Shown here: positions 1 through 64,000 of the stretch, one piece after another | Layout of the letters: each line of letters begins with the position of its first letter | Numbering within the stretch: the stretch's first letter is position 1 | Source: Treponema sp. | Lineage (GTDB): Bacteria > Spirochaetota > Spirochaetia > Treponematales > Breznakiellaceae | DNA length: 64,000 nucleotides | Direction of reading: 5' to 3' | Assembly (NCBI GenBank): GCA_031266775.1 | Contig: JAISAQ010000011.1 | Location: forward strand, 1 to 64,000 | The notes under the pieces: model-generated | The model's database searches: none | What the model saw: the letters and a program-made list of their open reading frames with translations, nothing else | Told to the model about the DNA's origin: nothing | Program-made: the position numbers and the translations under genes

Positions 1-234
1 CTGAAACATTATGAAAATATAGCGAATACATTTGATCCGGGGAAGAAACCAAAACAGGAAGCATTGGAAGAAGGATTTATAAAAATAATAGAATATGCGG
101 AAAAGACCCGTTTGCCGCCTATGGCGAACGGGCAAGAAAAAAAATGCATAACAGGCATGTCTCCGCTTCACCGCCCGTTGAACGGCTCAGCCTCCAGAAC
201 GTTATGTGCAGTTTTTACTTTTCTTCTTTTATAA
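1..234 (+). CDS. 3' end of a truncated ORF running off the left edge (Lys/Glu-rich, unknown)
   Basis: Frame 1 open from base 1 to TAA at 232-234 (LKHYENIANTFDPGKKPKQEALEEGFIKIIEYAEKT...). The tail may run into non-coding sequence. Confidence 0.35.
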   Translation: MKHYENIANTFDPGKKPKQEALEEGFIKIIEYAEKTRLPPMANGQEKKCITGMSPLHRPLNGSASRTLCAVFTFLLL

Positions 235-943
235 TTTGTTCTAACAACCATTTTTCATTTTCGGGCATTTGATCCATTGCTATTTGTTCTGTGTTAATAT
301 TTCCTGTAATGTCATAATTATTATATTTTCCAAAAAAATCTATCCACTCGTTGTTTTTAAAACAATATCCATTTCTTTTGAAAATATAATTCCGAAAGAT
401 TGATAACTCTTCCTTGTTAAAATATCTTAACGCATCTGGCCATCCAATGATGTGTTTTGTATTGGAATCATATTCTTCTGTAAATAATTCACCATAAATA
501 ATTATTCCCTGGTCGTCTTGGGTTATATTTTTACTTTCTATTTTTAGCCGAATGGTTCCATCATATTCATTTAAATATTCATAATTCCAGTTAACCAGTC
601 TGACATTTTCCATTTCATATCCTATTTTATAAGAATCCATTCCAGGATGATTCCATAAACAGGAATGCTTATCCAGGTTATCATTATAATCAGAATAGAA
701 TACTAAATCATGTAATGACAATGTATTAATGCCTAATCCATTGACATACAAAGAAGCACTGTCTTCATACCCGCCGGGAAAAATTGTACGTTCGTTATAA
801 AAATAACATCCTGTTTTATCGTTAATTGAGCACGTATTAAAACCAAAAGAAACAAAATCCAACTGTATGTTTTTGACATCCTGGGCATATAAATTGGAAA
901 ATCCCGCGAACAATATAACTACTAATAGTTTTTTTCTGTTCAT
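215..943 (-). CDS. Secreted protein with C-terminal YARHG-like domain
   Basis: ORF with N-terminal signal peptide (MNRKKLLVVILFAGFSNLYA) and LSIFRNYIFKRNGYCFKNNEWIDFFGKY resembling YARHG. Confidence 0.7.
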   Translation of the reverse strand: MNRKKLLVVILFAGFSNLYAQDVKNIQLDFVSFGFNTCSINDKTGCYFYNERTIFPGGYEDSASLYVNGLGINTLSLHDLVFYSDYNDNLDKHSCLWNHPGMDSYKIGYEMENVRLVNWNYEYLNEYDGTIRLKIESKNITQDDQGIIIYGELFTEEYDSNTKHIIGWPDALRYFNKEELSIFRNYIFKRNGYCFKNNEWIDFFGKYNNYDITGNINTEQIAMDQMPENEKWLLEQIIKEEK

Positions 944-1258
944 TCCATGATTCTACAGAGAAAATTTATTTTTGCCAAGTCATTAATTGTATTCCTGTTA
1001 AAATACCGCCTAACAGTCTGCCGCGTCATTATGCCTAACGTTCCGGCTGTTTAGAGGACGCTGCCTTCGCAGCAATCAGAAAGCTTGCGCGGCAATCAGA
1101 AAGCGGGAATGGATCGCGACGGAATGACCTGGGCAAACCGCAGTCCGAGCCGCCTACTGACCCGGCAAGGCCTGCAGGGCAAAAAAGCGTAAACAGTCTT
1201 GTTCTGCGGCGTAAAATCTACTACAAGACCGTCTTCCACCATTCGTCAATAATCTGGA

Positions 1259-1756
1259 TTAATTACCAACGACATTATTAAGGTCGGTACGCAAGGTTTC
1301 TATAGCCCTTGTGTCATACCCGCTCACCCATCCGCCTTTCACACGATACTCTGCCTCTGCTTTTACTATTAACTGAGTCCGGGCAGGATTAAAGTTGCAA
1401 ATAATACGCACCCTGTACGCATCAATAGTTGTGGTACTATCCCAGCTACTCCAGCGAGTGCGTATATAACCGACCTCTGGCTGTATCGTCTCCGTTTCAA
1501 AGCCGTGCCTGTTAAGAAGAAAGGCAACTTCACGAAAAGCCAGATCAAAGTCTATGCCATTACGAAGTAAAACAGTAGTATCGCCGACACTGCCTTTTAT
1601 AAAGCTTTTTGGAGTACTGGAGCACCCAAGAACCGTCATTCCGAGTACCAGAACTATTACCAGTACTCCCAACCAGACCCTTTTGTTTACCATTGTTTTC
1701 ACAGTGGCCCCCTTGATTGACGCCTTCATGTATCTTTTTTTATACAACATATACAA
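1259..1756 (-). CDS. Putative lipoprotein of unknown function
   Basis: ORF with hydrophobic segment and lipobox-like VLGCSS; the true start may be an internal Met. Confidence 0.6.
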   Translation of the reverse strand: MYMLYKKRYMKASIKGATVKTMVNKRVWLGVLVIVLVLGMTVLGCSSTPKSFIKGSVGDTTVLLRNGIDFDLAFREVAFLLNRHGFETETIQPEVGYIRTRWSSWDSTTTIDAYRVRIICNFNPARTQLIVKAEAEYRVKGGWVSGYDTRAIETLRTDLNNVVGN

Positions 1757-1872
1757 AAAAGCCTCAAATTTGATATAAATTCCGGTAAAACCAAAATTAT
1801 ATCAAATATAATACATAAGTATATCATATTTGTCAATAAATATTCAGATTTTATATCAATAATAATATAACA

Positions 1873-2178
1873 ATGTACTTGGAACGGCTTGTTATAGATA
1901 ACATTAAGCGTATACGCAAAGAAAAAGGTATTTCACAAGAAAAACTGGCTGAAGCCTGTAATACGGCTACCAGCTATATTGGGCTCATGGAAATTTATAA
2001 AAATGTCCCAAAATTATCCACAATCGAAAGAATAGCCAATGCTCTTGATGTCGATCCTTTAGATTTTTTTAAAGATAAAAATAAATTCCCCCTGGAACAG
2101 GAGGCAAAAATACAGACCAAAAAGAAATCAATTTTGCTGCTTATCGAAAAAGAATTGGATACTATTTTACACAATTAA
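1873..2178 (+). CDS. XRE-family HTH transcriptional regulator
   Basis: IKRIRKEKGISQEKLAEACNTATSYIGLMEIYKNVPKLSTIERIANALDVDPLDFF is a classic HTH_3. Confidence 0.88.
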   Translation: MYLERLVIDNIKRIRKEKGISQEKLAEACNTATSYIGLMEIYKNVPKLSTIERIANALDVDPLDFFKDKNKFPLEQEAKIQTKKKSILLLIEKELDTILHN

Positions 2179-2181
2179 TAG

Positions 2182-2217
2182 AGGCTGTTCCAAAACTTCA
2201 GTTTTTGGAACAGCTTC
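2182..2217. terminator. Hairpin (TTCA head) directly after the XRE gene
   Basis: GAGGCTGTTCCAAAAC-TTCA-GTTTTTGGAACAGCTTC near-perfect inverted repeat a few bp after the stop. Confidence 0.7.
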
Positions 2218-2283
2218 TTGCCCCGGAGAAAATTGCATGAGAGGCAAATGCCTGCTTTACAAGAAATTGGCAATTTTCTCCAA

Positions 2284-2322
2284 GAGCTTGTTTCAAAACC
2301 AACCGGGTTTTGGAACAAGCTC
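2284..2322. repeat. 39-bp hairpin element; reverse complement is identical to 43195-43233
   Basis: GAGCTTGTTTCAAAACC-AACCG-GGTTTTGGAACAAGCTC. Confidence 0.85.
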
Positions 2323-2397
2323 AATAATATTATGATTTTGGATTTTATGCCGCCTGACAGCCTGCCGGGTCATTGCGCCTAACGTTTTTAAGCGGAA

Positions 2398-2427
2398 GTT
2401 GTTCAATAACTTCAGTTATTGAACAAC
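2398..2427. repeat. Perfect 14-bp inverted repeat hairpin (TC head), related to 57249-57280
   Basis: GTTGTTCAATAACT-TC-AGTTATTGAACAAC; preceded by CGTTTTTAAGCGGAA, also present before 57250. Confidence 0.85.
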
Positions 2428-2488
2428 CATGGCATTGACGAACCCATTCGGCGGTTCCGGATTTAACCGGCGGCCCGGGCGCTCTTTT

Positions 2489-5400
2489 CTATTTTCCCGA
2501 GGCGATCTTTTCCCGCTCCGCTTCAACGGGGGTGCTTTTTCCGCCGTCAAAAGATTCGTCCGCAACTCCGCGGGAAAGGGCGCCTTGCGCGGGGGGATCT
2601 TCCGGAGCGGATTTTGAAACCTCAGGCGCGCCTGTCGCGGTAAAGCGCCGGTTGCGGCTTCCGGCCCTGTCGACAAGGCCGGAAAGATCGCCTCCCCCCC
2701 TGAAGCGGAGCACGTTCACCATGAAGATATTAAGCTTGTTTACAATATTGGGGGGAAGCAGGTTGCCGTCGACTTCCACCGACAATATGGGGTAGTTGCG
2801 TTCGCGGGCCCAGGGGGTAAAGAGCCCCTCGATGACGCGGCCTATGAGGCAGGCGAAGGGGCTGATGTTGACGATGCCCGAATAGCCGTGCTCCATGGCG
2901 GCCGCGGCGGAGCCGGAAGAGACGGCGATTTCCGAATTGAGTTCCAGGTTCACAAAGTGTTCCTGGGTGTACTTCATGATCTCGCGCATGTCGTGGGGCG
3001 TTTCGGGAATAAGGGCCGTGGGCTCCAAAATTGAAAGCACCTTTTCTTCAACCGAATGCTTCCACCATTCCTCTATATTCAGCTTTTTAAGATCCCGCCA
3101 GGGCTTTGAGAAAAGCCGCCTTCCGGGCCCCCGGAGCTTTATCAGTTTTTTAAGGGCGTATTCACGCACAAAATCAAGGTAGTGAATCCACTCGGAAATG
3201 CCGGCTACCTTGACGGCGATGCCCCGTTCGCTCATGAGGTCTATGAGTTCTCCTACGGCAAAATCATCGCGCCTTACGTAGATCTCCCCGACAATAAGAA
3301 CGCGGGGGCAGGAGGCAAGCGTCCTTTTAAGCGGTATCTTCTTTACATCGTCCGCGACTTTTTGCAGCCCCTTCCACAGATCCCCGGGATTATGTTCCAC
3401 CACGTCCATGAGACCCCGCCAGGATTTTTCATAACCGGCAAGGGCCTGTACAGGATCGGAAGCGACGGCCTTGAGGCTGGTCTGTATGTCCTTGAGATAA
3501 TCCGAAAGGACCACCCCCTTCCACATCTGCTTCGCGAAATCAGGACCAAGTTCCGTGTAGGAATTGTCCGCGGAAAGGATAAAGACCACCACGTTTTCAA
3601 GGCGCATGTCGCGGAAAAGATTTTCGTAGTACACATAGTACTGACCGGTACGGCAGGGACCTGTGGTAATGGGCACGAAGAGCAGATAGAGTTCATCCTT
3701 GCGGTATTTTTCGCTCATAAAAAACTGCAGGGCGCTTCCAAGCACCAGATGGCTTGGCACGCACTCCTTGCCCGACGCGTGCGCCCGCGCCACCTGTATG
3801 GTTTTGGCGGTCGCCACGGGCATGGCCTCGGCATTGACCCCTATGGAGCGCACCGCGGCCGCCATGTACTCGGTGGCAATGGCCCCCATGTTGGAAAGGA
3901 GCACCTTTACCCGGCTATTCCCCGCGACGGGAACCTTCTCGCCCGTCTTGAGGTTGTCGATGCGCAGATCAAAACCGCCGCCGCTCTTTTTCTCGCTGAC
4001 GAATTTCCAGCCGTTGTCGTAGCGCTCCCCTTCAATGGCGGACTTCTTTGCGCGGTAGCCGTCAATGATGTCAAGAAAAGCCTCCACCCGCGTATCGACG
4101 CCGGCGTCGGCGGAATGGGAATCGAGCTCCAGCACAAGGAAAGGCTTTTGCCCCATCATCCATTTAATGTAATGAAGAATAAAGGAATCAGGCGCGCATG
4201 AAAAATTGGTGATGTAGGTAACGTAGACGTTCTCCTCGTTTTTGAGGAACTTCGCCGACTTGACATCCTGCTGGCCGTAGTACCAGTACATGTTGGGAAA
4301 TATCTGTTCGCCGTCAAAGGGAAGTATGTCGAAGGGCACAATGGAGTAGCCCCGGCTTGTAAATTTCCGGGGAATGCCCATGTTGGCTTCCGGGGTAAAG
4401 GCGTTGTAGGGCCGGCCAAGAATCGCGATCACGGGCCTGTCCGCCCTGCGGGCATCCTCAATGGCCGCCTCTCCGAGTTCCTTTGCCGCCCTGAAATATC
4501 CGGTTTGTTTTGCAAGCGCCTTTTCAAAGGCCGCCCTTGTTTCCGCGGGATCTATTCCAAGCCTTGAAGTCATGACGGTAAAAAGCTCAAGCGCCTTTTC
4601 ATTGCCGAATTTAAAACTTACCACAAGCGGAAGAAAACGGTTCTTTCCGGTTTCGGGAAACGCCTTTTCAATATAGTAGGGAAGGCTCTGGGTAATGGGG
4701 CAGAAGTTGGCGTGGACATCTTCCTCGTAACTGGGCATGTCGCGGAAATGGGCAAGAAGCACGTAATCCGCGCCTTTGTCAAGGCAGTCCTGCACCGCCC
4801 CATGCGCTATTTCCGCGGGGAAGCAGTAGGTCGATTCGGCCCGCGCCACCCCCGCGTGGACCACTTCGTCCGAAAGGAAGGTCTTTATCCCCAGTTCATA
4901 AAAGAACCACGAATAAAGGGGATACAGGGTATGCGTTGAAAAACAGCGGGGAATGCCGACGACATAATCGTGTTTTCGCGCCGCGGGTTCGCAAGGCGCG
5001 GCGTATTCTTCAAACATGAGCTTCTGCCGCTTTTCGACATAATCGAAAACGGGCACGTCCTTTACCTGTTTTCTCATGTTGGTGTATTTATTGCAGCGGC
5101 CCCCGAACATGTACTTGTGCCCGTTGACAGTGAGCACCTGTATGGGGCAGCGGTTATCGCAGGCATTGCAGGTAAAGACCCTTTCATAACCTATTTCGCG
5201 GTTCAAAAGATCGTCTATTACCACGGCCCTTTCCTCAAGAAGCCCGTCTGAGTGTTTGCGCTTTGCCAGCAGCGCCACGCCGAAACAGCCCATGAGCTCA
5301 GGCGAAGGGGGAACAAGGATCTCCTTGTCAAGCATCATGGCAAAGGCAAGGGGCACCGCGGGGTTCTTTGCCACGCCGCCCTGAAGGAATATCTTCCCGC

Positions 5401-6937
5401 CTATGGTGCGGTTCCCGACTACGCGGTTAAGGTAATTGGCGACAATGGAACAGGCAATGCCCGCCGTGATGTTTTCCCGCGTGGCTCCCTGCTGAACCGC
5501 CTTTCGTATGTCCGAATTGATAAAGGCCGAACAGTGCTCGCCGAATTTGAGCGGGGCATCCGCGCCGAGCGCTATGGGGCCAATGTCCTTTGCCGAATGA
5601 ATCGAAAGATCGCCGGAGGCCGATTCCTCAAGAAACGAACCTGTCCCCGCCGAACACGCCTCGTTCATTGCGTAATCAATGGGAACGCCGTTTTTAAGCA
5701 GCACATATTTGGCGTCCTGCCCGCCTATTTCAAAGATCGTTTCAACTTCCGAATCAAAGAACGTGGTTCCCGCCGAATGAGCGATGATCTCGTTGTACAC
5801 GCCGGGGGTTTCAAGAAACACGCCGAGTATTTCCCGTGAAGATCCGGTGGTGGAAACAAGGCGTATGTCTATTTCCTTTCCGCCCGTATCGGCAACAACC
5901 TGTTCCTGTATTATGGCAAGACATTCCTTGAGCGCCTTGACAGGATCGCCGTGCGTGCGCCCGTAATGGTTTGCCGTAATTTCGTCGGTTTCCATGTCCA
6001 CAAGGCATGCCTTGGTAGTGGTGGAACCGCCGTCCACACCGAGTATGTAGGCGCGGCCGGCCTTGACCTTCCCGCCGGGCTTCTCGAAACTCTTTACCTT
6101 GTGCCGCCAGTCCCGCAGCGCGGAAAGCGCGCCGAAACGTATCTCGTTGGGCTTAAGAAGCCGCGCGACGGGGGGAAGCGGGCTTCCCGATCCGGGGGCC
6201 AGCACCGCGGCGCCCAGCGCCTCAAAAACCGGGGCCTCCTCCGGAATGATAAACTCGATATGCGGGGCTTTCTCCCTGATAAAACGGATGATATGGCGGT
6301 TCAGCGTTATTCCCCCCGTCAAAACGACCCGGCCCGAAGAAATTTTCGCCCTTTTAAGGAAGTCAATAACCTTGACGGCCATTACGTCGGAAAGGGAAAG
6401 GACTATGTCGTTTTTGGTCGCCTCCCGTTTGTTGAGCCGGTGGGTACAATCACTCTTCATGAATACCGAACAGCGGGTTGAAAGGGGGTACACCTTCGCG
6501 TCGTCGGGCACCTTGTCTATGTCCTCAAGAGTCATGTCCATGCGGGCAAGCTGCTGTTTAAGAAATTCCCCCGTACCCGAGGCGCATTTATTACCGGAAA
6601 AGTTGTTGATTATCTTCCCCGACGAGTCAAGCGAATAAACGACAAGATCCTCGCCGCCCATGCTGACAACCGCGTCCGCCCGCATATCCAGCGCCCTGAG
6701 GGCCGCCTCCACGCAGAGAGGTTCAAGGGTGCCGGCCGCGTTAAACATGAACCGGCCTTCATTGCCGGTAACAAGGACCGGAATGCCTTCCGAAACGCGG
6801 CCCTCGGAAAGGAGTTTGCGTACCGCCGCGCCGAAATCCCCCTCGTGGGGGACCGAAGCGGACCACCGCGTCTTTCCGTCTTCCGCCACAACCATCTTCA
6901 AGCTGGTAGATCCGATATTGATTCCTAATGACTGCAT
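2489..6937 (-). CDS. BcrAD/BadF/BadG-family activase with DUF2229/2-hydroxyacyl-CoA dehydratase-like domain
   Basis: Two ASKHA activase repeats (NIGSTSLKMVVAEDG; GVDGGSTTTKACLVD) plus DUF2229-like C-terminal region; start placed at ATG 6937 (MQSLGINIGST) rather than 7171. Confidence 0.88.
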   Translation of the reverse strand: MQSLGINIGSTSLKMVVAEDGKTRWSASVPHEGDFGAAVRKLLSEGRVSEGIPVLVTGNEGRFMFNAAGTLEPLCVEAALRALDMRADAVVSMGGEDLVVYSLDSSGKIINNFSGNKCASGTGEFLKQQLARMDMTLEDIDKVPDDAKVYPLSTRCSVFMKSDCTHRLNKREATKNDIVLSLSDVMAVKVIDFLKRAKISSGRVVLTGGITLNRHIIRFIREKAPHIEFIIPEEAPVFEALGAAVLAPGSGSPLPPVARLLKPNEIRFGALSALRDWRHKVKSFEKPGGKVKAGRAYILGVDGGSTTTKACLVDMETDEITANHYGRTHGDPVKALKECLAIIQEQVVADTGGKEIDIRLVSTTGSSREILGVFLETPGVYNEIIAHSAGTTFFDSEVETIFEIGGQDAKYVLLKNGVPIDYAMNEACSAGTGSFLEESASGDLSIHSAKDIGPIALGADAPLKFGEHCSAFINSDIRKAVQQGATRENITAGIACSIVANYLNRVVGNRTIGGKIFLQGGVAKNPAVPLAFAMMLDKEILVPPSPELMGCFGVALLAKRKHSDGLLEERAVVIDDLLNREIGYERVFTCNACDNRCPIQVLTVNGHKYMFGGRCNKYTNMRKQVKDVPVFDYVEKRQKLMFEEYAAPCEPAARKHDYVVGIPRCFSTHTLYPLYSWFFYELGIKTFLSDEVVHAGVARAESTYCFPAEIAHGAVQDCLDKGADYVLLAHFRDMPSYEEDVHANFCPITQSLPYYIEKAFPETGKNRFLPLVVSFKFGNEKALELFTVMTSRLGIDPAETRAAFEKALAKQTGYFRAAKELGEAAIEDARRADRPVIAILGRPYNAFTPEANMGIPRKFTSRGYSIVPFDILPFDGEQIFPNMYWYYGQQDVKSAKFLKNEENVYVTYITNFSCAPDSFILHYIKWMMGQKPFLVLELDSHSADAGVDTRVEAFLDIIDGYRAKKSAIEGERYDNGWKFVSEKKSGGGFDLRIDNLKTGEKVPVAGNSRVKVLLSNMGAIATEYMAAAVRSIGVNAEAMPVATAKTIQVARAHASGKECVPSHLVLGSALQFFMSEKYRKDELYLLFVPITTGPCRTGQYYVYYENLFRDMRLENVVVFILSADNSYTELGPDFAKQMWKGVVLSDYLKDIQTSLKAVASDPVQALAGYEKSWRGLMDVVEHNPGDLWKGLQKVADDVKKIPLKRTLASCPRVLIVGEIYVRRDDFAVGELIDLMSERGIAVKVAGISEWIHYLDFVREYALKKLIKLRGPGRRLFSKPWRDLKKLNIEEWWKHSVEEKVLSILEPTALIPETPHDMREIMKYTQEHFVNLELNSEIAVSSGSAAAAMEHGYSGIVNISPFACLIGRVIEGLFTPWARERNYPILSVEVDGNLLPPNIVNKLNIFMVNVLRFRGGGDLSGLVDRAGSRNRRFTATGAPEVSKSAPEDPPAQGALSRGVADESFDGGKSTPVEAEREKIASGK

Positions 6938-7115
6938 CCAGTACCTCTGCGTTTCAAGTTGGTCACATGAGCCGGCTCGGAAACCACAGCCCCCAAGGCT
7001 TTCAGAAAGCCCGGGCTGCCGGATTTCGGAACCGCCTCTCATGATAACAGGCGCCGCCGTATGGTTCAAGCGCCGTTCCGCCATCCAAAAATTTTCAATT
7101 TTTTTCAAAAAACAC

Positions 7116-7147
7116 TTGACATAATAATAATAACTATTATTATTATA
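7116..7147. promoter_or_regulatory. Fur/PerR-type operator overlapping a TTGACA promoter
   Basis: TTGACA 7116-7121; perfect 12-bp inverted repeat ATAATAATAATA-AC-TATTATTATTAT at 7121-7146, immediately upstream of the regulator ORF. Confidence 0.8.
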
Positions 7148-7149
7148 GT

Positions 7150-7617
7150 ATGTCAACAGGGAAATTATCAAGGAAACACAGCGGCAAACGGGACGCCATT
7201 CTCGAGGCCATAAAGACCACGGATGAACATCCCAGCGCCCAGCGGGTGTATGAGAGGCTCAAACCCCGCATTCCCGGCCTTTCCCTGGGTACGGTGTACC
7301 GCAATATCGGCGTTTTCAGGGACGAAGGGAACGTTGTTTCGGTCGGCGTGGTAAACAGGGAAGAACGTTTCGACGGTAAAACCGCGCCTCATCCCCACCT
7401 GGTCTGCGGGCGCTGCGGCGCCATTGTCGATCTTCCCTGTCCGGACGAAGGCGCCCTGCGGCGCACCGGGGAAAAAATTGCCGATCCGGTTTCCCGCGCC
7501 GGTTTTGTCATTGATTACCGTAAAACGGTGTTTTACGGCCTGTGCGAAGCATGCGCGGAACATTCCGGCGCGGCGCTCCAGGAAGGCGGAGAGGCGCCTT
7601 CCAATAATACAGCATGA
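7150..7617 (+). CDS. perR: Fur-family regulator, PerR-like
   Basis: RDAILEAIKTTDEHPSAQRVYERLKPRIPGLSLGTVYRNIGVFRDEG, HPHLVCGRCGAIVDL, CEAC; upstream of rubrerythrin. Confidence 0.88.
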   Translation: MSTGKLSRKHSGKRDAILEAIKTTDEHPSAQRVYERLKPRIPGLSLGTVYRNIGVFRDEGNVVSVGVVNREERFDGKTAPHPHLVCGRCGAIVDLPCPDEGALRRTGEKIADPVSRAGFVIDYRKTVFYGLCEACAEHSGAALQEGGEAPSNNTA

Positions 7618-7666
7618 TTCGGCGTCTGCCGGATAATATATCTTCAGATCACGAATGGAGGATTGT

Positions 7667-8209
7667 ATGAAGAAATGGGTATGTTCAGTGTGCGGTTATG
7701 TATACACCGGGGATAAGCCTCCGGAAGCCTGCCCGCAGTGCAAGGCGCCGGCCGCCAAATTCAAGGAACAAACGTCGGGCGGAGGCTTTGCCGCCGAACA
7801 CGTCGTTGGAGTTGCCAAGGGCGCCGAACAGGATATTCTTGAGGATCTCAGGGCCCACTTCAACGGCGAATGTTCCGAAGTCGGCATGTACCTTGCCATG
7901 AGCCGGGTCGCCGAGAGGGAGGGGTATCCCGAAGTCGCCGAGGCCTACAAACGCTACGCGTTTGAAGAGGCGGAGCACGCGGCGAAATTTGCCGAACTTC
8001 TGGGGGAAGTGATAACCGACAGCACAAAGAAAAACCTTGAAATGCGCATCGAAGCCGAACACGGCGCCTGCGCCGGCAAGACCGACATTGCCAAAAGGGC
8101 CAAGGAACGCGGCTACGACGCCATTCACGACACCGTCCACGAAATGGCCCGCGACGAGGCCCGTCACTGCTGCGGTTTCAAGGGACTGCACAAAAGGTTC
8201 TTTGAGTAA
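7667..8209 (+). CDS. Rubrerythrin with N-terminal rubredoxin-like domain
   Basis: [25 protein letters not shown] followed by a ferritin-like diiron domain; GGAGG before ATG 7667. Confidence 0.93.
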
Positions 8210-8379
8210 CCGCGCGGTTTACCACAGCCTTTTGTCCGGGGCGCCGGCCGGTTAGCCGCACGTTAACCGGCGGCGCCCCAAAGGGTCCTGCGGAACCCGC
8301 GGGACCTCCCCTTCTTCCCGCGGCCCGGCGATGATTGCCGCTCTGGAGTTTTATCGCAACCTTTCATATACTTGTAATA

Positions 8380-9618
8380 ATGAACATAAGAATGGATCAG
8401 CTTATCCGGGCGATAGCGGCGGCCCTTGACATTGTAGAAGGGAATCTATTGGGGGCAAGTACGCACCACGGCAAACGCATCTCGGCGCTCTGCGCGGCTA
8501 TGGGGCGGACCTTCGGCATGAACGAAGAGGAACTTTCGGCATTGACTACCTGCGCCCTGCTCCACGATTCGGCCCTTACCGAATACATACGGGCCGAAAA
8601 ACAGGGGGAACAGGTGGCCCTTCCCCTGCACTGCGGCTACGGCCAGCGCAACGCCGAAAGCCTCCTCTCGGGCCGGGACATACAGGGTTTTATTCAGTAC
8701 CACCACGAATGGGCCGACGGCACAGGCCCCTTTGGGAAAAAAGAAGGGGAATTTCCCCTGGGAGCGGAGCTTATCGCGATTGCCGACATGCTTGACGTTC
8801 ATCATCACCTTGAAACGCTGAACCCCGATTACCTTCCCGTATTGAGGAACGAGATACAGGAGGCGGCGGGAAAGCAGTACACCAAACGGGCCTCAGGCGC
8901 GATGCTCGCCATTCTTGACGAAGACATGCTTGAAAGCCTTGGGAGCGGCCGTATCATCGACTCGGCGGAAAAGGCCATTCCGTCCTGGTACGCCGATATA
9001 GACGATGAGGTGATCTTCCGGGTTGCCCGCATGGCGATGCGCATTATCGACTATAAATCGGCCTTTACCCGCAGCCATACGTCGCAGATTGCCAACAGGA
9101 GCTGGCTCATGGCAAAACACTACCATTACGGCCCGGCCGAATGTGCGGAGATCTACCTCGCGGCGGCGCTTCACGACATAGGCAAGCTTGCCGTTCCTGA
9201 TGAGATACTTGAAAAACCGGGAAAACTTGACAAAGAGGAATTCCGCATCATTCAGAATCATGTAAGAGATACCGACGTGATCCTTCAGAATATCGAAGGC
9301 TTCGATCATATATGCCGGTGGGCGGCCAGCCACCATGAAAAACTCGACGGTTCAGGATACCACCGGGGGAAAAAAGCGGACGAGCTTGATTTTAATTCGC
9401 GCCTTTTGGCCTGCATAGACATCTACCAGGCGGTAAGCGAAGAGCGCCCGTACCATCCCCGGCGCAGCCACGGGGAAACCCTCCCCATACTCTACGACAT
9501 GGCGGATCACGGGCTTATCGACGCGGGAATAGTAAGGGATCTCGATGAAGTAATGTTCCCCTTTTCAAATCAGGATCTGCCTTTTCCCGAACAGGCCGGA
9601 GAAGCGCCGGCCCGGTAG
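8380..9618 (+). CDS. HD-GYP domain phosphodiesterase-like protein with two HD domains
   Basis: HDIGKLAVPDEILEKPGKL...HHEKLDGSGYHRG; an N-terminal HD-like region with HHEWADGTGPFGK. Confidence 0.88.
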   Translation: MNIRMDQLIRAIAAALDIVEGNLLGASTHHGKRISALCAAMGRTFGMNEEELSALTTCALLHDSALTEYIRAEKQGEQVALPLHCGYGQRNAESLLSGRDIQGFIQYHHEWADGTGPFGKKEGEFPLGAELIAIADMLDVHHHLETLNPDYLPVLRNEIQEAAGKQYTKRASGAMLAILDEDMLESLGSGRIIDSAEKAIPSWYADIDDEVIFRVARMAMRIIDYKSAFTRSHTSQIANRSWLMAKHYHYGPAECAEIYLAAALHDIGKLAVPDEILEKPGKLDKEEFRIIQNHVRDTDVILQNIEGFDHICRWAASHHEKLDGSGYHRGKKADELDFNSRLLACIDIYQAVSEERPYHPRRSHGETLPILYDMADHGLIDAGIVRDLDEVMFPFSNQDLPFPEQAGEAPAR

Positions 9619-9656
9619 GAAACGTTCCTCCGGCCGCGCCCCTCCGGCGTGCGGGT

Positions 9657-11027
9657 TTACGAAACGGCGGGCAGCGAAGCGAAGCTCTTTTCCAGATCCG
9701 CGTCGGTGGGAATATAATCGCTCATGGTCTTCGCGTTATAGTCCATGTAAGCCGACAGATCGAAATAGCCGGTTCCGGTCAATCCGAAAAGTATCACCTT
9801 TTTTTCTCCCGTGCGTTTACATTCAAGCGCCTCGTCAATGGCCGCCTTTATCGCGTGGGCCGATTCGGGCGCGGGCAGTATGCCTTCCGCCTTCATGAAA
9901 CGGACCGCGGCGTCAAAGACCCCCGTCTGTACTTCGGCCCTTGCCTCAATGTACCCGTCCCTGTACAGCTTTGACAGAACCGAATTCATCCCGTGGTAAC
10001 GGAGCCCTCCGGCGTGATTCGCGGACGGAATGAAACTGTTGCCCAGCGTGCACATCTTGATAAGGGGCGTGGTCTTCGCTGTATCGCCGAAATCGTAGGC
10101 ATAGCGGCCCCGTGTAAAGGAAGGGCAGGAGGCGGGCTCAACGGCGATAAAACGGGTCTTTGATTTTCCCGCCAGCTTTTCGCCCATGAACGGCGCGATA
10201 AGGCCGCCGAAATTTGATCCCCCTCCGGCGCAGCCGATGATGATGTCGGGCGTCACGCCGTACTTGTCCAGCGCCGCCTTTGCCTCCTGTCCTATAACGG
10301 ACTGGTGAAGCAGCACGTGGTTGAGCACGCTTCCCAAAACATAACGGCACTTGTCCGTCTTCACGGCCTTTTCAATGGCCTCCGAAATGGCGCACCCCAG
10401 GGAACCGCCGGTACCGGGATCATTCTCAAGGATCTTCTTCCCCGATTCGGTGGTTGTTGAAGGCGAAGGGACAAGACGCGCCCCGTAGGTTTCGATAAGC
10501 GCCTTGCGGCCGGGTTTCTGCACGGAACTGACTTTCACCATAAAAACCGTCAGGTCAAGGCCGTAAAAGGCACAGGCCATGGCCATGGCGGTGCCCCACT
10601 GCCCCGCCCCGGTCTCCGTGGTAAGGTTCGTGAGCCCTTCCTCTTTGGCGTAGAAAGCCTGGGCGGCCGCGGAATTGAGCTTGTGGCTCCCCGACGTATT
10701 GGTCCCCTCGAATTTATAGTAAATCTCCGCCTGAGTCCCCAGGGCTTTTTCCAGAAAATAGGCCCGGACAAGCGGCGCCGGCCTGTAGGCCCGGTAAAAT
10801 TCCCCTATACCGTCCGGAATGGGAATGAGGCGGGTAGCGTCGTCCAGTTCCTGCCTTACAGGCTCCCTGCAAAAAACGGCTTCCAGATCCGCCGCCGCCA
10901 CGGGTTTAAGGGTTCCCGGATGAAGCATGGGGTCCGGTTTTTCCTTCATATCGGCCCGTATGTTGTACCAGTACCTGGGGATCTCGTCTTCGGAAAGATA
11001 CAAACGGGCCGGAATTTTCGCTGCCAT
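9657..11027 (-). CDS. trpB: Tryptophan synthase beta chain, TrpB2 type
   Basis: RLYLSEDEIPRYWYNIRADM, EGTNTSGSHKLNSA, TETGAGQWGTAMA, GCAGGGSNFGG; ATG 11027 with upstream GGAGCG. Confidence 0.92.
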   Translation of the reverse strand: MAAKIPARLYLSEDEIPRYWYNIRADMKEKPDPMLHPGTLKPVAAADLEAVFCREPVRQELDDATRLIPIPDGIGEFYRAYRPAPLVRAYFLEKALGTQAEIYYKFEGTNTSGSHKLNSAAAQAFYAKEEGLTNLTTETGAGQWGTAMAMACAFYGLDLTVFMVKVSSVQKPGRKALIETYGARLVPSPSTTTESGKKILENDPGTGGSLGCAISEAIEKAVKTDKCRYVLGSVLNHVLLHQSVIGQEAKAALDKYGVTPDIIIGCAGGGSNFGGLIAPFMGEKLAGKSKTRFIAVEPASCPSFTRGRYAYDFGDTAKTTPLIKMCTLGNSFIPSANHAGGLRYHGMNSVLSKLYRDGYIEARAEVQTGVFDAAVRFMKAEGILPAPESAHAIKAAIDEALECKRTGEKKVILFGLTGTGYFDLSAYMDYNAKTMSDYIPTDADLEKSFASLPAVS

Positions 11028-11085
11028 GATGCGCTCCTTGTAAAAACATTCGTTGTCCGCGCGTATAACACACGCGGCGGCATAC

Positions 11086-11125
11086 GTTTCTGTATATAGA
11101 AACATATGTTACTATCAATAGAAAC
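11086..11125. promoter_or_regulatory. Tandem 18-bp palindromic operators upstream of trpB2
   Basis: GTTTCTGTATATAGAAAC (11086-11103) and GTTACTATCAATAGAAAC (11108-11125), centres 22 bp apart; TTGACA on the minus strand nearby at about 11139-11144. Confidence 0.7.
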
Positions 11126-11433
11126 ACAAGCGGATAGTTTTGTCAAGGGAATTTGGGAAAAATGCGGTAATTTCGAATTCAGAAAAACCACGGACCACAC
11201 GGACCAACGCGGACAAAATATACATTTGAAACTGAAACAGATTATGCCTGTCCGGTCCAAAACCCGGCCGGCTCTGCCTGTGAGGATTTCCGCATTTTTG
11301 AAATATAATCCCGCAATTTATAACAAACTCCCGTTCCTTTTACCCCGGACGATCAAGAATTTAATCCAGAGGAAGAAAAGTTCCGTAAACTGAAGTTTTT
11401 GGAATTTGGGATGTAAAAACACGGGGGACTGCC

Positions 11434-11625
11434 ATGGCGGAGATCTTTCAATTCGAGTTATATGAAAACAGATTTTCAAGGAGAATCCGAAGGCTGTACA
11501 GAACGGCGGCCAAAGGTCTTGCCGGAATCAGAAAGCGCCTTCTGCATTTTCTTAAAGACTCTGGATCTGTCACGGCGGCCGCGGAAGAAAAAAAGATCAT
11601 CAATTTCCACGCCACCTTCCGGTAA
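11434..11625 (+). CDS. Possible small basic protein
   Basis: 63-aa ORF with GGGGGA upstream of ATG; no recognised family. Confidence 0.25.
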   Translation: MAEIFQFELYENRFSRRIRRLYRTAAKGLAGIRKRLLHFLKDSGSVTAAAEEKKIINFHATFR

Positions 11626-11666
11626 ACGCATTGCAAGTTTATCTTCTATAATATACAACAATACCC

Positions 11667-12413
11667 ATGAACCTCATCTTGATAGAGGAACATGAACTGG
11701 GAAAGACTTTGTCCCGGCGGGACGAAAGGACGGTTCATCTTGTCAAGGTACTGCACAAAAAAACAGGAGACACGTTTGACGCGGGGGTCGTAGGCGGCGG
11801 CCGGGGCAGGGGGCGCATTGAAAAGATCAACCTTGACGGATCGCTGCGCATTTCCCTGCGCCTTGATGAAGATGCCCCGGCGCGGCTGCCTTTGCGCGCG
11901 GCGGTGGGTTTTCCCAGGCCCATTCAGCTGAGGCGGCTCCTGCGGGATCTTTCCAGCCTGGGGATATGCGCGGTCGATCTTCTGGGGACAGACCTTGGGG
12001 ATAAAAACTACCGCAATACAAGGCTCCTTGAGGACGGGGGCGCCAGGGCCGCGCTTGTCGAAGGCGCGTCGCAGTCGCGCGACACCACCATTCCGCCTGT
12101 CTCGTTTTTCGCGCCGCTTGACCAATGGCTCGCCGGGCGTCCCTGGGAAAAGGAGAACGCGGGGCCCGCCGCCCTTCCCCTGCTCATTGCCGCCGATAAT
12201 GTCCGGCCCGAAGGAGCCGTGTCGCGGCTTACCCCCACAAGACGGCCTGTGGTACTGGCCGTAGGGCCGGAACGGGGCTGGTCGGACCGGGAGCGGGACA
12301 TACTGGAAGACTCGGGCTTTCTGCGGCTGTCGCTGGGGGAACGCGCCCTGCGTACCGAAACTGCCTGTGTCGCCGCGGCGGTTTTGACGCTGGAAAAAAT
12401 GGGCGAATTATAA
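11667..12413 (+). CDS. rsmE: 16S rRNA (uracil1498-N3)-methyltransferase RsmE
   Basis: RRDERTVHLVKVLHKKTGDTFDAG, VGPERGWSDRERDILEDSGFLRLSLGERALRTETA. Confidence 0.93.
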   Translation: MNLILIEEHELGKTLSRRDERTVHLVKVLHKKTGDTFDAGVVGGGRGRGRIEKINLDGSLRISLRLDEDAPARLPLRAAVGFPRPIQLRRLLRDLSSLGICAVDLLGTDLGDKNYRNTRLLEDGGARAALVEGASQSRDTTIPPVSFFAPLDQWLAGRPWEKENAGPAALPLLIAADNVRPEGAVSRLTPTRRPVVLAVGPERGWSDRERDILEDSGFLRLSLGERALRTETACVAAAVLTLEKMGEL

Positions 12414-12428
12414 CAACCGGAGGTTTCC

Positions 12429-13256
12429 GTGATGAACCAGGATCAGGTAAAGGCAAAACTGCTTGCCATAGAAGACGCGCCGCTGGAATTTTCCCTTGTC
12501 TTCTCGGGCAAGTCAAGCAAAAAGGTCAACGGGCTTTACAAGCCCGAAAGCCGGGAGATCATCATACATAACAGAAATTTTATCTCCGGGGACGGACAGA
12601 ACGAAAACCTGCTTCTCTACACGGCAATACACGAATACGCGCATCATCTTCACGCCTGTTCCCGGGGCGGAACGCTGCAGGCGCGGGCGCATACCTCGGA
12701 ATTCTGGGCGATCTTTCACGGCCTCCTTGAAAAAGCCGAGTCGAAAAAAATCTACCGTGACGTTTTTCAGGGTTCACCTGAACTTGAAAAGCTGACTGAA
12801 ATAATCAGGGAAAAATTCCTCCTTAGAAACGGCAGCATCGTCAAGGAAATGGGAAAAGAACTCCTCAAGGCGCACGATCTGTGCACGTCCCTGGGGGTCC
12901 GTTTCGAGGACTATGTGGACCGGGTACTGTGCATACCGCGCACGGCGGCGAACATGGCGATAAGGATGCACCAGTACGACCTTGAACCGGCGGTGGGGGC
13001 GGACAACATGCGCTTCCTTGCGGGAATCAGAAACGAAGGGGACAGGGAAGAGGCCGAAAAGGCGCTCCTTGCGGGAAAAAGCCCCGACACGGTAAAGACG
13101 GCCTTCCGCCTTAAAAACTCAGGAGAAGATCCGGGCGGATCTCCGGGCGGAGATTCCGCGAAACTCCGCCTCGAAAAGGAAAAGACCAGGCTGGAGCGGA
13201 CCATTGAAACGCTGACAAAACGGCTTGCCGAAGTAAAAAAGGAACTTGCAGAGTAA
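12429..13256 (+). CDS. SprT-like putative zinc metalloprotease, coiled-coil C-terminus
   Basis: AIHEYAHHLHACSRGGTLQARAHTSEFWAIF (HExxH then HxxEFW). Confidence 0.65.
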   Translation: MMNQDQVKAKLLAIEDAPLEFSLVFSGKSSKKVNGLYKPESREIIIHNRNFISGDGQNENLLLYTAIHEYAHHLHACSRGGTLQARAHTSEFWAIFHGLLEKAESKKIYRDVFQGSPELEKLTEIIREKFLLRNGSIVKEMGKELLKAHDLCTSLGVRFEDYVDRVLCIPRTAANMAIRMHQYDLEPAVGADNMRFLAGIRNEGDREEAEKALLAGKSPDTVKTAFRLKNSGEDPGGSPGGDSAKLRLEKEKTRLERTIETLTKRLAEVKKELAE

Positions 13257-13267
13257 AACGTTCTTTT

Positions 13268-14053
13268 CTATGGCTCGAGCCCGAAAAATTTATTCGAATT
13301 TTCCCACAGCTGGGCCGCAAGCTCTTCAAGGTCAACTTCCAGCATTTCGGCAAGAAAGGCCGCGGTCAGAGGCAGATACCTGGGCATGTTGCGCTTGCCC
13401 CGGTAATCCGCCGGCACCATGAAAGGACTTTCCGACTCAATAAGAATACGATCAAGGGGCAGCACGCCGGCCGTTTCGTGGAGGTTCCGGGCGTTGCGGT
13501 AGGTCAGATTTCCCGCAAAGGAAAAATAGATGTTAAGATCGAGGGCTTTTTTGGCATATTCGGCATTTTCCGAGTAGCAGTGAAAAACCCCTCCCCTGGG
13601 CGGCAGCCTGTCCCGCAGTATGTCCAGCACATCGTGCCCCGCGTCCCGGTTGTGGATAACAACAGGCAGGTTAAGTTTCGCCGCCATATCCAGCTGCGTT
13701 ATAAAAAGTTCAATCTGGGACTTTTTGTCCCCGAATTTGCGGTAATAATCCAGGCCAATTTCCCCTATGGCAACAACACGGGGAAGCTGGACATTCCGTT
13801 CTATAATCCCCTGCCAGTCCCTGCCGGGATTTTGAACCTCCGACGGGCTTACCCCAATGGCGTGATACACGTTTACCGACGATTTCAGATTGTCATAGAT
13901 CCTGCCAAAATCGTGAAGGCTGTTGCAAATAGAGACAATACGGTTCACCGAGGCCTGCCGGGCCTCCTGAATAACTATAAGCTGCTCGATAGGGTCATCA
14001 ACTATGAGCCCTATATGGGCGTGAGTATCAAAATACTGCATGGCTTTGTCCAC
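13268..14053 (-). CDS. TatD-family hydrolase
   Basis: YFDTHAHIGL, VAIGEIGLDYYRKF, LPVVIHNRDA, ILIESESPFMVP. Confidence 0.92.
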   Translation of the reverse strand: MDKAMQYFDTHAHIGLIVDDPIEQLIVIQEARQASVNRIVSICNSLHDFGRIYDNLKSSVNVYHAIGVSPSEVQNPGRDWQGIIERNVQLPRVVAIGEIGLDYYRKFGDKKSQIELFITQLDMAAKLNLPVVIHNRDAGHDVLDILRDRLPPRGGVFHCYSENAEYAKKALDLNIYFSFAGNLTYRNARNLHETAGVLPLDRILIESESPFMVPADYRGKRNMPRYLPLTAAFLAEMLEVDLEELAAQLWENSNKFFGLEP

Positions 14054-14146
14054 AAGGTTAGATAGTAACTTTTTCCAAACTGGATATGGTTAGTATAGCA
14101 CAAAAAAAGACAGCCGTCAATCAAATATCCGGTAAATTATTTATGA

Positions 14147-15373
14147 ATGAAATACCGCTTGACAGCGGGCATGTTTCGCCTGGATACTATCCTACATAGT
14201 ATGATAGAAGGCAGCGCGGATATACGGCCCGCCGTAAAACTCCGTTACGGCATGGTCGGCGGAGGCCCGGGGGCGTTCATAGGCGACGTTCACCGTAAGG
14301 CCATAGCCCTCGACGGGCTGGCGGAAATTGTCTCGGGCTGTTTTTCCCGGTCGCCCGGTAATACCCTCGCGACGGGGCTTGCCCTTGGCATTCAGACGGA
14401 CCGGCTCTATAAAACCTTTGAGGAAATGGCCGAAGAGGAGGCAAAACGCCCCGACCGCATTGATTTTGCGGTCATTGTAACGCCAAACGCCGGTCATTAC
14501 CCCGCGGCAAAGGCCTTTTTAAGCCGGGGCATACCGGTTGTATGCGATAAACCGCTCTGTGTGGAAGAATCCGGCGCCGCTGAACTGGCCGGACTGGCAA
14601 AGCAAAAGGGGCTTCTCTTCGCGGTAACGTATACCTACACGGGAAATCCCGCCGTAAAGCACGCCAGGGAGCTTATCAGACAGGGCGAAATAGGAACAAT
14701 TCACTTTATCAACGCCGAATATCCCCAGGAATGGCTTCTTGCCCCGGCGGAAAAACAGGGAAGCAGGCAGGCCGCCTGGCGCACCGATCCCGCGCTGGCG
14801 GGCAAGTCCAACAGCGTGGGCGATTTGGGTTCCCACATAGAACACATGATCTCCTATCTTACCGGGCTCAGGATGACGTCGCTGTGCGCCAGGCTGGATA
14901 AAATAGGGGAAGGCCGCGTCCTTGACGACAACGCCGTTATCCTCCTTGAATACGAAGGGGGCGCCAAAGGGGTGTTCTGGACCAGCCAGGTCGCTTCAGG
15001 CTATGACAACGCCTTCCGGGTGCGGATCTTCGGCAGCAAGGGTTCCATTGACTGGAACGAAGAAACCTGCAACTACCTTACCCTTTCCCGCTTCGGCCGG
15101 CCTACTGTGCAGCTTTCCCGCGGCAGGGACCCCTTTCATCCCCATGCCCAGGGGTTTTCCCGCATTCCTTCCGGCCATCCGGAAGGCTACTTCGAGGCCA
15201 TGGCGAATATCTACAAAACCTACATAAACGCCCTTGTCAAACAGCGGAAAGGCGGGGCGCTTACCGAAGAAGACCTCGACTTCCCCAATGCCGCAGAAGG
15301 CGTCAACGGGGTCAGATTTATAGGCAAATGCGTTGAAAGCTCAAATAAAGGCGCGGCTTGGGTGAATTTTTAA
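14147..15373 (+). CDS. Gfo/Idh/MocA-family oxidoreductase
   Basis: YGMVGGGPGAFIGDVHRKAIAL, VVCDKPLCVEESGAAELA. Confidence 0.9.
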   Translation: MKYRLTAGMFRLDTILHSMIEGSADIRPAVKLRYGMVGGGPGAFIGDVHRKAIALDGLAEIVSGCFSRSPGNTLATGLALGIQTDRLYKTFEEMAEEEAKRPDRIDFAVIVTPNAGHYPAAKAFLSRGIPVVCDKPLCVEESGAAELAGLAKQKGLLFAVTYTYTGNPAVKHARELIRQGEIGTIHFINAEYPQEWLLAPAEKQGSRQAAWRTDPALAGKSNSVGDLGSHIEHMISYLTGLRMTSLCARLDKIGEGRVLDDNAVILLEYEGGAKGVFWTSQVASGYDNAFRVRIFGSKGSIDWNEETCNYLTLSRFGRPTVQLSRGRDPFHPHAQGFSRIPSGHPEGYFEAMANIYKTYINALVKQRKGGALTEEDLDFPNAAEGVNGVRFIGKCVESSNKGAAWVNF

Positions 15374-15383
15374 GGAGGCTGGC

Positions 15384-16376
15384 ATGTCACGACCTGTCAC
15401 ACTGTTTTCAGGACAATGGGCGGATCTTCCGTTTGATGAACTATGCGGAAAGGCGAAATCTTTCGGCTACGACGGCCTGGAAATCGCCTGTTGGGGCGGG
15501 CATCTGGACCTTAAAAAGGCGGCACTGGACCCTTCCTATGTTGAAGAACGCAAACAAATACTTGCCAAACACGGCCTTAAAACCTGGGCGCTGGGGACAC
15601 ACCTCATAGGCCAGTGCGTAGGGGATCTCTGGGACCCGCGCCTCGACGGGTTTGCACCGCCGGCGCTGGCCGGACAGCCCGAAAAGATCCGCGAATGGGC
15701 CATAGAATACATGAAGTACGCCCCCCGCGCCGCCAAAAACATGGGCGTCAAGGTGACGACGGGTTTCATGGGAAGCCCTGTGTGGAAATACTGGTATTCC
15801 TTTCCCCAGACCAGCGAGGAAATGATAGACGGCGCCTTTAAGGAGATCGTAAACCTGTGGACCCCCATCTTTGACGAATACGACAAATACGGAATCAAAT
15901 TCGCCCTTGAGGTACACCCCACGGAAATAGCTTACGACTACTACACCGCCGGGCGGCTTCTTGAGGAATTCAATTTCAGGCCGGTTCTCGGCTTTAACTT
16001 CGATCCGTCGCATCTTATTTGGCAGGGCGTTACCCCGCACGTCTTCCTCCGGGATTTCGCCACACATATTTACCACGTCCACATGAAGGACGCCGCGGTA
16101 ACGCTGGACGGCAAGGCGGGCATACTCGGATCGCACATTGCCTTCGGCGACACCCGCCGGGGGTGGAACTTCCGTTCCCTGGGCCACGGCAACGTCGATT
16201 TTGAAAACATCATCAGGGAACTCAACGCGGCCGGCTACGAAGGCCCCCTTTCGGTAGAATGGGAAGACTCCGGAATGGAGCGCGAATACGGCGCCAGGGA
16301 AGCCTGCGAATTTGTGCGGAAGATTGATTTTGCCCCTTCCGGCGTAGCCTTTGACGCCGCGCTGAAATCGGGCTGA
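15384..16376 (+). CDS. Sugar phosphate isomerase/epimerase (xylose isomerase-like TIM barrel)
   Basis: YDGLEIACWGGHLD, FALEVHPTEIAYDYYTA, FNFDPSHLIWQGV, HVHMKDA, GHGNVDFENIIRELNAAGYEGPLSVEWED. Confidence 0.92.
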   Translation: MSRPVTLFSGQWADLPFDELCGKAKSFGYDGLEIACWGGHLDLKKAALDPSYVEERKQILAKHGLKTWALGTHLIGQCVGDLWDPRLDGFAPPALAGQPEKIREWAIEYMKYAPRAAKNMGVKVTTGFMGSPVWKYWYSFPQTSEEMIDGAFKEIVNLWTPIFDEYDKYGIKFALEVHPTEIAYDYYTAGRLLEEFNFRPVLGFNFDPSHLIWQGVTPHVFLRDFATHIYHVHMKDAAVTLDGKAGILGSHIAFGDTRRGWNFRSLGHGNVDFENIIRELNAAGYEGPLSVEWEDSGMEREYGAREACEFVRKIDFAPSGVAFDAALKSG

Positions 16377-16576
16377 GGGGCAGGAAGAGGCCGCACGCGC
16401 CAACCGGAAAGCTCCCTTACGCCTGTTTGGCGGCGGGTCCGAAATGAAGAACCCCGCTGTTCCCCGCAGGCGGCTCATTTCCCTGTTGCTCCCGCCCTGA
16501 CAACAACGAAAGCCTCATACAACCGGTTTTTCGTGACGCAATGTCAGTCACTTTTTGCCTTTCCGCTTTGCCGTCT

Positions 16577-17128
16577 TCATTTTGTTGTATAGACGTAAGC
16601 TGTTGTTTGGTCTTCAGTTTTGAACCAAATATAAGCATTTACGCTGTCTGGAAGTCTCACAAAGTATACGGAATCCTTAAATGTAGAATATTTGTCCCTC
16701 TCTTTAACCGCGTCGCGGGCTTGCCGGGAGTAAGTAGTAAATTCTTCACCTTCGATCACGGTCCCTGATACTCCGGATAAAGCTTCTTCAAGAATTGAAG
16801 CAAATTTCTCTTGTGTTTCACAAGAAGCAGACACGACATTGATCTTAATATCGGAAAATGCATTCCGAATACCATTAACCGCAAGTCCGATAAGTCCAAT
16901 AATAATCATAATTATGATAATCGGAATTGCAAGTTTAATTCCTCCGATGTTGTCTTTGAGATTGACAGAAGTACCGCGGCTTATAGGTGAAGCTCCACCG
17001 CTTGAAGACAAGCCTTGTGCTGCTCGCGATTTTCGCTCACATCCTGCTGAACAATAAAGAGTTCCGTTGGGAGCGCTAGATCTCGCCGTCTCATACGTTC
17101 TACCACACTCTCTACAAGTGTGCACCAT
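16577..17128 (-). CDS. Membrane protein with N-terminal zinc-ribbon-like motif, unknown
   Basis: MVHTCRECGRTYE...LYCSAGCERKS plus a TM segment; SD before ATG 17128. Confidence 0.7.
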   Translation of the reverse strand: MVHTCRECGRTYETARSSAPNGTLYCSAGCERKSRAAQGLSSSGGASPISRGTSVNLKDNIGGIKLAIPIIIIMIIIGLIGLAVNGIRNAFSDIKINVVSASCETQEKFASILEEALSGVSGTVIEGEEFTTYSRQARDAVKERDKYSTFKDSVYFVRLPDSVNAYIWFKTEDQTTAYVYTTK

Positions 17129-17238
17129 TGTTTTCTCCTTTATTTTGACAACCAATGTTTTATGCGTATGTATTCATAAAGATTGCCTCCGCATACGCGG
17201 CACGCAAAAGTTTCGGCACAAGGCCGGTAACTTTCCAT

Positions 17239-18411
17239 TCACGCCCTCACGCTTTCCAGTGCTTTTACGATTGCGATGATCCGATCCGCGGCTTCCTGCG
17301 GATGCCCGGCATAGAGCTTATACAGATGAAACTGGTACAAGTTGTCTTTGGCAAAACCAGGCCATGCGATGTCTCCGCTATACCACGCGAAGCCTTTTTG
17401 AGAAGACGGCCTCACCCCGAACAACTCGCTCGTCTTTTCGTAGAGAGCTTTCCCCTCGGCACCGGCGGCATCTGCGGCATTAGCAGCCTGTACACACGTT
17501 TTGTCCCAGAGGTAGTTCATCTCAAACCAATATCTGCCACCCTTGATGGGAACATTGAGGTAATACCATCCGTCTTCCTCAAGGTACTCGGTATCAGTAC
17601 ATGCTTTTCCCACCAGCGCCGTAATAGGGCCTTTGAAAGCCTCCCAAGCCCGTTTGTCAAAATCCGTGGCGCCGCTTATCGCCAGCGCCGCCCGCACTGC
17701 GTCATCGTCCCTGGCGACCAATTTAAAAATCGCGTCTTCCATCTCCACATCCTCAGATTTTCCGCACAGCGACTTTATCGCCGCGATGAGTTGTTTCAGG
17801 TTTTCCCGCACGGGGATAACCATTTCCGTTGCGTTCTCCCGCGCACACGCTTCAAGCCAGGCGAGAATATCCTGCTTGAAGGAGAGCAGAATGTAGTCGT
17901 TTTTGCCAACGCCGGCCTTCGAGAAGTCTGACGGCTCGTGCCCGTCAACGGTGAGGTAGAGTACCGGTATGTGAACGCCGTGATTTTTCGTTTGGACAAA
18001 GGCGAAGTAGTCGGCCACCTGTCTTGGCTGGTCTCCTGCCCAAATTTTTACCTCGATGGGCACAAAAACCTTGCCGTCTTCAAGGGCGATGTCAATGCGG
18101 CGGTTTTCGTCAAGGACATACTCCACTGTCACCTTCGTATGCTCAGCGTCAAGCGGGAGTTTCTCCGGCAATTTGGGAGCAATGGTTTCCCAAAACAGGC
18201 GGAGATAACGGCTACCCTGGCAGTGCTTGCCCTGCGGATTCATCAGATCCGCGAGCACACGGCACATTATTACCTCTTTGTGCGCGATGCCGGAGACCTT
18301 GAAGATGTTGTATTTCTCCCCGGTCTTTTGCCACCGCTCCTCGAAGTCTTTGATGATGCCCGTAACATAAGTCAATAACTGACCGGCATTTTTTTCCGGC
18401 GATTGGTTCAT
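17239..18411 (-). CDS. PD-(D/E)XK nuclease superfamily protein
   Basis: RRIDIALEDGKVFVPIEVKIWAGDQPRQVADYFAF (D...ExK core). Confidence 0.8.
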   Translation of the reverse strand: MNQSPEKNAGQLLTYVTGIIKDFEERWQKTGEKYNIFKVSGIAHKEVIMCRVLADLMNPQGKHCQGSRYLRLFWETIAPKLPEKLPLDAEHTKVTVEYVLDENRRIDIALEDGKVFVPIEVKIWAGDQPRQVADYFAFVQTKNHGVHIPVLYLTVDGHEPSDFSKAGVGKNDYILLSFKQDILAWLEACARENATEMVIPVRENLKQLIAAIKSLCGKSEDVEMEDAIFKLVARDDDAVRAALAISGATDFDKRAWEAFKGPITALVGKACTDTEYLEEDGWYYLNVPIKGGRYWFEMNYLWDKTCVQAANAADAAGAEGKALYEKTSELFGVRPSSQKGFAWYSGDIAWPGFAKDNLYQFHLYKLYAGHPQEAADRIIAIVKALESVRA

Positions 18412-18445
18412 ACCATCACCGTCTTGACCAAGCTCTTAAAGCCAA

Positions 18446-19945
18446 TCATCTCATTCCTCCTGCTGATATTCGGATATAGCCGGTTTTTCCGATTGTCTCA
18501 GCGTCAATGTCATTGACGCTGACAATTTTCACCGTCATGTTGTCGGTAATGTCGTTGGCGTTGACATTCTTGAATGTAACTTTTACACGCTCAATATCTG
18601 TTAAGATATGATCATTACGAATGAGGCGGAAAACATCGCTACTACTATACTCTCTGTAACCTTTTTGGGGTAAATCTTTCCATGCTGTGTTAAAAAAACT
18701 GCTGTTATCAAACCTTGCTTTACTTATACAGATGATTGTTTCCGAAGCAAGCAATTTTCCTTTTTCGTTAAGCAAATCACAAGTAATACTTGTTTGTTTT
18801 GCGGACCTATCAGATCTATACAGTTGGCTACTCGCACTTGGATAATCAGCAAAAACCCTTGAGGTCAAAGGCCATCCTGTAAGCCCCCATTCATCTCGTT
18901 TTCCGGTTGCATCCAAACCGTCAATCAAGTTTTGGACAATTTTCCAGCCGTCTGTCGGGCGAACTTCAATAATAAAAGACATGTCCACTGTCTCACGCGA
19001 GTAATCCACTCTGCCTTGAGTTAACGTAGGGTAATAAACAATTTCCCAAGGAATATGTTTGCTGAAATAATCCTCGGCCTCGGTTAAGAGTTTCTGCCAC
19101 TCTCTGCGACGCTGGATGTCATTCCGCACATCCGCGCCAATGTTGCCGCTGGAAATAGCGGCGCTCGTCACGCTGGCGCGGTTGGCCGCTTCAAGGAGCG
19201 ATGAATCAAATGAAGCGGCTTGGTAATAGCAAGACAAGGCTTCCACCACAGTCCCGCCCTGCTGGGCGGTAATGCCCTGCGCCAAAGCAGTCTGGGCGTT
19301 CACATGATTCGCTGCCGCCGCTCCGGCAAGTTCCGTCTTTGTCCGCTCCGTGGGTTCCACACCCATCTTTTGAAGCAGGTCAAGCGTAGCCCGCCTGACC
19401 CCGGAGAGGTTGTCCAGTTCCGCGAAGGTGCAGGTTCCCGAATACGAGGCCGTCGTCATTTTATCGGCGGTTTTAGTAATCTGAATTTGCAAGGCGTAGC
19501 CCGTGGCGGTTTTGGTGATGTTCCCGCCCATGATGTAATCCGTGGGTGTGAGATGGCCCAAATCCATGCCCTTTTCCGCATTGTCATCATAGTAGCCGGA
19601 AAAAAGTTCGTCGTACTGGTTCTCCAGTTGTACCCTGTCCAATACGCTGATGGCGGAATAACCCGAAAAGTTGCTTACAAATTCGCCCTGTACAAGGGCG
19701 GGCAGGTAGTCCTGATTCGCCGCAAGCCCTTTGCCCTGCGGGGCAAGGATAGCAATACTCAAGCTCTTGCCGCCTTCTCCGGTGTAGTAGGGGTTCGGGG
19801 GCGGCGCGGCTTGGGCTTCCACCACCGTCTGCACCGCCTGAACCGGGGCCTCCGCCCCGTCCGAAACCGCCCCGCTTGGGGTCCCACATCCGCCTATGAG
19901 CAGGGTCAAGGCGGCCAAACCAATGAGGATATGTCTTTTTTTCAT
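18446..19945 (-). CDS. Lipoprotein, CsgG/LpoB-like N-terminal region
   Basis: MKKRHILIGLAALTLLIGGCG lipobox; SIAILAPQGKG...LVQGEFVSNFSGYSAISVLDRVQLE...YIMGGNITKTATGYALQIQITKT. Confidence 0.7.
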   Translation of the reverse strand: MKKRHILIGLAALTLLIGGCGTPSGAVSDGAEAPVQAVQTVVEAQAAPPPNPYYTGEGGKSLSIAILAPQGKGLAANQDYLPALVQGEFVSNFSGYSAISVLDRVQLENQYDELFSGYYDDNAEKGMDLGHLTPTDYIMGGNITKTATGYALQIQITKTADKMTTASYSGTCTFAELDNLSGVRRATLDLLQKMGVEPTERTKTELAGAAAANHVNAQTALAQGITAQQGGTVVEALSCYYQAASFDSSLLEAANRASVTSAAISSGNIGADVRNDIQRRREWQKLLTEAEDYFSKHIPWEIVYYPTLTQGRVDYSRETVDMSFIIEVRPTDGWKIVQNLIDGLDATGKRDEWGLTGWPLTSRVFADYPSASSQLYRSDRSAKQTSITCDLLNEKGKLLASETIICISKARFDNSSFFNTAWKDLPQKGYREYSSSDVFRLIRNDHILTDIERVKVTFKNVNANDITDNMTVKIVSVNDIDAETIGKTGYIRISAGGMR

Positions 19946-20474
19946 ACCAAACTCGGTAAGCATAAAAAACTTACCCGCCTCCTTAATGAAAATACCGGCA
20001 ACCAGTACCGTTTAGCATCGTTTTTTAGTAATAGAATATACCCATTGGAACAATCAAGATCGTTACTGGAAGTGGAGCCAAAAGAGCGGTTGGCGGTTTT
20101 ATGCCAATACCTGTCCGGCCCGGAATACGCTTTATATGGGGTATACTCTGAAGAACCTATACTATATGCGGGGGGGGGTAACGGATAAAAACCTGAAAGC
20201 GGGACATGGAAAGAAGGCACCGGAGAAAGAAGAGGCATACTCTGCCCGGATACGTTCCCTGTCATGGCGTCAGGATATAGTCTGCCGGGAAAATATGCAA
20301 GGGGGCGCATTGAGCCACGTTAAATGAATTCCGCCAGCGCACCGGTATTCCGTCCGAGTCCTCTCCCCCTGTTATAAAAATCAGTACCAACAGAAACCAC
20401 GGCACAACCGATGCTTCCGGCAATCATCTCCGGATAGCGCCTGGCCAGGCTGCACACCAACGGCGCCAGACAGT

Positions 20475-21596
20475 TTATTTAATCGCCGCCCCCGTTTCGG
20501 CATCGAAAAGATGGGTTTTTTCAGAATTAAATTCCAGGTGAATTATCTCGCCGCGCCTGAAAAACACCTCTTCCACAGTAGTAAGATTCAGATGTTCCTC
20601 TCCAACCCTGATACTGACCCGGCGTTCATCCCCAAAGTTCTCATAAACTGCCACAGGAACGGGTGTGCTGGAAGCCTTGCCGGTAATAAGGACATCTACC
20701 GGCCTAACGCCGAGGGTCAGCTTCATACCGTCGGAAACAGCATTATTGTACCGCTCGGGAACCCTTACCCGCAGATCGCTTCCAATAAAAGTAAAGAAGA
20801 AACCTTCCTGGGTTTTTGCGATAACTGAACAGAGCAGATTCATCGGCGGTTCCCCAATAAACCCCGCCACAAATTCGTTTACCGGATCATCGTAAACTTC
20901 AAGGGGAGTTCCCATTTGCTGCAATTCACCGTCCTTCATAATGACAATCGTATCCGCCAGGGACATGGCTTCGATCTGATCGTGGGTAACAATGATTGTG
21001 GTACATTCGATTTCCCGGTGCATACGCTTGATTTCCTGCCTCAGAGTCTGCCTCATCTTGCCGTCAAGATGCGAAAGGGGTTCGTCAAGCAGCAGGAGTC
21101 CCGGCTGCCGTATAATGGCCCGGGCAATGTTTACCCGCTGTTTTTGCCCGCCCGACAGGGCGCTCGGTTTCATGGCCAATAGTTCATCGACCTTGAGCAG
21201 GGGCGCTACCCGGTCTATGGACTTCTTTATGTCACCGGAGTGCATCCCCTTTGCTTTAAGATTAAACGCCAAGTTTTCATAAACCGAAAGGGGCGGATAA
21301 AGGGCGTAATCCTCAAAGGCCAGGCCAATATGCCGGTCTTTGGGCAAAAGTTCATTGATGCACACATCATCAATAAACATCTTCCCCGTGGTTATTTTTT
21401 CAAGACCCGCAATCATACGCAGGGTTGTTGATTTTCCGCAGCCTGAAGGACCCAGAATGCCGATGAACGAATGATCGCCGCACGCGAAAGAAAGATCCTT
21501 TACCGCGTAATCATTTACCTTTTGGGGTTTCCCAAATATTTTTTTGGTATTGTCTTCGTATCGTTTATAGATGTTTTGCAGGGTTAAACGCGCCAC
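20475..21596 (-). CDS. Sugar ABC transporter ATP-binding protein (MalK/UgpC type)
   Basis: GPSGCGKSTTLRMIAGLE, LSGGQKQRVNIARAI, LLLDEPLSHLD; TOBE-like C-terminus. Confidence 0.93.
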   Translation of the reverse strand: MARLTLQNIYKRYEDNTKKIFGKPQKVNDYAVKDLSFACGDHSFIGILGPSGCGKSTTLRMIAGLEKITTGKMFIDDVCINELLPKDRHIGLAFEDYALYPPLSVYENLAFNLKAKGMHSGDIKKSIDRVAPLLKVDELLAMKPSALSGGQKQRVNIARAIIRQPGLLLLDEPLSHLDGKMRQTLRQEIKRMHREIECTTIIVTHDQIEAMSLADTIVIMKDGELQQMGTPLEVYDDPVNEFVAGFIGEPPMNLLCSVIAKTQEGFFFTFIGSDLRVRVPERYNNAVSDGMKLTLGVRPVDVLITGKASSTPVPVAVYENFGDERRVSIRVGEEHLNLTTVEEVFFRRGEIIHLEFNSEKTHLFDAETGAAIK

Positions 21597-21622
21597 TCTT
21601 TTCTCCTTTGCGGGTTTCGCGT

Positions 21623-22750
21623 TTACGCGTACCGCTGTATGCCGCTCCGGGTTATAAACGCCTCTGTTTCCGCGTTGAAATACAGCGCGTTTTTCATGTT
21701 GAATTTGAGGTACACCGTCTGGTCAAGATCGGCGCTGATGTTGTTAGCGGCGGCGATCCGAATTCTTGAACCTTTTATATCAACGGTCATAATTACCTTG
21801 TTTCCGATTGGTTCAAAAGCATAAATATTCCCTTTAATCCAGTTTGAATCCTGAGAAGAAAAGTTAAAGGAAATATCGACACCCCGTATACCCATATCAA
21901 CTTTTGTTATGTTTGCGTTTTTCAATGCTTCAGCCGCGTCCGCTTCGGGCATCAGCAATGTTTTCTGATCCTGAACACGCAGCTTTATCGTACCGCCTTC
22001 CGAAACAAGTTCCGCCGGAACAAGATTAATCTCAGGCTCGCCAAAAAGCCGGGCGACAAATTCATTTTTCGGCGTGTAGTACATTTGCAGCGAAGTTCCA
22101 AGCTGTTCGATTTTCCCCTTATTGAGGACCGCGATACGATCCGCCAAAGACATGGCTTCCATAAAATCATGGGTAACATAGATAGTCGTCGTGTTAAAAG
22201 CGCTTTGCATTTCCTTTAGTTCGCTGCGCATAAAATGCCGCAGTTTCGCGTCCAGGTGTGCAAGGGGTTCATCCATAAGAAATACCACCGGGTCCCGTAC
22301 CAGACAACGGCCGATTGCTACCCGCTGCCTTTGGCCGTTGGAAAGCTGGCTTGGTTTCCGTTCATAGAGCCCGTCTATATGCAGCATTGTAACAACCTTT
22401 TCAACTGCCTGTTTTATATACGCCTCGTCCTTGCGGTACAGCTTGCTCCGCAGGGGAAAGGCGATATTGTCATAGACGCTCATGTGCGGATAAAGAGCAT
22501 AATTTTCAAAAACCATCGACACATTACGGTACATAGGTTCTATAAGGTTGACAATGTTGCCGCCTATCTTTACGAGTCCTTCCTGGGGGAATTCAATACC
22601 CGCGATGATTTTAAGTGTTGTGGTCTTTCCCGCCCCGGCCTGGCCAAAGAGAACAAAAAACTCGTAGTCTTTTATATGCAGGCTCAATTTGTCTACCGCG
22701 ACAGTATCTTTATACTTTTTGGTAATATCTATCAGTTCAATTTCCGCCAT
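21623..22750 (-). CDS. Sugar ABC transporter ATP-binding protein, second tandem subunit
   Basis: GQAGAGKTTTLKIIAG, LSNGQRQRVAIGR, FLMDEPLAHLD. Confidence 0.93.
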   Translation of the reverse strand: MAEIELIDITKKYKDTVAVDKLSLHIKDYEFFVLFGQAGAGKTTTLKIIAGIEFPQEGLVKIGGNIVNLIEPMYRNVSMVFENYALYPHMSVYDNIAFPLRSKLYRKDEAYIKQAVEKVVTMLHIDGLYERKPSQLSNGQRQRVAIGRCLVRDPVVFLMDEPLAHLDAKLRHFMRSELKEMQSAFNTTTIYVTHDFMEAMSLADRIAVLNKGKIEQLGTSLQMYYTPKNEFVARLFGEPEINLVPAELVSEGGTIKLRVQDQKTLLMPEADAAEALKNANITKVDMGIRGVDISFNFSSQDSNWIKGNIYAFEPIGNKVIMTVDIKGSRIRIAAANNISADLDQTVYLKFNMKNALYFNAETEAFITRSGIQRYA

Positions 22751-22761
22751 AGATCCTCCTG

Positions 22762-23628
22762 TTAACCTTTAACCGCACCGAAACTTAAGCCCCGAACCAA
22801 GTGCTTCTGAATAAAAAGACAAATGACTATTTCAGGCAGTACGGCAATAATCGCCGCTACCGCGACCTGCCCATAATGTACAGAATCGGACGCTAAAAAC
22901 CTGAGAGACGTGATAGTAATGGTTTGTACATGAACGCCCGAAAGGATAAGCGGAAAAGTAAAACTGTTCCACGCAAAAATAAAGGCAAGCAGGCTCGCCG
23001 CCACCAGTCCCGGTTTGATGAGGGGAAGCAGGATTCTAAAAAAAACCTCATACCAGGCATATCCGTCAAGCTGGGCGGCTTGTTCTATTTCCACATTGAT
23101 ATCTTCGAAATAACCCCGTACAACCCAGATGAGCAGGGGCATGGTAATAAGCTGATACACCCATATAAGGCCAAAATACGTATCGTAAAGACCGATGCGC
23201 TGGAAAATCATAAATACCGGGAGTATTACTAAAATCTCCGGCGCAAATTTAAAAGAGAGAATCTGGAAGGCCCAGCCTTCCTTGTTTTTGAAATCATACC
23301 GGGCAAAGGCATAGGCCGCAGGCACTCCGGCAATCGCGGTTAAAAGGATAGCGCCGCCCGAAACAACAAAATTCTGGAAAAATGCCTTGATATAATTGGA
23401 ATCCGGGCGGAAAAGCACTATTGAATAATTTGAAAGAGTCGGCGTAAATTTAAACACCGTACTTACTACTTCCGCATCGGACTTGAGGGAACAGATAAAC
23501 ATCCAGAACAAAGGAAAAACGGCAAATATCAGCCAAACGGTCAATACCAAATAGCGAAAGATATTTGCTACCCTGCCAATGGTTTTCTTTCTTTTTGTCG
23601 CCTTTTCCAACATGGTAATATTGTCCAT
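22762..23628 (-). CDS. Carbohydrate ABC transporter permease (MalG type)
   Basis: EAAQLDGYAWYEVFFRILLPLIKPGL EAA loop. Confidence 0.93.
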   Translation of the reverse strand: MDNITMLEKATKRKKTIGRVANIFRYLVLTVWLIFAVFPLFWMFICSLKSDAEVVSTVFKFTPTLSNYSIVLFRPDSNYIKAFFQNFVVSGGAILLTAIAGVPAAYAFARYDFKNKEGWAFQILSFKFAPEILVILPVFMIFQRIGLYDTYFGLIWVYQLITMPLLIWVVRGYFEDINVEIEQAAQLDGYAWYEVFFRILLPLIKPGLVAASLLAFIFAWNSFTFPLILSGVHVQTITITSLRFLASDSVHYGQVAVAAIIAVLPEIVICLFIQKHLVRGLSFGAVKG

Positions 23629-23637
23629 ACCCGCTCC

Positions 23638-24567
23638 TTACAGACCCGCCGCTTCTTTGGCGTACTTGCGCTGTTTTTTAACTATCCAGTTAGCTGTAAT
23701 ATTTACGACCAGCCAAAGTATCAAAAGATACGGCATGGCCCGGGCAAGCCTCTGATAGGTAAAGGCCGTCAGATAACTCGTAATCGATATGTTCATTAGG
23801 GTATTGCCGGGCCCGCCTTTTGTAGTTGCAAAGATAATGCCGAATTCCTGCAAAGAGGCCATTGCCCGGAACAGGACGGCGATATATATATAGGGCTTTA
23901 ACATGGGAAGCGTTAATGTCTTAAAGGTAAACCATCCGCCTGCCCCGTCCACCTGCGCAGCCTCAAAAGGAGACTTTGGAAGGGACTGGATACCCGCAAG
24001 TACGAGGAGCATCATAAAAGGAGTGTTTACCCAGGCGTCTATAAACACAACGGTAAACATGGCGGTTTTTGGAGAAGCGGCCCAGGGAAAGTTGAAAATT
24101 CCCAGGATATTTAAAAATTTTTCCACAACGCCAACCGAGTTGGAGAGCATAAGCTGCCAGATAAGGACCGCTATGGCAGGGGCCACCATAAGGGGAAACA
24201 TAAATACCACTTTAAGAATACGGCTGTACCGGTTGTCCTTCCGCAAAAGGAAAGCTATCCCCATCCCCAGGAGGAGTTCCGCCCCTGTGGAACTGCCCGC
24301 ATAAACAAGGGTCACAAAAAACGCGTGATAAAATTCAGGATCCGTAAACATATTGATCCAGTTTCCCAGCCCAATAAGCCGCCACCGGTCCATCGGCAGC
24401 CTGTATGACGCATTGGTAAACGAAAGAATTATAGCGATAATAAAAGGGATCATGATCCCTATCAGAATAATCATCCCCGGCAGTATAATATAGTATGGCC
24501 GCATTCGTATCTTTTTGGGTAATTCGTTGTAGTTTATTGTTGCGGCGTCCGGTTTGCTTTTTCCCAT
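23638..24567 (-). CDS. Carbohydrate ABC transporter permease (MalF type)
   Basis: EAAQVDGAGGWFTFKTLTLPMLKPYI EAA loop. Confidence 0.93.
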   Translation of the reverse strand: MGKSKPDAATINYNELPKKIRMRPYYIILPGMIILIGIMIPFIIAIILSFTNASYRLPMDRWRLIGLGNWINMFTDPEFYHAFFVTLVYAGSSTGAELLLGMGIAFLLRKDNRYSRILKVVFMFPLMVAPAIAVLIWQLMLSNSVGVVEKFLNILGIFNFPWAASPKTAMFTVVFIDAWVNTPFMMLLVLAGIQSLPKSPFEAAQVDGAGGWFTFKTLTLPMLKPYIYIAVLFRAMASLQEFGIIFATTKGGPGNTLMNISITSYLTAFTYQRLARAMPYLLILWLVVNITANWIVKKQRKYAKEAAGL

Positions 24568-24611
24568 GTAAATCCCCTTTAACAGGCCCGATAATAACGT
24601 TTTTTATAAGA

Positions 24612-24649
24612 GCCGGTTTTAAAACTCAGGCGAGTTTTAAAACCGGCTT
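24612..24649. terminator. Perfect 17-bp stem hairpin between the SBP and permease genes
   Basis: AGCCGGTTTTAAAACTC-AGGC-GAGTTTTAAAACCGGCT. Confidence 0.8.
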
Positions 24650-24759
24650 AAGGAAACGCGATCTAAAAATTGACCTTTTCCACCCAATAATGATACCTTG
24701 AGGCTACAGCCGGGGCATCATCATTCTCTCTGGCTCTCAGCCATACAGAGAAAACTGAT

Positions 24760-26154
24760 TTATTCCTGGACCATTCTGTCCTGAAGGACTTTCAAGGCGT
24801 CTAACCCATCCTTTACCGTTCGGTATTTACCGCCGGCCACAAGGTCCTGGAGGGTGGCGGCCCATTCATAGGTAGTCTGGAAAAAGGCCGGCTGCGGGGT
24901 GAACTGAATCGTGGTGTTGGGAACGGTCTTCTGCCACGCCTCGTACCAGCCCGGCAGCCTGGAGATTTTCGCCTGGAAGGCGGGATCGTTGTACACGGAG
25001 GTCCGGGTGGGATCCATGTTGTTTGAATCAACGGACGCGGAACGGAGAAACTCCTTGCTGCTGAAATACTGCAGGAAGAGCCATGCGGCGACTTTGTTCT
25101 TGGAATAGGAATTCATCGCCATCGACCAGATCCAGTAGTTGGAATTCAATTTGTCCCCCGGCCTTGCAACCGGTGAAGTAGCATAGGCGATATAAGGAGA
25201 TTCAGGCATATTCTTCAGGACGGTCTGGGCCATGACGTTGGAAGCGTCCCAGAACATAGCGGCCTGCCCGTTCTCCAGATCGACTTCGCAGTCATACCAG
25301 TACTTGCTCGACCACTGGGAAGAACCGCCGCGTTTCACCAGATCGACAAAAAATTCGTTCATCCTCACCGACTCGGGGGAATTCACCCTGGATACCAGTT
25401 TTCCGCCTTCAGCGACAAAGTCTTTGGCGCCGAAACTTACGGAGGTACTCATATACGCGGGATGAATAGTTCCCCAGTCACGGGCGCCCCGGACGGCGAT
25501 AGCATAGGAACCGGGCCCATTCCAGCCCTGGAGCTTGTCACAGGCGGCCAGAAGCTCGTTGTAGGTTTCGGGAACCTTGGTGATGCCGGCCTTCTCGAAG
25601 GCCCTTTTGTTGTACCCAAGCAGGTAAAGCTCCATCCCCAGAGGAATAGCCAGGTGTGCTCCGGAACCCACCGCATGACCGGCCACGCCGTCCCATTTCA
25701 GGGAATTAAAGGCGCTTTGCACGAAATCACCCGCGTCATAATTGCTGTTGGTAAGGGACGAATTGTTAAGGTAATTATCAAGCGGTTCGACATTGCCGGC
25801 AGTGTAATAGTCCCACAACTGATAGACCCCCGACATAAAGAGATCGGGCGTACCCGAGCGGCTGGACAGAGCATTGGAGACCTGATCAAAATAGTTGGCC
25901 TCCGGCGTAACCTGGGTGTTTACCTTGATACCGGTAAGGGTCTGGAAATCGTTGAGTTTCGCGACAATGGATTCCTGGGTGGGGTGCTGGACCATATATA
26001 CGGTGATTTCCGCACCCGCCGCCCGTTTCCAGTCAAAAGCCCCCGTGGCTGAAACTGCCGCATTGCTGCCGCCGCTGCCCTGTCCTCCGCCGGCGGCAAA
26101 CACTACGCCTGCCATAACCAGCAGAAGGAATCCGACCATCAATACTTTCTTCAT
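24760..26154 (-). CDS. Extracellular solute-binding protein, family 1
   Basis: Signal peptide; EITVYMVQHPTQESIVAKLNDFQTLTGIKVNTQ; first gene of the ABC operon. Confidence 0.9.
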   Translation of the reverse strand: MKKVLMVGFLLLVMAGVVFAAGGGQGSGGSNAAVSATGAFDWKRAAGAEITVYMVQHPTQESIVAKLNDFQTLTGIKVNTQVTPEANYFDQVSNALSSRSGTPDLFMSGVYQLWDYYTAGNVEPLDNYLNNSSLTNSNYDAGDFVQSAFNSLKWDGVAGHAVGSGAHLAIPLGMELYLLGYNKRAFEKAGITKVPETYNELLAACDKLQGWNGPGSYAIAVRGARDWGTIHPAYMSTSVSFGAKDFVAEGGKLVSRVNSPESVRMNEFFVDLVKRGGSSQWSSKYWYDCEVDLENGQAAMFWDASNVMAQTVLKNMPESPYIAYATSPVARPGDKLNSNYWIWSMAMNSYSKNKVAAWLFLQYFSSKEFLRSASVDSNNMDPTRTSVYNDPAFQAKISRLPGWYEAWQKTVPNTTIQFTPQPAFFQTTYEWAATLQDLVAGGKYRTVKDGLDALKVLQDRMVQE

Positions 26155-26376
26155 CTTTTACCCCTTTGCCCGCTCTTTTTATTCCGCGGACTTACGAATA
26201 AATTTATGATAAACCTTCCCTTACAACCAAACAACTAAAATCTTTTTCTATTTTTTAGCTGTTTTTTTCAACCGGCGGAAAAAACGGGGAATAACGAAGG
26301 ATATTTTTATAATTTTTTTCAATAATTTATCTGATTTAACAAAAACCAGAAAAAATTTACGAATTTCCGCAAATTT

Positions 26377-28128
26377 CTATTTTACCGGCTGATACCGCCG
26401 TACCGGAAAACGTAAATACGCTACGGTTTCCATACCGGTACCTCCAGAATATATCAAAGTAGCCTGATCCCCAAACTGGAGACGGATCCGTTCGCGGATA
26501 TTGTTGATCCCTATGCTGCTAAAAGGCTTGTCCTGTTCCATACCCCGGTTTACCTTGTCCAGAGTTTCCCGGTCCATATAGTTGCCGTTGTTGATTACCT
26601 CAAGGCAAAGGATTTCTCCGTTTATAGCGGAACGAATAATTATTTTACCGCCGCTTTCTATATCGTCAAAACCGTGGATAAGACAGTTTTCCACCAGCGG
26701 CTGAAGAATAAAACGGGACACCTCGCAGTGTTCGGTTTCTTTTGTGATTTCGGTTTTGAATTCAAAAATATCGCCATAGCGGTATTTTTGTATACCCACA
26801 TAGTTGCCGACGCTTTCAACTTCCTCGCCCAGAGTCGCCAGAGTGCTGGAAGACAAGTTGTACTTTAACAGGTTAATAAGCGAAGAACACATGGACGCAA
26901 TATTATGTATTTCCTGAAGATTTGCGAGAAATTTTATGGAATCAAGGGTGTTATATAAAAAATGCGGGTTTATCTGGGAACGTAATATTTCAAGCTTTAG
27001 TTCATTCTGCCGTTTTTGCTCAATCAGTTCCCGCTCCAAATTGGCATTTATCTGATCCATGACCAGATTGAAGGTATGTCCAAGCTGTCCCATCTCATCA
27101 TTTGTCCGGATGGCAACCCGGAAGGACAGATCCCCGCTTTCGATGCGTTTGCAGGCGTCAAAGAGGAGCTTTACCGGCTTGGTCAATATGTGCGACATAA
27201 AGATGCTGAATATAAGAATAATAATAATTGAGATGATAAAAACAATGGTAAAAAACCGCTGGGTTTTAAGGGTATCCGCGGTTATATATTTAGTATCCGC
27301 AATTTTAATAAAACGCCAGCTAACAACCCCGGATGTCTGGGAGACAATAAAACTATCGGTATCAAAAACTTTTCCCTCAATCACGATCTCGTCCGCGGTA
27401 ATAAGCTCGGGATAATCGGCAAGTACGGAATCAAAGGATATAAACGCCGGATAATGATAAATGATCCTTCCTGATGGATCGATGAGAAGAATTTTTTCGT
27501 TATTACTGGTGGGCGTAAGGATAAACATCTCCTGAAACAGCGAATAATTAAGACCCATATAAAGTTGTCCAAGCAGCTTTTCTTCTTTAACATTATAGAT
27601 TGGCCAGACACCGGTTAAAATGTCCCGGGGGGCATAGGGAGGGGAAAAATCGGAATCATAGGTATCAACAAAATAGCTTTTGTACATGCCGGAATTAAAA
27701 TAGTGTTCGTAATTCCGGTAGAGATCCTCAAAAAAAACACGTTTAAGGGCAACATTGCTTGATTGGAACTGTCCTCCGTCCCCGGCAATGCTTATGTTTC
27801 CCAGAAACGGCTGGATCTCCTTTAAGGATTGAAGATATACGTTCATGGAAAAATCATCCCGGCCGGGCGGCGGTTGTTCGTCTGAGGTAAGCGCCTTAAT
27901 AACCTCCGGCCTTGAACCAATAATTCTGGCAGTATCGTCGATAATGCCCATGATAAAGTCAAACTGCTCCCTAGTCCGGGTTGACGCCTGTATAAGAGAA
28001 TTAATCTCGTTGCGTTTGAGGGAACTGGCGTAAGAAGTCATGACCACAATGGACATGATCATCAAAATCATGCTGCTTAGGGCAAGAAACCCTAAAAATA
28101 TTTTATGACTTACCCTGCGTATTTGCAT
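26377..28128 (-). CDS. YesM-like sensor histidine kinase (HAMP + His_kinase)
   Basis: QINPHFLYNTLDSIKFLANLQ, GIGL-type ATPase region (SSIGINNIRERIRLQFG). Confidence 0.92.
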   Translation of the reverse strand: MQIRRVSHKIFLGFLALSSMILMIMSIVVMTSYASSLKRNEINSLIQASTRTREQFDFIMGIIDDTARIIGSRPEVIKALTSDEQPPPGRDDFSMNVYLQSLKEIQPFLGNISIAGDGGQFQSSNVALKRVFFEDLYRNYEHYFNSGMYKSYFVDTYDSDFSPPYAPRDILTGVWPIYNVKEEKLLGQLYMGLNYSLFQEMFILTPTSNNEKILLIDPSGRIIYHYPAFISFDSVLADYPELITADEIVIEGKVFDTDSFIVSQTSGVVSWRFIKIADTKYITADTLKTQRFFTIVFIISIIIILIFSIFMSHILTKPVKLLFDACKRIESGDLSFRVAIRTNDEMGQLGHTFNLVMDQINANLERELIEQKRQNELKLEILRSQINPHFLYNTLDSIKFLANLQEIHNIASMCSSLINLLKYNLSSSTLATLGEEVESVGNYVGIQKYRYGDIFEFKTEITKETEHCEVSRFILQPLVENCLIHGFDDIESGGKIIIRSAINGEILCLEVINNGNYMDRETLDKVNRGMEQDKPFSSIGINNIRERIRLQFGDQATLIYSGGTGMETVAYLRFPVRRYQPVK

Positions 28129-28298
28129 GTTTTCAACCTCCTGCCTGTATGATATACTGATTTCAGAAATTTTTCACCTTGTTTTTTATTCAATAGGGCC
28201 TAATACCCAAAGCCCGCTTATGCGGGAGAACCTCTTGACCGGTTCAATTCGTGCGCCGGCGACGGGGGCAGGAATTGAAAATTGAGGGGTAATTAAGG

Positions 28299-29888
28299 AT
28301 GAAACATATTCTGATTGTTGATGATGAGTATCTGGTCCGCCTCGGGCTAAAGACCATAATTGATTGGACGGAATATGGCTATGTCATCGCCGGAGAGGCT
28401 TCTAACGGCAGGGAAGCCCTTGAATTGTTTAACCATACCGGCGCCGATGTCATCCTGACGGATATCAAGATGCCGGTTATGGACGGCCTTGAACTTATCC
28501 GGGCCGTCAAAGAAAAAAACAAAAAAGTCAAGATTATCATCCTCAGCCATTATGATGAGTTTTCTTACGCTCAGGAGGCAATAAACCTGGGCGCTTCCCG
28601 CTATATTCTGAAATCGGAGCTGACCAAGACAAACCTTCTTAATGTATTGAAATCGCTCTTTTATTCCGCGGGGGAAGAAGACGCCGCTTTAATGGAAGCC
28701 GGCGGGGCGGAAGATATAGCCATACAACGGGAACGTTATATAGAAAACTGTCTTTTTCCGTCTTTGCCCGATGTGAGCGCTCTGGGCCTGTGCCCTCAGT
28801 ACCCCGAAGAAACCGGCGGCAAAAAAGAAAAACACATCGTTCTTTGCGCCGTATGCCGCCTTACAACACGCCTGCGTGAAGCGGGAAACATGTTTCCAAA
28901 AACGGTAAAAGTGCTTTTTATTGAATCTTTTGCCGATTCAGCAAATTTTGCAGGATACCATCACGAAAATTTTGAGTTTATCACGGTTTTATCCTTTACT
29001 GAAAACGATTTTCCGCCGGAAAATAAAATCGCCGAAGCCTGTATGCGCATTGTAAGAAATATCCATCAGTACTATGATGCCAATCTTTTTATCGGCATGA
29101 GCCCGGCCGGCGGCGCCGGCGACATGGCCCGGCTTTTTATCGAAGCGGTCCGGTCAGTTGATCTGTGTTTCTTCTCTGAAAAAAAATTTGTCTGTACTTA
29201 TGACCGGAAAGCGCCGCAGCTTTCGGGATTACCGCCAAGGATCAGTTATGAAAAGCTCGGTTCCTTTATTGAGACAAATCAGGAAGGCGCGATGCTTGAA
29301 TATATACAAAATATTTTTCTGAGGTTACGCGAGCTTGAAAATTACGCGGCAGTACATAATGCCTTTATAGATTTTCTTTCAAACGGGAAAGTTATCTGCG
29401 AAAAATACCACTTGAATGATAAAATGGTCCTGAACGAAAGTAAATTCGATTATCACATTTTTTATGATCTGCTTTTTATTGGCGATGTGGAGCTTTATAT
29501 AAACAATCTTTTTCTTGAATTATTGTCGGGCAAACAGAGCGGCGGAATTACATATTCGTTTATCGTGAAAAAAAGCATTACATTTATTCAGCAAAATTAT
29601 ACAAAAAATATCACGCTGTCCGACGCGGCGGAAAACGCGGAGGTAAGCCATAGCTATCTGTCCTTTATTTTTAAGCAGGAAACCGGCATCAATTTTAACA
29701 CATGGCTGTCCAAATACCGCGTCGAGGAGGCGAAAAAGCTGTTACAGGGAACAAACCTGCGGATTTATCAGGTAGCCGAAAGAGTCGGGTTTTCAAATCC
29801 TTATTATTTTAGTAAGGTTTTTAAGGAATTTGCGGGACAAAACTGCAAGGAATTCCGTAACACCATTTCGCCGGGGAACGGGCCGTAA
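28299..29888 (+). CDS. YesN-like response regulator with AraC HTH
   Basis: ILIVDDEYLVRLGLKTIIDW...DVILTDIKMPVMDGLELI; C-terminal AraC HTH (VAERVGFSNPYYFSKVFKEFAGQ). Confidence 0.93.
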   Translation: MKHILIVDDEYLVRLGLKTIIDWTEYGYVIAGEASNGREALELFNHTGADVILTDIKMPVMDGLELIRAVKEKNKKVKIIILSHYDEFSYAQEAINLGASRYILKSELTKTNLLNVLKSLFYSAGEEDAALMEAGGAEDIAIQRERYIENCLFPSLPDVSALGLCPQYPEETGGKKEKHIVLCAVCRLTTRLREAGNMFPKTVKVLFIESFADSANFAGYHHENFEFITVLSFTENDFPPENKIAEACMRIVRNIHQYYDANLFIGMSPAGGAGDMARLFIEAVRSVDLCFFSEKKFVCTYDRKAPQLSGLPPRISYEKLGSFIETNQEGAMLEYIQNIFLRLRELENYAAVHNAFIDFLSNGKVICEKYHLNDKMVLNESKFDYHIFYDLLFIGDVELYINNLFLELLSGKQSGGITYSFIVKKSITFIQQNYTKNITLSDAAENAEVSHSYLSFIFKQETGINFNTWLSKYRVEEAKKLLQGTNLRIYQVAERVGFSNPYYFSKVFKEFAGQNCKEFRNTISPGNGP

Positions 29889-30185
29889 CCGCCAGGGTTT
29901 TCAGATCCTGCCGGTCCGGGAACTCCCATTGGTTCCAGGCCGGGGGTCAAGGCAATTCCCCGGCCCAATTTCTTCGCGGCCGCCAAAAAACCCAAAAGCA
30001 AACGCCAGTACCCCGTTAAAAACCATTGAAAAGCATCCCTTTTTCCAATAATCTGACAAAATGTCCCGTACCGGAAAAATTCCGTCAAAACCCCTTGTCA
30101 AGAAGACGGTTTCCTGTTATTGTATGATTATTATTCCTACGGTTTTTATATGTTATGGGACGGGAAGAAACAAAAGGAGCGTTCC

Positions 30186-30908
30186 ATGATATCGCTTAAG
30201 GGAATATCGAAAACATACGGCGGGGTCCGCGCCCTTAAGGATGTGGACCTCACGGTTCCCGGGGGGAGCATTTACGGCATAATAGGGAAAAGCGGGGCGG
30301 GAAAATCGACGCTGCTCCGCATCATGAGCCTTCTTGAGGCCCCGGACGGGGGTACGGTACACTACCGGAACGAACGGGTGGATACCCTGCGCGGCGTGGA
30401 ACTGCTTGAACAGCGGAGGAAAATGGGAATGATCTTTCAGAATTTCAACCTCTTTGCCTCACGAAACGCCGCGGGCAATATCGCCTATCCCCTGGAAATA
30501 GCGGGCATGCACCACAGACAAATCGAAAAAAGGGTGGACGAACTTCTGGAGATGGTGGACACCAGGGACAAGCGGAAGGCCCGCCTCAGGGAACTTTCGG
30601 GCGGGCAGAAACAGCGGGTCGCCATAGCCCGCGCGCTGGCGGCGGAGCCGGAGATCCTCTTCTGCGACGAGGCTACAAGCGCCCTTGATCCCCAGACGAC
30701 AAGGTCCATCCTTTCCCTGATACGGGAACTGCACGACAGGCTCAAGTTTACCGTCGTGCTCATTACCCATCAAATGGAAGTAATCAGGGCGATTTGCGAC
30801 GAGGTTGCCGTACTGAGCGAAGGAAGCGCCGCCGAAACGGGAACGGTAGGGAGCGTGTTTGAATCCCCCCGGACAGGGGCGGCCAGGGAGCTTTTGTATG
30901 TCAAGTGA
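30186..30908 (+). CDS. metN: Methionine ABC transporter ATP-binding protein
   Basis: MISLKGISKTYGGVRALKDVDLTVPGGSIYGIIGKSGAGKSTLLR; followed by metI and metQ. Confidence 0.9.
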   Translation: MISLKGISKTYGGVRALKDVDLTVPGGSIYGIIGKSGAGKSTLLRIMSLLEAPDGGTVHYRNERVDTLRGVELLEQRRKMGMIFQNFNLFASRNAAGNIAYPLEIAGMHHRQIEKRVDELLEMVDTRDKRKARLRELSGGQKQRVAIARALAAEPEILFCDEATSALDPQTTRSILSLIRELHDRLKFTVVLITHQMEVIRAICDEVAVLSEGSAAETGTVGSVFESPRTGAARELLYVK

Positions 30909-31566
30909 AGATATAAACATTCTTCTGGTAAAACTTCCCTCGGCGGCGGCCGAGACGGCGTACATGATCTTCGCTTCCACGGTATTCGCCTGTGTCATGG
31001 GTTTTCCCCTTGGAGCCCTGCTCTACAGCGCGTCTCCGGCGGGACTCCGGCCCAGACGGATTTTTTACAACGTCATGTCGCGGGTGGTGAATCTTCTGCG
31101 TTCCCTTCCCTTTATCATCCTTATGATAATGATCATCCCCTTTACCCGTTTCCTTGTCCATACCAGCATAGGCCCCACCGCGGCCATTGTCCCCCTTTCC
31201 ATCGCGGCGGCGCCCTTTGTGGCCCGCGTCGCCGAATCGGCCCTTTCGGAGGTGGACATGGGGGTAATTACCGCCGCGAAGGCCATGGGATCTTCGGTCC
31301 CGCAGATCATACTAAAAGTCCTTGTCCCCGAGGCCCTTCCTTCCCTTGTTTCGGGCCTCGCGCTCACCGTCATTAACCTCATCGGTTATTCCGCCATGGC
31401 GGGGGCCATAGGCGGCGGGGGGCTGGGGAGCCTTGCCATCAACTACGGCTACTACCGCTTCCACCCCTCGGTGATGCTGGCGGCGGTCCTGGTTATTCTG
31501 GCGCTGGTCGAGGCGGTCCAGCTTGCGGGAACGGCGTTAAGCCGCGGCCTGCTTTCAAAACGGTAG
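30898..31566 (+). CDS. metI: Methionine ABC transporter permease
   Basis: AAETAYMIFASTVFACVMGFPLG, YSAMAGAIGGGGLGSLAINYGYYRF. Confidence 0.92.
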   Translation: MSSEDINILLVKLPSAAAETAYMIFASTVFACVMGFPLGALLYSASPAGLRPRRIFYNVMSRVVNLLRSLPFIILMIMIIPFTRFLVHTSIGPTAAIVPLSIAAAPFVARVAESALSEVDMGVITAAKAMGSSVPQIILKVLVPEALPSLVSGLALTVINLIGYSAMAGAIGGGGLGSLAINYGYYRFHPSVMLAAVLVILALVEAVQLAGTALSRGLLSKR

Positions 31567-31673
31567 ATCCCGCCGGGCGTTTCCGGCGGAGTCTTATACG
31601 GGGTTGCCCGCTAACGTATGTTACCGGACAACTTCCGCTTGAAATATTTGAGGTTCTTTGAGGAGGAATCATC

Positions 31674-32480
31674 ATGAAGAAAATCATCGCGGCCCTGCTT
31701 GTCTCAGGCGCCCTGATTGCGGCCCGAAGCCCCGTCCTTTATGCCGGGGCGGCGCGGGAGGGCGCCAAAACCATTACCGTGGGAGCCACTCCGGTTCCCC
31801 ACGCGGAACTCCTTAACCTGATAGCGGGGGATCTTGCCGCGGCGGGGTACACGCTGAAGGTGGTTGAGTACAACGACTATGTGCAGCCCAACGCCGCCCT
31901 TGCGGCGGGGGATCTTGACGCGAACTTCTTTCAGCATCTTCCCTATCTGGAATCCAACGCCGAATGGAAAAGCGCCCTTGCCGCCGTTACGGGCGTTCAT
32001 GTGGAGCCCTTTGGCCTCTATTCAAACAGGCTGAAGAGTATCGCCGATCTTCCCAACGGGGCAACCATCGCCATTCCCAACGATCCTACCAACGGCGGCC
32101 GGGCCTTCCTGCTTCTACAGGCCAATGGGCTCCTTACCCTTAAACCGGGCACGGGCCTTGAAGCGACCACCCTGGACATAAGCGCGAATCCGAAAAATCT
32201 CCGTTTCCACGAGCTTGAGTCCGCCCAGCTTCCCCTGGCCCTGCCCGATGTGGACGCCGCGGCAATCAACGGAAACTACGCCCTTAGGGCGGGCCTTAAT
32301 CCGGTGCGGGATTCCCTTATTATCGAAGGCGCCGATTCACCCTATGTGAATTATCTTGTCGTGAAGAAGGGAAGTGAAAACGATCCCCGCATACAGGCCC
32401 TTTCCCGCGCGCTTACGTCACAAAAGGTAAAGGACTATATTCTTTCCCATTACGACGGCGGAGTAGTCGCGGTATTTTAA
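31674..32480 (+). CDS. metQ: MetQ/NlpA-family substrate-binding protein
   Basis: ITVGATPVPHAELLN, LKVVEYNDYVQPNAALAAGDLDANFFQHLPYLE. Confidence 0.93.
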   Translation: MKKIIAALLVSGALIAARSPVLYAGAAREGAKTITVGATPVPHAELLNLIAGDLAAAGYTLKVVEYNDYVQPNAALAAGDLDANFFQHLPYLESNAEWKSALAAVTGVHVEPFGLYSNRLKSIADLPNGATIAIPNDPTNGGRAFLLLQANGLLTLKPGTGLEATTLDISANPKNLRFHELESAQLPLALPDVDAAAINGNYALRAGLNPVRDSLIIEGADSPYVNYLVVKKGSENDPRIQALSRALTSQKVKDYILSHYDGGVVAVF

Positions 32481-32542
32481 GGCGGGCCCGGACGGCGGAT
32501 TTTTAAGGCAACGCTGATTAACGTGGACGCCCCGTCCGGGGC

Positions 32543-32653
32543 TCAGGCCTGGCTCTGTCCCTTTTTCTTGTTTTTCTTCTCTTCCCGTTTTTCCTTCAGG
32601 GTTTTTTGCGGAACTTTTTTAGACTCTTTCTTGTACTGTACGTGCTCGCCCAT
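32543..32653 (-). CDS. 36-aa Lys-rich small protein
   Basis: GGGAGGAGAT-ATG then MGEHVQYKKESKKVPQKTLKEKREEKKNKKKGQSQA; strong SD at the internal Met of the track ORF. Confidence 0.6.
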   Translation of the reverse strand: MGEHVQYKKESKKVPQKTLKEKREEKKNKKKGQSQA

Positions 32654-32672
32654 ATCTCCTCCCGGTTTTGAC

Positions 32673-32712
32673 ATACTTGGTACAAAACCAGCCAGGTTTT
32701 GGAACAAGCTCA
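32673..32712. repeat. Degenerate copy of the AAACC/GGTTT hairpin family
   Basis: TTGGTACAAAACC-AGCCA-GGTTTTGGAACAAGCTC; right arm matches 2284-2322. Confidence 0.65.
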
Positions 32713-32812
32713 CTTCTTTTATCATAAAGCGGCGCGGGTTTTTCGTCAACGCAAAGGCTGTTGAATTGCCCGGCTCTTTGTGTTATTCTTAAAGTATGAA
32801 TGGGGGAGACCT

Positions 32813-33169
32813 ATGATTGTAGAGGAAGCGGTTAAATTGGTGGACGGACAGTTTTTTTCCGGGGAAAAGGAGGCCGGGCTGGAGATAATTTCCGCCTGCG
32901 GCGCGGATCTGATGAGCGACGTAATGGCCTTTGTCAAAGACCGCGTGCTTCTCCTTACGGGGCTGGTCAATCCCCAAGTCATACGGACGGCGGAACTATT
33001 GGACATACACTGCATTATCTTTGTCAGAGGAAAAACCCCCAGCCGGGATATGATAGACATGGCCGAAGAAGCCGGCATTATCCTCGCGGGGACAAAGCTC
33101 CCCATGTTTATTTCCTGCGGCAAACTGTACGAGGCGGGCCTTAAAGGCGGAGGCACGCGGCGTATCTAG
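32813..33169 (+). CDS. DRTGG-domain-like protein
   Basis: MIVEEAVKLVDGQFFSGEKEAGLEIISACGADLMSDVMAF; GGGGGAGACCT before ATG 32813. Confidence 0.7.
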   Translation: MIVEEAVKLVDGQFFSGEKEAGLEIISACGADLMSDVMAFVKDRVLLLTGLVNPQVIRTAELLDIHCIIFVRGKTPSRDMIDMAEEAGIILAGTKLPMFISCGKLYEAGLKGGGTRRI

Positions 33170-33180
33170 GAGACAAAGAG

Positions 33181-33825
33181 AGCCTTAGGCGGCGCATAAA
33201 AAGCCGTCTTGCGGCCGTTTCCGCCGAAGAGTTTCGCGCCGGGGGGAAAAAGGCGCTGGAATCGCTTCTGGTTTCCCCGCTGTGGGCCTCTGTTGATACC
33301 CTTTTTCTTTTTCTTTCCATAAAAGATGAAATAGACACCCAGCCTTTTCTTGAGGCGGCTTTTTCCCTGGGGAAGAATGTCTTTGTTCCCCGCGTCGAAG
33401 GGAAGGAACTTGTCTTTTGCCGGCCGCCGTCTCCCGACGGTCCCTGGCGGCGCGGCCCTTTCGGTATACGGGAACCGGATCCGGCGGCGTTTCCTTTGGC
33501 GGCAGGGCTTCCTTCGGAGGCCGGGCTTCCCGCCGCGGACGGGCCTCCCGGCGCCCTTATCCTGGTTCCCGGCCTTGCCTTTGACCGCGGCGGGAGGCGG
33601 CTCGGGCGGGGCGGCGGCTATTACGACCGTTTTCTTTCAAAAAGAGGCAATCCGGCTTCCGGCGGAAAACGCGGAATGTACGCCGTGGGGCTCTGCATGG
33701 AGTGCCAGCTTGTAAAGCGCGTTCCCGCCGGAAGGGACGATCAGAACATGGACGGCGTGCTGACCGAAAAGGGCTTGCTGATTTTCGGGAATTTTCATTA
33801 TACTGTGGACCATGGGACGAATTAA
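33181..33825 (+). CDS. 5-formyltetrahydrofolate cyclo-ligase family protein; start codon unresolved
   Basis: Frame open from 33145; LRRRIKSRLAAVSAEEFRAGGKKALESLL...IKDEIDTQPFLEAAFSLGKNVFVPRV...ILVPGLAFDRGGRRLGRGGGYYDRFL. No ATG/GTG/TTG in frame until 33496. Confidence 0.75.
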   Translation, partial: SLRRRIKSRLAAVSAEEFRAGGKKALESLLVSPLWASVDTLFLFLSIKDEIDTQPFLEAAFSLGKNVFVPRVEGKELVFCRPPSPDGPWRRGPFGIREPDPAAFPLAAGLPSEAGLPAADGPPGALILVPGLAFDRGGRRLGRGGGYYDRFLSKRGNPASGGKRGMYAVGLCMECQLVKRVPAGRDDQNMDGVLTEKGLLIFGNFHYTVDHGTN

Positions 33826-34399
33826 AAGCGCGCTTGAAATAGCACTGGAAAGGACCGAATCGGTCAAGAGCGACAAGGCCAGCATCGATTTGTACGGGGC
33901 GAAACAGCTTGGGAAAAAGCTGGCGAACGAATACCTGGGCGATTCCCGGAAGAACCTTGAAGGTGAACTTGCAAAAGCGCCGAAGGAACAGAGGGCAAGC
34001 CTTAAACAGGGGATCTTCGACGTGCTTGTCTCCCAGCTTACCCTTCCGCTTTCCGGGGACGACCAGGCGCGCATTGAGGCGGCGGGCCGGGGCCTTCAAA
34101 CCGTGATAAACGATCCCCGCTTTTCCGCCGCGGTAAAGCAGCTGCGGGAGCTTGTTTCCCGTTACCTTGGCGAAGTTACCCGCTACGAAGAGGCAATCAC
34201 CAGGCAGTACGAGCCCAAGCTCCGGGCAAAAGAAGAAGAGCTTTCCCGCCGCATGGGAAGGCAGGTCAAGCTGGATCCTTTCCAGGACCCGGAATTCGCC
34301 GCCTTCTACAACCAAAACATGAACGCCCTTAAGGGCAATTACCAGGCTCTTATTGACGGGATCGCGTCGGAGGCCCGGCGGCTTTTTAAGGCCGAATGA
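33812..34399 (+). CDS. Conserved hypothetical protein
   Basis: 195-aa ORF overlapping the 5-FCL 3' end; helical, Lys/Glu/Arg-rich. Confidence 0.75.
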   Translation: MGRIKSALEIALERTESVKSDKASIDLYGAKQLGKKLANEYLGDSRKNLEGELAKAPKEQRASLKQGIFDVLVSQLTLPLSGDDQARIEAAGRGLQTVINDPRFSAAVKQLRELVSRYLGEVTRYEEAITRQYEPKLRAKEEELSRRMGRQVKLDPFQDPEFAAFYNQNMNALKGNYQALIDGIASEARRLFKAE

Positions 34400-34465
34400 G
34401 CCTCCGGGAATCCCCGAAGCCCGGCCGGGTTTCGGAACGTCCGCGTTGAATGGCGGGAACCTCTG

Positions 34466-36463
34466 TTACGAAAGCCTCGCGCCGTCCCTGGTAAAGACGG
34501 GAATCCTGTCCAGCGGCGCTTCGGCGGCAACGCTCCTTCCCCCGTCAATCTTTTCACCCGTCCAGGCGTTGGTCCACGAAGATCCGGCGGGAAGATACAC
34601 GTTCCGTTCGCGGGCCCCTTCGTACAGTACGGGGGCCACAAGGTAATTGGGGCCGAACATGTACTGATCCTCAACTTCCCAGGCCGCCCTGTCGGCGGGA
34701 AAATCGTAGAAGAGGGGCCTCATAACGGGGCTCCCTTTTTCGCTTGCCTCCTTCATCAGATCCGTGATATACGGGCGGAGTTTTTCGCGGAGGAAAAGGT
34801 ACTTCCTGCAAATTTCGTATACTTCATCCGTGTACGACCAGACTTCGTTGCCGGCGCCCGAAGCGACGGCGGCGCTGCCCGATGTTCCCAGCGGGGGCCC
34901 GTGCGGTTCGCGGTCGCCGTGAAGCCTCATGACCGGACAAAAAGCGCCGTACGCAAACCAGCGTACAAACAGTTCGTGAAAACGCGGATCGTCAAGGCGT
35001 CCGCCGTGAAATCCCCCTATGTCGGTGGTCCACCAGGGAATGCCGGCGATTCCCATGTTAAGCCCCGCGGCAAGCTGATTCCTGAGGCTTTCAAACCCTG
35101 AATGAATGTCGCCCGACCATACCAGCGCGCCGTAACGCTGGCTTCCCGCCCACGCGCAGCGGAGAAGGTTGAGTATGTTCTCCTGCCCGGCGGCCTTCAT
35201 TCCGTCGAAGAACGTTTTCGCGTACATCACGGGGTAGATGTTGCCTATCTCCAGATCCGGTCCCAGATGATAGCGGTAATTGTCAAAATCATACACCGAA
35301 TATTCAGGCTCCGCCTCATCGAGCCAGAAGATCTTTATTCCCTTGTCGTAATAATTCTTCTTCGCCTTTTCCCACACAAAGGCCCGCGCGTCAGGATGTG
35401 TGGCGTCATAGTGAATAACGGGAGACCTATAGCCCATGGCAACCCTCATGCCGCGCTCGGTACGGATAAGATAGCCCTTCCGCAGCATCTCTTCGTAATT
35501 TTCGCTTTTTTGCTCCACGGTAGGCCAGATTGAAACCATCAGTTCTATGCCCATTTGTGTAAGCTCCGCGACCATGGCGGCGGGATCGGGCCAGTAGACA
35601 GGATCGAATTTCCATTCACCCTGATAAGGCCAGTGGAAAAAATCAACAACAATCACGGAGATGGGCAGCCCCCGCTTTTTGTACTCGCGGGCTACCCCAA
35701 GGAGTTCTTCCTGTGTCTGGTAACGGAGCTTGCACTGCCAGAAGCCCATGGCGTAACCGGGCATCATGGGGACAGTCCCCGCCGCCCGCGCGTACGCTTC
35801 TTCGATCTCCTGAGGACTGTCTCCCGCGGTGATCCAGTAGTCTATCAGTTTGGACGATTTCGCTTCCCAGCTTGTAACATTCTTCCCGAATACGGCCCGG
35901 CCCACCGCGGGATTGTTCCAGAGGAAACCGTAGCCCAGAGAGGAAAGCGCGAAGGGAACGCTCGCCTGCGAATTGCGGTGGGCCAGTTCCAGATCGGCGC
36001 CCTTGAGGTTGAGGAACGGCTGCTGGTACTGCCCCATGCCGTAGATCCTTTCTCCGGCGTCAGGCGATTCAAAACGCACGGTAATTTCGTAGCCGCCCCC
36101 GATAATGGGCCTGTATTCCCGCGCCTCTATTTCAAGGGCGCTGCACGTCTTTGACGTGATATCCCTGCGGTTGCGGACGTACTCATCCAGAAGCAGGACG
36201 CCCCCGGAATTGTACACGGAAATTTTCCCCGCGGAATTTATCCGCGCTTCTATTTTCCCGTTCCGTATGGACGCCCCTTCTTCCCCTATGGTAATACCGG
36301 CGGCGCACGGACGGGGCGGAAGAAGGGCCCAGTCGCATTCGGGCATTTCCGCCATCTTCGTGCCCCTGACCCTGAGGCTGTTTTCGCCCCAGCTTTCGAT
36401 CCACAGCTTCTCGGCGTCATACCGGTACACGAGCCTGTTTCCTTCCCTTGTAAAATCACTCAT
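34466..36463 (-). CDS. Glycoside hydrolase family 31 (alpha-glucosidase/alpha-xylosidase type)
   Basis: GYAMGFWQCKLRYQTQEELLGVAREYKKRGLPISVIVVDFFHW, KIFWLDEAEPEY, VWSGDIHSGFESLRNQLAAGLNMGIAGIPWWTTDIGGF. Confidence 0.94.
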   Translation of the reverse strand: MSDFTREGNRLVYRYDAEKLWIESWGENSLRVRGTKMAEMPECDWALLPPRPCAAGITIGEEGASIRNGKIEARINSAGKISVYNSGGVLLLDEYVRNRRDITSKTCSALEIEAREYRPIIGGGYEITVRFESPDAGERIYGMGQYQQPFLNLKGADLELAHRNSQASVPFALSSLGYGFLWNNPAVGRAVFGKNVTSWEAKSSKLIDYWITAGDSPQEIEEAYARAAGTVPMMPGYAMGFWQCKLRYQTQEELLGVAREYKKRGLPISVIVVDFFHWPYQGEWKFDPVYWPDPAAMVAELTQMGIELMVSIWPTVEQKSENYEEMLRKGYLIRTERGMRVAMGYRSPVIHYDATHPDARAFVWEKAKKNYYDKGIKIFWLDEAEPEYSVYDFDNYRYHLGPDLEIGNIYPVMYAKTFFDGMKAAGQENILNLLRCAWAGSQRYGALVWSGDIHSGFESLRNQLAAGLNMGIAGIPWWTTDIGGFHGGRLDDPRFHELFVRWFAYGAFCPVMRLHGDREPHGPPLGTSGSAAVASGAGNEVWSYTDEVYEICRKYLFLREKLRPYITDLMKEASEKGSPVMRPLFYDFPADRAAWEVEDQYMFGPNYLVAPVLYEGARERNVYLPAGSSWTNAWTGEKIDGGRSVAAEAPLDRIPVFTRDGARLS

Positions 36464-38051
36464 TGTTATCCTCCGTATTTTGCAGTTCCCGCGAAAGGCG
36501 GTAAAATGTTTCAAGTTCCCCGGCGGGCGCGATGTCCGTCCGCGTGTGGGTAAGGGAAAGGGCGAAGGGTTCAAAATACACAAGCCGGTTCCCCGCGTAA
36601 CCCAGAGTGATAAAGAGCCCTTCTTCTCCCCCGTCGGTATTCTCCATGCCGCCGAACACGTAGTTCCCCAGCGACCAGAAGACCGCCTTCCCTTCTATCC
36701 ACTCGAACCCCTGCACCACATGGGGATGGGAACCTATGACAAGATCGGCCCCGCTTTTTACCAGATCCGTATACAGACGCCGCGTGGCCTCGTCCGGCCG
36801 CCGTGACCATTCATGTCCGCCGTGAAAAAGTACGATGTACAGAGGCGGCGCGCCGTCCCGGTTTTCCGAAAAACGCGCCGCGAGTTTTTCGGCGCCGCCT
36901 TTTCCCGCGTGCAGTATGCCCGCCTTTTCACGTTCCGCGGCAACGGAAAGCCCGTCCCAGCCGTTTCTTTCGCGCGGGTAGGAGGCAAGGCCGTACACCC
37001 TGATTTCAGTCCCGTCCGCCTCAAACACGGCGGGCCGCGAAGCCTCCTCGTCGCTGAGCCCCGCGCCGAGTACGCCCAGACGGGCGTCCCTGAGGTGGTC
37101 AAGGGTGTCAAGAAAGGCGGTTTCGCCGTAATCGTAAATATGGTTGTTCGCAACAAGCACCGCGTCAATGCCGGCGCCCGCAAGGGCCTTTGCCGTTTTC
37201 GGTTCAAAGCGGAAATTGAAGGACTTCGCCACCTTCTCTCCCCGGCTGCTCAGGCAGCCTTCAAGGTTGATGAGGGCAAGATCCGATCCGGCAAGTTTTT
37301 CGGCCGTGCCGCCAAAGATCCCCGCCGGCCCTTCGTCAAAAAGAATGCCGCCCGCCCCCCTGTCAAGCATGACGTCTCCCCCGGCGGCAATCCAGGTAAC
37401 GCGGGGCGCCGTCCGGGGAAGGGAAGAAGGGGTTTCCCGTATCAGCGCCGCAAGCGCTTCGATTTTTTTCGCGATGCGGGTGGCGGCCCTGCCCCTGACG
37501 GGCCTCCCTTCTTCGCCTGAATCCATTCTAAAACGAAGAGCGCGGAGCCTTACCAGGGGATACCCTTTATCCTCAACGGAAAGGCCGTCAACCCGCAGGG
37601 CTGTATCCGGCGGCTGTAAATCCGAAAGGGGGACGAGCGCCTCCCCGCCTGAAAGGCAGTCCGCAAGGGACGTCCCGGTTCTGCCTGAAAGGGCATTGTC
37701 CTTCGGCACAAACCAGGCAAGCGAAAGGGGGATGCCGTCAAACCCCTCCGGCGCGTCAAACACATCAGGCGCGTTAAACGCGCCCGGCGCCTTTTCGCCG
37801 CCCCCGGCCCAGGAAGAAACCAGCTCCATGACGATAAAGGGCCCCTTCTCCCCGTCCCGGGAAACAAGGCGGAGCGCGGGGCCTTCATCTTCCGTCCCGG
37901 CAAAAAACGATTCAACAAAAGCCCGTTCCGCCGCGTAAAAACCGGAAAGGTTCCCGGAGGCAAACCCGTCGTCGGTAATCACAACGGAATCAACAACGGG
38001 ACCGCAGGAACACAGCGCAAGGACCGCGCAGAAAACGGGCGGAAACTTCAT
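36456..38051 (-). CDS. CapA-family lipoprotein
   Basis: VTWIAAGGDVMLDRGAG, LINLEGCLSSRG, VLVANNHIYDYGE, VIGSHPHVVQGFEWIEGKAVFWSLGNYVFG; overlaps the GH31 start by 8 nt. Confidence 0.88.
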   Translation of the reverse strand: MKFPPVFCAVLALCSCGPVVDSVVITDDGFASGNLSGFYAAERAFVESFFAGTEDEGPALRLVSRDGEKGPFIVMELVSSWAGGGEKAPGAFNAPDVFDAPEGFDGIPLSLAWFVPKDNALSGRTGTSLADCLSGGEALVPLSDLQPPDTALRVDGLSVEDKGYPLVRLRALRFRMDSGEEGRPVRGRAATRIAKKIEALAALIRETPSSLPRTAPRVTWIAAGGDVMLDRGAGGILFDEGPAGIFGGTAEKLAGSDLALINLEGCLSSRGEKVAKSFNFRFEPKTAKALAGAGIDAVLVANNHIYDYGETAFLDTLDHLRDARLGVLGAGLSDEEASRPAVFEADGTEIRVYGLASYPRERNGWDGLSVAAEREKAGILHAGKGGAEKLAARFSENRDGAPPLYIVLFHGGHEWSRRPDEATRRLYTDLVKSGADLVIGSHPHVVQGFEWIEGKAVFWSLGNYVFGGMENTDGGEEGLFITLGYAGNRLVYFEPFALSLTHTRTDIAPAGELETFYRLSRELQNTEDNNE

Positions 38052-38117
38052 AACGGGAGTATACCACGGGGCGGCCCGGATTCCAATACGGAAAGGGGGA
38101 AGACGGTTAGAGGTTCT

Positions 38118-39644
38118 TCATTTTTCGGAAAATTCGCGGTATTCGGTTGGAAGCATGCCGGTCTCCTGCCTGAAAAGCCGGCTGAAATAGCCGGGATCGG
38201 AAAACCCCACCGCCCTTGCGACATCACAGACGTTAATGTTCTTCGCGTGTACAATAAGTTCTATGGCCTTCGCCACGCGCACCTGGGTAAGGTATTCGCC
38301 GGGGGAAACGCCCTTGTACTCCCTGAACAGCCTGCTTATATAGGAAGGCACAAAACCAAAACGTTTGGAAAGCGTTTGATTGGTAATGTGCCCCGCGTAA
38401 TGATCGCGGATGTATTTGTCTATCATCTTCATCATGTCCTCCGCCCTGCCCGCGGTTTCCCGATCCGAAAAGAGGCCGATGAAAATCTCAAGGAGCGCGT
38501 CGTGGAGTTTTTCCCATGAAGGGGACTGCGAAAAAGCCCTGTCAAAGGAATCTTCCCAGTCAACGCGGAGAGGGGCTCCCAGTTCCCTTCCGGCGGAAAG
38601 GTACTGGTATTTAACGATATTCAGTATGGCTTCCGACGGAAAGCCCTTTTCCCTCCAGTATCCGGCCATATCGCCGAGTACCAGATGAAGGGAAGGAATG
38701 TTTCCCGGCCGCAGCGCGCCTGAAAGTTTTTCCCCGTAAATGACGCACTCGTTGAAAAATTCCTGCATCGACGCGCCTGCGGAGAGGTCCTCCGTCAGGC
38801 AAATCCCCCTGCCGAATACCCCGTTGTGCCTCATCCGCCGCAGCAAATTTCCGGCAAGGCCGGCGGGTGTTTCCTTTTCCCGCAGTTCCCCGGCTGCAAC
38901 AGACACCGGACATTCTTTCCGGTTAACCGCCTCGTGGAATTTCATGATGAACTCATTGGCAAAGTCCCCGCCGGAACAGCCCAAAAGGCCGTACCAGTAC
39001 CGGTTCCCCCGCCGCTTTGACATCCATATCTTTCCGCCGTCAGAGGCCAGGGATTCGGCAATCCGGGCAAAGTCCTCCGTACAGGAAAAGGGATCGCCGT
39101 CATGTTCCCCGCCGGAAGAAAAAACAAAATTGCCGCAGTGTACGAGAAAAAGAACGTAACGGGAAAAACCCGGCGGGAACCTGCACGCGCTTCCGGCAAG
39201 CGCCGTGTCCAGGCTGAACGCCTTTCCGTCATGCTCCGGGGAAGGGGAAAGGGGATCTTCCCTTCCCTCAAGGAAAAGCCTTACTTCATTCAGCGAACGC
39301 TTAAGCTGCGCCTGGGTTACCGGCTTCAAAAGATAATCCCGCGCGCCGTAACGCAGGGCTTCCCGCGCGTAATTAAAATAATCAAAGCTCGTAACAATAA
39401 CGGACACGGTAGCAAGACGGTTTTCGCGTATGAACCTGAGGATCTCAAGCCCGTCCGCCCTGGGCATTCGTATGTCGGTTATCAAAAGATGGGGCCTGAG
39501 CTTTTCCACATAGTCCATGGCTTCCCTGCCGTTTACAGCCCTTGCGGCGACTTCCCAGCCGCCGCATTCCGTTTCAACCATGGAAGCGAGGTTTTTCAGA
39601 ATCAGCGTCTCATCTTCCGCTATTACTACCGTATACTTCCCCAT
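38118..39644 (-). CDS. Response regulator with AraC HTH; adjacent kinase is only a remnant
   Basis: YTVVIAEDETLILKNLASMVE...LLITDIRMPRADGLEIL; C-terminal AraC HTH; GGAGGGGAGATAC-ATG at 39644. Confidence 0.93.
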   Translation of the reverse strand: MGKYTVVIAEDETLILKNLASMVETECGGWEVAARAVNGREAMDYVEKLRPHLLITDIRMPRADGLEILRFIRENRLATVSVIVTSFDYFNYAREALRYGARDYLLKPVTQAQLKRSLNEVRLFLEGREDPLSPSPEHDGKAFSLDTALAGSACRFPPGFSRYVLFLVHCGNFVFSSGGEHDGDPFSCTEDFARIAESLASDGGKIWMSKRRGNRYWYGLLGCSGGDFANEFIMKFHEAVNRKECPVSVAAGELREKETPAGLAGNLLRRMRHNGVFGRGICLTEDLSAGASMQEFFNECVIYGEKLSGALRPGNIPSLHLVLGDMAGYWREKGFPSEAILNIVKYQYLSAGRELGAPLRVDWEDSFDRAFSQSPSWEKLHDALLEIFIGLFSDRETAGRAEDMMKMIDKYIRDHYAGHITNQTLSKRFGFVPSYISRLFREYKGVSPGEYLTQVRVAKAIELIVHAKNINVCDVARAVGFSDPGYFSRLFRQETGMLPTEYREFSEK

Positions 39645-39686
39645 GTATCTCCCCTCCAAACCGGACTATGGCGCCGCGGTACAAGG
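39639..39686. repeat. 48-bp perfect direct repeat, copy 1
   Basis: ccccatgtatctcccctccaaaccggactatggcgccgcggtacaagg, identical to 49441-49488. Confidence 0.95.
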
Positions 39687-39802
39687 GACCCGCTTTGGGC
39701 GATTATGTCCTCCATGCGTACAGAGCCCACTCCCGTTCCGTTATCAATGACTTCGGCCGTCCATTTTTTCCCTTCGGCAAAAATATTGACGCTTGCCGGA
39801 CA
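39645..39802 (-). pseudogene. Remnant of the 3' end of a histidine kinase gene
   Basis: Minus strand reads SVNIFAEGKKWTAEVIDNGTGVGSVRMEDIIAQSG, matching SINIFAEGEKWTAEVIDNGTGIDASRVEEIIAQSES of the kinase at 49427-51277; an internal deletion and frame break follow. Confidence 0.85.
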
Positions 39803-39886
39803 CTATTGAACAAGTCCATTGCCGGCCTATGCATGAATATAGTTGGCGAACAGCGCGTCGGGATTTTCCAGTGGGGTAAAGTCCAA

Positions 39887-40729
39887 TCAGGATTTTAATC
39901 CCGAAATATTCGCTCCGCTCAAGAGATACTTCTGTCCGAAGACATATAACAGCAGCGGAAAGATCATGGATATCATGATCCCCGCGATAACGACGGCGGG
40001 GCTGCCGGTACCCTGGTATCCTTTGAGAAGGTTCAGCCCCAGGGGGAGGGTCATAACCTCGGGCTTGTAAAGAAAAATAAGCGCGTTAAGAAAATCGTTC
40101 CAGGTTCCCAAAAAATGAAGCACCGCCACGACGGCCAGCGCGGGAACCGACATGGGAGCTATGACATGCAAGAAAATCCGGAGGTGGTTTGCGCCGTCCA
40201 TATAAGCGGCTTCGTCATAACTTGCGGGTATGGTTTTCATATATTGACGAGTCAGAAAAATACCCATGGGATAAATCAATGCCGGCAGAACAAGCGCCAA
40301 AGGAGTGTTGACCAGCCCTAAACGGGAAATCACCATAAACCGGGGAATCAGGGTTGACTGCGCCGGTATCATAATTCCCGAAAGAAAAAATAAAAAAACA
40401 ATATCCCGTCCGGGGAACTTTATGCGGGAGAACGAATAGGACGCCATGGCGGTTATAATAAGGGTTACGGTAACCGCCGTGACGGAGATAGTCAGGCTGT
40501 TGGTGATAAACCGGCCGTATGGAACCGAAAGCCATGCTGTGATGTAATTGTGCCACTGCCAGTCGTCGGGTAAAAACGCCGGCGGCAGTTTAAACGAATC
40601 CTGCGGCGCCCTGAGTGAGGTAGAAAACATCCAGAGGATAGGCATGAGCATTAAAAGTGAAAAAGCGGCCATAAAAAGGATAAATAAAAGTCTTTTTGTT
40701 CCGGCGGCAGTCTTGTTAACGTTTATCAT
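39887..40729 (-). CDS. Carbohydrate ABC transporter permease (MalG type)
   Basis: DEAAYMDGANHLRIFLHVIAPMSVPAL EAA loop. Confidence 0.92.
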   Translation of the reverse strand: MINVNKTAAGTKRLLFILFMAAFSLLMLMPILWMFSTSLRAPQDSFKLPPAFLPDDWQWHNYITAWLSVPYGRFITNSLTISVTAVTVTLIITAMASYSFSRIKFPGRDIVFLFFLSGIMIPAQSTLIPRFMVISRLGLVNTPLALVLPALIYPMGIFLTRQYMKTIPASYDEAAYMDGANHLRIFLHVIAPMSVPALAVVAVLHFLGTWNDFLNALIFLYKPEVMTLPLGLNLLKGYQGTGSPAVVIAGIMISMIFPLLLYVFGQKYLLSGANISGLKS

Positions 40730-40743
40730 TATTTATCCCCCGG

Positions 40744-41658
40744 CTATTCATAATCATAAACAACCCATTTGTTTTGAAGCCTGAACTGAATAAATGTGAT
40801 TATAAATATGATGAAAAAAAGACAAAAAGCTATAGCCGCGGCAAACCCCATGTCCTGTGACTGGAACGCGGTTTCGTAGATATAAAGTGAAATGGTGCGC
40901 GAGGAATTGCCCGGTCCTCCCTGGGTGATGAGGTATGGCTCCTCGAAAATCTGGAAACACCCGGCGAATTGCGTGATTGTGACAAAAAAGATGGTGGGAG
41001 ACAGCAACGGAAGCGTTACATGGAAAAAAACCTGAAATGAATTTGCGCCGTCGATGGACGCCGCCTCTTTATATGAAGCCGGTATGTTCTGCAGACCGAT
41101 AAGATAATACAAAAACGAGATGCCTACCCATTTCCAGATACTGAACATTGAGATTGCGGGGACAGACCATTTTGTCGAAACAAGCCAGGGAATTGAAGGG
41201 CCGCCCACACGGGACAGGAGCCAGTTGATGACGCCGTAATCCTTGTGCAGGAGGAAACCCCAGGCGATAGCGACCGCCGAGGTTGTAAGTATCGATGGAA
41301 AATAAATGCAGGTGCGATAGATATAGCGTAAAGACGATCTCGATTCGGCGTTCACCATGGACGCCAGAAAAAGGCTGAATATGGCGTGCAGAGGCACGAG
41401 TACCGCAACGTATTTAAAGGTGTTGCCGAATATTACCCAGCTTTTGGGTGTGGAAAAAAGCCTTAAGAAATTTTTAATGCCGATGAACTGCGGCGATATC
41501 AGGGCGTTGTATTTTGAAAAACTGAGAATAAGCGTCGCCACCACCGGACCGCCGAGAAATACGATAAACATGACGAGCGCGGGAGTCAGAAAAAGATACC
41601 CCGCCAAAGTGTTCATGACCGCTTTTTTACGCTGATAACGGTTCTTTTTATTTGACAA
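40744..41658 (-). CDS. Carbohydrate ABC transporter permease (MalF type)
   Basis: KEAASIDGANSFQVFFHVTLPLLSPTIF EAA loop. Confidence 0.92.
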   Translation of the reverse strand: MSNKKNRYQRKKAVMNTLAGYLFLTPALVMFIVFLGGPVVATLILSFSKYNALISPQFIGIKNFLRLFSTPKSWVIFGNTFKYVAVLVPLHAIFSLFLASMVNAESRSSLRYIYRTCIYFPSILTTSAVAIAWGFLLHKDYGVINWLLSRVGGPSIPWLVSTKWSVPAISMFSIWKWVGISFLYYLIGLQNIPASYKEAASIDGANSFQVFFHVTLPLLSPTIFFVTITQFAGCFQIFEEPYLITQGGPGNSSRTISLYIYETAFQSQDMGFAAAIAFCLFFIIFIITFIQFRLQNKWVVYDYE

Positions 41659-41711
41659 GTCTTATGCTCCGGAAAAAATCCGGGCCGCCCGATGACGGCC
41701 CGGTACTGGAA

Positions 41712-43028
41712 TCAGTATGCGTAATTGGTTATGGCGTCGTTAATTTCCCTCTCTGCCGCCGCCCAGGCTCTGGCATAGTCCGTGGTTTCACCGGCATAAA
41801 TGCTGGTTCTGTAGGACTTTATGATATTGGAAACATCCGCGAAGGCGGGCGGAGCCTGCGGCGAAGTGCAGCCTTTCACATATTTCATATCGTAGAAAAG
41901 CTCCCAGTTTTTGGGGACGCCGGATTTCCCGCAGATTTCCGCGAATATGGCCTGGTTGCAGGGGATGTTTCCGGTGGTGAGGTACTGGCGCAGGAATTCA
42001 GGCGTCGAAGTCCACACAGCAAGACCGGCGGCTTCATCAAAATGTTTGGTCTTGCTTATAACTACATAGCCGTCCGCACCGTAGGTCATCACTTCCTTTT
42101 TGAAATGGGGAATGGTGGTGATATACACGTCGGTAAAATTATTGTTGGCATAGGATGCCGTGGGCCACCTGCCGGCAAGGGTCATGGCCACGCGGCCGTC
42201 AACCAACAACTGGTTGTAGTCGTCGTTGGCCTGGGGAATGGGCGAGTACCCCCAAGTGTGGATCATATCGTAACAGAACTTGCTGAACTCGATCATCGCG
42301 GGAGTATTGAGATTCGCCTTTTTCATATCGGGCGCAAGAAAATCGACGCCCCAGGTTGCCGCAAGGGCGCTGTACATAAAATGATCATTAGTGAGATAAA
42401 AAGCGTACTGTTTTTCCCCATTTGCCTTTGTTTTGGTGAGTTTTCTGCACACCTCAAGGAATTCTTGCAGGCCCCAGGAACCCGCGGGAGGAAGCGGAAT
42501 TCCCGCCTCGGCAAACAGCTTTGTGTTACAGTGGACCACCACGTTGTTCTGCGACATGAGGGTCGAATAGATGCTGCCGTCCGCGCCCCGGAAAGGACCA
42601 ATCAGCTCTTCCGGCGTATTGGTAAAAATGTAGTCCTTCATGTCCGGTCTTGCGTTCAGGTACGGGTTAAGCGGCGCCGCCAGACCCGAAGAGACAAGTG
42701 TCGAGATGCCTTCCAGTGCCATAAGCACCACGTCAGGAGGATCCCCGGCGGCCACCATGGTGGATACGGATGTTACAAAGTCCGCCCACAAGTTGTTGAC
42801 CGAAATGTACGTTGCCTCGACTTTCACATTTGGGTTTGATTTTGTGTAGACCGAAAAAATTTCGTTCAGTCTTTCGATGCTGTTGGCCTCATTCATCATC
42901 TGGGCGACTTTAAGCGTTACCGCTCCGCCACTTCCGGCAGCCTTGTCGCCCCCTCCCCCCGCGAAGACCGGAGACGCCGCGATTGCCAACGCCAACAGTG
43001 CCGGCAACAAAATTTTCATCAGTCTCAT
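41712..43028 (-). CDS. Extracellular solute-binding protein, family 1
   Basis: Signal peptide MRLMKILLPALLALAIAASPVFA; GGAGGACAAGA-ATG; upstream of two permeases. Confidence 0.9.
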   Translation of the reverse strand: MRLMKILLPALLALAIAASPVFAGGGGDKAAGSGGAVTLKVAQMMNEANSIERLNEIFSVYTKSNPNVKVEATYISVNNLWADFVTSVSTMVAAGDPPDVVLMALEGISTLVSSGLAAPLNPYLNARPDMKDYIFTNTPEELIGPFRGADGSIYSTLMSQNNVVVHCNTKLFAEAGIPLPPAGSWGLQEFLEVCRKLTKTKANGEKQYAFYLTNDHFMYSALAATWGVDFLAPDMKKANLNTPAMIEFSKFCYDMIHTWGYSPIPQANDDYNQLLVDGRVAMTLAGRWPTASYANNNFTDVYITTIPHFKKEVMTYGADGYVVISKTKHFDEAAGLAVWTSTPEFLRQYLTTGNIPCNQAIFAEICGKSGVPKNWELFYDMKYVKGCTSPQAPPAFADVSNIIKSYRTSIYAGETTDYARAWAAAEREINDAITNYAY

Positions 43029-43058
43029 TCTTGTCCTCCTAAAAAATAGTGATTTCAA

Positions 43059-43087
43059 ATCATAAGCCCTATTTTGCAAAATGTCAA
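43059..43087 (-). promoter_or_regulatory. Sigma70-like promoter for the SBP-permease operon
   Basis: Minus strand TTGACA-17 bp-TATGAT. Confidence 0.7.
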
Positions 43088-43149
43088 TAAAATTTTGTAA
43101 TTTTTTTAGTAAAAAAGCTAAACTAACTATGATTTTTTAGTTTTTTTTA

Positions 43150-43193
43150 TTGACAAGCGGAAAAATACTCATTTATTATAGTACTGTTGTACT
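43150..43193 (+). promoter_or_regulatory. Sigma70-like promoter plus palindromic operator for the catabolic operon
   Basis: TTGACA (43150) -18- TATTAT (43174-43179); AGTAC-TGTT-GTACT at 43180-43193 at the expected start site. Confidence 0.6.
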
Positions 43194-43194
43194 G

Positions 43195-43233
43195 GAGCTT
43201 GTTCCAAAACCCGGTTGGTTTTGAAACAAGCTC
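43195..43233. repeat. 39-bp hairpin element in the operon leader; exact reverse complement of 2284-2322
   Basis: GAGCTTGTTCCAAAACC-CGGTT-GGTTTTGAAACAAGCTC. Confidence 0.85.
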
Positions 43234-43263
43234 ACTGATTTACAGCGTTATCAGGTGGTATTC

Positions 43264-44343
43264 ATGGAAACAGCCGAAAAAACCTATAATATAGATGAAA
43301 AAGACTTGGCGCGTCTTGGCGCTGTTGTTTTTGAGGCATACGGTGTTCCCCGGGAAGACGCCGAGATACTTTCCCTTTCGCTGGCGGAAGCGGATATCAG
43401 GGGGATCAAGAGCCATGGCATGGTTCGGGTGCCTATCTATATTGATCAGTTTGTAAACGGAAAATTTTCAAAAGAAACTAAACTTACCGTTAAAAAAGAA
43501 ACGCCCGTATCCCTGGTTCTGGACGGCAATAATGGTCCCGGGGCTGTTGTCAGCGCCAGGGCTGTTATGATGACCAGAAAAAAAGCGGAACAGTCGGGTT
43601 TCGCTTTTGCCGCCGTACACGGGAGCAATCATTTTGGAACCGCTGGATACTGGTCCGAAATGCTGGCCGGGGATGACATGATAGGTTTCGCGTCAACCAA
43701 TAGCATCCCGATTGTGGCTGCCCCCGCGGGGACGGGACGCGGGATAGGCAGCAATCCCTTTTCGTATACCATACCGGCAAATAAATACGCGTCTGTATGC
43801 CTTGATGTCTCCGTGGGCGTAATGGCCCAGGGTAAAATTTACGAATACGCCCGCTTGGGAAAGCCACTCCCCGAAAACGCCTGGCTTGGGCCTGACGGCC
43901 AGGTTACCAGGGATCCCAAACAATGGGACCCGATGGATTACGTTATGATACCTTTCGGGATGCACAAGGGTTTTGGCTTGGGCGTGGTCATGGAAATGCT
44001 TACCAGCGGTCTGGCGGGCGCGGAATTTCACCGGCAGTACCAGGGTCTTAACGCCAAAATGACGGAAAACAGCCACTGTTTCTGGGCGATGAGGATTGAC
44101 GCTTTTACGGATGTGAAAAAATACCGGGACCAGGTGGACGCTTATATCGAATATCTTCACTCCCTGCCCGTAACGAATCCCGGTGACAAAGTATATTATC
44201 CGGGCGAAATTGAAGCCGTGCTTAAGGCAAAATACCTCCGGGAAGGCGTGCCGGTAGCCGCGAAAGTGGTGGAAGATATGCTGGGTTTGGCCGCCGGAGC
44301 CTCAGCGGATGTCTCGTTTATAAAGTCTAAATACCATATTTAA
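43264..44343 (+). CDS. Ldh-family (malate/L-lactate dehydrogenase-like) oxidoreductase
   Basis: EDAEILSLSLAEADIRGIKSHGMVRVPIYIDQF, FAAVHGSNHFGTAGYWSEML, GIGSNPFSYTIPA. Confidence 0.92.
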   Translation: METAEKTYNIDEKDLARLGAVVFEAYGVPREDAEILSLSLAEADIRGIKSHGMVRVPIYIDQFVNGKFSKETKLTVKKETPVSLVLDGNNGPGAVVSARAVMMTRKKAEQSGFAFAAVHGSNHFGTAGYWSEMLAGDDMIGFASTNSIPIVAAPAGTGRGIGSNPFSYTIPANKYASVCLDVSVGVMAQGKIYEYARLGKPLPENAWLGPDGQVTRDPKQWDPMDYVMIPFGMHKGFGLGVVMEMLTSGLAGAEFHRQYQGLNAKMTENSHCFWAMRIDAFTDVKKYRDQVDAYIEYLHSLPVTNPGDKVYYPGEIEAVLKAKYLREGVPVAAKVVEDMLGLAAGASADVSFIKSKYHI

Positions 44344-44379
44344 GCGGAAAAGCGATCTGAATTTTCGGGGAGAAAGAAG

Positions 44380-45267
44380 ATGAACAGAAATTACCGGGAA
44401 ATGACGGAAAACACTATCTTTATCAGAAGCAGAAAGGCTTGGCCGGATCGATTTAAGGACAAGGTTGCTATCGTGACGGGAGGCAGCCAGGGAATCGGTA
44501 AAGCCATCGTCCAGGAGCTGTGCCGGGAAGGGGCAAAAGTCAGTTTTACCGGCAGGGGAGAAGCGGAGGGCAAAAAAACCGCCGGGGAACTGCTGGACGC
44601 CGGTTTCGATGCGCTTTACATCCAGGCGGATATGATAAAGGAAGACGACTGCAAGAGGGTGGTGGAGAACACGGCCGCCAAATGGGGCAAAGTCAACCAT
44701 CTGGTAAACAATGCGTATCGCTTTATTGACAAAGGCGCCTCCGCCGGGGAAGAGGACTGGTACAACATTTTGTTTACCGGTCCGGTGGCTTACGCCCGGA
44801 TGATGAAATACTGTGAGCCGTACATGAAAAAGGAAGGCGGCGGATCTATTGTCAACATTTCGAGCATCGCAGCTCATGTGGCCTTCCCCAACCGCTGGAC
44901 CTATAACGCGTCCAAAGGCGCGGTCACTATGCTCACCATGTGCGCGGCCATAGACTTCGCGGCCGAAAATATCCGGGTAAACACGGTGACGCCCGGCACG
45001 GTGTGGACCCGCGAAACCCTGCGCGGGGTGTGGGACCTTGACGCCGGCGAAAAGGAATGGTATTTCCACGAACTCAACAGGCGGCAGATGATGCAGCGAT
45101 GCGGCGAACCGGTGGAAATCGCCGGCGCCGTTCTTTACATGCTGTCTGACGATGCGTCCTATACGACAGGCCACGAACTGGTGGCTGACGGTGGATATAT
45201 CAATATGGGCCAGCAGGGCGTCAAGGAAACGGCGCTGATACAGGACGCGGAGAGTGGAAAAAAATGA
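44380..45267 (+). CDS. SDR-family oxidoreductase
   Basis: VAIVTGGSQGIGKAIVQELCREGAKV, NNAYRF, YNASKGAVTMLT. Confidence 0.93.
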   Translation: MNRNYREMTENTIFIRSRKAWPDRFKDKVAIVTGGSQGIGKAIVQELCREGAKVSFTGRGEAEGKKTAGELLDAGFDALYIQADMIKEDDCKRVVENTAAKWGKVNHLVNNAYRFIDKGASAGEEDWYNILFTGPVAYARMMKYCEPYMKKEGGGSIVNISSIAAHVAFPNRWTYNASKGAVTMLTMCAAIDFAAENIRVNTVTPGTVWTRETLRGVWDLDAGEKEWYFHELNRRQMMQRCGEPVEIAGAVLYMLSDDASYTTGHELVADGGYINMGQQGVKETALIQDAESGKK

Positions 45268-46358
45268 AAAACCCGGAATTGGAAGAAAAGCTCTCACGAG
45301 TAAGAGCTTTTATGGAAAAAGAAAAATACGATGCCGTTTTGTTCCGCAGAAACGACTCCTTCTCGTGGCTGACCTGCGGCGGGTGCGCGTTTGTCGATAA
45401 AGGGGCCGAACTGGCCAATGCCAGTCTCCTGGTGACTCTGGCAAAGGTTACGGCACTCTACAATTCGAGCGAAAAATTCAGAATACCCGAAGAAGAGCTG
45501 GCGGATCTGCCTTTTGAGATGGAGGATTATACCTGGAACCAGGACCCCGGCGTTTCCATGGGGAAGTATCTTGACGGGAAAAGAACCGCTTCCGATACCG
45601 CCGGCTTTGGCGCCGAGTACCGCGGGGAAGATCTCTCCAGGCTGTTCTATGTTCTTACTCCTGAAGAAATGGAACGTTACCGGAAAATAGGCGTCCAAAG
45701 TACCGTGTTGCTTGAAGACGCGGCGAGACAGGTACGGCCGGGGCAGACCGAGTACCAGATAGCCGGGCGCACAACTGCCGCGCTGATGGCCGCGGGATTC
45801 CAGGTCCCGGTGTGCCTTGTGGCGTCGGATGAACGGCTCCTGCGTTACCGCCATCCTGTTCCGGCGGCCAGGACCGTCGAACGCATGGTGATGGTCGCGG
45901 TAACGGTCCGTAAATACGGCCTCAATGTTTCGATAAGCAGAATAGTAAGCTTTGGCCCCCTGGACGAACTGACCAGGAGTAAACAGAATGCCGTGGCGTT
46001 CATCGATGCCCACCTTATTTCCGCAACGATACCGGGCGCGGTGACCGGCGAAATAGTAAGATCCGCCGGGAAGCTCTACAAAGACGCCGGATTTGGCGGC
46101 GACTACGAGTTGCACCACCAGGGCGGCGCCATGGGTTATGCCGTCAGGTATTATTGTGCCCCGGAAAGTCAAAAGGACAAGGTGGAGGATCGCATGGCTT
46201 TTTCGTGGAATCCGACCATTGCGGGCGTAAAAAGCGAAGATACCCTGATTGTGACGGACGGGAAGCCGGCGGTCATTTCGAAAGGCGGAAGCTGGCCGCA
46301 GATTCCGGTACATATTGGAAATAAAACCGTCGAAAGACCTGACATTCTTGTTTTTTAG
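45264..46358 (+). CDS. M24-fold (Xaa-Pro peptidase/creatinase-like) protein with degenerate metal site
   Basis: Creatinase-type N-domain (EKLSRVRAFMEKEKYDAVLFRRNDSFSWLT) and pita-bread domain with HHQGGAMGYAVRYY and KSEDTLIVT. Confidence 0.8.
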   Translation: MKNPELEEKLSRVRAFMEKEKYDAVLFRRNDSFSWLTCGGCAFVDKGAELANASLLVTLAKVTALYNSSEKFRIPEEELADLPFEMEDYTWNQDPGVSMGKYLDGKRTASDTAGFGAEYRGEDLSRLFYVLTPEEMERYRKIGVQSTVLLEDAARQVRPGQTEYQIAGRTTAALMAAGFQVPVCLVASDERLLRYRHPVPAARTVERMVMVAVTVRKYGLNVSISRIVSFGPLDELTRSKQNAVAFIDAHLISATIPGAVTGEIVRSAGKLYKDAGFGGDYELHHQGGAMGYAVRYYCAPESQKDKVEDRMAFSWNPTIAGVKSEDTLIVTDGKPAVISKGGSWPQIPVHIGNKTVERPDILVF

Positions 46359-46370
46359 CGGAGATAATTA

Positions 46371-47285
46371 ATGAAGATAATTGACGCCCATGTTCATCTG
46401 ATTGAATTTATGGCCGGGTTTAACAGACGGGGTGAAATGCGGCCTATCGGCGGAGGCAAGGCTAGATGGGCTTCCGGAGAAGTATGGAATCTCGTTCCGC
46501 CCGGATTGGGGGAATACGGCTTTACCGGCGAGAAGATGCTGGAAATAATGGATGCCCACGGTGTGGAAAAAGCGGTTCTTGTGCAGGGAAACGCTTCGGG
46601 GTATCAGAACGAATACTCTTACGAGATGATGAAAAAGTATCCCGGAAGATTCACCGCGGCGTGTACTTTCGATCCGTTCATGCTTGACGCGGAAAAAATA
46701 AAAAACCGTTTTTTCTATGAGATGCGTTTTCCAATCGTAAAGTTCGAAGTCGGAACCGACTGCGGGCTTATGAGCTATCACCGGCCTTTTCCGCTTGACG
46801 GAGAACCGATGAGTCCCATTTATGACGAGATAGAGAAGAACGGGCAGGTACTGGTGATGGACGTGGGGCGCTTTACCGACGCCAGCCACCAGCATGGCGC
46901 CCTGGTGAATATCGCCAAAGGGCATCCGGCGATGAAGTTTGTCATCTGCCATATACTTCTGCCTTCGAAAGGCGACGATGCGGAACTGGAACGCCAGATG
47001 AAGGCCCTTGATTTTGACAATGTCTGGTTCGATCTCGCCGCGCTTCCCCTGCTGCTCCAGGGCGAGCCGAATCCTGACGCTCTTGTGCTTCACTTTATCG
47101 AAATCGCCAGAAAAATTGCCGGACCAAAGCGGCTTATGTGGGGAAGCGATGTGCCTTCGACCCTTCAGTATAACAGTTACGCCGATCTTATCAACATGAT
47201 TGTCAGGTCGGGCATCTTTACCGACAGCGAATTTGAGGATGTGTTTTACAACAACGCCGCGCTGGTATATCCGTTTGGAAAATAA
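46371..47285 (+). CDS. Amidohydrolase family 2 (lactonase/decarboxylase-like TIM barrel)
   Basis: MKIIDAHVHLIE, EIMDAHGVEKAVLVQG, RLMWGSDVPSTLQY. Confidence 0.88.
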   Translation: MKIIDAHVHLIEFMAGFNRRGEMRPIGGGKARWASGEVWNLVPPGLGEYGFTGEKMLEIMDAHGVEKAVLVQGNASGYQNEYSYEMMKKYPGRFTAACTFDPFMLDAEKIKNRFFYEMRFPIVKFEVGTDCGLMSYHRPFPLDGEPMSPIYDEIEKNGQVLVMDVGRFTDASHQHGALVNIAKGHPAMKFVICHILLPSKGDDAELERQMKALDFDNVWFDLAALPLLLQGEPNPDALVLHFIEIARKIAGPKRLMWGSDVPSTLQYNSYADLINMIVRSGIFTDSEFEDVFYNNAALVYPFGK

Positions 47286-47327
47286 ACGCAGACGATGATA
47301 AAAAGGAACCAGAGGAGGATGCAATTA

Positions 47328-49391
47328 ATGAAAAATAAACAGCCCATAACCCGTGTCTTTTTTGACACCCAGTTTCCGGAATGGAACGACAAAAAAGTCG
47401 CTTCTCGTTTTAATCCTGATGAAGTTGCCGGGATTTTCGCCGAGTCAGGCGTCGAATCGGCGGTGGTTTTCGCCAAATGTCAGTACGGCAATTTTTATTA
47501 TGATACCAAAAGGGGCCATAAACACGCGGGGCTCGGAAACCTCGATCTGCTGCGGTCGATGACGGAAAAGTTCCACCGTCATTCGATAGAAGTACTGGCC
47601 TATTATTCCACAGCCTGGGACGAGTTGCAGGGGACGCTCCATCCGGACTGGCTCACCGAGGATTTTTCCGGCAAAAGGACCCGCGGGGCGTTCCGCTGGA
47701 AAACCCTCTGTATCAATTCGCCGTACCGGGCGCTGGTTAAGGAGGACCTTTGCGAGATTGCGGCGGAAACTGATGTCGATGGTTTCTGGATAGACATGAC
47801 CATCATCGGGAAGGATCGTTGTTATTGCCCGTATTGCGACAAGAAATTCAGGGCGCTCTACGGAAAAGGCATTCGGGAAGCCCGGGGCGCCGGCATGGAT
47901 ATAGAACTGGCAGAATTCCGTTACAATTACATCGAAGAATTCTATGATGAGATTTATAAGGAACTGAGGCGTATCAAACCGTCCCTTAATATCACCAATA
48001 ATTACTGGGGCTATCCGTATCAGTCCAGAAACATGGGGAGCCGGGCCGTGGGGGCGCTTAAACAGGCGGATTTTATCACCGGCGAGGCGTATGTGGATTG
48101 GACCGGTCTTGAGGCGCCGTCGTTCTTTTCGCGATTTCTCTCCGGCGCGGCCGGAGGCCGGCCCTTTGAAGCCCTGGTAGGGCGATTCATCAATACCTGG
48201 GACTTTACCAGGAAAACTCCCGATCAGATGTTCTTTGAGGCGATGACTATTTTCTCCCTCGGAGGAACGGTTACCATCGATGATGAACCGTTTTATGACG
48301 GAACGATAGACCTTACGGTGTACCGGACCCTGATAGGCCCCGCGTTCCGGGCGATCAAAAAACTGTCCCATACAATCCGCGGGGAAAGCCTTAAATTCGC
48401 CGCCATTTTCCATTCCCAGGCGACAAAAGATCTTATTCCCGAAGACGCGCCATCTCCTTTCATCAGAAACATATCAGGCGCGTATAAACTGCTCCAGGAA
48501 CGGCACATCCCTGTGAATTTTGTTTTTGATGAGAGCCTTACGGAAGAAGAAATCAGACGCTACAGGGTCATTTTGCTTCCGGGCGCCGCGGCCCTCGGTG
48601 AAAAAACGCGGAAAATACTGGAAGACTATGTGCGAAACGGCGGCGTTGTTACGGGATTCGGGCGGAACGCCTTTTTTGAAAACCTGTTCTCAGGCAGCGT
48701 CGTATACAAAGGTCTTTCGGAATACAGCCTTTCGTATATTCCCCTGGAAGGCGAAAAAACTCTCGTCAGGGGCGCCTACTGCCGTTATGTGCAATCAGGC
48801 GCTGGATGCTCCGGCTGGGAAACTGGCGCGCCCGTCATCGACCCTATTGCCGAAACAAGCGTCGAGGTCTTTTTTCACAACAACCTTCCGTCTCCGTATC
48901 TGGAAAGCAGCGTACCCTCATATTACATCGTTCCCCTGGGCAAAGGATGGGTCATCCAGTACAACCAGCCGATATCGGAGAGTTACGCGAAACAGCGCGG
49001 CTTTGCCGTCAGGGACGCCGTCATCGCGCAGATCCTGCGCCGCACGGGAAAGCCGGATTTCTGGATTGACGCCCCGGCCAGGGTGGATACGGTCGCGTAT
49101 CACGATAAGGAGGCGCGCCGTTTTTACATACACCTGTCCGCCTTCGCCGCCGAGGCAAGTCTTGCGTGCGGCCTGTTTGACACCACGAATGGTAATTTTG
49201 AACGGCCTTACGCGATGATGGAAAACCGGGACCCGGTGAAGGAAATAACCGTCCACCTGGCGGCAGAAAAAGAAATAAAATCCGTCATTTCACTTTACGA
49301 AAAGAATGAACCGCGCTGGGAACAAACGGCGGAAACGCTCGTCATCCGTACACCCTTGGAACTATGGGACGTCATTGAGGCAGAATATTAA
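47328..49391 (+). CDS. GHL6-like putative glycoside hydrolase with beta-galactosidase trimerisation-like domain
   Basis: FFDTQFPEWNDKKVASRFNPDEVAGIFAESGVESAVVFAKCQYGNFYY, VDGFWIDMT, CYCPYCDKKF; RRYRVILLPGAAALGEKTRKILEDYVRNGG. Confidence 0.8.
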   Translation: MKNKQPITRVFFDTQFPEWNDKKVASRFNPDEVAGIFAESGVESAVVFAKCQYGNFYYDTKRGHKHAGLGNLDLLRSMTEKFHRHSIEVLAYYSTAWDELQGTLHPDWLTEDFSGKRTRGAFRWKTLCINSPYRALVKEDLCEIAAETDVDGFWIDMTIIGKDRCYCPYCDKKFRALYGKGIREARGAGMDIELAEFRYNYIEEFYDEIYKELRRIKPSLNITNNYWGYPYQSRNMGSRAVGALKQADFITGEAYVDWTGLEAPSFFSRFLSGAAGGRPFEALVGRFINTWDFTRKTPDQMFFEAMTIFSLGGTVTIDDEPFYDGTIDLTVYRTLIGPAFRAIKKLSHTIRGESLKFAAIFHSQATKDLIPEDAPSPFIRNISGAYKLLQERHIPVNFVFDESLTEEEIRRYRVILLPGAAALGEKTRKILEDYVRNGGVVTGFGRNAFFENLFSGSVVYKGLSEYSLSYIPLEGEKTLVRGAYCRYVQSGAGCSGWETGAPVIDPIAETSVEVFFHNNLPSPYLESSVPSYYIVPLGKGWVIQYNQPISESYAKQRGFAVRDAVIAQILRRTGKPDFWIDAPARVDTVAYHDKEARRFYIHLSAFAAEASLACGLFDTTNGNFERPYAMMENRDPVKEITVHLAAEKEIKSVISLYEKNEPRWEQTAETLVIRTPLELWDVIEAEY

Positions 49392-49426
49392 GAATTTAAT
49401 TTGTTCAATATATGTATCGGAGCATT

Positions 49427-51277
49427 TCAAGATACTTTGTCCCCATGTATCTCCCCTCCAAACCGGACTATGGCGCCGCGGTACAAGGATTTTGCCGAAA
49501 AATGGATATTGTTGTTGTAAAGGAGGCGCAGCCTGGCAAGCGAATTCAAAAGGCCGAGGCCTCCCGGATGCAGCCCGCCTATTCCCCTGAGGGCATCCTC
49601 AAAAAGGGATTCGCTTTGGGCGATTATTTCTTCTACCCGCGAGGCGTCGATTCCAGTCCCGTTATCGATAACCTCGGCCGTCCATTTTTCCCCTTCGGCA
49701 AAAATATTGATGCTCACCTGCCAGGGAAACGGCGCGTTGACAAAGGCGTGCCTGAAGCAGTTTTCCACGACGGTCTGCAGCATAAGCCGGGGAATGGGGA
49801 AGTCGCCGCAGATTTCGTCCATGTGAACGGAAAAAATAAATTCATCGGAATAGCGTATCCTCATAAGATTGAGGTAATTGCAGGTATACTCAAGTTCCCC
49901 GCGTATGGTGCTGCTGTCGCGGTCAAATTTCATGACATAGCGCAGCATGTTTGAAAGCAATTCGCATATATCGGCAATCTGGGGAACGCCGTTTTCATAG
50001 GCAATCGCGTTGATAGTGCTGATGCAGTTATACATAAAATGCGGGGAAATCTGGGACTGCAGCGCCAGATAATAGGCTTCCCGTTCGTTCAGCTTTGATT
50101 GCAGCGTCTGATTCATCGCTTCGCGCACCCGCGCAATCATTTCGTTGTAAAACTGCTGAAGCTGCCGTATATCCCCGGTGGAAGAATGAAAATCGACGTT
50201 CATTTCCAGATTGTCGCGGGTAACATTCCGCATGGCCCCGATGATCTCTTCCAGGGGCCTTGTAAGGTAACGGCTGACAAGGAGGTTAAGGCTCACGGCG
50301 ACTATCATGAGAAACAAAACGGCAATCAGCATGATCCCAAGGTACACCATGAAAAAGCCCGAACCGTACTTCTGCATGACAAGAACGCCGTAGTCAAGGC
50401 CTTCTATATGCTTCAAACTTGCCAGATAGCCCCTCCCCGCGGCCCCCCTGTGAAAACCGTTTTTGAAGCCGTTCCGGTATGCGCCAAGGATGAATTCCGC
50501 GTCGGAAGTAAAGGGATCTTTTACCGCCGGATAATTGATGATCGATTTTTCCCCGTCAAAAAGAAAAACGCGGATTGTTTCATCGGAACTAACGCAGATG
50601 CTTTCTATTTCGGATCTCTTTTTCAAAACCTGAAGTATTCCCATGTCCCTTCCGGTAGGGGGATCGTACAGCCTCCGCGACAGTGAAAAATACTCGGAAG
50701 CGGCGCCGGACCCTGTTACCCAGTACGAACGGTGGGGGCCCAGAAGCAGGGGGGAAGGCGGATTCAGGGCGAGCCTTCTTTTTACGCCGGCCATTACCCC
50801 CTGTTCGGCGTCGCTGCGTATTGTCCCCCAGTCGGTGCTGCTTTGGGCGGTTGTTATAAAGGCCCTGTCGCTGTAAATGTTGACGACAGTATTGGAAATA
50901 TCAAGCCCCAGTATGACAAGCAGATTCTGAAAAACAACGCTGAGTTTGTCCCTGTTCTGATCAAAATAATTCCGGCCGCCCCCGTAACCGGCAATGCTTT
51001 CGCCGATGATGTCCATGATGCCCTGGCTGAAGAAAATCCTCGTGCCGATGCGGTCCATCTGCCGGAATTTCTCCCTTATCTGGCTGGCGACATTTTCCGA
51101 GTAGGCGTCAAGGCCCGCCTCCGCCCCGGCGCTGACGCTGCCTGAAACATACACGCCTATCATGATAAAGGCAATGGTGATGATAAAAATAAAAAGGAGC
51201 GAATACACAAGAAAAATGCGTCTGTGAAGACTTGAGGGCATACAGAAAATGATACACCCCGGAAAGGGCTTTGTCAA
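49427..51277 (-). CDS. YesM-like sensor histidine kinase without an adjacent response regulator
   Basis: QISPHFMYNCISTINAIAYENG, VIDNGTGI, GGLGLLNSLARLRLLY. Confidence 0.92.
   Translation of the reverse strand: MTKPFPGCIIFCMPSSLHRRIFLVYSLLFIFIITIAFIMIGVYVSGSVSAGAEAGLDAYSENVASQIREKFRQMDRIGTRIFFSQGIMDIIGESIAGYGGGRNYFDQNRDKLSVVFQNLLVILGLDISNTVVNIYSDRAFITTAQSSTDWGTIRSDAEQGVMAGVKRRLALNPPSPLLLGPHRSYWVTGSGAASEYFSLSRRLYDPPTGRDMGILQVLKKRSEIESICVSSDETIRVFLFDGEKSIINYPAVKDPFTSDAEFILGAYRNGFKNGFHRGAAGRGYLASLKHIEGLDYGVLVMQKYGSGFFMVYLGIMLIAVLFLMIVAVSLNLLVSRYLTRPLEEIIGAMRNVTRDNLEMNVDFHSSTGDIRQLQQFYNEMIARVREAMNQTLQSKLNEREAYYLALQSQISPHFMYNCISTINAIAYENGVPQIADICELLSNMLRYVMKFDRDSSTIRGELEYTCNYLNLMRIRYSDEFIFSVHMDEICGDFPIPRLMLQTVVENCFRHAFVNAPFPWQVSINIFAEGEKWTAEVIDNGTGIDASRVEEIIAQSESLFEDALRGIGGLHPGGLGLLNSLARLRLLYNNNIHFSAKSLYRGAIVRFGGEIHGDKVS
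49441..49488. repeat. 48-bp perfect direct repeat, copy 2 (kinase 3' end)
   Basis: Identical to 39639-39686. Confidence 0.95.
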
Positions 51278-51403
51278 AATAAATCATTGGAACCGGTTTT
51301 GCCCGCTTCGAGTTTAAAATTTTACCAGAGAAATTTTAATTTTTTCACTTTTCCGCACGGGGAAGCTCCCGTATAATGAGGTATCTTTTACGGAGGAATA
51401 TTT

Positions 51404-52696
51404 ATGAAGAAAACGTTTGTGGTTTTGATTTCCCTGTCCGTTTTCATGTTGCTTTCCTGCGGGAACAGCGGCGGGACGGGCGCGCAGAACGAGAAGATTA
51501 CCCTGAGCGTGTACTGCTCAAAGGACTTGTGGAGGGATATATACCTTCCTGTGGCGCAAAAAATCGAGGAAGATCACGGCATCGCCATTGATCTTGTAAC
51601 TCTGCCCAATGAACAGCTGGAGCCTGTGATCAGCGTAAAGCTCGCCACCAACGATCCCCCCGATCTTTTCACTACAAACACACCCCAAGCGGTGGACCAG
51701 TACAACGCCACCCAGATGTGCCTTCCCCTCGACGGAGAGGCGTGGGTCTCCCGTCTTGCGGCCCCCGATCTTCTGCGGTACAAGGGAGACGGAAAGATCT
51801 ACGCCATGCCTGTCCGCGAGTCTTCAACTTTCTTCGGCGGCGCTTACTACAACAAGGCGCTGATGGAACAGTGCGGCATATACAACCCGGAGCCCAAAAC
51901 ATTCAGGGAATTTCTTGATATTCTTGAAAAAATAAAACAGGCCGGGCACACCCCCATTTACATGACCGACAAGGACGGCTGGTGCACCCAGGTATGGACC
52001 ACCCTCGGCTGGGGAGTAGCCCTTGACGCCAAAAAGGACACCGTGTACGAACAGCTCAATTCCAACCGGATTAAATTCGCCGCCATTCCCGAACTCGTAA
52101 CGGTGCTCCGGCAGATGGGAGACCTCTACAAGGCGGGCTACGTGAACGAGGATCATATGTCCCAGACCTACGACACCGCCAAGGTTGCGGTAGGCGAAGG
52201 CCGGGCCGTCATGGCCATTCAGGGGGAATGGTTCGCCACGGATCTGAACGTGGTGTACCCCGATGTCGAACTGGGTTCCTTTGCCATTCCCTTCCTTGAC
52301 AAAATGATGATAGGCACCGGCGCCTATGTCTCAGGCTGGTATGTGCCCAAAGGGAAAAATTCCCCAAAGGCGCTGGAATTCCTCAACTACTGGAGCCAGA
52401 GCGAATACCAGAATATAATCTTCCGGGAAACCCCCGGATTCCCCGGCTTTGTTGACGCCGACGGCGGCGACGTGCTTCCCGGCATAAAGAACATAGTGGA
52501 AAAATACATAGACACCGGGAAATACACGCCCGAATTCGACGCGTATTTTGATTCGGCCCGGCCCATCATGAACGACTACCTCTTCGGCAACATCCAGGAA
52601 GTCGCGGCCGGTTCCAAGACCGCGGAGGAAGCCCTTGCCGACTGGGACAGCAAATTTTCCCAGTTCATGAAAGACAAGGAAGTACCCGGCTTCTAG
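51404..52696 (+). CDS. Extracellular solute-binding protein, family 1 (lipoprotein)
   Basis: MKKTFVVLISLSVFMLLSCGNSGG lipobox; SBP_bac_1-like; followed by two permeases. Confidence 0.92.
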   Translation: MKKTFVVLISLSVFMLLSCGNSGGTGAQNEKITLSVYCSKDLWRDIYLPVAQKIEEDHGIAIDLVTLPNEQLEPVISVKLATNDPPDLFTTNTPQAVDQYNATQMCLPLDGEAWVSRLAAPDLLRYKGDGKIYAMPVRESSTFFGGAYYNKALMEQCGIYNPEPKTFREFLDILEKIKQAGHTPIYMTDKDGWCTQVWTTLGWGVALDAKKDTVYEQLNSNRIKFAAIPELVTVLRQMGDLYKAGYVNEDHMSQTYDTAKVAVGEGRAVMAIQGEWFATDLNVVYPDVELGSFAIPFLDKMMIGTGAYVSGWYVPKGKNSPKALEFLNYWSQSEYQNIIFRETPGFPGFVDADGGDVLPGIKNIVEKYIDTGKYTPEFDAYFDSARPIMNDYLFGNIQEVAAGSKTAEEALADWDSKFSQFMKDKEVPGF

Positions 52697-52792
52697 TCAC
52701 ACATCGGGGAAGCTGTCCGGGCGGGTTTTGAAATTCGAGGACGCTTCCCGGGGAACCGGGAAGATCCCGGCTCCCGGCCTTTGGGGGAACAC

Positions 52793-53689
52793 ATGCGGAA
52801 AACCGGAACCGGGGGAAACGGCAGTTTTATACGGCAGGCCTATCCCTATTATCTTTTGCTGCCCGCGATTATTCTCTTTACGGTGTTCTTTATCGTCCCC
52901 GCCGCAGGCGGCGTTTTTATCTCCCTTACCAACTGGGACATCACAAGGCCCGCAATCCGCTTTAACGGCATTGACAACTACATATACATGTTCGGCGACG
53001 CGGATTTCATCCTTGCCATATCGAACACCCTTGCCTTCATGGCCTCCATCGTTATTCTGCGGAACACCATTGCCATACTGCTTGCGCTGGCCCTTACTTC
53101 CAACCTGAAAACATCGACATACCTCCGCACCGCGTTTTACATTCCGTCGGTACTAAGCTACGTCGTAGTGGGGATCATGTTTACCGCCCTTTTTCAGATG
53201 AACGGCACGGTAAACCAGGGGCTCCGCCTTTTGGGTTTTGCCGTAAAGCATGAATGGCTTGCCAGCCAAAAGACCGCGCTCCTTACGGTAATCGCCGAAG
53301 ACGTATGGAAATGGACGGGCTTTCACATGATCATCTACATCGCGGGGATCAACGCCATTCCCTCCGATTTTTACGAATCGGCCCGCATCGACGGCGCGTC
53401 TTACCCCCAGCGCTTCTTTCACATTACCCTGCCCCTTCTTGTCCCGGCCCTGACCGTCAACGTAACGCAGTCTGTCATAGGCGGCTTCCGCGTGTTTGAG
53501 CAGGTGCTGACCCTTACCAAGGGAGGACCCGGCCACAAGTCGACCGTCATAGGGATGATGATATACGAATATTTCGGCAGGGGTTTCTACGGCAGATCAA
53601 CGGCAATGAGCATGTTTCTTTCGGTTATTGTCATCATTGTTACCGTTCTCATACGAAGGGCGTTCAGAAAAGGGGAAATGGAATTATGA
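52793..53689 (+). CDS. Carbohydrate ABC transporter permease (MalF type)
   Basis: ESARIDGASYPQRFFHITLPLLVPAL EAA loop; start is 52793 or 52781. Confidence 0.9.
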   Translation: MRKTGTGGNGSFIRQAYPYYLLLPAIILFTVFFIVPAAGGVFISLTNWDITRPAIRFNGIDNYIYMFGDADFILAISNTLAFMASIVILRNTIAILLALALTSNLKTSTYLRTAFYIPSVLSYVVVGIMFTALFQMNGTVNQGLRLLGFAVKHEWLASQKTALLTVIAEDVWKWTGFHMIIYIAGINAIPSDFYESARIDGASYPQRFFHITLPLLVPALTVNVTQSVIGGFRVFEQVLTLTKGGPGHKSTVIGMMIYEYFGRGFYGRSTAMSMFLSVIVIIVTVLIRRAFRKGEMEL

Positions 53690-54519
53690 TGAACGGTAAA
53701 GGCAGATACAGGCCCTGTGATTTTGTCCTTGAAATTATCATGCTGGCGGCAAGCCTCGTTGTCGTGGTTCCGCTGCTCCTCGCGCTGTTCGGCTCGTTCA
53801 AGTCTCCGGCGGAAGCCCTTCATTACAACATACTTCCCCCGTCACGGTGGCATCCTGAAAATTATTACGAAGTAGTGCGGAAAAGCAATATTCTTGCCGC
53901 CTTCAAAAACAGCGTGATCATAACGGCGGCGGTTGCAAGCGTCACCATCATCATCTGTTCCCTTGCGTCGTTTATCATCGCCCGCCGGGGAGACAGGATC
54001 TGCCGTTTTCTTGCTTCCTATTTTAACCTTGCCCTCATAGTGCCCATGGCAATAGTGCCGACCATACTGCTGCTTCAGCGCATGCATTTAATGAACACCA
54101 AAACCGGCATGATCTTCGTGATGATAGCGTCGAATATTTCCTGGGGCATGTTCATCATGACCAGTTTCATGCACACCATTCCCCGCGAAATGGACGAGGC
54201 CGCCATTATAGACGGCTGCGGGCCCGTGCGGCTGTTTTACTTGGTGATCTTCCCCCTGCTTAAACCCGTAATAATGACGAACATTGTCATCATAGGCATG
54301 GGCACATGGAACGATCTGCAGACGCCCCTTTACATGCTTAACTCAAGCAGAAACCTCACCATGCCCCTTACCGTGTACAATTTCATGGGCCGCTATTTTT
54401 CCCAGTGGAACCTGATCTTCGCCGACCTTGTGCTGGTAGGGCTTCCCATGGTTTTAATGTACGCTTTTCTTCAGAAATATATTGTATCAGGCATTACCGC
54501 GGGCGCGGTAAAAGGCTGA
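53686..54519 (+). CDS. Carbohydrate ABC transporter permease (MalG type)
   Basis: DEAAIIDGCGPVRLFYLVIFPLLKPVIM EAA loop; overlaps the upstream gene by 4 nt. Confidence 0.92.
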   Translation: MMNGKGRYRPCDFVLEIIMLAASLVVVVPLLLALFGSFKSPAEALHYNILPPSRWHPENYYEVVRKSNILAAFKNSVIITAAVASVTIIICSLASFIIARRGDRICRFLASYFNLALIVPMAIVPTILLLQRMHLMNTKTGMIFVMIASNISWGMFIMTSFMHTIPREMDEAAIIDGCGPVRLFYLVIFPLLKPVIMTNIVIIGMGTWNDLQTPLYMLNSSRNLTMPLTVYNFMGRYFSQWNLIFADLVLVGLPMVLMYAFLQKYIVSGITAGAVKG

Positions 54520-54530
54520 AAGGAGACGGC

Positions 54531-57182
54531 ATGAACGAATTTATTCCCGACACTCACAAAGGCGTCCGCTCTGTGTTAAGCTGTTCCGGCGCGGGGTTTC
54601 CCGGCATGCTTGCGGAGGCTCCCTTTTTTTCATGGAAGACCTGCGGCCTTGAAGGAAGGCAGTCGGCGTACCGCCTTATCGTCTCATCGAGCCGGGAAGC
54701 CGCCTCCCGGGGAACGGGCGATCTCTGGGATTCGCTGTGGGTACAGTCCCCGGACGACACGGGGATTCCCTACGGGGGAAGCGCCCTTGAAAGCAACCGC
54801 GACTATTACGCGGCGGTCAGCGTAAAAGGCGGCGCGGAAAACGGGATTTCACTGAGTGAACCCGTCCCCTTTTCAACGGGCTTCCTCGACCCTTCGGAAT
54901 GGAAGGCGCCGTGGCTCTGCGCGCCTGTAGCCTCCGATGTAAATCCCATGTTCCGCAGGGACTTCAGCCTTCAAGGCGCTCCTACAAGGGCCCGCCTTTT
55001 TATCTGCGGGCTTGGCTATTACGAGGCGTATATAAACGGTACAAAAGCGGGGGACATGATGCTTGCCCCAAGCTGGACCGATTACGGCAAACGGGTGTGC
55101 TATGCCGCCCATGACGTTACCGCCCTGCTCAAAAAAGACAACGCCATAGGCGTCATGCTCGGTTCAGGATGGTACAGTAACGCATACTGTACGCCCCGCC
55201 CTGTTTTTACCGCGCAGCTGATGCTGGAATACGAGGACGGGAGCGCCGAAACAATTCTTTCGGCCGCCCATAACGGATGGTATGTGCACAACGACGGCCC
55301 CATGCGGAAGGCCAGCATATATATTGGGGAACTGTACGACGCCCGCCTTGAAAAGCCAGGCTGGGCCGAATACGGATTCGGCATGAAGGCCCCTTCGTCA
55401 GGCGCATGGAAGCCGGCGATAGAAACGGAGCCTCCCGCCGGGAAGATGACGCCCATGACCGAAGAACCCATCCGCGCGATAGGGGAAATCGAACCGGTAT
55501 CGATCAACGAAATAAACGGCATGGCGATCATCGACTTCGGACAGAACATCGCGGGGGTCCTGCGTCTTGCCATGCACGCTCCCCGCGATACCCGCGTCCG
55601 CATACGGTATTCCGAACTCTTGTGGAAAGACGGAAGCCTCAACACCGGCAATCTGCGCACGGCCCAGGAAACCGACGAATATATCTGCCGGGGCGGCGGC
55701 GAGGAATACATGCCCCGCTTTACCTACCATGGTTTCCGTTATGCCGGGATATGCGGCATTTCCGGCCTCAAAAAAGAAGATGTCAGGGCGGTAGTGCTGA
55801 GAAACGATGTCGCGGTAAGGGGCCGTTTCCGCTGTTCAAGCGATCTCCTTAACAGCATACAGCGGATCTGCGTGTGGACCGAAAGCAACAACCTCCACGG
55901 GGTGCCCACCGATTGTCCCCAGCGGGATGAAAGGCTGGGGTGGCTTAACGACCTTACCGTGCGGGCCGAAGAAGCGGTTTACAATTTTGACATGAGCCGC
56001 TTCTACAGGAAATTCCTCATGGATATTGCCGACGGGCAGGGGCCCGGAACAGGGGCCATTACCGACACGGCGCCCTACCGGAATTTCGGGGGACAGCCCG
56101 CCGACGCGGTGTGTTCCAGCTACCTCGTGCTGCCCTGGCTCCTCTATATGCACCACGGAGACAGGGAGGCGTTAAGGCGGCATTACGGGGGGCTTGCCGC
56201 GTGGACGCGTTACCTTGAAAGCCAGTGCGAAGACGGCATTGTAAACTACAGCTACTACGGCGACTGGGCGGCGCCCATCGCGGGCAACGACGCGGAAAGC
56301 TACGGTTCGGGCGCGGTATCGGTTATTACCCCCGGCCTTCTGATGTCGACAGGATTCCTCTATATGAACGCCGCCCTCATGAAAAAAATCGCGGGCGTTT
56401 TGGGAAAGGTGGACGATGTCAAACACTACGAAGATCTCGCGGCCTCTACAAAAGACGCGCTTAACAGGACGTTCCTTAACCGTGAAAAAGGATATTACGG
56501 GACAGGCAGCCAGGCGGCGAATGTTTTCATGTTGTACCTGGGCATAGTGCCTGGAGAACTGAGGAACGCCGTTATGCAAAACCTCGTAAAGGACATTCGT
56601 GATCACGGCACCCACCTGACCACGGGCAACCTTTGTTCCCGCTATATCTTTGACGTCCTTGCGGACGGCGGGCAGATCGATCTGGCCTTTGAACTCGCAG
56701 GCCAAAGGACCTACCCAAGCTGGGGCTACATGCTTGACAACGGCGCCACTACTACCTGGGAAAGGTGGGAATACGTGGATTCAGGCCCCCTTCTCGGCAT
56801 GGCTTCCCACGATCATCCCATGTACGCGACAATAAGCGGCTGGTTTTATTCGTACCTTCTGGGCATACGCCCCCTTGAGGCCGGATTCAAAACCTTCGCC
56901 TTCAAGCCGCATATTCCCGTGGCGCTGCAAAGCGCGGAAGGCGCGGTTAAAACCGTCAAAGGGGACATCGAAGCCTCATGGACACAGGAAGGGGGACGTG
57001 TTACAATGAAAGTCGCCGTTCCCTTTAACTCGCTCTGCCGCGCCGTGCTGCCTGAGGACGGCCAGGTTACCGTAAACGGCGTTACAAGGGAAACGCAAAA
57101 ACAAAACGGCGAGGCTTTTATTATGCTTGAAAGCGGCCGTTACGAAATAACGGCCATGTTTAGTAACCCGGTTGGTTACTAA
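54531..57182 (+). CDS. Alpha-L-rhamnosidase, GH78
   Basis: GLGYYEAYINGTKAGDMMLAPSWTDYGKRVCYAAHDVT, VPTDCPQRDERLGWLNDL, TTTWERWE; ATG 54531 with upstream GGAGA. Confidence 0.94.
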   Translation: MNEFIPDTHKGVRSVLSCSGAGFPGMLAEAPFFSWKTCGLEGRQSAYRLIVSSSREAASRGTGDLWDSLWVQSPDDTGIPYGGSALESNRDYYAAVSVKGGAENGISLSEPVPFSTGFLDPSEWKAPWLCAPVASDVNPMFRRDFSLQGAPTRARLFICGLGYYEAYINGTKAGDMMLAPSWTDYGKRVCYAAHDVTALLKKDNAIGVMLGSGWYSNAYCTPRPVFTAQLMLEYEDGSAETILSAAHNGWYVHNDGPMRKASIYIGELYDARLEKPGWAEYGFGMKAPSSGAWKPAIETEPPAGKMTPMTEEPIRAIGEIEPVSINEINGMAIIDFGQNIAGVLRLAMHAPRDTRVRIRYSELLWKDGSLNTGNLRTAQETDEYICRGGGEEYMPRFTYHGFRYAGICGISGLKKEDVRAVVLRNDVAVRGRFRCSSDLLNSIQRICVWTESNNLHGVPTDCPQRDERLGWLNDLTVRAEEAVYNFDMSRFYRKFLMDIADGQGPGTGAITDTAPYRNFGGQPADAVCSSYLVLPWLLYMHHGDREALRRHYGGLAAWTRYLESQCEDGIVNYSYYGDWAAPIAGNDAESYGSGAVSVITPGLLMSTGFLYMNAALMKKIAGVLGKVDDVKHYEDLAASTKDALNRTFLNREKGYYGTGSQAANVFMLYLGIVPGELRNAVMQNLVKDIRDHGTHLTTGNLCSRYIFDVLADGGQIDLAFELAGQRTYPSWGYMLDNGATTTWERWEYVDSGPLLGMASHDHPMYATISGWFYSYLLGIRPLEAGFKTFAFKPHIPVALQSAEGAVKTVKGDIEASWTQEGGRVTMKVAVPFNSLCRAVLPEDGQVTVNGVTRETQKQNGEAFIMLESGRYEITAMFSNPVGY

Positions 57183-57189
57183 ACATGGC
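57153..57189. terminator. Perfect 16-bp stem hairpin (CGGTT head) overlapping the GH78 stop codon
   Basis: GCCATGTTTAGTAACC-CGGTT-GGTTACTAAACATGGC. Confidence 0.8.
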
Positions 57190-57191
57190 TT

Positions 57192-57235
57192 GCGATTTTT
57201 CAGGCTAAAGCATGGCTTTAGCCTTGCAAAATCGC
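57192..57235. terminator. Second tandem hairpin
   Basis: GCGATTTTTCAGGCTAAAGC-AT-GGCTTTAGCCTTGCAAAATCGC followed by GTTTTT. Confidence 0.75.
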
Positions 57236-57248
57236 GTTTTTAAGCGGA

Positions 57249-57280
57249 AGTTGTTCAATAACTGAAGTTATTGAACAACT
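57249..57280. repeat. Third tandem hairpin; perfect 15-bp stem with GA head
   Basis: AGTTGTTCAATAACT-GA-AGTTATTGAACAACT; same arms and left flank as 2398-2427 with reverse-complemented head. Confidence 0.85.
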
Positions 57281-57334
57281 CTAATACATTCCTGAAACCC
57301 GGACGGGCCGGGAATGCAAAAAGGAGGCGGATAC

Positions 57335-57913
57335 ATGAAAACGGTTAAAGACAAACACGTGCTTGTCGGCGCGGATTTTGCGGGCTTCCCCCTCAAGGAA
57401 GCAGTGGTAAAACACCTCACATCAAAGGGCTGGAACATAACCGACATTGGGGTAAAATCCGCCGGCGAAGAAAATCCCGAGATGTTTCACCGCATCGGCC
57501 TGAAGGTTGGATCGAAGATCTCCGAAGGCGAATTTGAACGGGCCCTTGTCTTCTGCGGAACCGGCATGGGCATACACATAGCGGCAAGCAAGTGTCCCCG
57601 CGTCCACTCTGGCGTTGTAGAAAGCGTTCCCGCGGCGCTCAGGGCCATTACCGGAAACGGCGTTAACGTTCTTTCCATGGGCGCCTTCTATGTTGCGCCG
57701 CAGATGGGAATGGATATTGCCGACGCCTTTCTTGAACACAACCTTGGCGGCGGCTATGAAAACTGGGAAAATTTTTATGAATTCCACAAGCTTGCCATAG
57801 ACGAACTTGACGCCTTTGATTACGGGGAATTCAAAAAGAACGGATTCGAGGTAAAGAAACTGGGAGAAGTGGCCCTTGCGTCTCCCAAATACGGAGTCCT
57901 GGCGCGCTGCTAA
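57335..57913 (+). CDS. RpiB/LacA/LacB-family sugar-phosphate isomerase
   Basis: VLVGADFAGFPLKEAVVKHL, ALVFCGTGMGIHIAASK, GNGVNVLSMGAFYV. Confidence 0.9.
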   Translation: MKTVKDKHVLVGADFAGFPLKEAVVKHLTSKGWNITDIGVKSAGEENPEMFHRIGLKVGSKISEGEFERALVFCGTGMGIHIAASKCPRVHSGVVESVPAALRAITGNGVNVLSMGAFYVAPQMGMDIADAFLEHNLGGGYENWENFYEFHKLAIDELDAFDYGEFKKNGFEVKKLGEVALASPKYGVLARC

Positions 57914-57972
57914 ACGGCCTGTCCGCCGCCGGCGAACCAATGGTTATTCGCCGGCGGACAGCCTCCATAAGC

Positions 57973-58221
57973 TTACTTTCTTTCGCGGTATTCCGTAACC
58001 GCCGCGCTTATTGCCGCGGTAACTTCAGGCGCCGGTGTTTTTCCTCCCTTTTTCGGCTCTTCCTTTTTCAGCGCCTGTATATCCTTGTCCATTCCAAGAG
58101 CACGGATCAGTTTTCCCACACAGGAAACACAAATAATCATAAGCCATAAAAAGGCAAAAACAATAGCCATGCCAAGTACCGTTAGAATCGTGCTTTGTTC
58201 AAGCATTTCAACAATAGTCAT
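57973..58221 (-). CDS. OadG-like small membrane protein
   Basis: MTIVEMLEQSTILTVLGMAIVFAFLWLMIICVSCVGKLI, single TM and charged tail. Confidence 0.65.
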   Translation of the reverse strand: MTIVEMLEQSTILTVLGMAIVFAFLWLMIICVSCVGKLIRALGMDKDIQALKKEEPKKGGKTPAPEVTAAISAAVTEYRERK

Positions 58222-58237
58222 GATACGCTCCTTCTGG

Positions 58238-58684
58238 TTAAAAACGGCGCAGAACATCGTAGATTTCACGCGCGTTTGCGGCCGCCTCTATTTCCGCAAT
58301 ATCCTTTGAATTAAACAATTCAAGAAGACGGCCCAAAATGTACAGGTGATTTTCACGGGACTCCCCGCCCAGGAGGATAAGGAATATACAGCGAACCGGG
58401 CAGTGATCATCCGCGCCGTATTCGATACCCCTCCGGGAAACGCCGACCGCCCCGGCGGCGCCGTTAAATAGACGGCAGTATCCGTGCGGCACGGCAATGC
58501 CGGGCATGACGGCGGTGTTCATCAGGTTTTCTCTTGAACGTACCGCGTCAATCATCTCCCGGCGCTCAAGTTCCGGGTGCAGGACGGCGATTGCCTCAAC
58601 CAGCTCTTCCAGCGCCCCGCCTTTTGTCTCACTTTCAAGATCCGGTTTAATATGCCGGATATCAAAAATATCACTCAACCGCAT
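58238..58684 (-). CDS. PTS EIIA (PtsN/fructose type) domain protein
   Basis: VRSRENLMNTAVMPGIAVPHGYCRLF; CIFLILLGGESRENHLYILGRLLELF. Confidence 0.85.
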   Translation of the reverse strand: MRLSDIFDIRHIKPDLESETKGGALEELVEAIAVLHPELERREMIDAVRSRENLMNTAVMPGIAVPHGYCRLFNGAAGAVGVSRRGIEYGADDHCPVRCIFLILLGGESRENHLYILGRLLELFNSKDIAEIEAAANAREIYDVLRRF

Positions 58685-58814
58685 TGTTATTCCCCGTGTT
58701 TCCTGTATGGAAAAGAATCCCCGCCCACCAGGACTTTCGGGAATTCCCATAGTTTTTTAAGGAAAGAAAAGCGGAAAAAATCAACATGCCGCGCGGTATG
58801 TTGTTCTCAACGAA

Positions 58815-59198
58815 TCAAATTCTGAGTTTAAGAAGAATAGTGTCTTTTACATTGATACACGATATTTTTGCGCCTGATGAAAACGGCGGTTTTGACAAAG
58901 CGTTTCCCCAGCCCGGCGGGCAGAACAGGGAAACAATACGCTGAAGCCCCATGCGAAACGGGGAGAAGCGCCCGGTATCCGCCGTGGCATACACGGCCGC
59001 CTCGTCCGCCTGATACAGCATATAATAATCGCCGGGAGAAACCAAGACCTTGTCCTGAACAGGGTTTTCCATTTCATATTTGATAATGCACAGGGGCTCC
59101 ACCGCCCCAAGAAGAAAAGATCCCGTTACGGAAAGAACAACATACGCGGTGAGAACAAGAAGAGGCAGCCTTTTCCGTAAAAGCCTATCCATGGGCAC
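58815..59198 (-). CDS. Hypothetical membrane-anchored protein
   Basis: N-terminal TM (LLVLTAYVVLSVTGSFLLGAV); no family recognised. Confidence 0.55.
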   Translation of the reverse strand: MPMDRLLRKRLPLLVLTAYVVLSVTGSFLLGAVEPLCIIKYEMENPVQDKVLVSPGDYYMLYQADEAAVYATADTGRFSPFRMGLQRIVSLFCPPGWGNALSKPPFSSGAKISCINVKDTILLKLRI

Positions 59199-59246
59199 AC
59201 TGTATCAAAAAACAAAAAAGTAAACAAGCTCAACGTCCGTCAATAA

Positions 59247-59276
59247 TTGACAGAAAGCCCCCCGGCGGGATATAAT
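59247..59276 (+). promoter_or_regulatory. Consensus sigma70 promoter for the envelope operon
   Basis: TTGACA-18 bp-TATAAT about 25 bp before ATG 59300. Confidence 0.75.
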
Positions 59277-59299
59277 CCCCATACAAGGGGCATTTATAT

Positions 59300-60715
59300 A
59301 TGAAAAAACCAATCCCTTTCATGGCGGCGGTTTTTCTTGCCGCGGCGGCCCTTTCCTGCGATTTTCCCCAAAGTCCGGACGGCGGAAAGGGGTATCTTAC
59401 CGTGCTCATGGCGGCGGAAGCCCCCAGCGGCCTCTACAGCAAGTCCAGTTCGATTTTGTCAGGCGGCAGTATCGCCTCCTTTACCTACAAACTCACCTTT
59501 ACCGGGCCGGGGGGGATAGTCGAACAGACGGCGCGGGGCGGAAGCGCGAGCGTTGCCCTTGATCCGGGGGAATGGAACATCGAGGCCAAGGCCTACGATT
59601 CCTCGGACAGGCTTGTCGGGACGGGGAACGCGGCGGCGTCCATAGCGGCGGGCCAGCCGAATACCGTGGCTCTTAAAATGTACGTTGATTCCGCCTACGC
59701 GGCGTCACTAACGGACATTTACGTTCACAGTGAAACCGAACTGCGGGACTATATAAGCCTGTACGACGATCCTCTGGGAACGGTAACCTTCCATCTGGAA
59801 AACGACATAACGGTAAACGCCCCTGTTGAAGATCTTCAGGGGAGCTTTGACGGGCACGGGCATACCATTACCCTTGCCATTTCCGCCGCCGATGACACCC
59901 AGTTCCGGGTTGGTCTTTTCAGGGTGAACAGCGGCACGATCAGGAACCTGAGGCTGGAAGGATCGGTAACCGCACGGAATGAGAGTGTTAATGGCACACT
60001 TTCTGTGGGAGCTGTAGCCTCCCTCAATAGCGGAACCATCATGCAGGTGGCTTCCGGTGTAACCGTTACGGTGAAAGCCAGGGAGCCCTATTTTTTTATG
60101 GCCGGGGGCATAGCGGGACTCAATACGGGGACTATCGAGGACTGTTCTGCCGGCGGTGATGTAACCGGTGAACAGATACTTACCGCCCTTTCGGGAAACC
60201 CCCCGGCCGGCGGCATTGCCGGAACGAACAGGGGGACCATTACCCGCTGTTACGCCTGGGGCAAGGTATTCTGCGGGAATATAGACGGGTACATTGGCGG
60301 TATTGCGGGAGAGAATATCTCAGGCGGGACGATTTCCTTTTGCGCGGCCCTCAATACTAGCGTGAGTAACGATACCGGTAATCCCTCCCCGTTGCACCGG
60401 ATAACCAATAACTCCGGTTATTCATTAAACAACAACTATGCGTATGAGGATATGCAAGTTATAAGTTCACCCGTTACCGGAGGAGTACCCGGAAATGAAG
60501 ATGGAGGGGATATACTCGTCACAATATTGCAGGACCCCGGTTCGAGGACGACATTCTGGAACGCGCCTAGCCCAGGACTGGACTGGCCGGCGCTCCAGAC
60601 GACCCCTCCCGCGGGCGAGGGCTGGTACTGGGGCAAAACCATTACCATTCCTTCCCCAGGTGGCTTTTCGCCACCCGTATCACCGGTCTATGTACCGGCT
60701 TTGTGGTTTGAATAG
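59300..60715 (+). CDS. Lipoprotein with GLUG-motif repeats
   Basis: FLAAAALSCDF lipobox; AGGIAGLNTGTIEDCSAGGDVTG, AGGIAGTNRGTITRCYAWGKV, IGGIAGENISGGTISFCAA. Confidence 0.8.
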   Translation: MKKPIPFMAAVFLAAAALSCDFPQSPDGGKGYLTVLMAAEAPSGLYSKSSSILSGGSIASFTYKLTFTGPGGIVEQTARGGSASVALDPGEWNIEAKAYDSSDRLVGTGNAAASIAAGQPNTVALKMYVDSAYAASLTDIYVHSETELRDYISLYDDPLGTVTFHLENDITVNAPVEDLQGSFDGHGHTITLAISAADDTQFRVGLFRVNSGTIRNLRLEGSVTARNESVNGTLSVGAVASLNSGTIMQVASGVTVTVKAREPYFFMAGGIAGLNTGTIEDCSAGGDVTGEQILTALSGNPPAGGIAGTNRGTITRCYAWGKVFCGNIDGYIGGIAGENISGGTISFCAALNTSVSNDTGNPSPLHRITNNSGYSLNNNYAYEDMQVISSPVTGGVPGNEDGGDILVTILQDPGSRTTFWNAPSPGLDWPALQTTPPAGEGWYWGKTITIPSPGGFSPPVSPVYVPALWFE

Positions 60716-60724
60716 GAGGCCGTC

Positions 60725-61324
60725 ATGAAATACACCGGCGCAGGGGCGTTACCGGGCATGCTGGCCCTTGTTGTGATCTTCACGGCGGGGGCCGTCACTG
60801 TCCGGGGAGAGACCGCGGCGGACATGGAAAGGCTCCTTGACGCGGGGGAAATTACCTGCGGGGAGGCGGCGTACTTTACCCTTGCCTCCACGGAAGACGA
60901 TCCGCCGCAGGGGCGCGCCGCCGCTTTCGCGCTGGCGGCGGGGCGGGGTATGTTCCCCAAAAACGCGGAACAAGACGGGCCCCTTACAATGGGGGGCCTT
61001 TCCCTTCTTATGATGAAGACCTTCAACCTTAAAGGCGGCCTCATGTACAGGCTCTTTCCGGGGGTCCGCTACGCCTACAGGGAAATGACAAGGCAGGGCT
61101 TTCTGGAAGGCCGCGCGTACCCCAACCTCAAAGTTTCAGGCGGGCAGTTCCTGCTTGTTTTGGGGACCTTTCTTTCCCGTTCGGGTGACGCCGAAAAGCT
61201 GGAGGCCGCCGCGGCGCAGAGGGCGGCCGTGGAATCGCTTATGGACAACGCCGCGGATCACCAGGGAATGTCCGCCGGCGCGGAGCCTGTACAGGATTAC
61301 GGATACGAATTTGAACTCGAATAA
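60725..61324 (+). CDS. Secreted protein with SLH-like segment
   Basis: Signal peptide; VRYAYREMTRQGFLEGRAYPNLKVSGGQFLLVLGTFL. Confidence 0.6.
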   Translation: MKYTGAGALPGMLALVVIFTAGAVTVRGETAADMERLLDAGEITCGEAAYFTLASTEDDPPQGRAAAFALAAGRGMFPKNAEQDGPLTMGGLSLLMMKTFNLKGGLMYRLFPGVRYAYREMTRQGFLEGRAYPNLKVSGGQFLLVLGTFLSRSGDAEKLEAAAAQRAAVESLMDNAADHQGMSAGAEPVQDYGYEFELE

Positions 61325-62540
61325 AAAAGCGGCGGCCGGCAACATACGCCGCGCGCGCCGGGCGTTTTTACTTCCCCTTTTGCTCGCCGCCCCGGCGGTT
61401 TTTTCCCAGGATTTCGGCCTTGCGCTGCGGCAGAGCGCCGTTTTTACGGACGGCGAAAAATCCTACGGCGGCATTGAATATACCGGGACGGCGCTCCCCT
61501 GGTTTGCCGCTCCCCTGGGCGAACAGTGGGATCTGTACATTTCAGGGGGAATCTCCGCCCAGATGACAATTGAGACCTGGAAAGCCCTGCCGGAACTGTA
61601 CCGTACCGAAGCCGTCTTCCGCCCGGCCCCGGGGCTCAGGCTCAGGGCGGGCCGCGTTCCCTTTACGGGGAGCCTTCCCTACACCATGGCGGGCCTCTTC
61701 GACGGCGTTTCCGCGCAGCTTGCCTCAGGCGGCGGGCAGCTTCGCGCCGGGATCTTTTACACCGGGCTGCTCTACAAAAAAGCCGCGTACATCGTCATAA
61801 CCCCGGAAGACAGGGCCGATTATAACGACAAAGACGTATATTTTGCCTCCCGGCGGCTTGCGGCGGGGATCACCTGGGAACAAACAGGCGTTTTTGAAAC
61901 GCCGGCCAATTTTTCGGCAAGCGGCCTCTGCCAGATTGATCTTAACGGCGGGGACGCGCCTGTTCATTCCCAGTACCTCGAAGCGAAATTTGACACGCCT
62001 CTGGGAACGTCCGTCAATACCGGATTCGGCGCGGTCCTTGAGCTGGTTGAACAGAAGGGAAAAAGTCCCCGCGCCGCCTTTGCCGCCTCGGCGGAATTCC
62101 GGTGGCTGGTTCCCGGCGCGTTCCCCGACATGCTTTCCGCCGCCGGGCACGTTTCTTCAGGCGCGTGGAACGGAAAGGCGGGAGTTTTTCTTCCCGTTAC
62201 ATCCCAGGCTGTGGGGAAAATTCTCAGGCCCGATCTTGCGGGAATTGCCCTTGCCGAAGTCTCCTATACCGCAAGGTTTCACCGCGCGGTGTCGGCGGAT
62301 CTTTCCGGCGCCTATTATTTCAGAACCGACAGAGTAACGTACAGCGATCCCGGCGTGGATGCCAGTTCCGTTTCGCCGCTTTTGGGATCGGAAGTGTACG
62401 GCGGCTTCAAGCTGGCGCCCTTTTCGGACATACTGCTCGGCTTTGGAGGCGGGGTCTTCTTCCCCCGGACAGGAAAGGTTTTTAAGGACAACGCGGGCAT
62501 AAAATACCGCGTAACGCTGGAAGCGGACATTTCTTTTTAA
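61311..62540 (+). CDS. Predicted outer-membrane beta-barrel protein
   Basis: TTG 61311 start overlaps the upstream stop; signal peptide AFLLPLLLAAPAVFSQ; amphipathic strands; terminal aromatic EADISF. Confidence 0.7.
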   Translation: MNSNKKAAAGNIRRARRAFLLPLLLAAPAVFSQDFGLALRQSAVFTDGEKSYGGIEYTGTALPWFAAPLGEQWDLYISGGISAQMTIETWKALPELYRTEAVFRPAPGLRLRAGRVPFTGSLPYTMAGLFDGVSAQLASGGGQLRAGIFYTGLLYKKAAYIVITPEDRADYNDKDVYFASRRLAAGITWEQTGVFETPANFSASGLCQIDLNGGDAPVHSQYLEAKFDTPLGTSVNTGFGAVLELVEQKGKSPRAAFAASAEFRWLVPGAFPDMLSAAGHVSSGAWNGKAGVFLPVTSQAVGKILRPDLAGIALAEVSYTARFHRAVSADLSGAYYFRTDRVTYSDPGVDASSVSPLLGSEVYGGFKLAPFSDILLGFGGGVFFPRTGKVFKDNAGIKYRVTLEADISF

Positions 62541-62551
62541 AGGAGATATAT

Positions 62552-63232
62552 ATGAAAAAGATCATGGGAATTGTTGTATTCCTTGCCGCGGCGGGGTGCG
62601 CCTGTGCCCAGAATGTTGAGGCCCGGCTTGTTGAACTGAACGGCGCCGTGGAAGTAAAGGATTCAGGCGCGTCCGGCTGGAGGCCCGCGGTTGTGAATGA
62701 GGCAATCGTAAAAGACACCGTCATTTCCACGGGCATTAAAAGCACCGCCGTTGTCGTTCTGGGTAATTCAAGGCTTTTGGTAAGGCCCCTGACGCGGCTT
62801 TCCCTTGAGGAACTGCGGCAGCGGGACGGCGGGGAAGAGGTGTCGCTGTACCTGCGTTCGGGGCGGGTCCGGGCGGAAGTTTCGCCGCCCGCCGGGGGAC
62901 GGACCAATTTCACGGTACGAAGCCCCTCGGCAACCGCGTCGGTGCGGGGAACCTCCTTTGAATTTGACACCCGCTACCTTCAGGTTGACAGCGGAACCGT
63001 CCGCCTGTCGGACAACAGGGGCCAGAAGGTATACGTCGCCGGGGGCCAGGCAAGCCGCGTCGATGAATCAGGGCAGCGGGTCGTCCCGCCTTTTGAGGCG
63101 GCGAACGAGCTTTTAACGCCGTCTCTTCCCGAAGTGGCCGTTACCGGAGGAGGAGGAGGAACGCTGGCGCCGAACATTCCCGCGCCCGCGCCTGCTCCGG
63201 TGGACGCGAATGTATTTGTAGAGTGGCAGTGA
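62552..63232 (+). CDS. FecR-domain secreted protein
   Basis: VLGNSRLLVRPLTRLSLEEL...VSLYLRSGRVRAEVSPPAGGRTNFTVRSPSATASVRGTSFEFD. Confidence 0.92.
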   Translation: MKKIMGIVVFLAAAGCACAQNVEARLVELNGAVEVKDSGASGWRPAVVNEAIVKDTVISTGIKSTAVVVLGNSRLLVRPLTRLSLEELRQRDGGEEVSLYLRSGRVRAEVSPPAGGRTNFTVRSPSATASVRGTSFEFDTRYLQVDSGTVRLSDNRGQKVYVAGGQASRVDESGQRVVPPFEAANELLTPSLPEVAVTGGGGGTLAPNIPAPAPAPVDANVFVEWQ

Positions 63233-63248
63233 TGCCGGTTTTGCCTGA

Positions 63249-64000
63249 ATGAAAGCCCGCACTATACCCCTTGCGGCGGCGCTGGGGGCGGTTGTTTTTT
63301 TCTCTCTTCTTTATCTCTTGCCCCCTTTCTCTCTTGCCGAAAACAAGATGATCTACGATACCTTTCTCCGGTTCCGCCCCAAACGGGAACGGGCGGACAA
63401 TATTGTTTTCCTGGATGTGGACGACCAGGCCATAGCGCAGGTCGGGGTTTTCCCCTGGCCCCGCTCCGTCATGGCCGAAGGGCTTTTGCGCCTCAAGGAA
63501 TACCGCGCCCGGACGGCGATCTTCGATATTGAGTACATTGACAAGAGCCCCACCCAGGTGGACGAGGTGTACCTGAAGGAAGGCCTTGCCCGGGATTACA
63601 ACAGGCGTTTTTCGGAAATCGGCGTAAACATGGCGGACGTGCTTAACGCAATCAGCGCGGGTTATATTCCTCCGGGGGACGCCTCCGCCTATACGGAAGA
63701 CATAAACGCCCTTATCGCCGCCGAACGGGACGCCCTGTTCGGGGAAACCATGGGCATTACCCGCGACAACGACCGCTTTCTTGGAGAAGCCGCGGCCCTC
63801 TACGGCAGCGCCTGGGGGACCCTTAACCTGCAGGACGAATTTGCCCTTGAGGGGGAACAGGCCCGGCGGCGTCCCGCTGCCGAAGCGCGTTTTTCCTGGC
63901 CCGTTACGGCCGCGCCGGGGGTCACAGGGGGGAACAGCGCCGACATTCTGCCTCCCATCCCGCTTTTTATGGACGCACTGGAGGGGGCCGGTTTTACCAA
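63249..64000 (+). CDS. CHASE2-domain protein, probable adenylate/guanylate cyclase (truncated at window edge)
   Basis: ENKMIYDTFLRFRPKRERADNIVFLDVDDQAIAQVGVFPWPRSVMAEGLLRLKEYRARTAIFDIEYID; open to the window end. Confidence 0.8.
   Translation, partial: MKARTIPLAAALGAVVFFSLLYLLPPFSLAENKMIYDTFLRFRPKRERADNIVFLDVDDQAIAQVGVFPWPRSVMAEGLLRLKEYRARTAIFDIEYIDKSPTQVDEVYLKEGLARDYNRRFSEIGVNMADVLNAISAGYIPPGDASAYTEDINALIAAERDALFGETMGITRDNDRFLGEAAALYGSAWGTLNLQDEFALEGEQARRRPAAEARFSWPVTAAPGVTGGNSADILPPIPLFMDALEGAGFT

Follow-up and report, generated by a model that had tools for sequence, protein, structure and literature searches.

A probable split of a YesM/YesN-type two-component operon by a foreign catabolic block in Treponema sp.

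Kinase, regulator and the block between them

The DNA examined in the present study is a window of 64,000 nucleotides from a Treponema sp. assembly (GCA_031266775.1; contig JAISAQ010000011.1, positions 1 to 64,000, forward strand), in which genes for a sensor kinase and a response regulator lie ~10 kb apart on the minus strand. The kinase (K; 49427..51241, 604 aa) has the HAMP, His_kinase and HATPase_c domains of YesM-type sensor kinases, all scoring above cut-off (26.6 bits, 72.5 bits for PF06580, and 27.3 bits, respectively), with the HATPase_c match stopping at residue 593; a Cache-like sensor domain is matched at sub-threshold level only (19.8 against a cut-off of 45). A previous reading of the same DNA, made from its letters alone (the sequence-only reading), had drawn this gene from 49427 to 51277. 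Its 3′ end stands, but the start is better placed at the ATG at 51241 than at the TTG at 51277, judging from the congener proteins, which begin there (MPSSLH). The regulator (R; 38118..39644, 508 aa) has the receiver (PF00072, residues 6-118, 80.2 bits) and C-terminal AraC-type HTH (PF12833, residues 425-504, 78.1 bits) of YesN-type response regulators. At E<=1e-40 the genome has one copy of it, and among the genomes of the family it was found in this genus only; matches in phages were of a generic kind, and none of them reached 80% query coverage.

Between the two genes lies a block of 9753 bp (X; 39687..49439). On its minus strand are genes for two ABC permeases (39887..40729 and 40744..41658, both PF00528) and an ABC solute-binding protein (41712..43031, PF13416/PF01547). 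The plus strand carries an Ldh_2-family dehydrogenase (43264..44343, PF02615), a short-chain dehydrogenase (44380..45267, PF13561), an M24-family protein (45264..46358, PF00557), an amidohydrolase (46371..47285, PF04909) and a GHL6-type putative glycoside hydrolase (47295..49391, PF14871), the last of which is convergent with the kinase gene. All annotated genes of X are thus transport or enzyme genes, with no recombinase or integrase among them. No inverted-repeat pair is reported at the ends of the block, which are marked by a duplication of 49 bp instead of the short one of a transposon or integrative element. Protein searches of the family and order and a scan of genome contigs revealed no close source for X: for the GHL6 protein, 199 other genomes of the family gave no match exceeding 27%; the best relatives of the binding protein among 393 further genomes of the order were 30-38% identical; and the contig scan recovered nothing but a GHL6 homolog (49% identical) on a short contig of a Clostridia MAG. 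RNA families and tRNAs were absent from the window.

A 39-bp palindromic repeat, GAGCTTGTTCCAAAACCCGGTTGGTTTTGAAACAAGCTC, occurs at 43195-43233, within the divergent promoter region of the block, as well as at 2284-2322 and 32676-32711. Dozens of copies are spread over all four of the genomes from this genus in our collection, and the repeat has no Rfam match. Its presence in the promoter region suggests either that X has resided in the genus for a while or that the element was acquired there.

Upstream of K, and divergent from it, is the native partner operon of the kinase and regulator (51404..57182, plus strand), encoding a binding protein, two permeases and a GH78-type alpha-L-rhamnosidase (54504-57182). 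The kinase and binding-protein genes are also divergent in two of the congeners (G001 and G003, below). The locus resembles YesM/YesN systems located beside ABC sugar transporters in the domain make-up of K and R, in the overlap of their orthologs in G003, and in the neighbouring binding protein, permeases and glycosidase. It differs from them in that K and R are 9.8 kb apart with a second transporter/catabolic block between them. The literature search found nothing directly relevant on split YesM/YesN operons.

The direct repeat and a kinase sliver at its edge

Block X is flanked by a perfect direct repeat, with copies in the same orientation at 39638-39686 and 49440-49488 (49 bp, 100% identical), which is the longest exact repeat of the 64-kb window. 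The sequence-only reading had rightly recognised the copies as identical and co-oriented but was one base short in giving their length as 48 bp. It had also taken the repeat for the kinase 3′ end carrying the Shine-Dalgarno sequence and ATG of the regulator, and this was borne out: read on the minus strand, the repeat encodes K residues 585-601 (of 604), the terminal portion of the ATPase domain, and the same bases hold the Shine-Dalgarno sequence and the ATG (39644) of R. In the copy next to R, the kinase frame runs on to the ancestral kinase C-terminus, GEIHGEVYGSNSGR followed by a stop codon. Present-day K ends in GGEIHG-DKVS, its final codons being supplied by cassette bases, and the ancestral protein evidently ended in GGEIHG-EVYGSNSGR, with the kinase frame passing through the start of R. 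The 3.1-Mb assembly contains these two copies in total and no further one when up to 3 mismatches are allowed; by its length and identity, the repeat is not a chance event.

The sequence-only reading had overlooked a sliver derived from another, diverged kinase (K′), ~113 bp long with sharp ends (39687..39799, minus strand), which sits between the last permease gene of X and the repeat. Over 108 aligned bases, the sliver matches the resident K at 86 positions, the G001 kinase at 88 and the G003 kinase at 67, while K and the G001 kinase share 99 bases over the same span. The sliver is ~20% diverged from K, with 13 of the 22 differences at third codon positions (mostly synonymous), and its frame is open, which indicates that the source kinase of K′ was under selection. 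It is joined out of frame to the kinase tail of the repeat through a 4-bp microhomology, CCTT (39683-39686), where ~115 bp are skipped and the frame changes. An extension of the sliver upstream of 39799 was considered and rejected, its score being reached by 20 of 500 shuffles for the local kinase region and by 39 of 200 for the full kinase gene. Both copies of the tail look resident in origin, because they are identical to each other and because all 25 bp of the tail present in the G001 contig match exactly (25/25), an outcome expected in ~0.4% of cases at 20% divergence under simple independence. Viral contigs yielded no match to the tail.

Related genomes and the origin of the split

Our collection includes four genomes of the genus, comprising the present one and three congeners, G001, G002 and G003. 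The sequence-only reading had named synteny with relatives as a check on its proposal, and G003 supplies it: orthologs of K (67% identical) and R (65%) are adjacent there, overlap by 32 nt and have no cassette between them. G003 is the only uninterrupted congener and is a draft, 62% complete. Joining K to R in silico across the repeat produces, as had been foreseen, a kinase lying directly upstream of the regulator and overlapping it, with a 35-nt overlap and a kinase of 609 aa (605 aa in G003). The adjacency typical of YesM/YesN pairs is thus present in G003 and lacking at the present locus. The G001 kinase is 94% identical to K, but its contig ends 25 bp into the repeat and no ortholog of R was found in that genome, which consequently speaks neither for nor against the split.

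A genus-wide baseline was obtained by comparing the positions of PF06580 kinase and receiver genes in the four genomes, with adjacency judged from coordinates. There are 19 such kinases, two of which are at contig ends, leaving 17 that are informative. Sixteen of the 17 have a receiver gene close by (just downstream in 10, just upstream in five, and divergent next door in one), the sole exception being K. This baseline, together with the overlapping pair in G003, argues that the separation of K and R is the derived state. The existence of a natural overlapping pair without the cassette therefore suggests that K and R once formed one operon into which the 9753-bp block was inserted. With no cassette orthologs in the genomes searched, this upholds the earlier proposal of an operon split by a transporter/catabolic cassette. 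We consider it quite probable that K and R are the halves of one ancestral YesM/YesN-type operon, split at their overlap by the foreign block X with duplication of 49 bp, and that both proteins are probably still made and still partners.

In the ancestral operon, the ATG of R would have lain inside the end of K, and X, a foreign catabolic and transport block, would have entered at this overlap. Through the accompanying duplication of 49 bp, K would have retained the terminal portion of its ATPase domain, and R its ribosome-binding site and start; an insertion without it would have deprived either K of that portion or R of its start. The diverged kinase sliver, its mostly synonymous changes and the 4-bp microhomology joint point to insertion by recombination with related foreign DNA rather than by a transposon. 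X was probably brought in by recombination with DNA of a relative carrying a diverged copy of the kinase, of which the 113-bp sliver would be a remnant. The left end of X shows the sliver and the CCTT joint; for comparison with the right joint (49439/49440), no donor was found. Homology-assisted illegitimate recombination, template switching, or a single crossover with a circle in which the tail was already present could each have produced this layout. In experiments on E. coli, the most frequent result in one study was an integration that duplicated the homologous segment (PMC3240628). Homology-facilitated illegitimate recombination and single-crossover integration (PMC3240628; PMC5361080) share with the present case a foreign segment that is partly homologous to the target, a joint formed at short homology and a duplicated target, whereas here there is no known donor molecule and the event is deduced from its end product alone. 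The locus also resembles the variable segments described between direct repeats (PMC2884548) in having a strain-variable block, direct-repeat flanks and an otherwise shared site; the repeats described there are mostly <30 bp, while the present one is 49 bp and positioned such that neither of the interrupted genes is broken. The event is a clear case of a known and fairly ordinary kind of bacterial genome rearrangement.

Several other accounts of the locus have to be weighed against this one. One has R as the original partner of K′ in an operon of X (ABC-K′-R′), with the own regulator of K lost and K and R derived from different pairs; it would suit the position of the sliver immediately upstream of R, its matching orientation and former coding constraint, and the sensible operon order that ABC genes, kinase and regulator would make. 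We regard this as unlikely, given that the tail beside R is identical to that of K and not to the ~20%-different sliver, that 25/25 bp match the native kinase of G001, and that identity to the G003 orthologs is similar for R and K (65% and 67%). The opposite polarity, with K and R separate at first and brought together in G003 by a deletion between the repeats, is scarcely credible. Recombination between direct repeats can delete an intervening segment, as is generally known (PMC2884548), but a single repeat holding both the end of a kinase and the start of a regulator makes sense only as the duplicate of an overlapping pair; moreover, no cassette orthologs occur in the genomes searched and adjacency is the rule for such gene pairs in the genus.

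An assembly error or strain mixture would leave the true chromosome with kinase, tail and R intact and X elsewhere or circular, the contig having taken the wrong exit from the 49-bp repeat. The genome is indeed a draft in 108 contigs, and the contig with the G001 kinase breaks off within this repeat, as at a fork in an assembly graph. Such a graph would, however, need all four joins between flanks and repeat to be present in the reads, requiring X to carry the tail at both ends (as a circle or tandem array), and ordinary reads are longer than a 49-bp repeat. As the contig is also 70.5 kb long with flanks that agree with G001 and G002, we judge an artefact improbable. It is very unlikely, lastly, that X is able to leave as a circle via the 49-bp repeats and so restore the K-R overlap, although the G001 contig break inside the repeat could be a trace of mixed excision states. 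Were it true, cells would switch their two-component system from coupled to uncoupled and back.

Regulation after the split and the larger island

Following the proposed insertion of X into the K-R operon, the two proteins would be made from separate transcripts, that of K now running convergently into the GHL6 gene of X. R lies downstream of the ABC operon of X on the same strand and may be read from its promoter, as the sequence-only reading had suggested, because the minus strand shows no terminator-like site from 39887 to 39644 and because a promoter-like site lies at 43087-43059. This is the best such site upstream of R in the direction of the ABC operon (11/12 matches), in a scan that yields about as many sites as shuffled sequence. 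A terminator-like hairpin is predicted at 41703-41680, between the binding-protein and permease genes of X. A regulator-binding motif shared by the native and X promoters was sought and rejected: the AT-rich element AAATTTTAATTTTTTC, conserved upstream of the kinase and the native rhamnosidase-transporter operon, does not occur at the promoter of X even with 3 mismatches allowed, and its matches in the window are near chance. The case shows that an overlapping two-component operon can be split with both genes unbroken when a duplicated stretch serves both, and it provides a natural test of partnership between a kinase and a regulator made from separate transcripts and of the takeover of R by an adjoining transporter operon.

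K, R, the rhamnosidase operon and X together form a larger island (38087..57320), for which G002 shows an empty site. One G002 contig (C121) matches 32758-38086 and 57321-58235 with ~137 bp between them, so that a PGA_cap gene adjoins an RpiB-like gene. In G001, the part from the kinase to RpiB is present, and the PGA_cap side runs into a HicA/HicB toxin-antitoxin pair, the sequence past PGA_cap (contig C27, 2996-3653) diverging near the place where R begins in the present genome. The HicA/HicB pair and the empty site in G002 mark this point as a variable insertion site. No repeats beyond an 11-bp near match were found at the ends of the larger island.

Other features of the window were also recorded. 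A 45-bp element that contains a palindrome (GTTGTTCAATAACT...AGTTATTGAACAAC) is present at 2383-2427 and at 57235-57279 (96% identical), the latter copy just outside the rhamnosidase gene and near the right end of the island. A GH31-family glycoside hydrolase is encoded at 34466-36463, with a second copy, 76% identical at the DNA level, on another contig of the same genome (C60). The window further contains a second YesM-type kinase (26767-26997, minus strand) and, divergent from it, a receiver-domain gene (28308-28640, plus strand).
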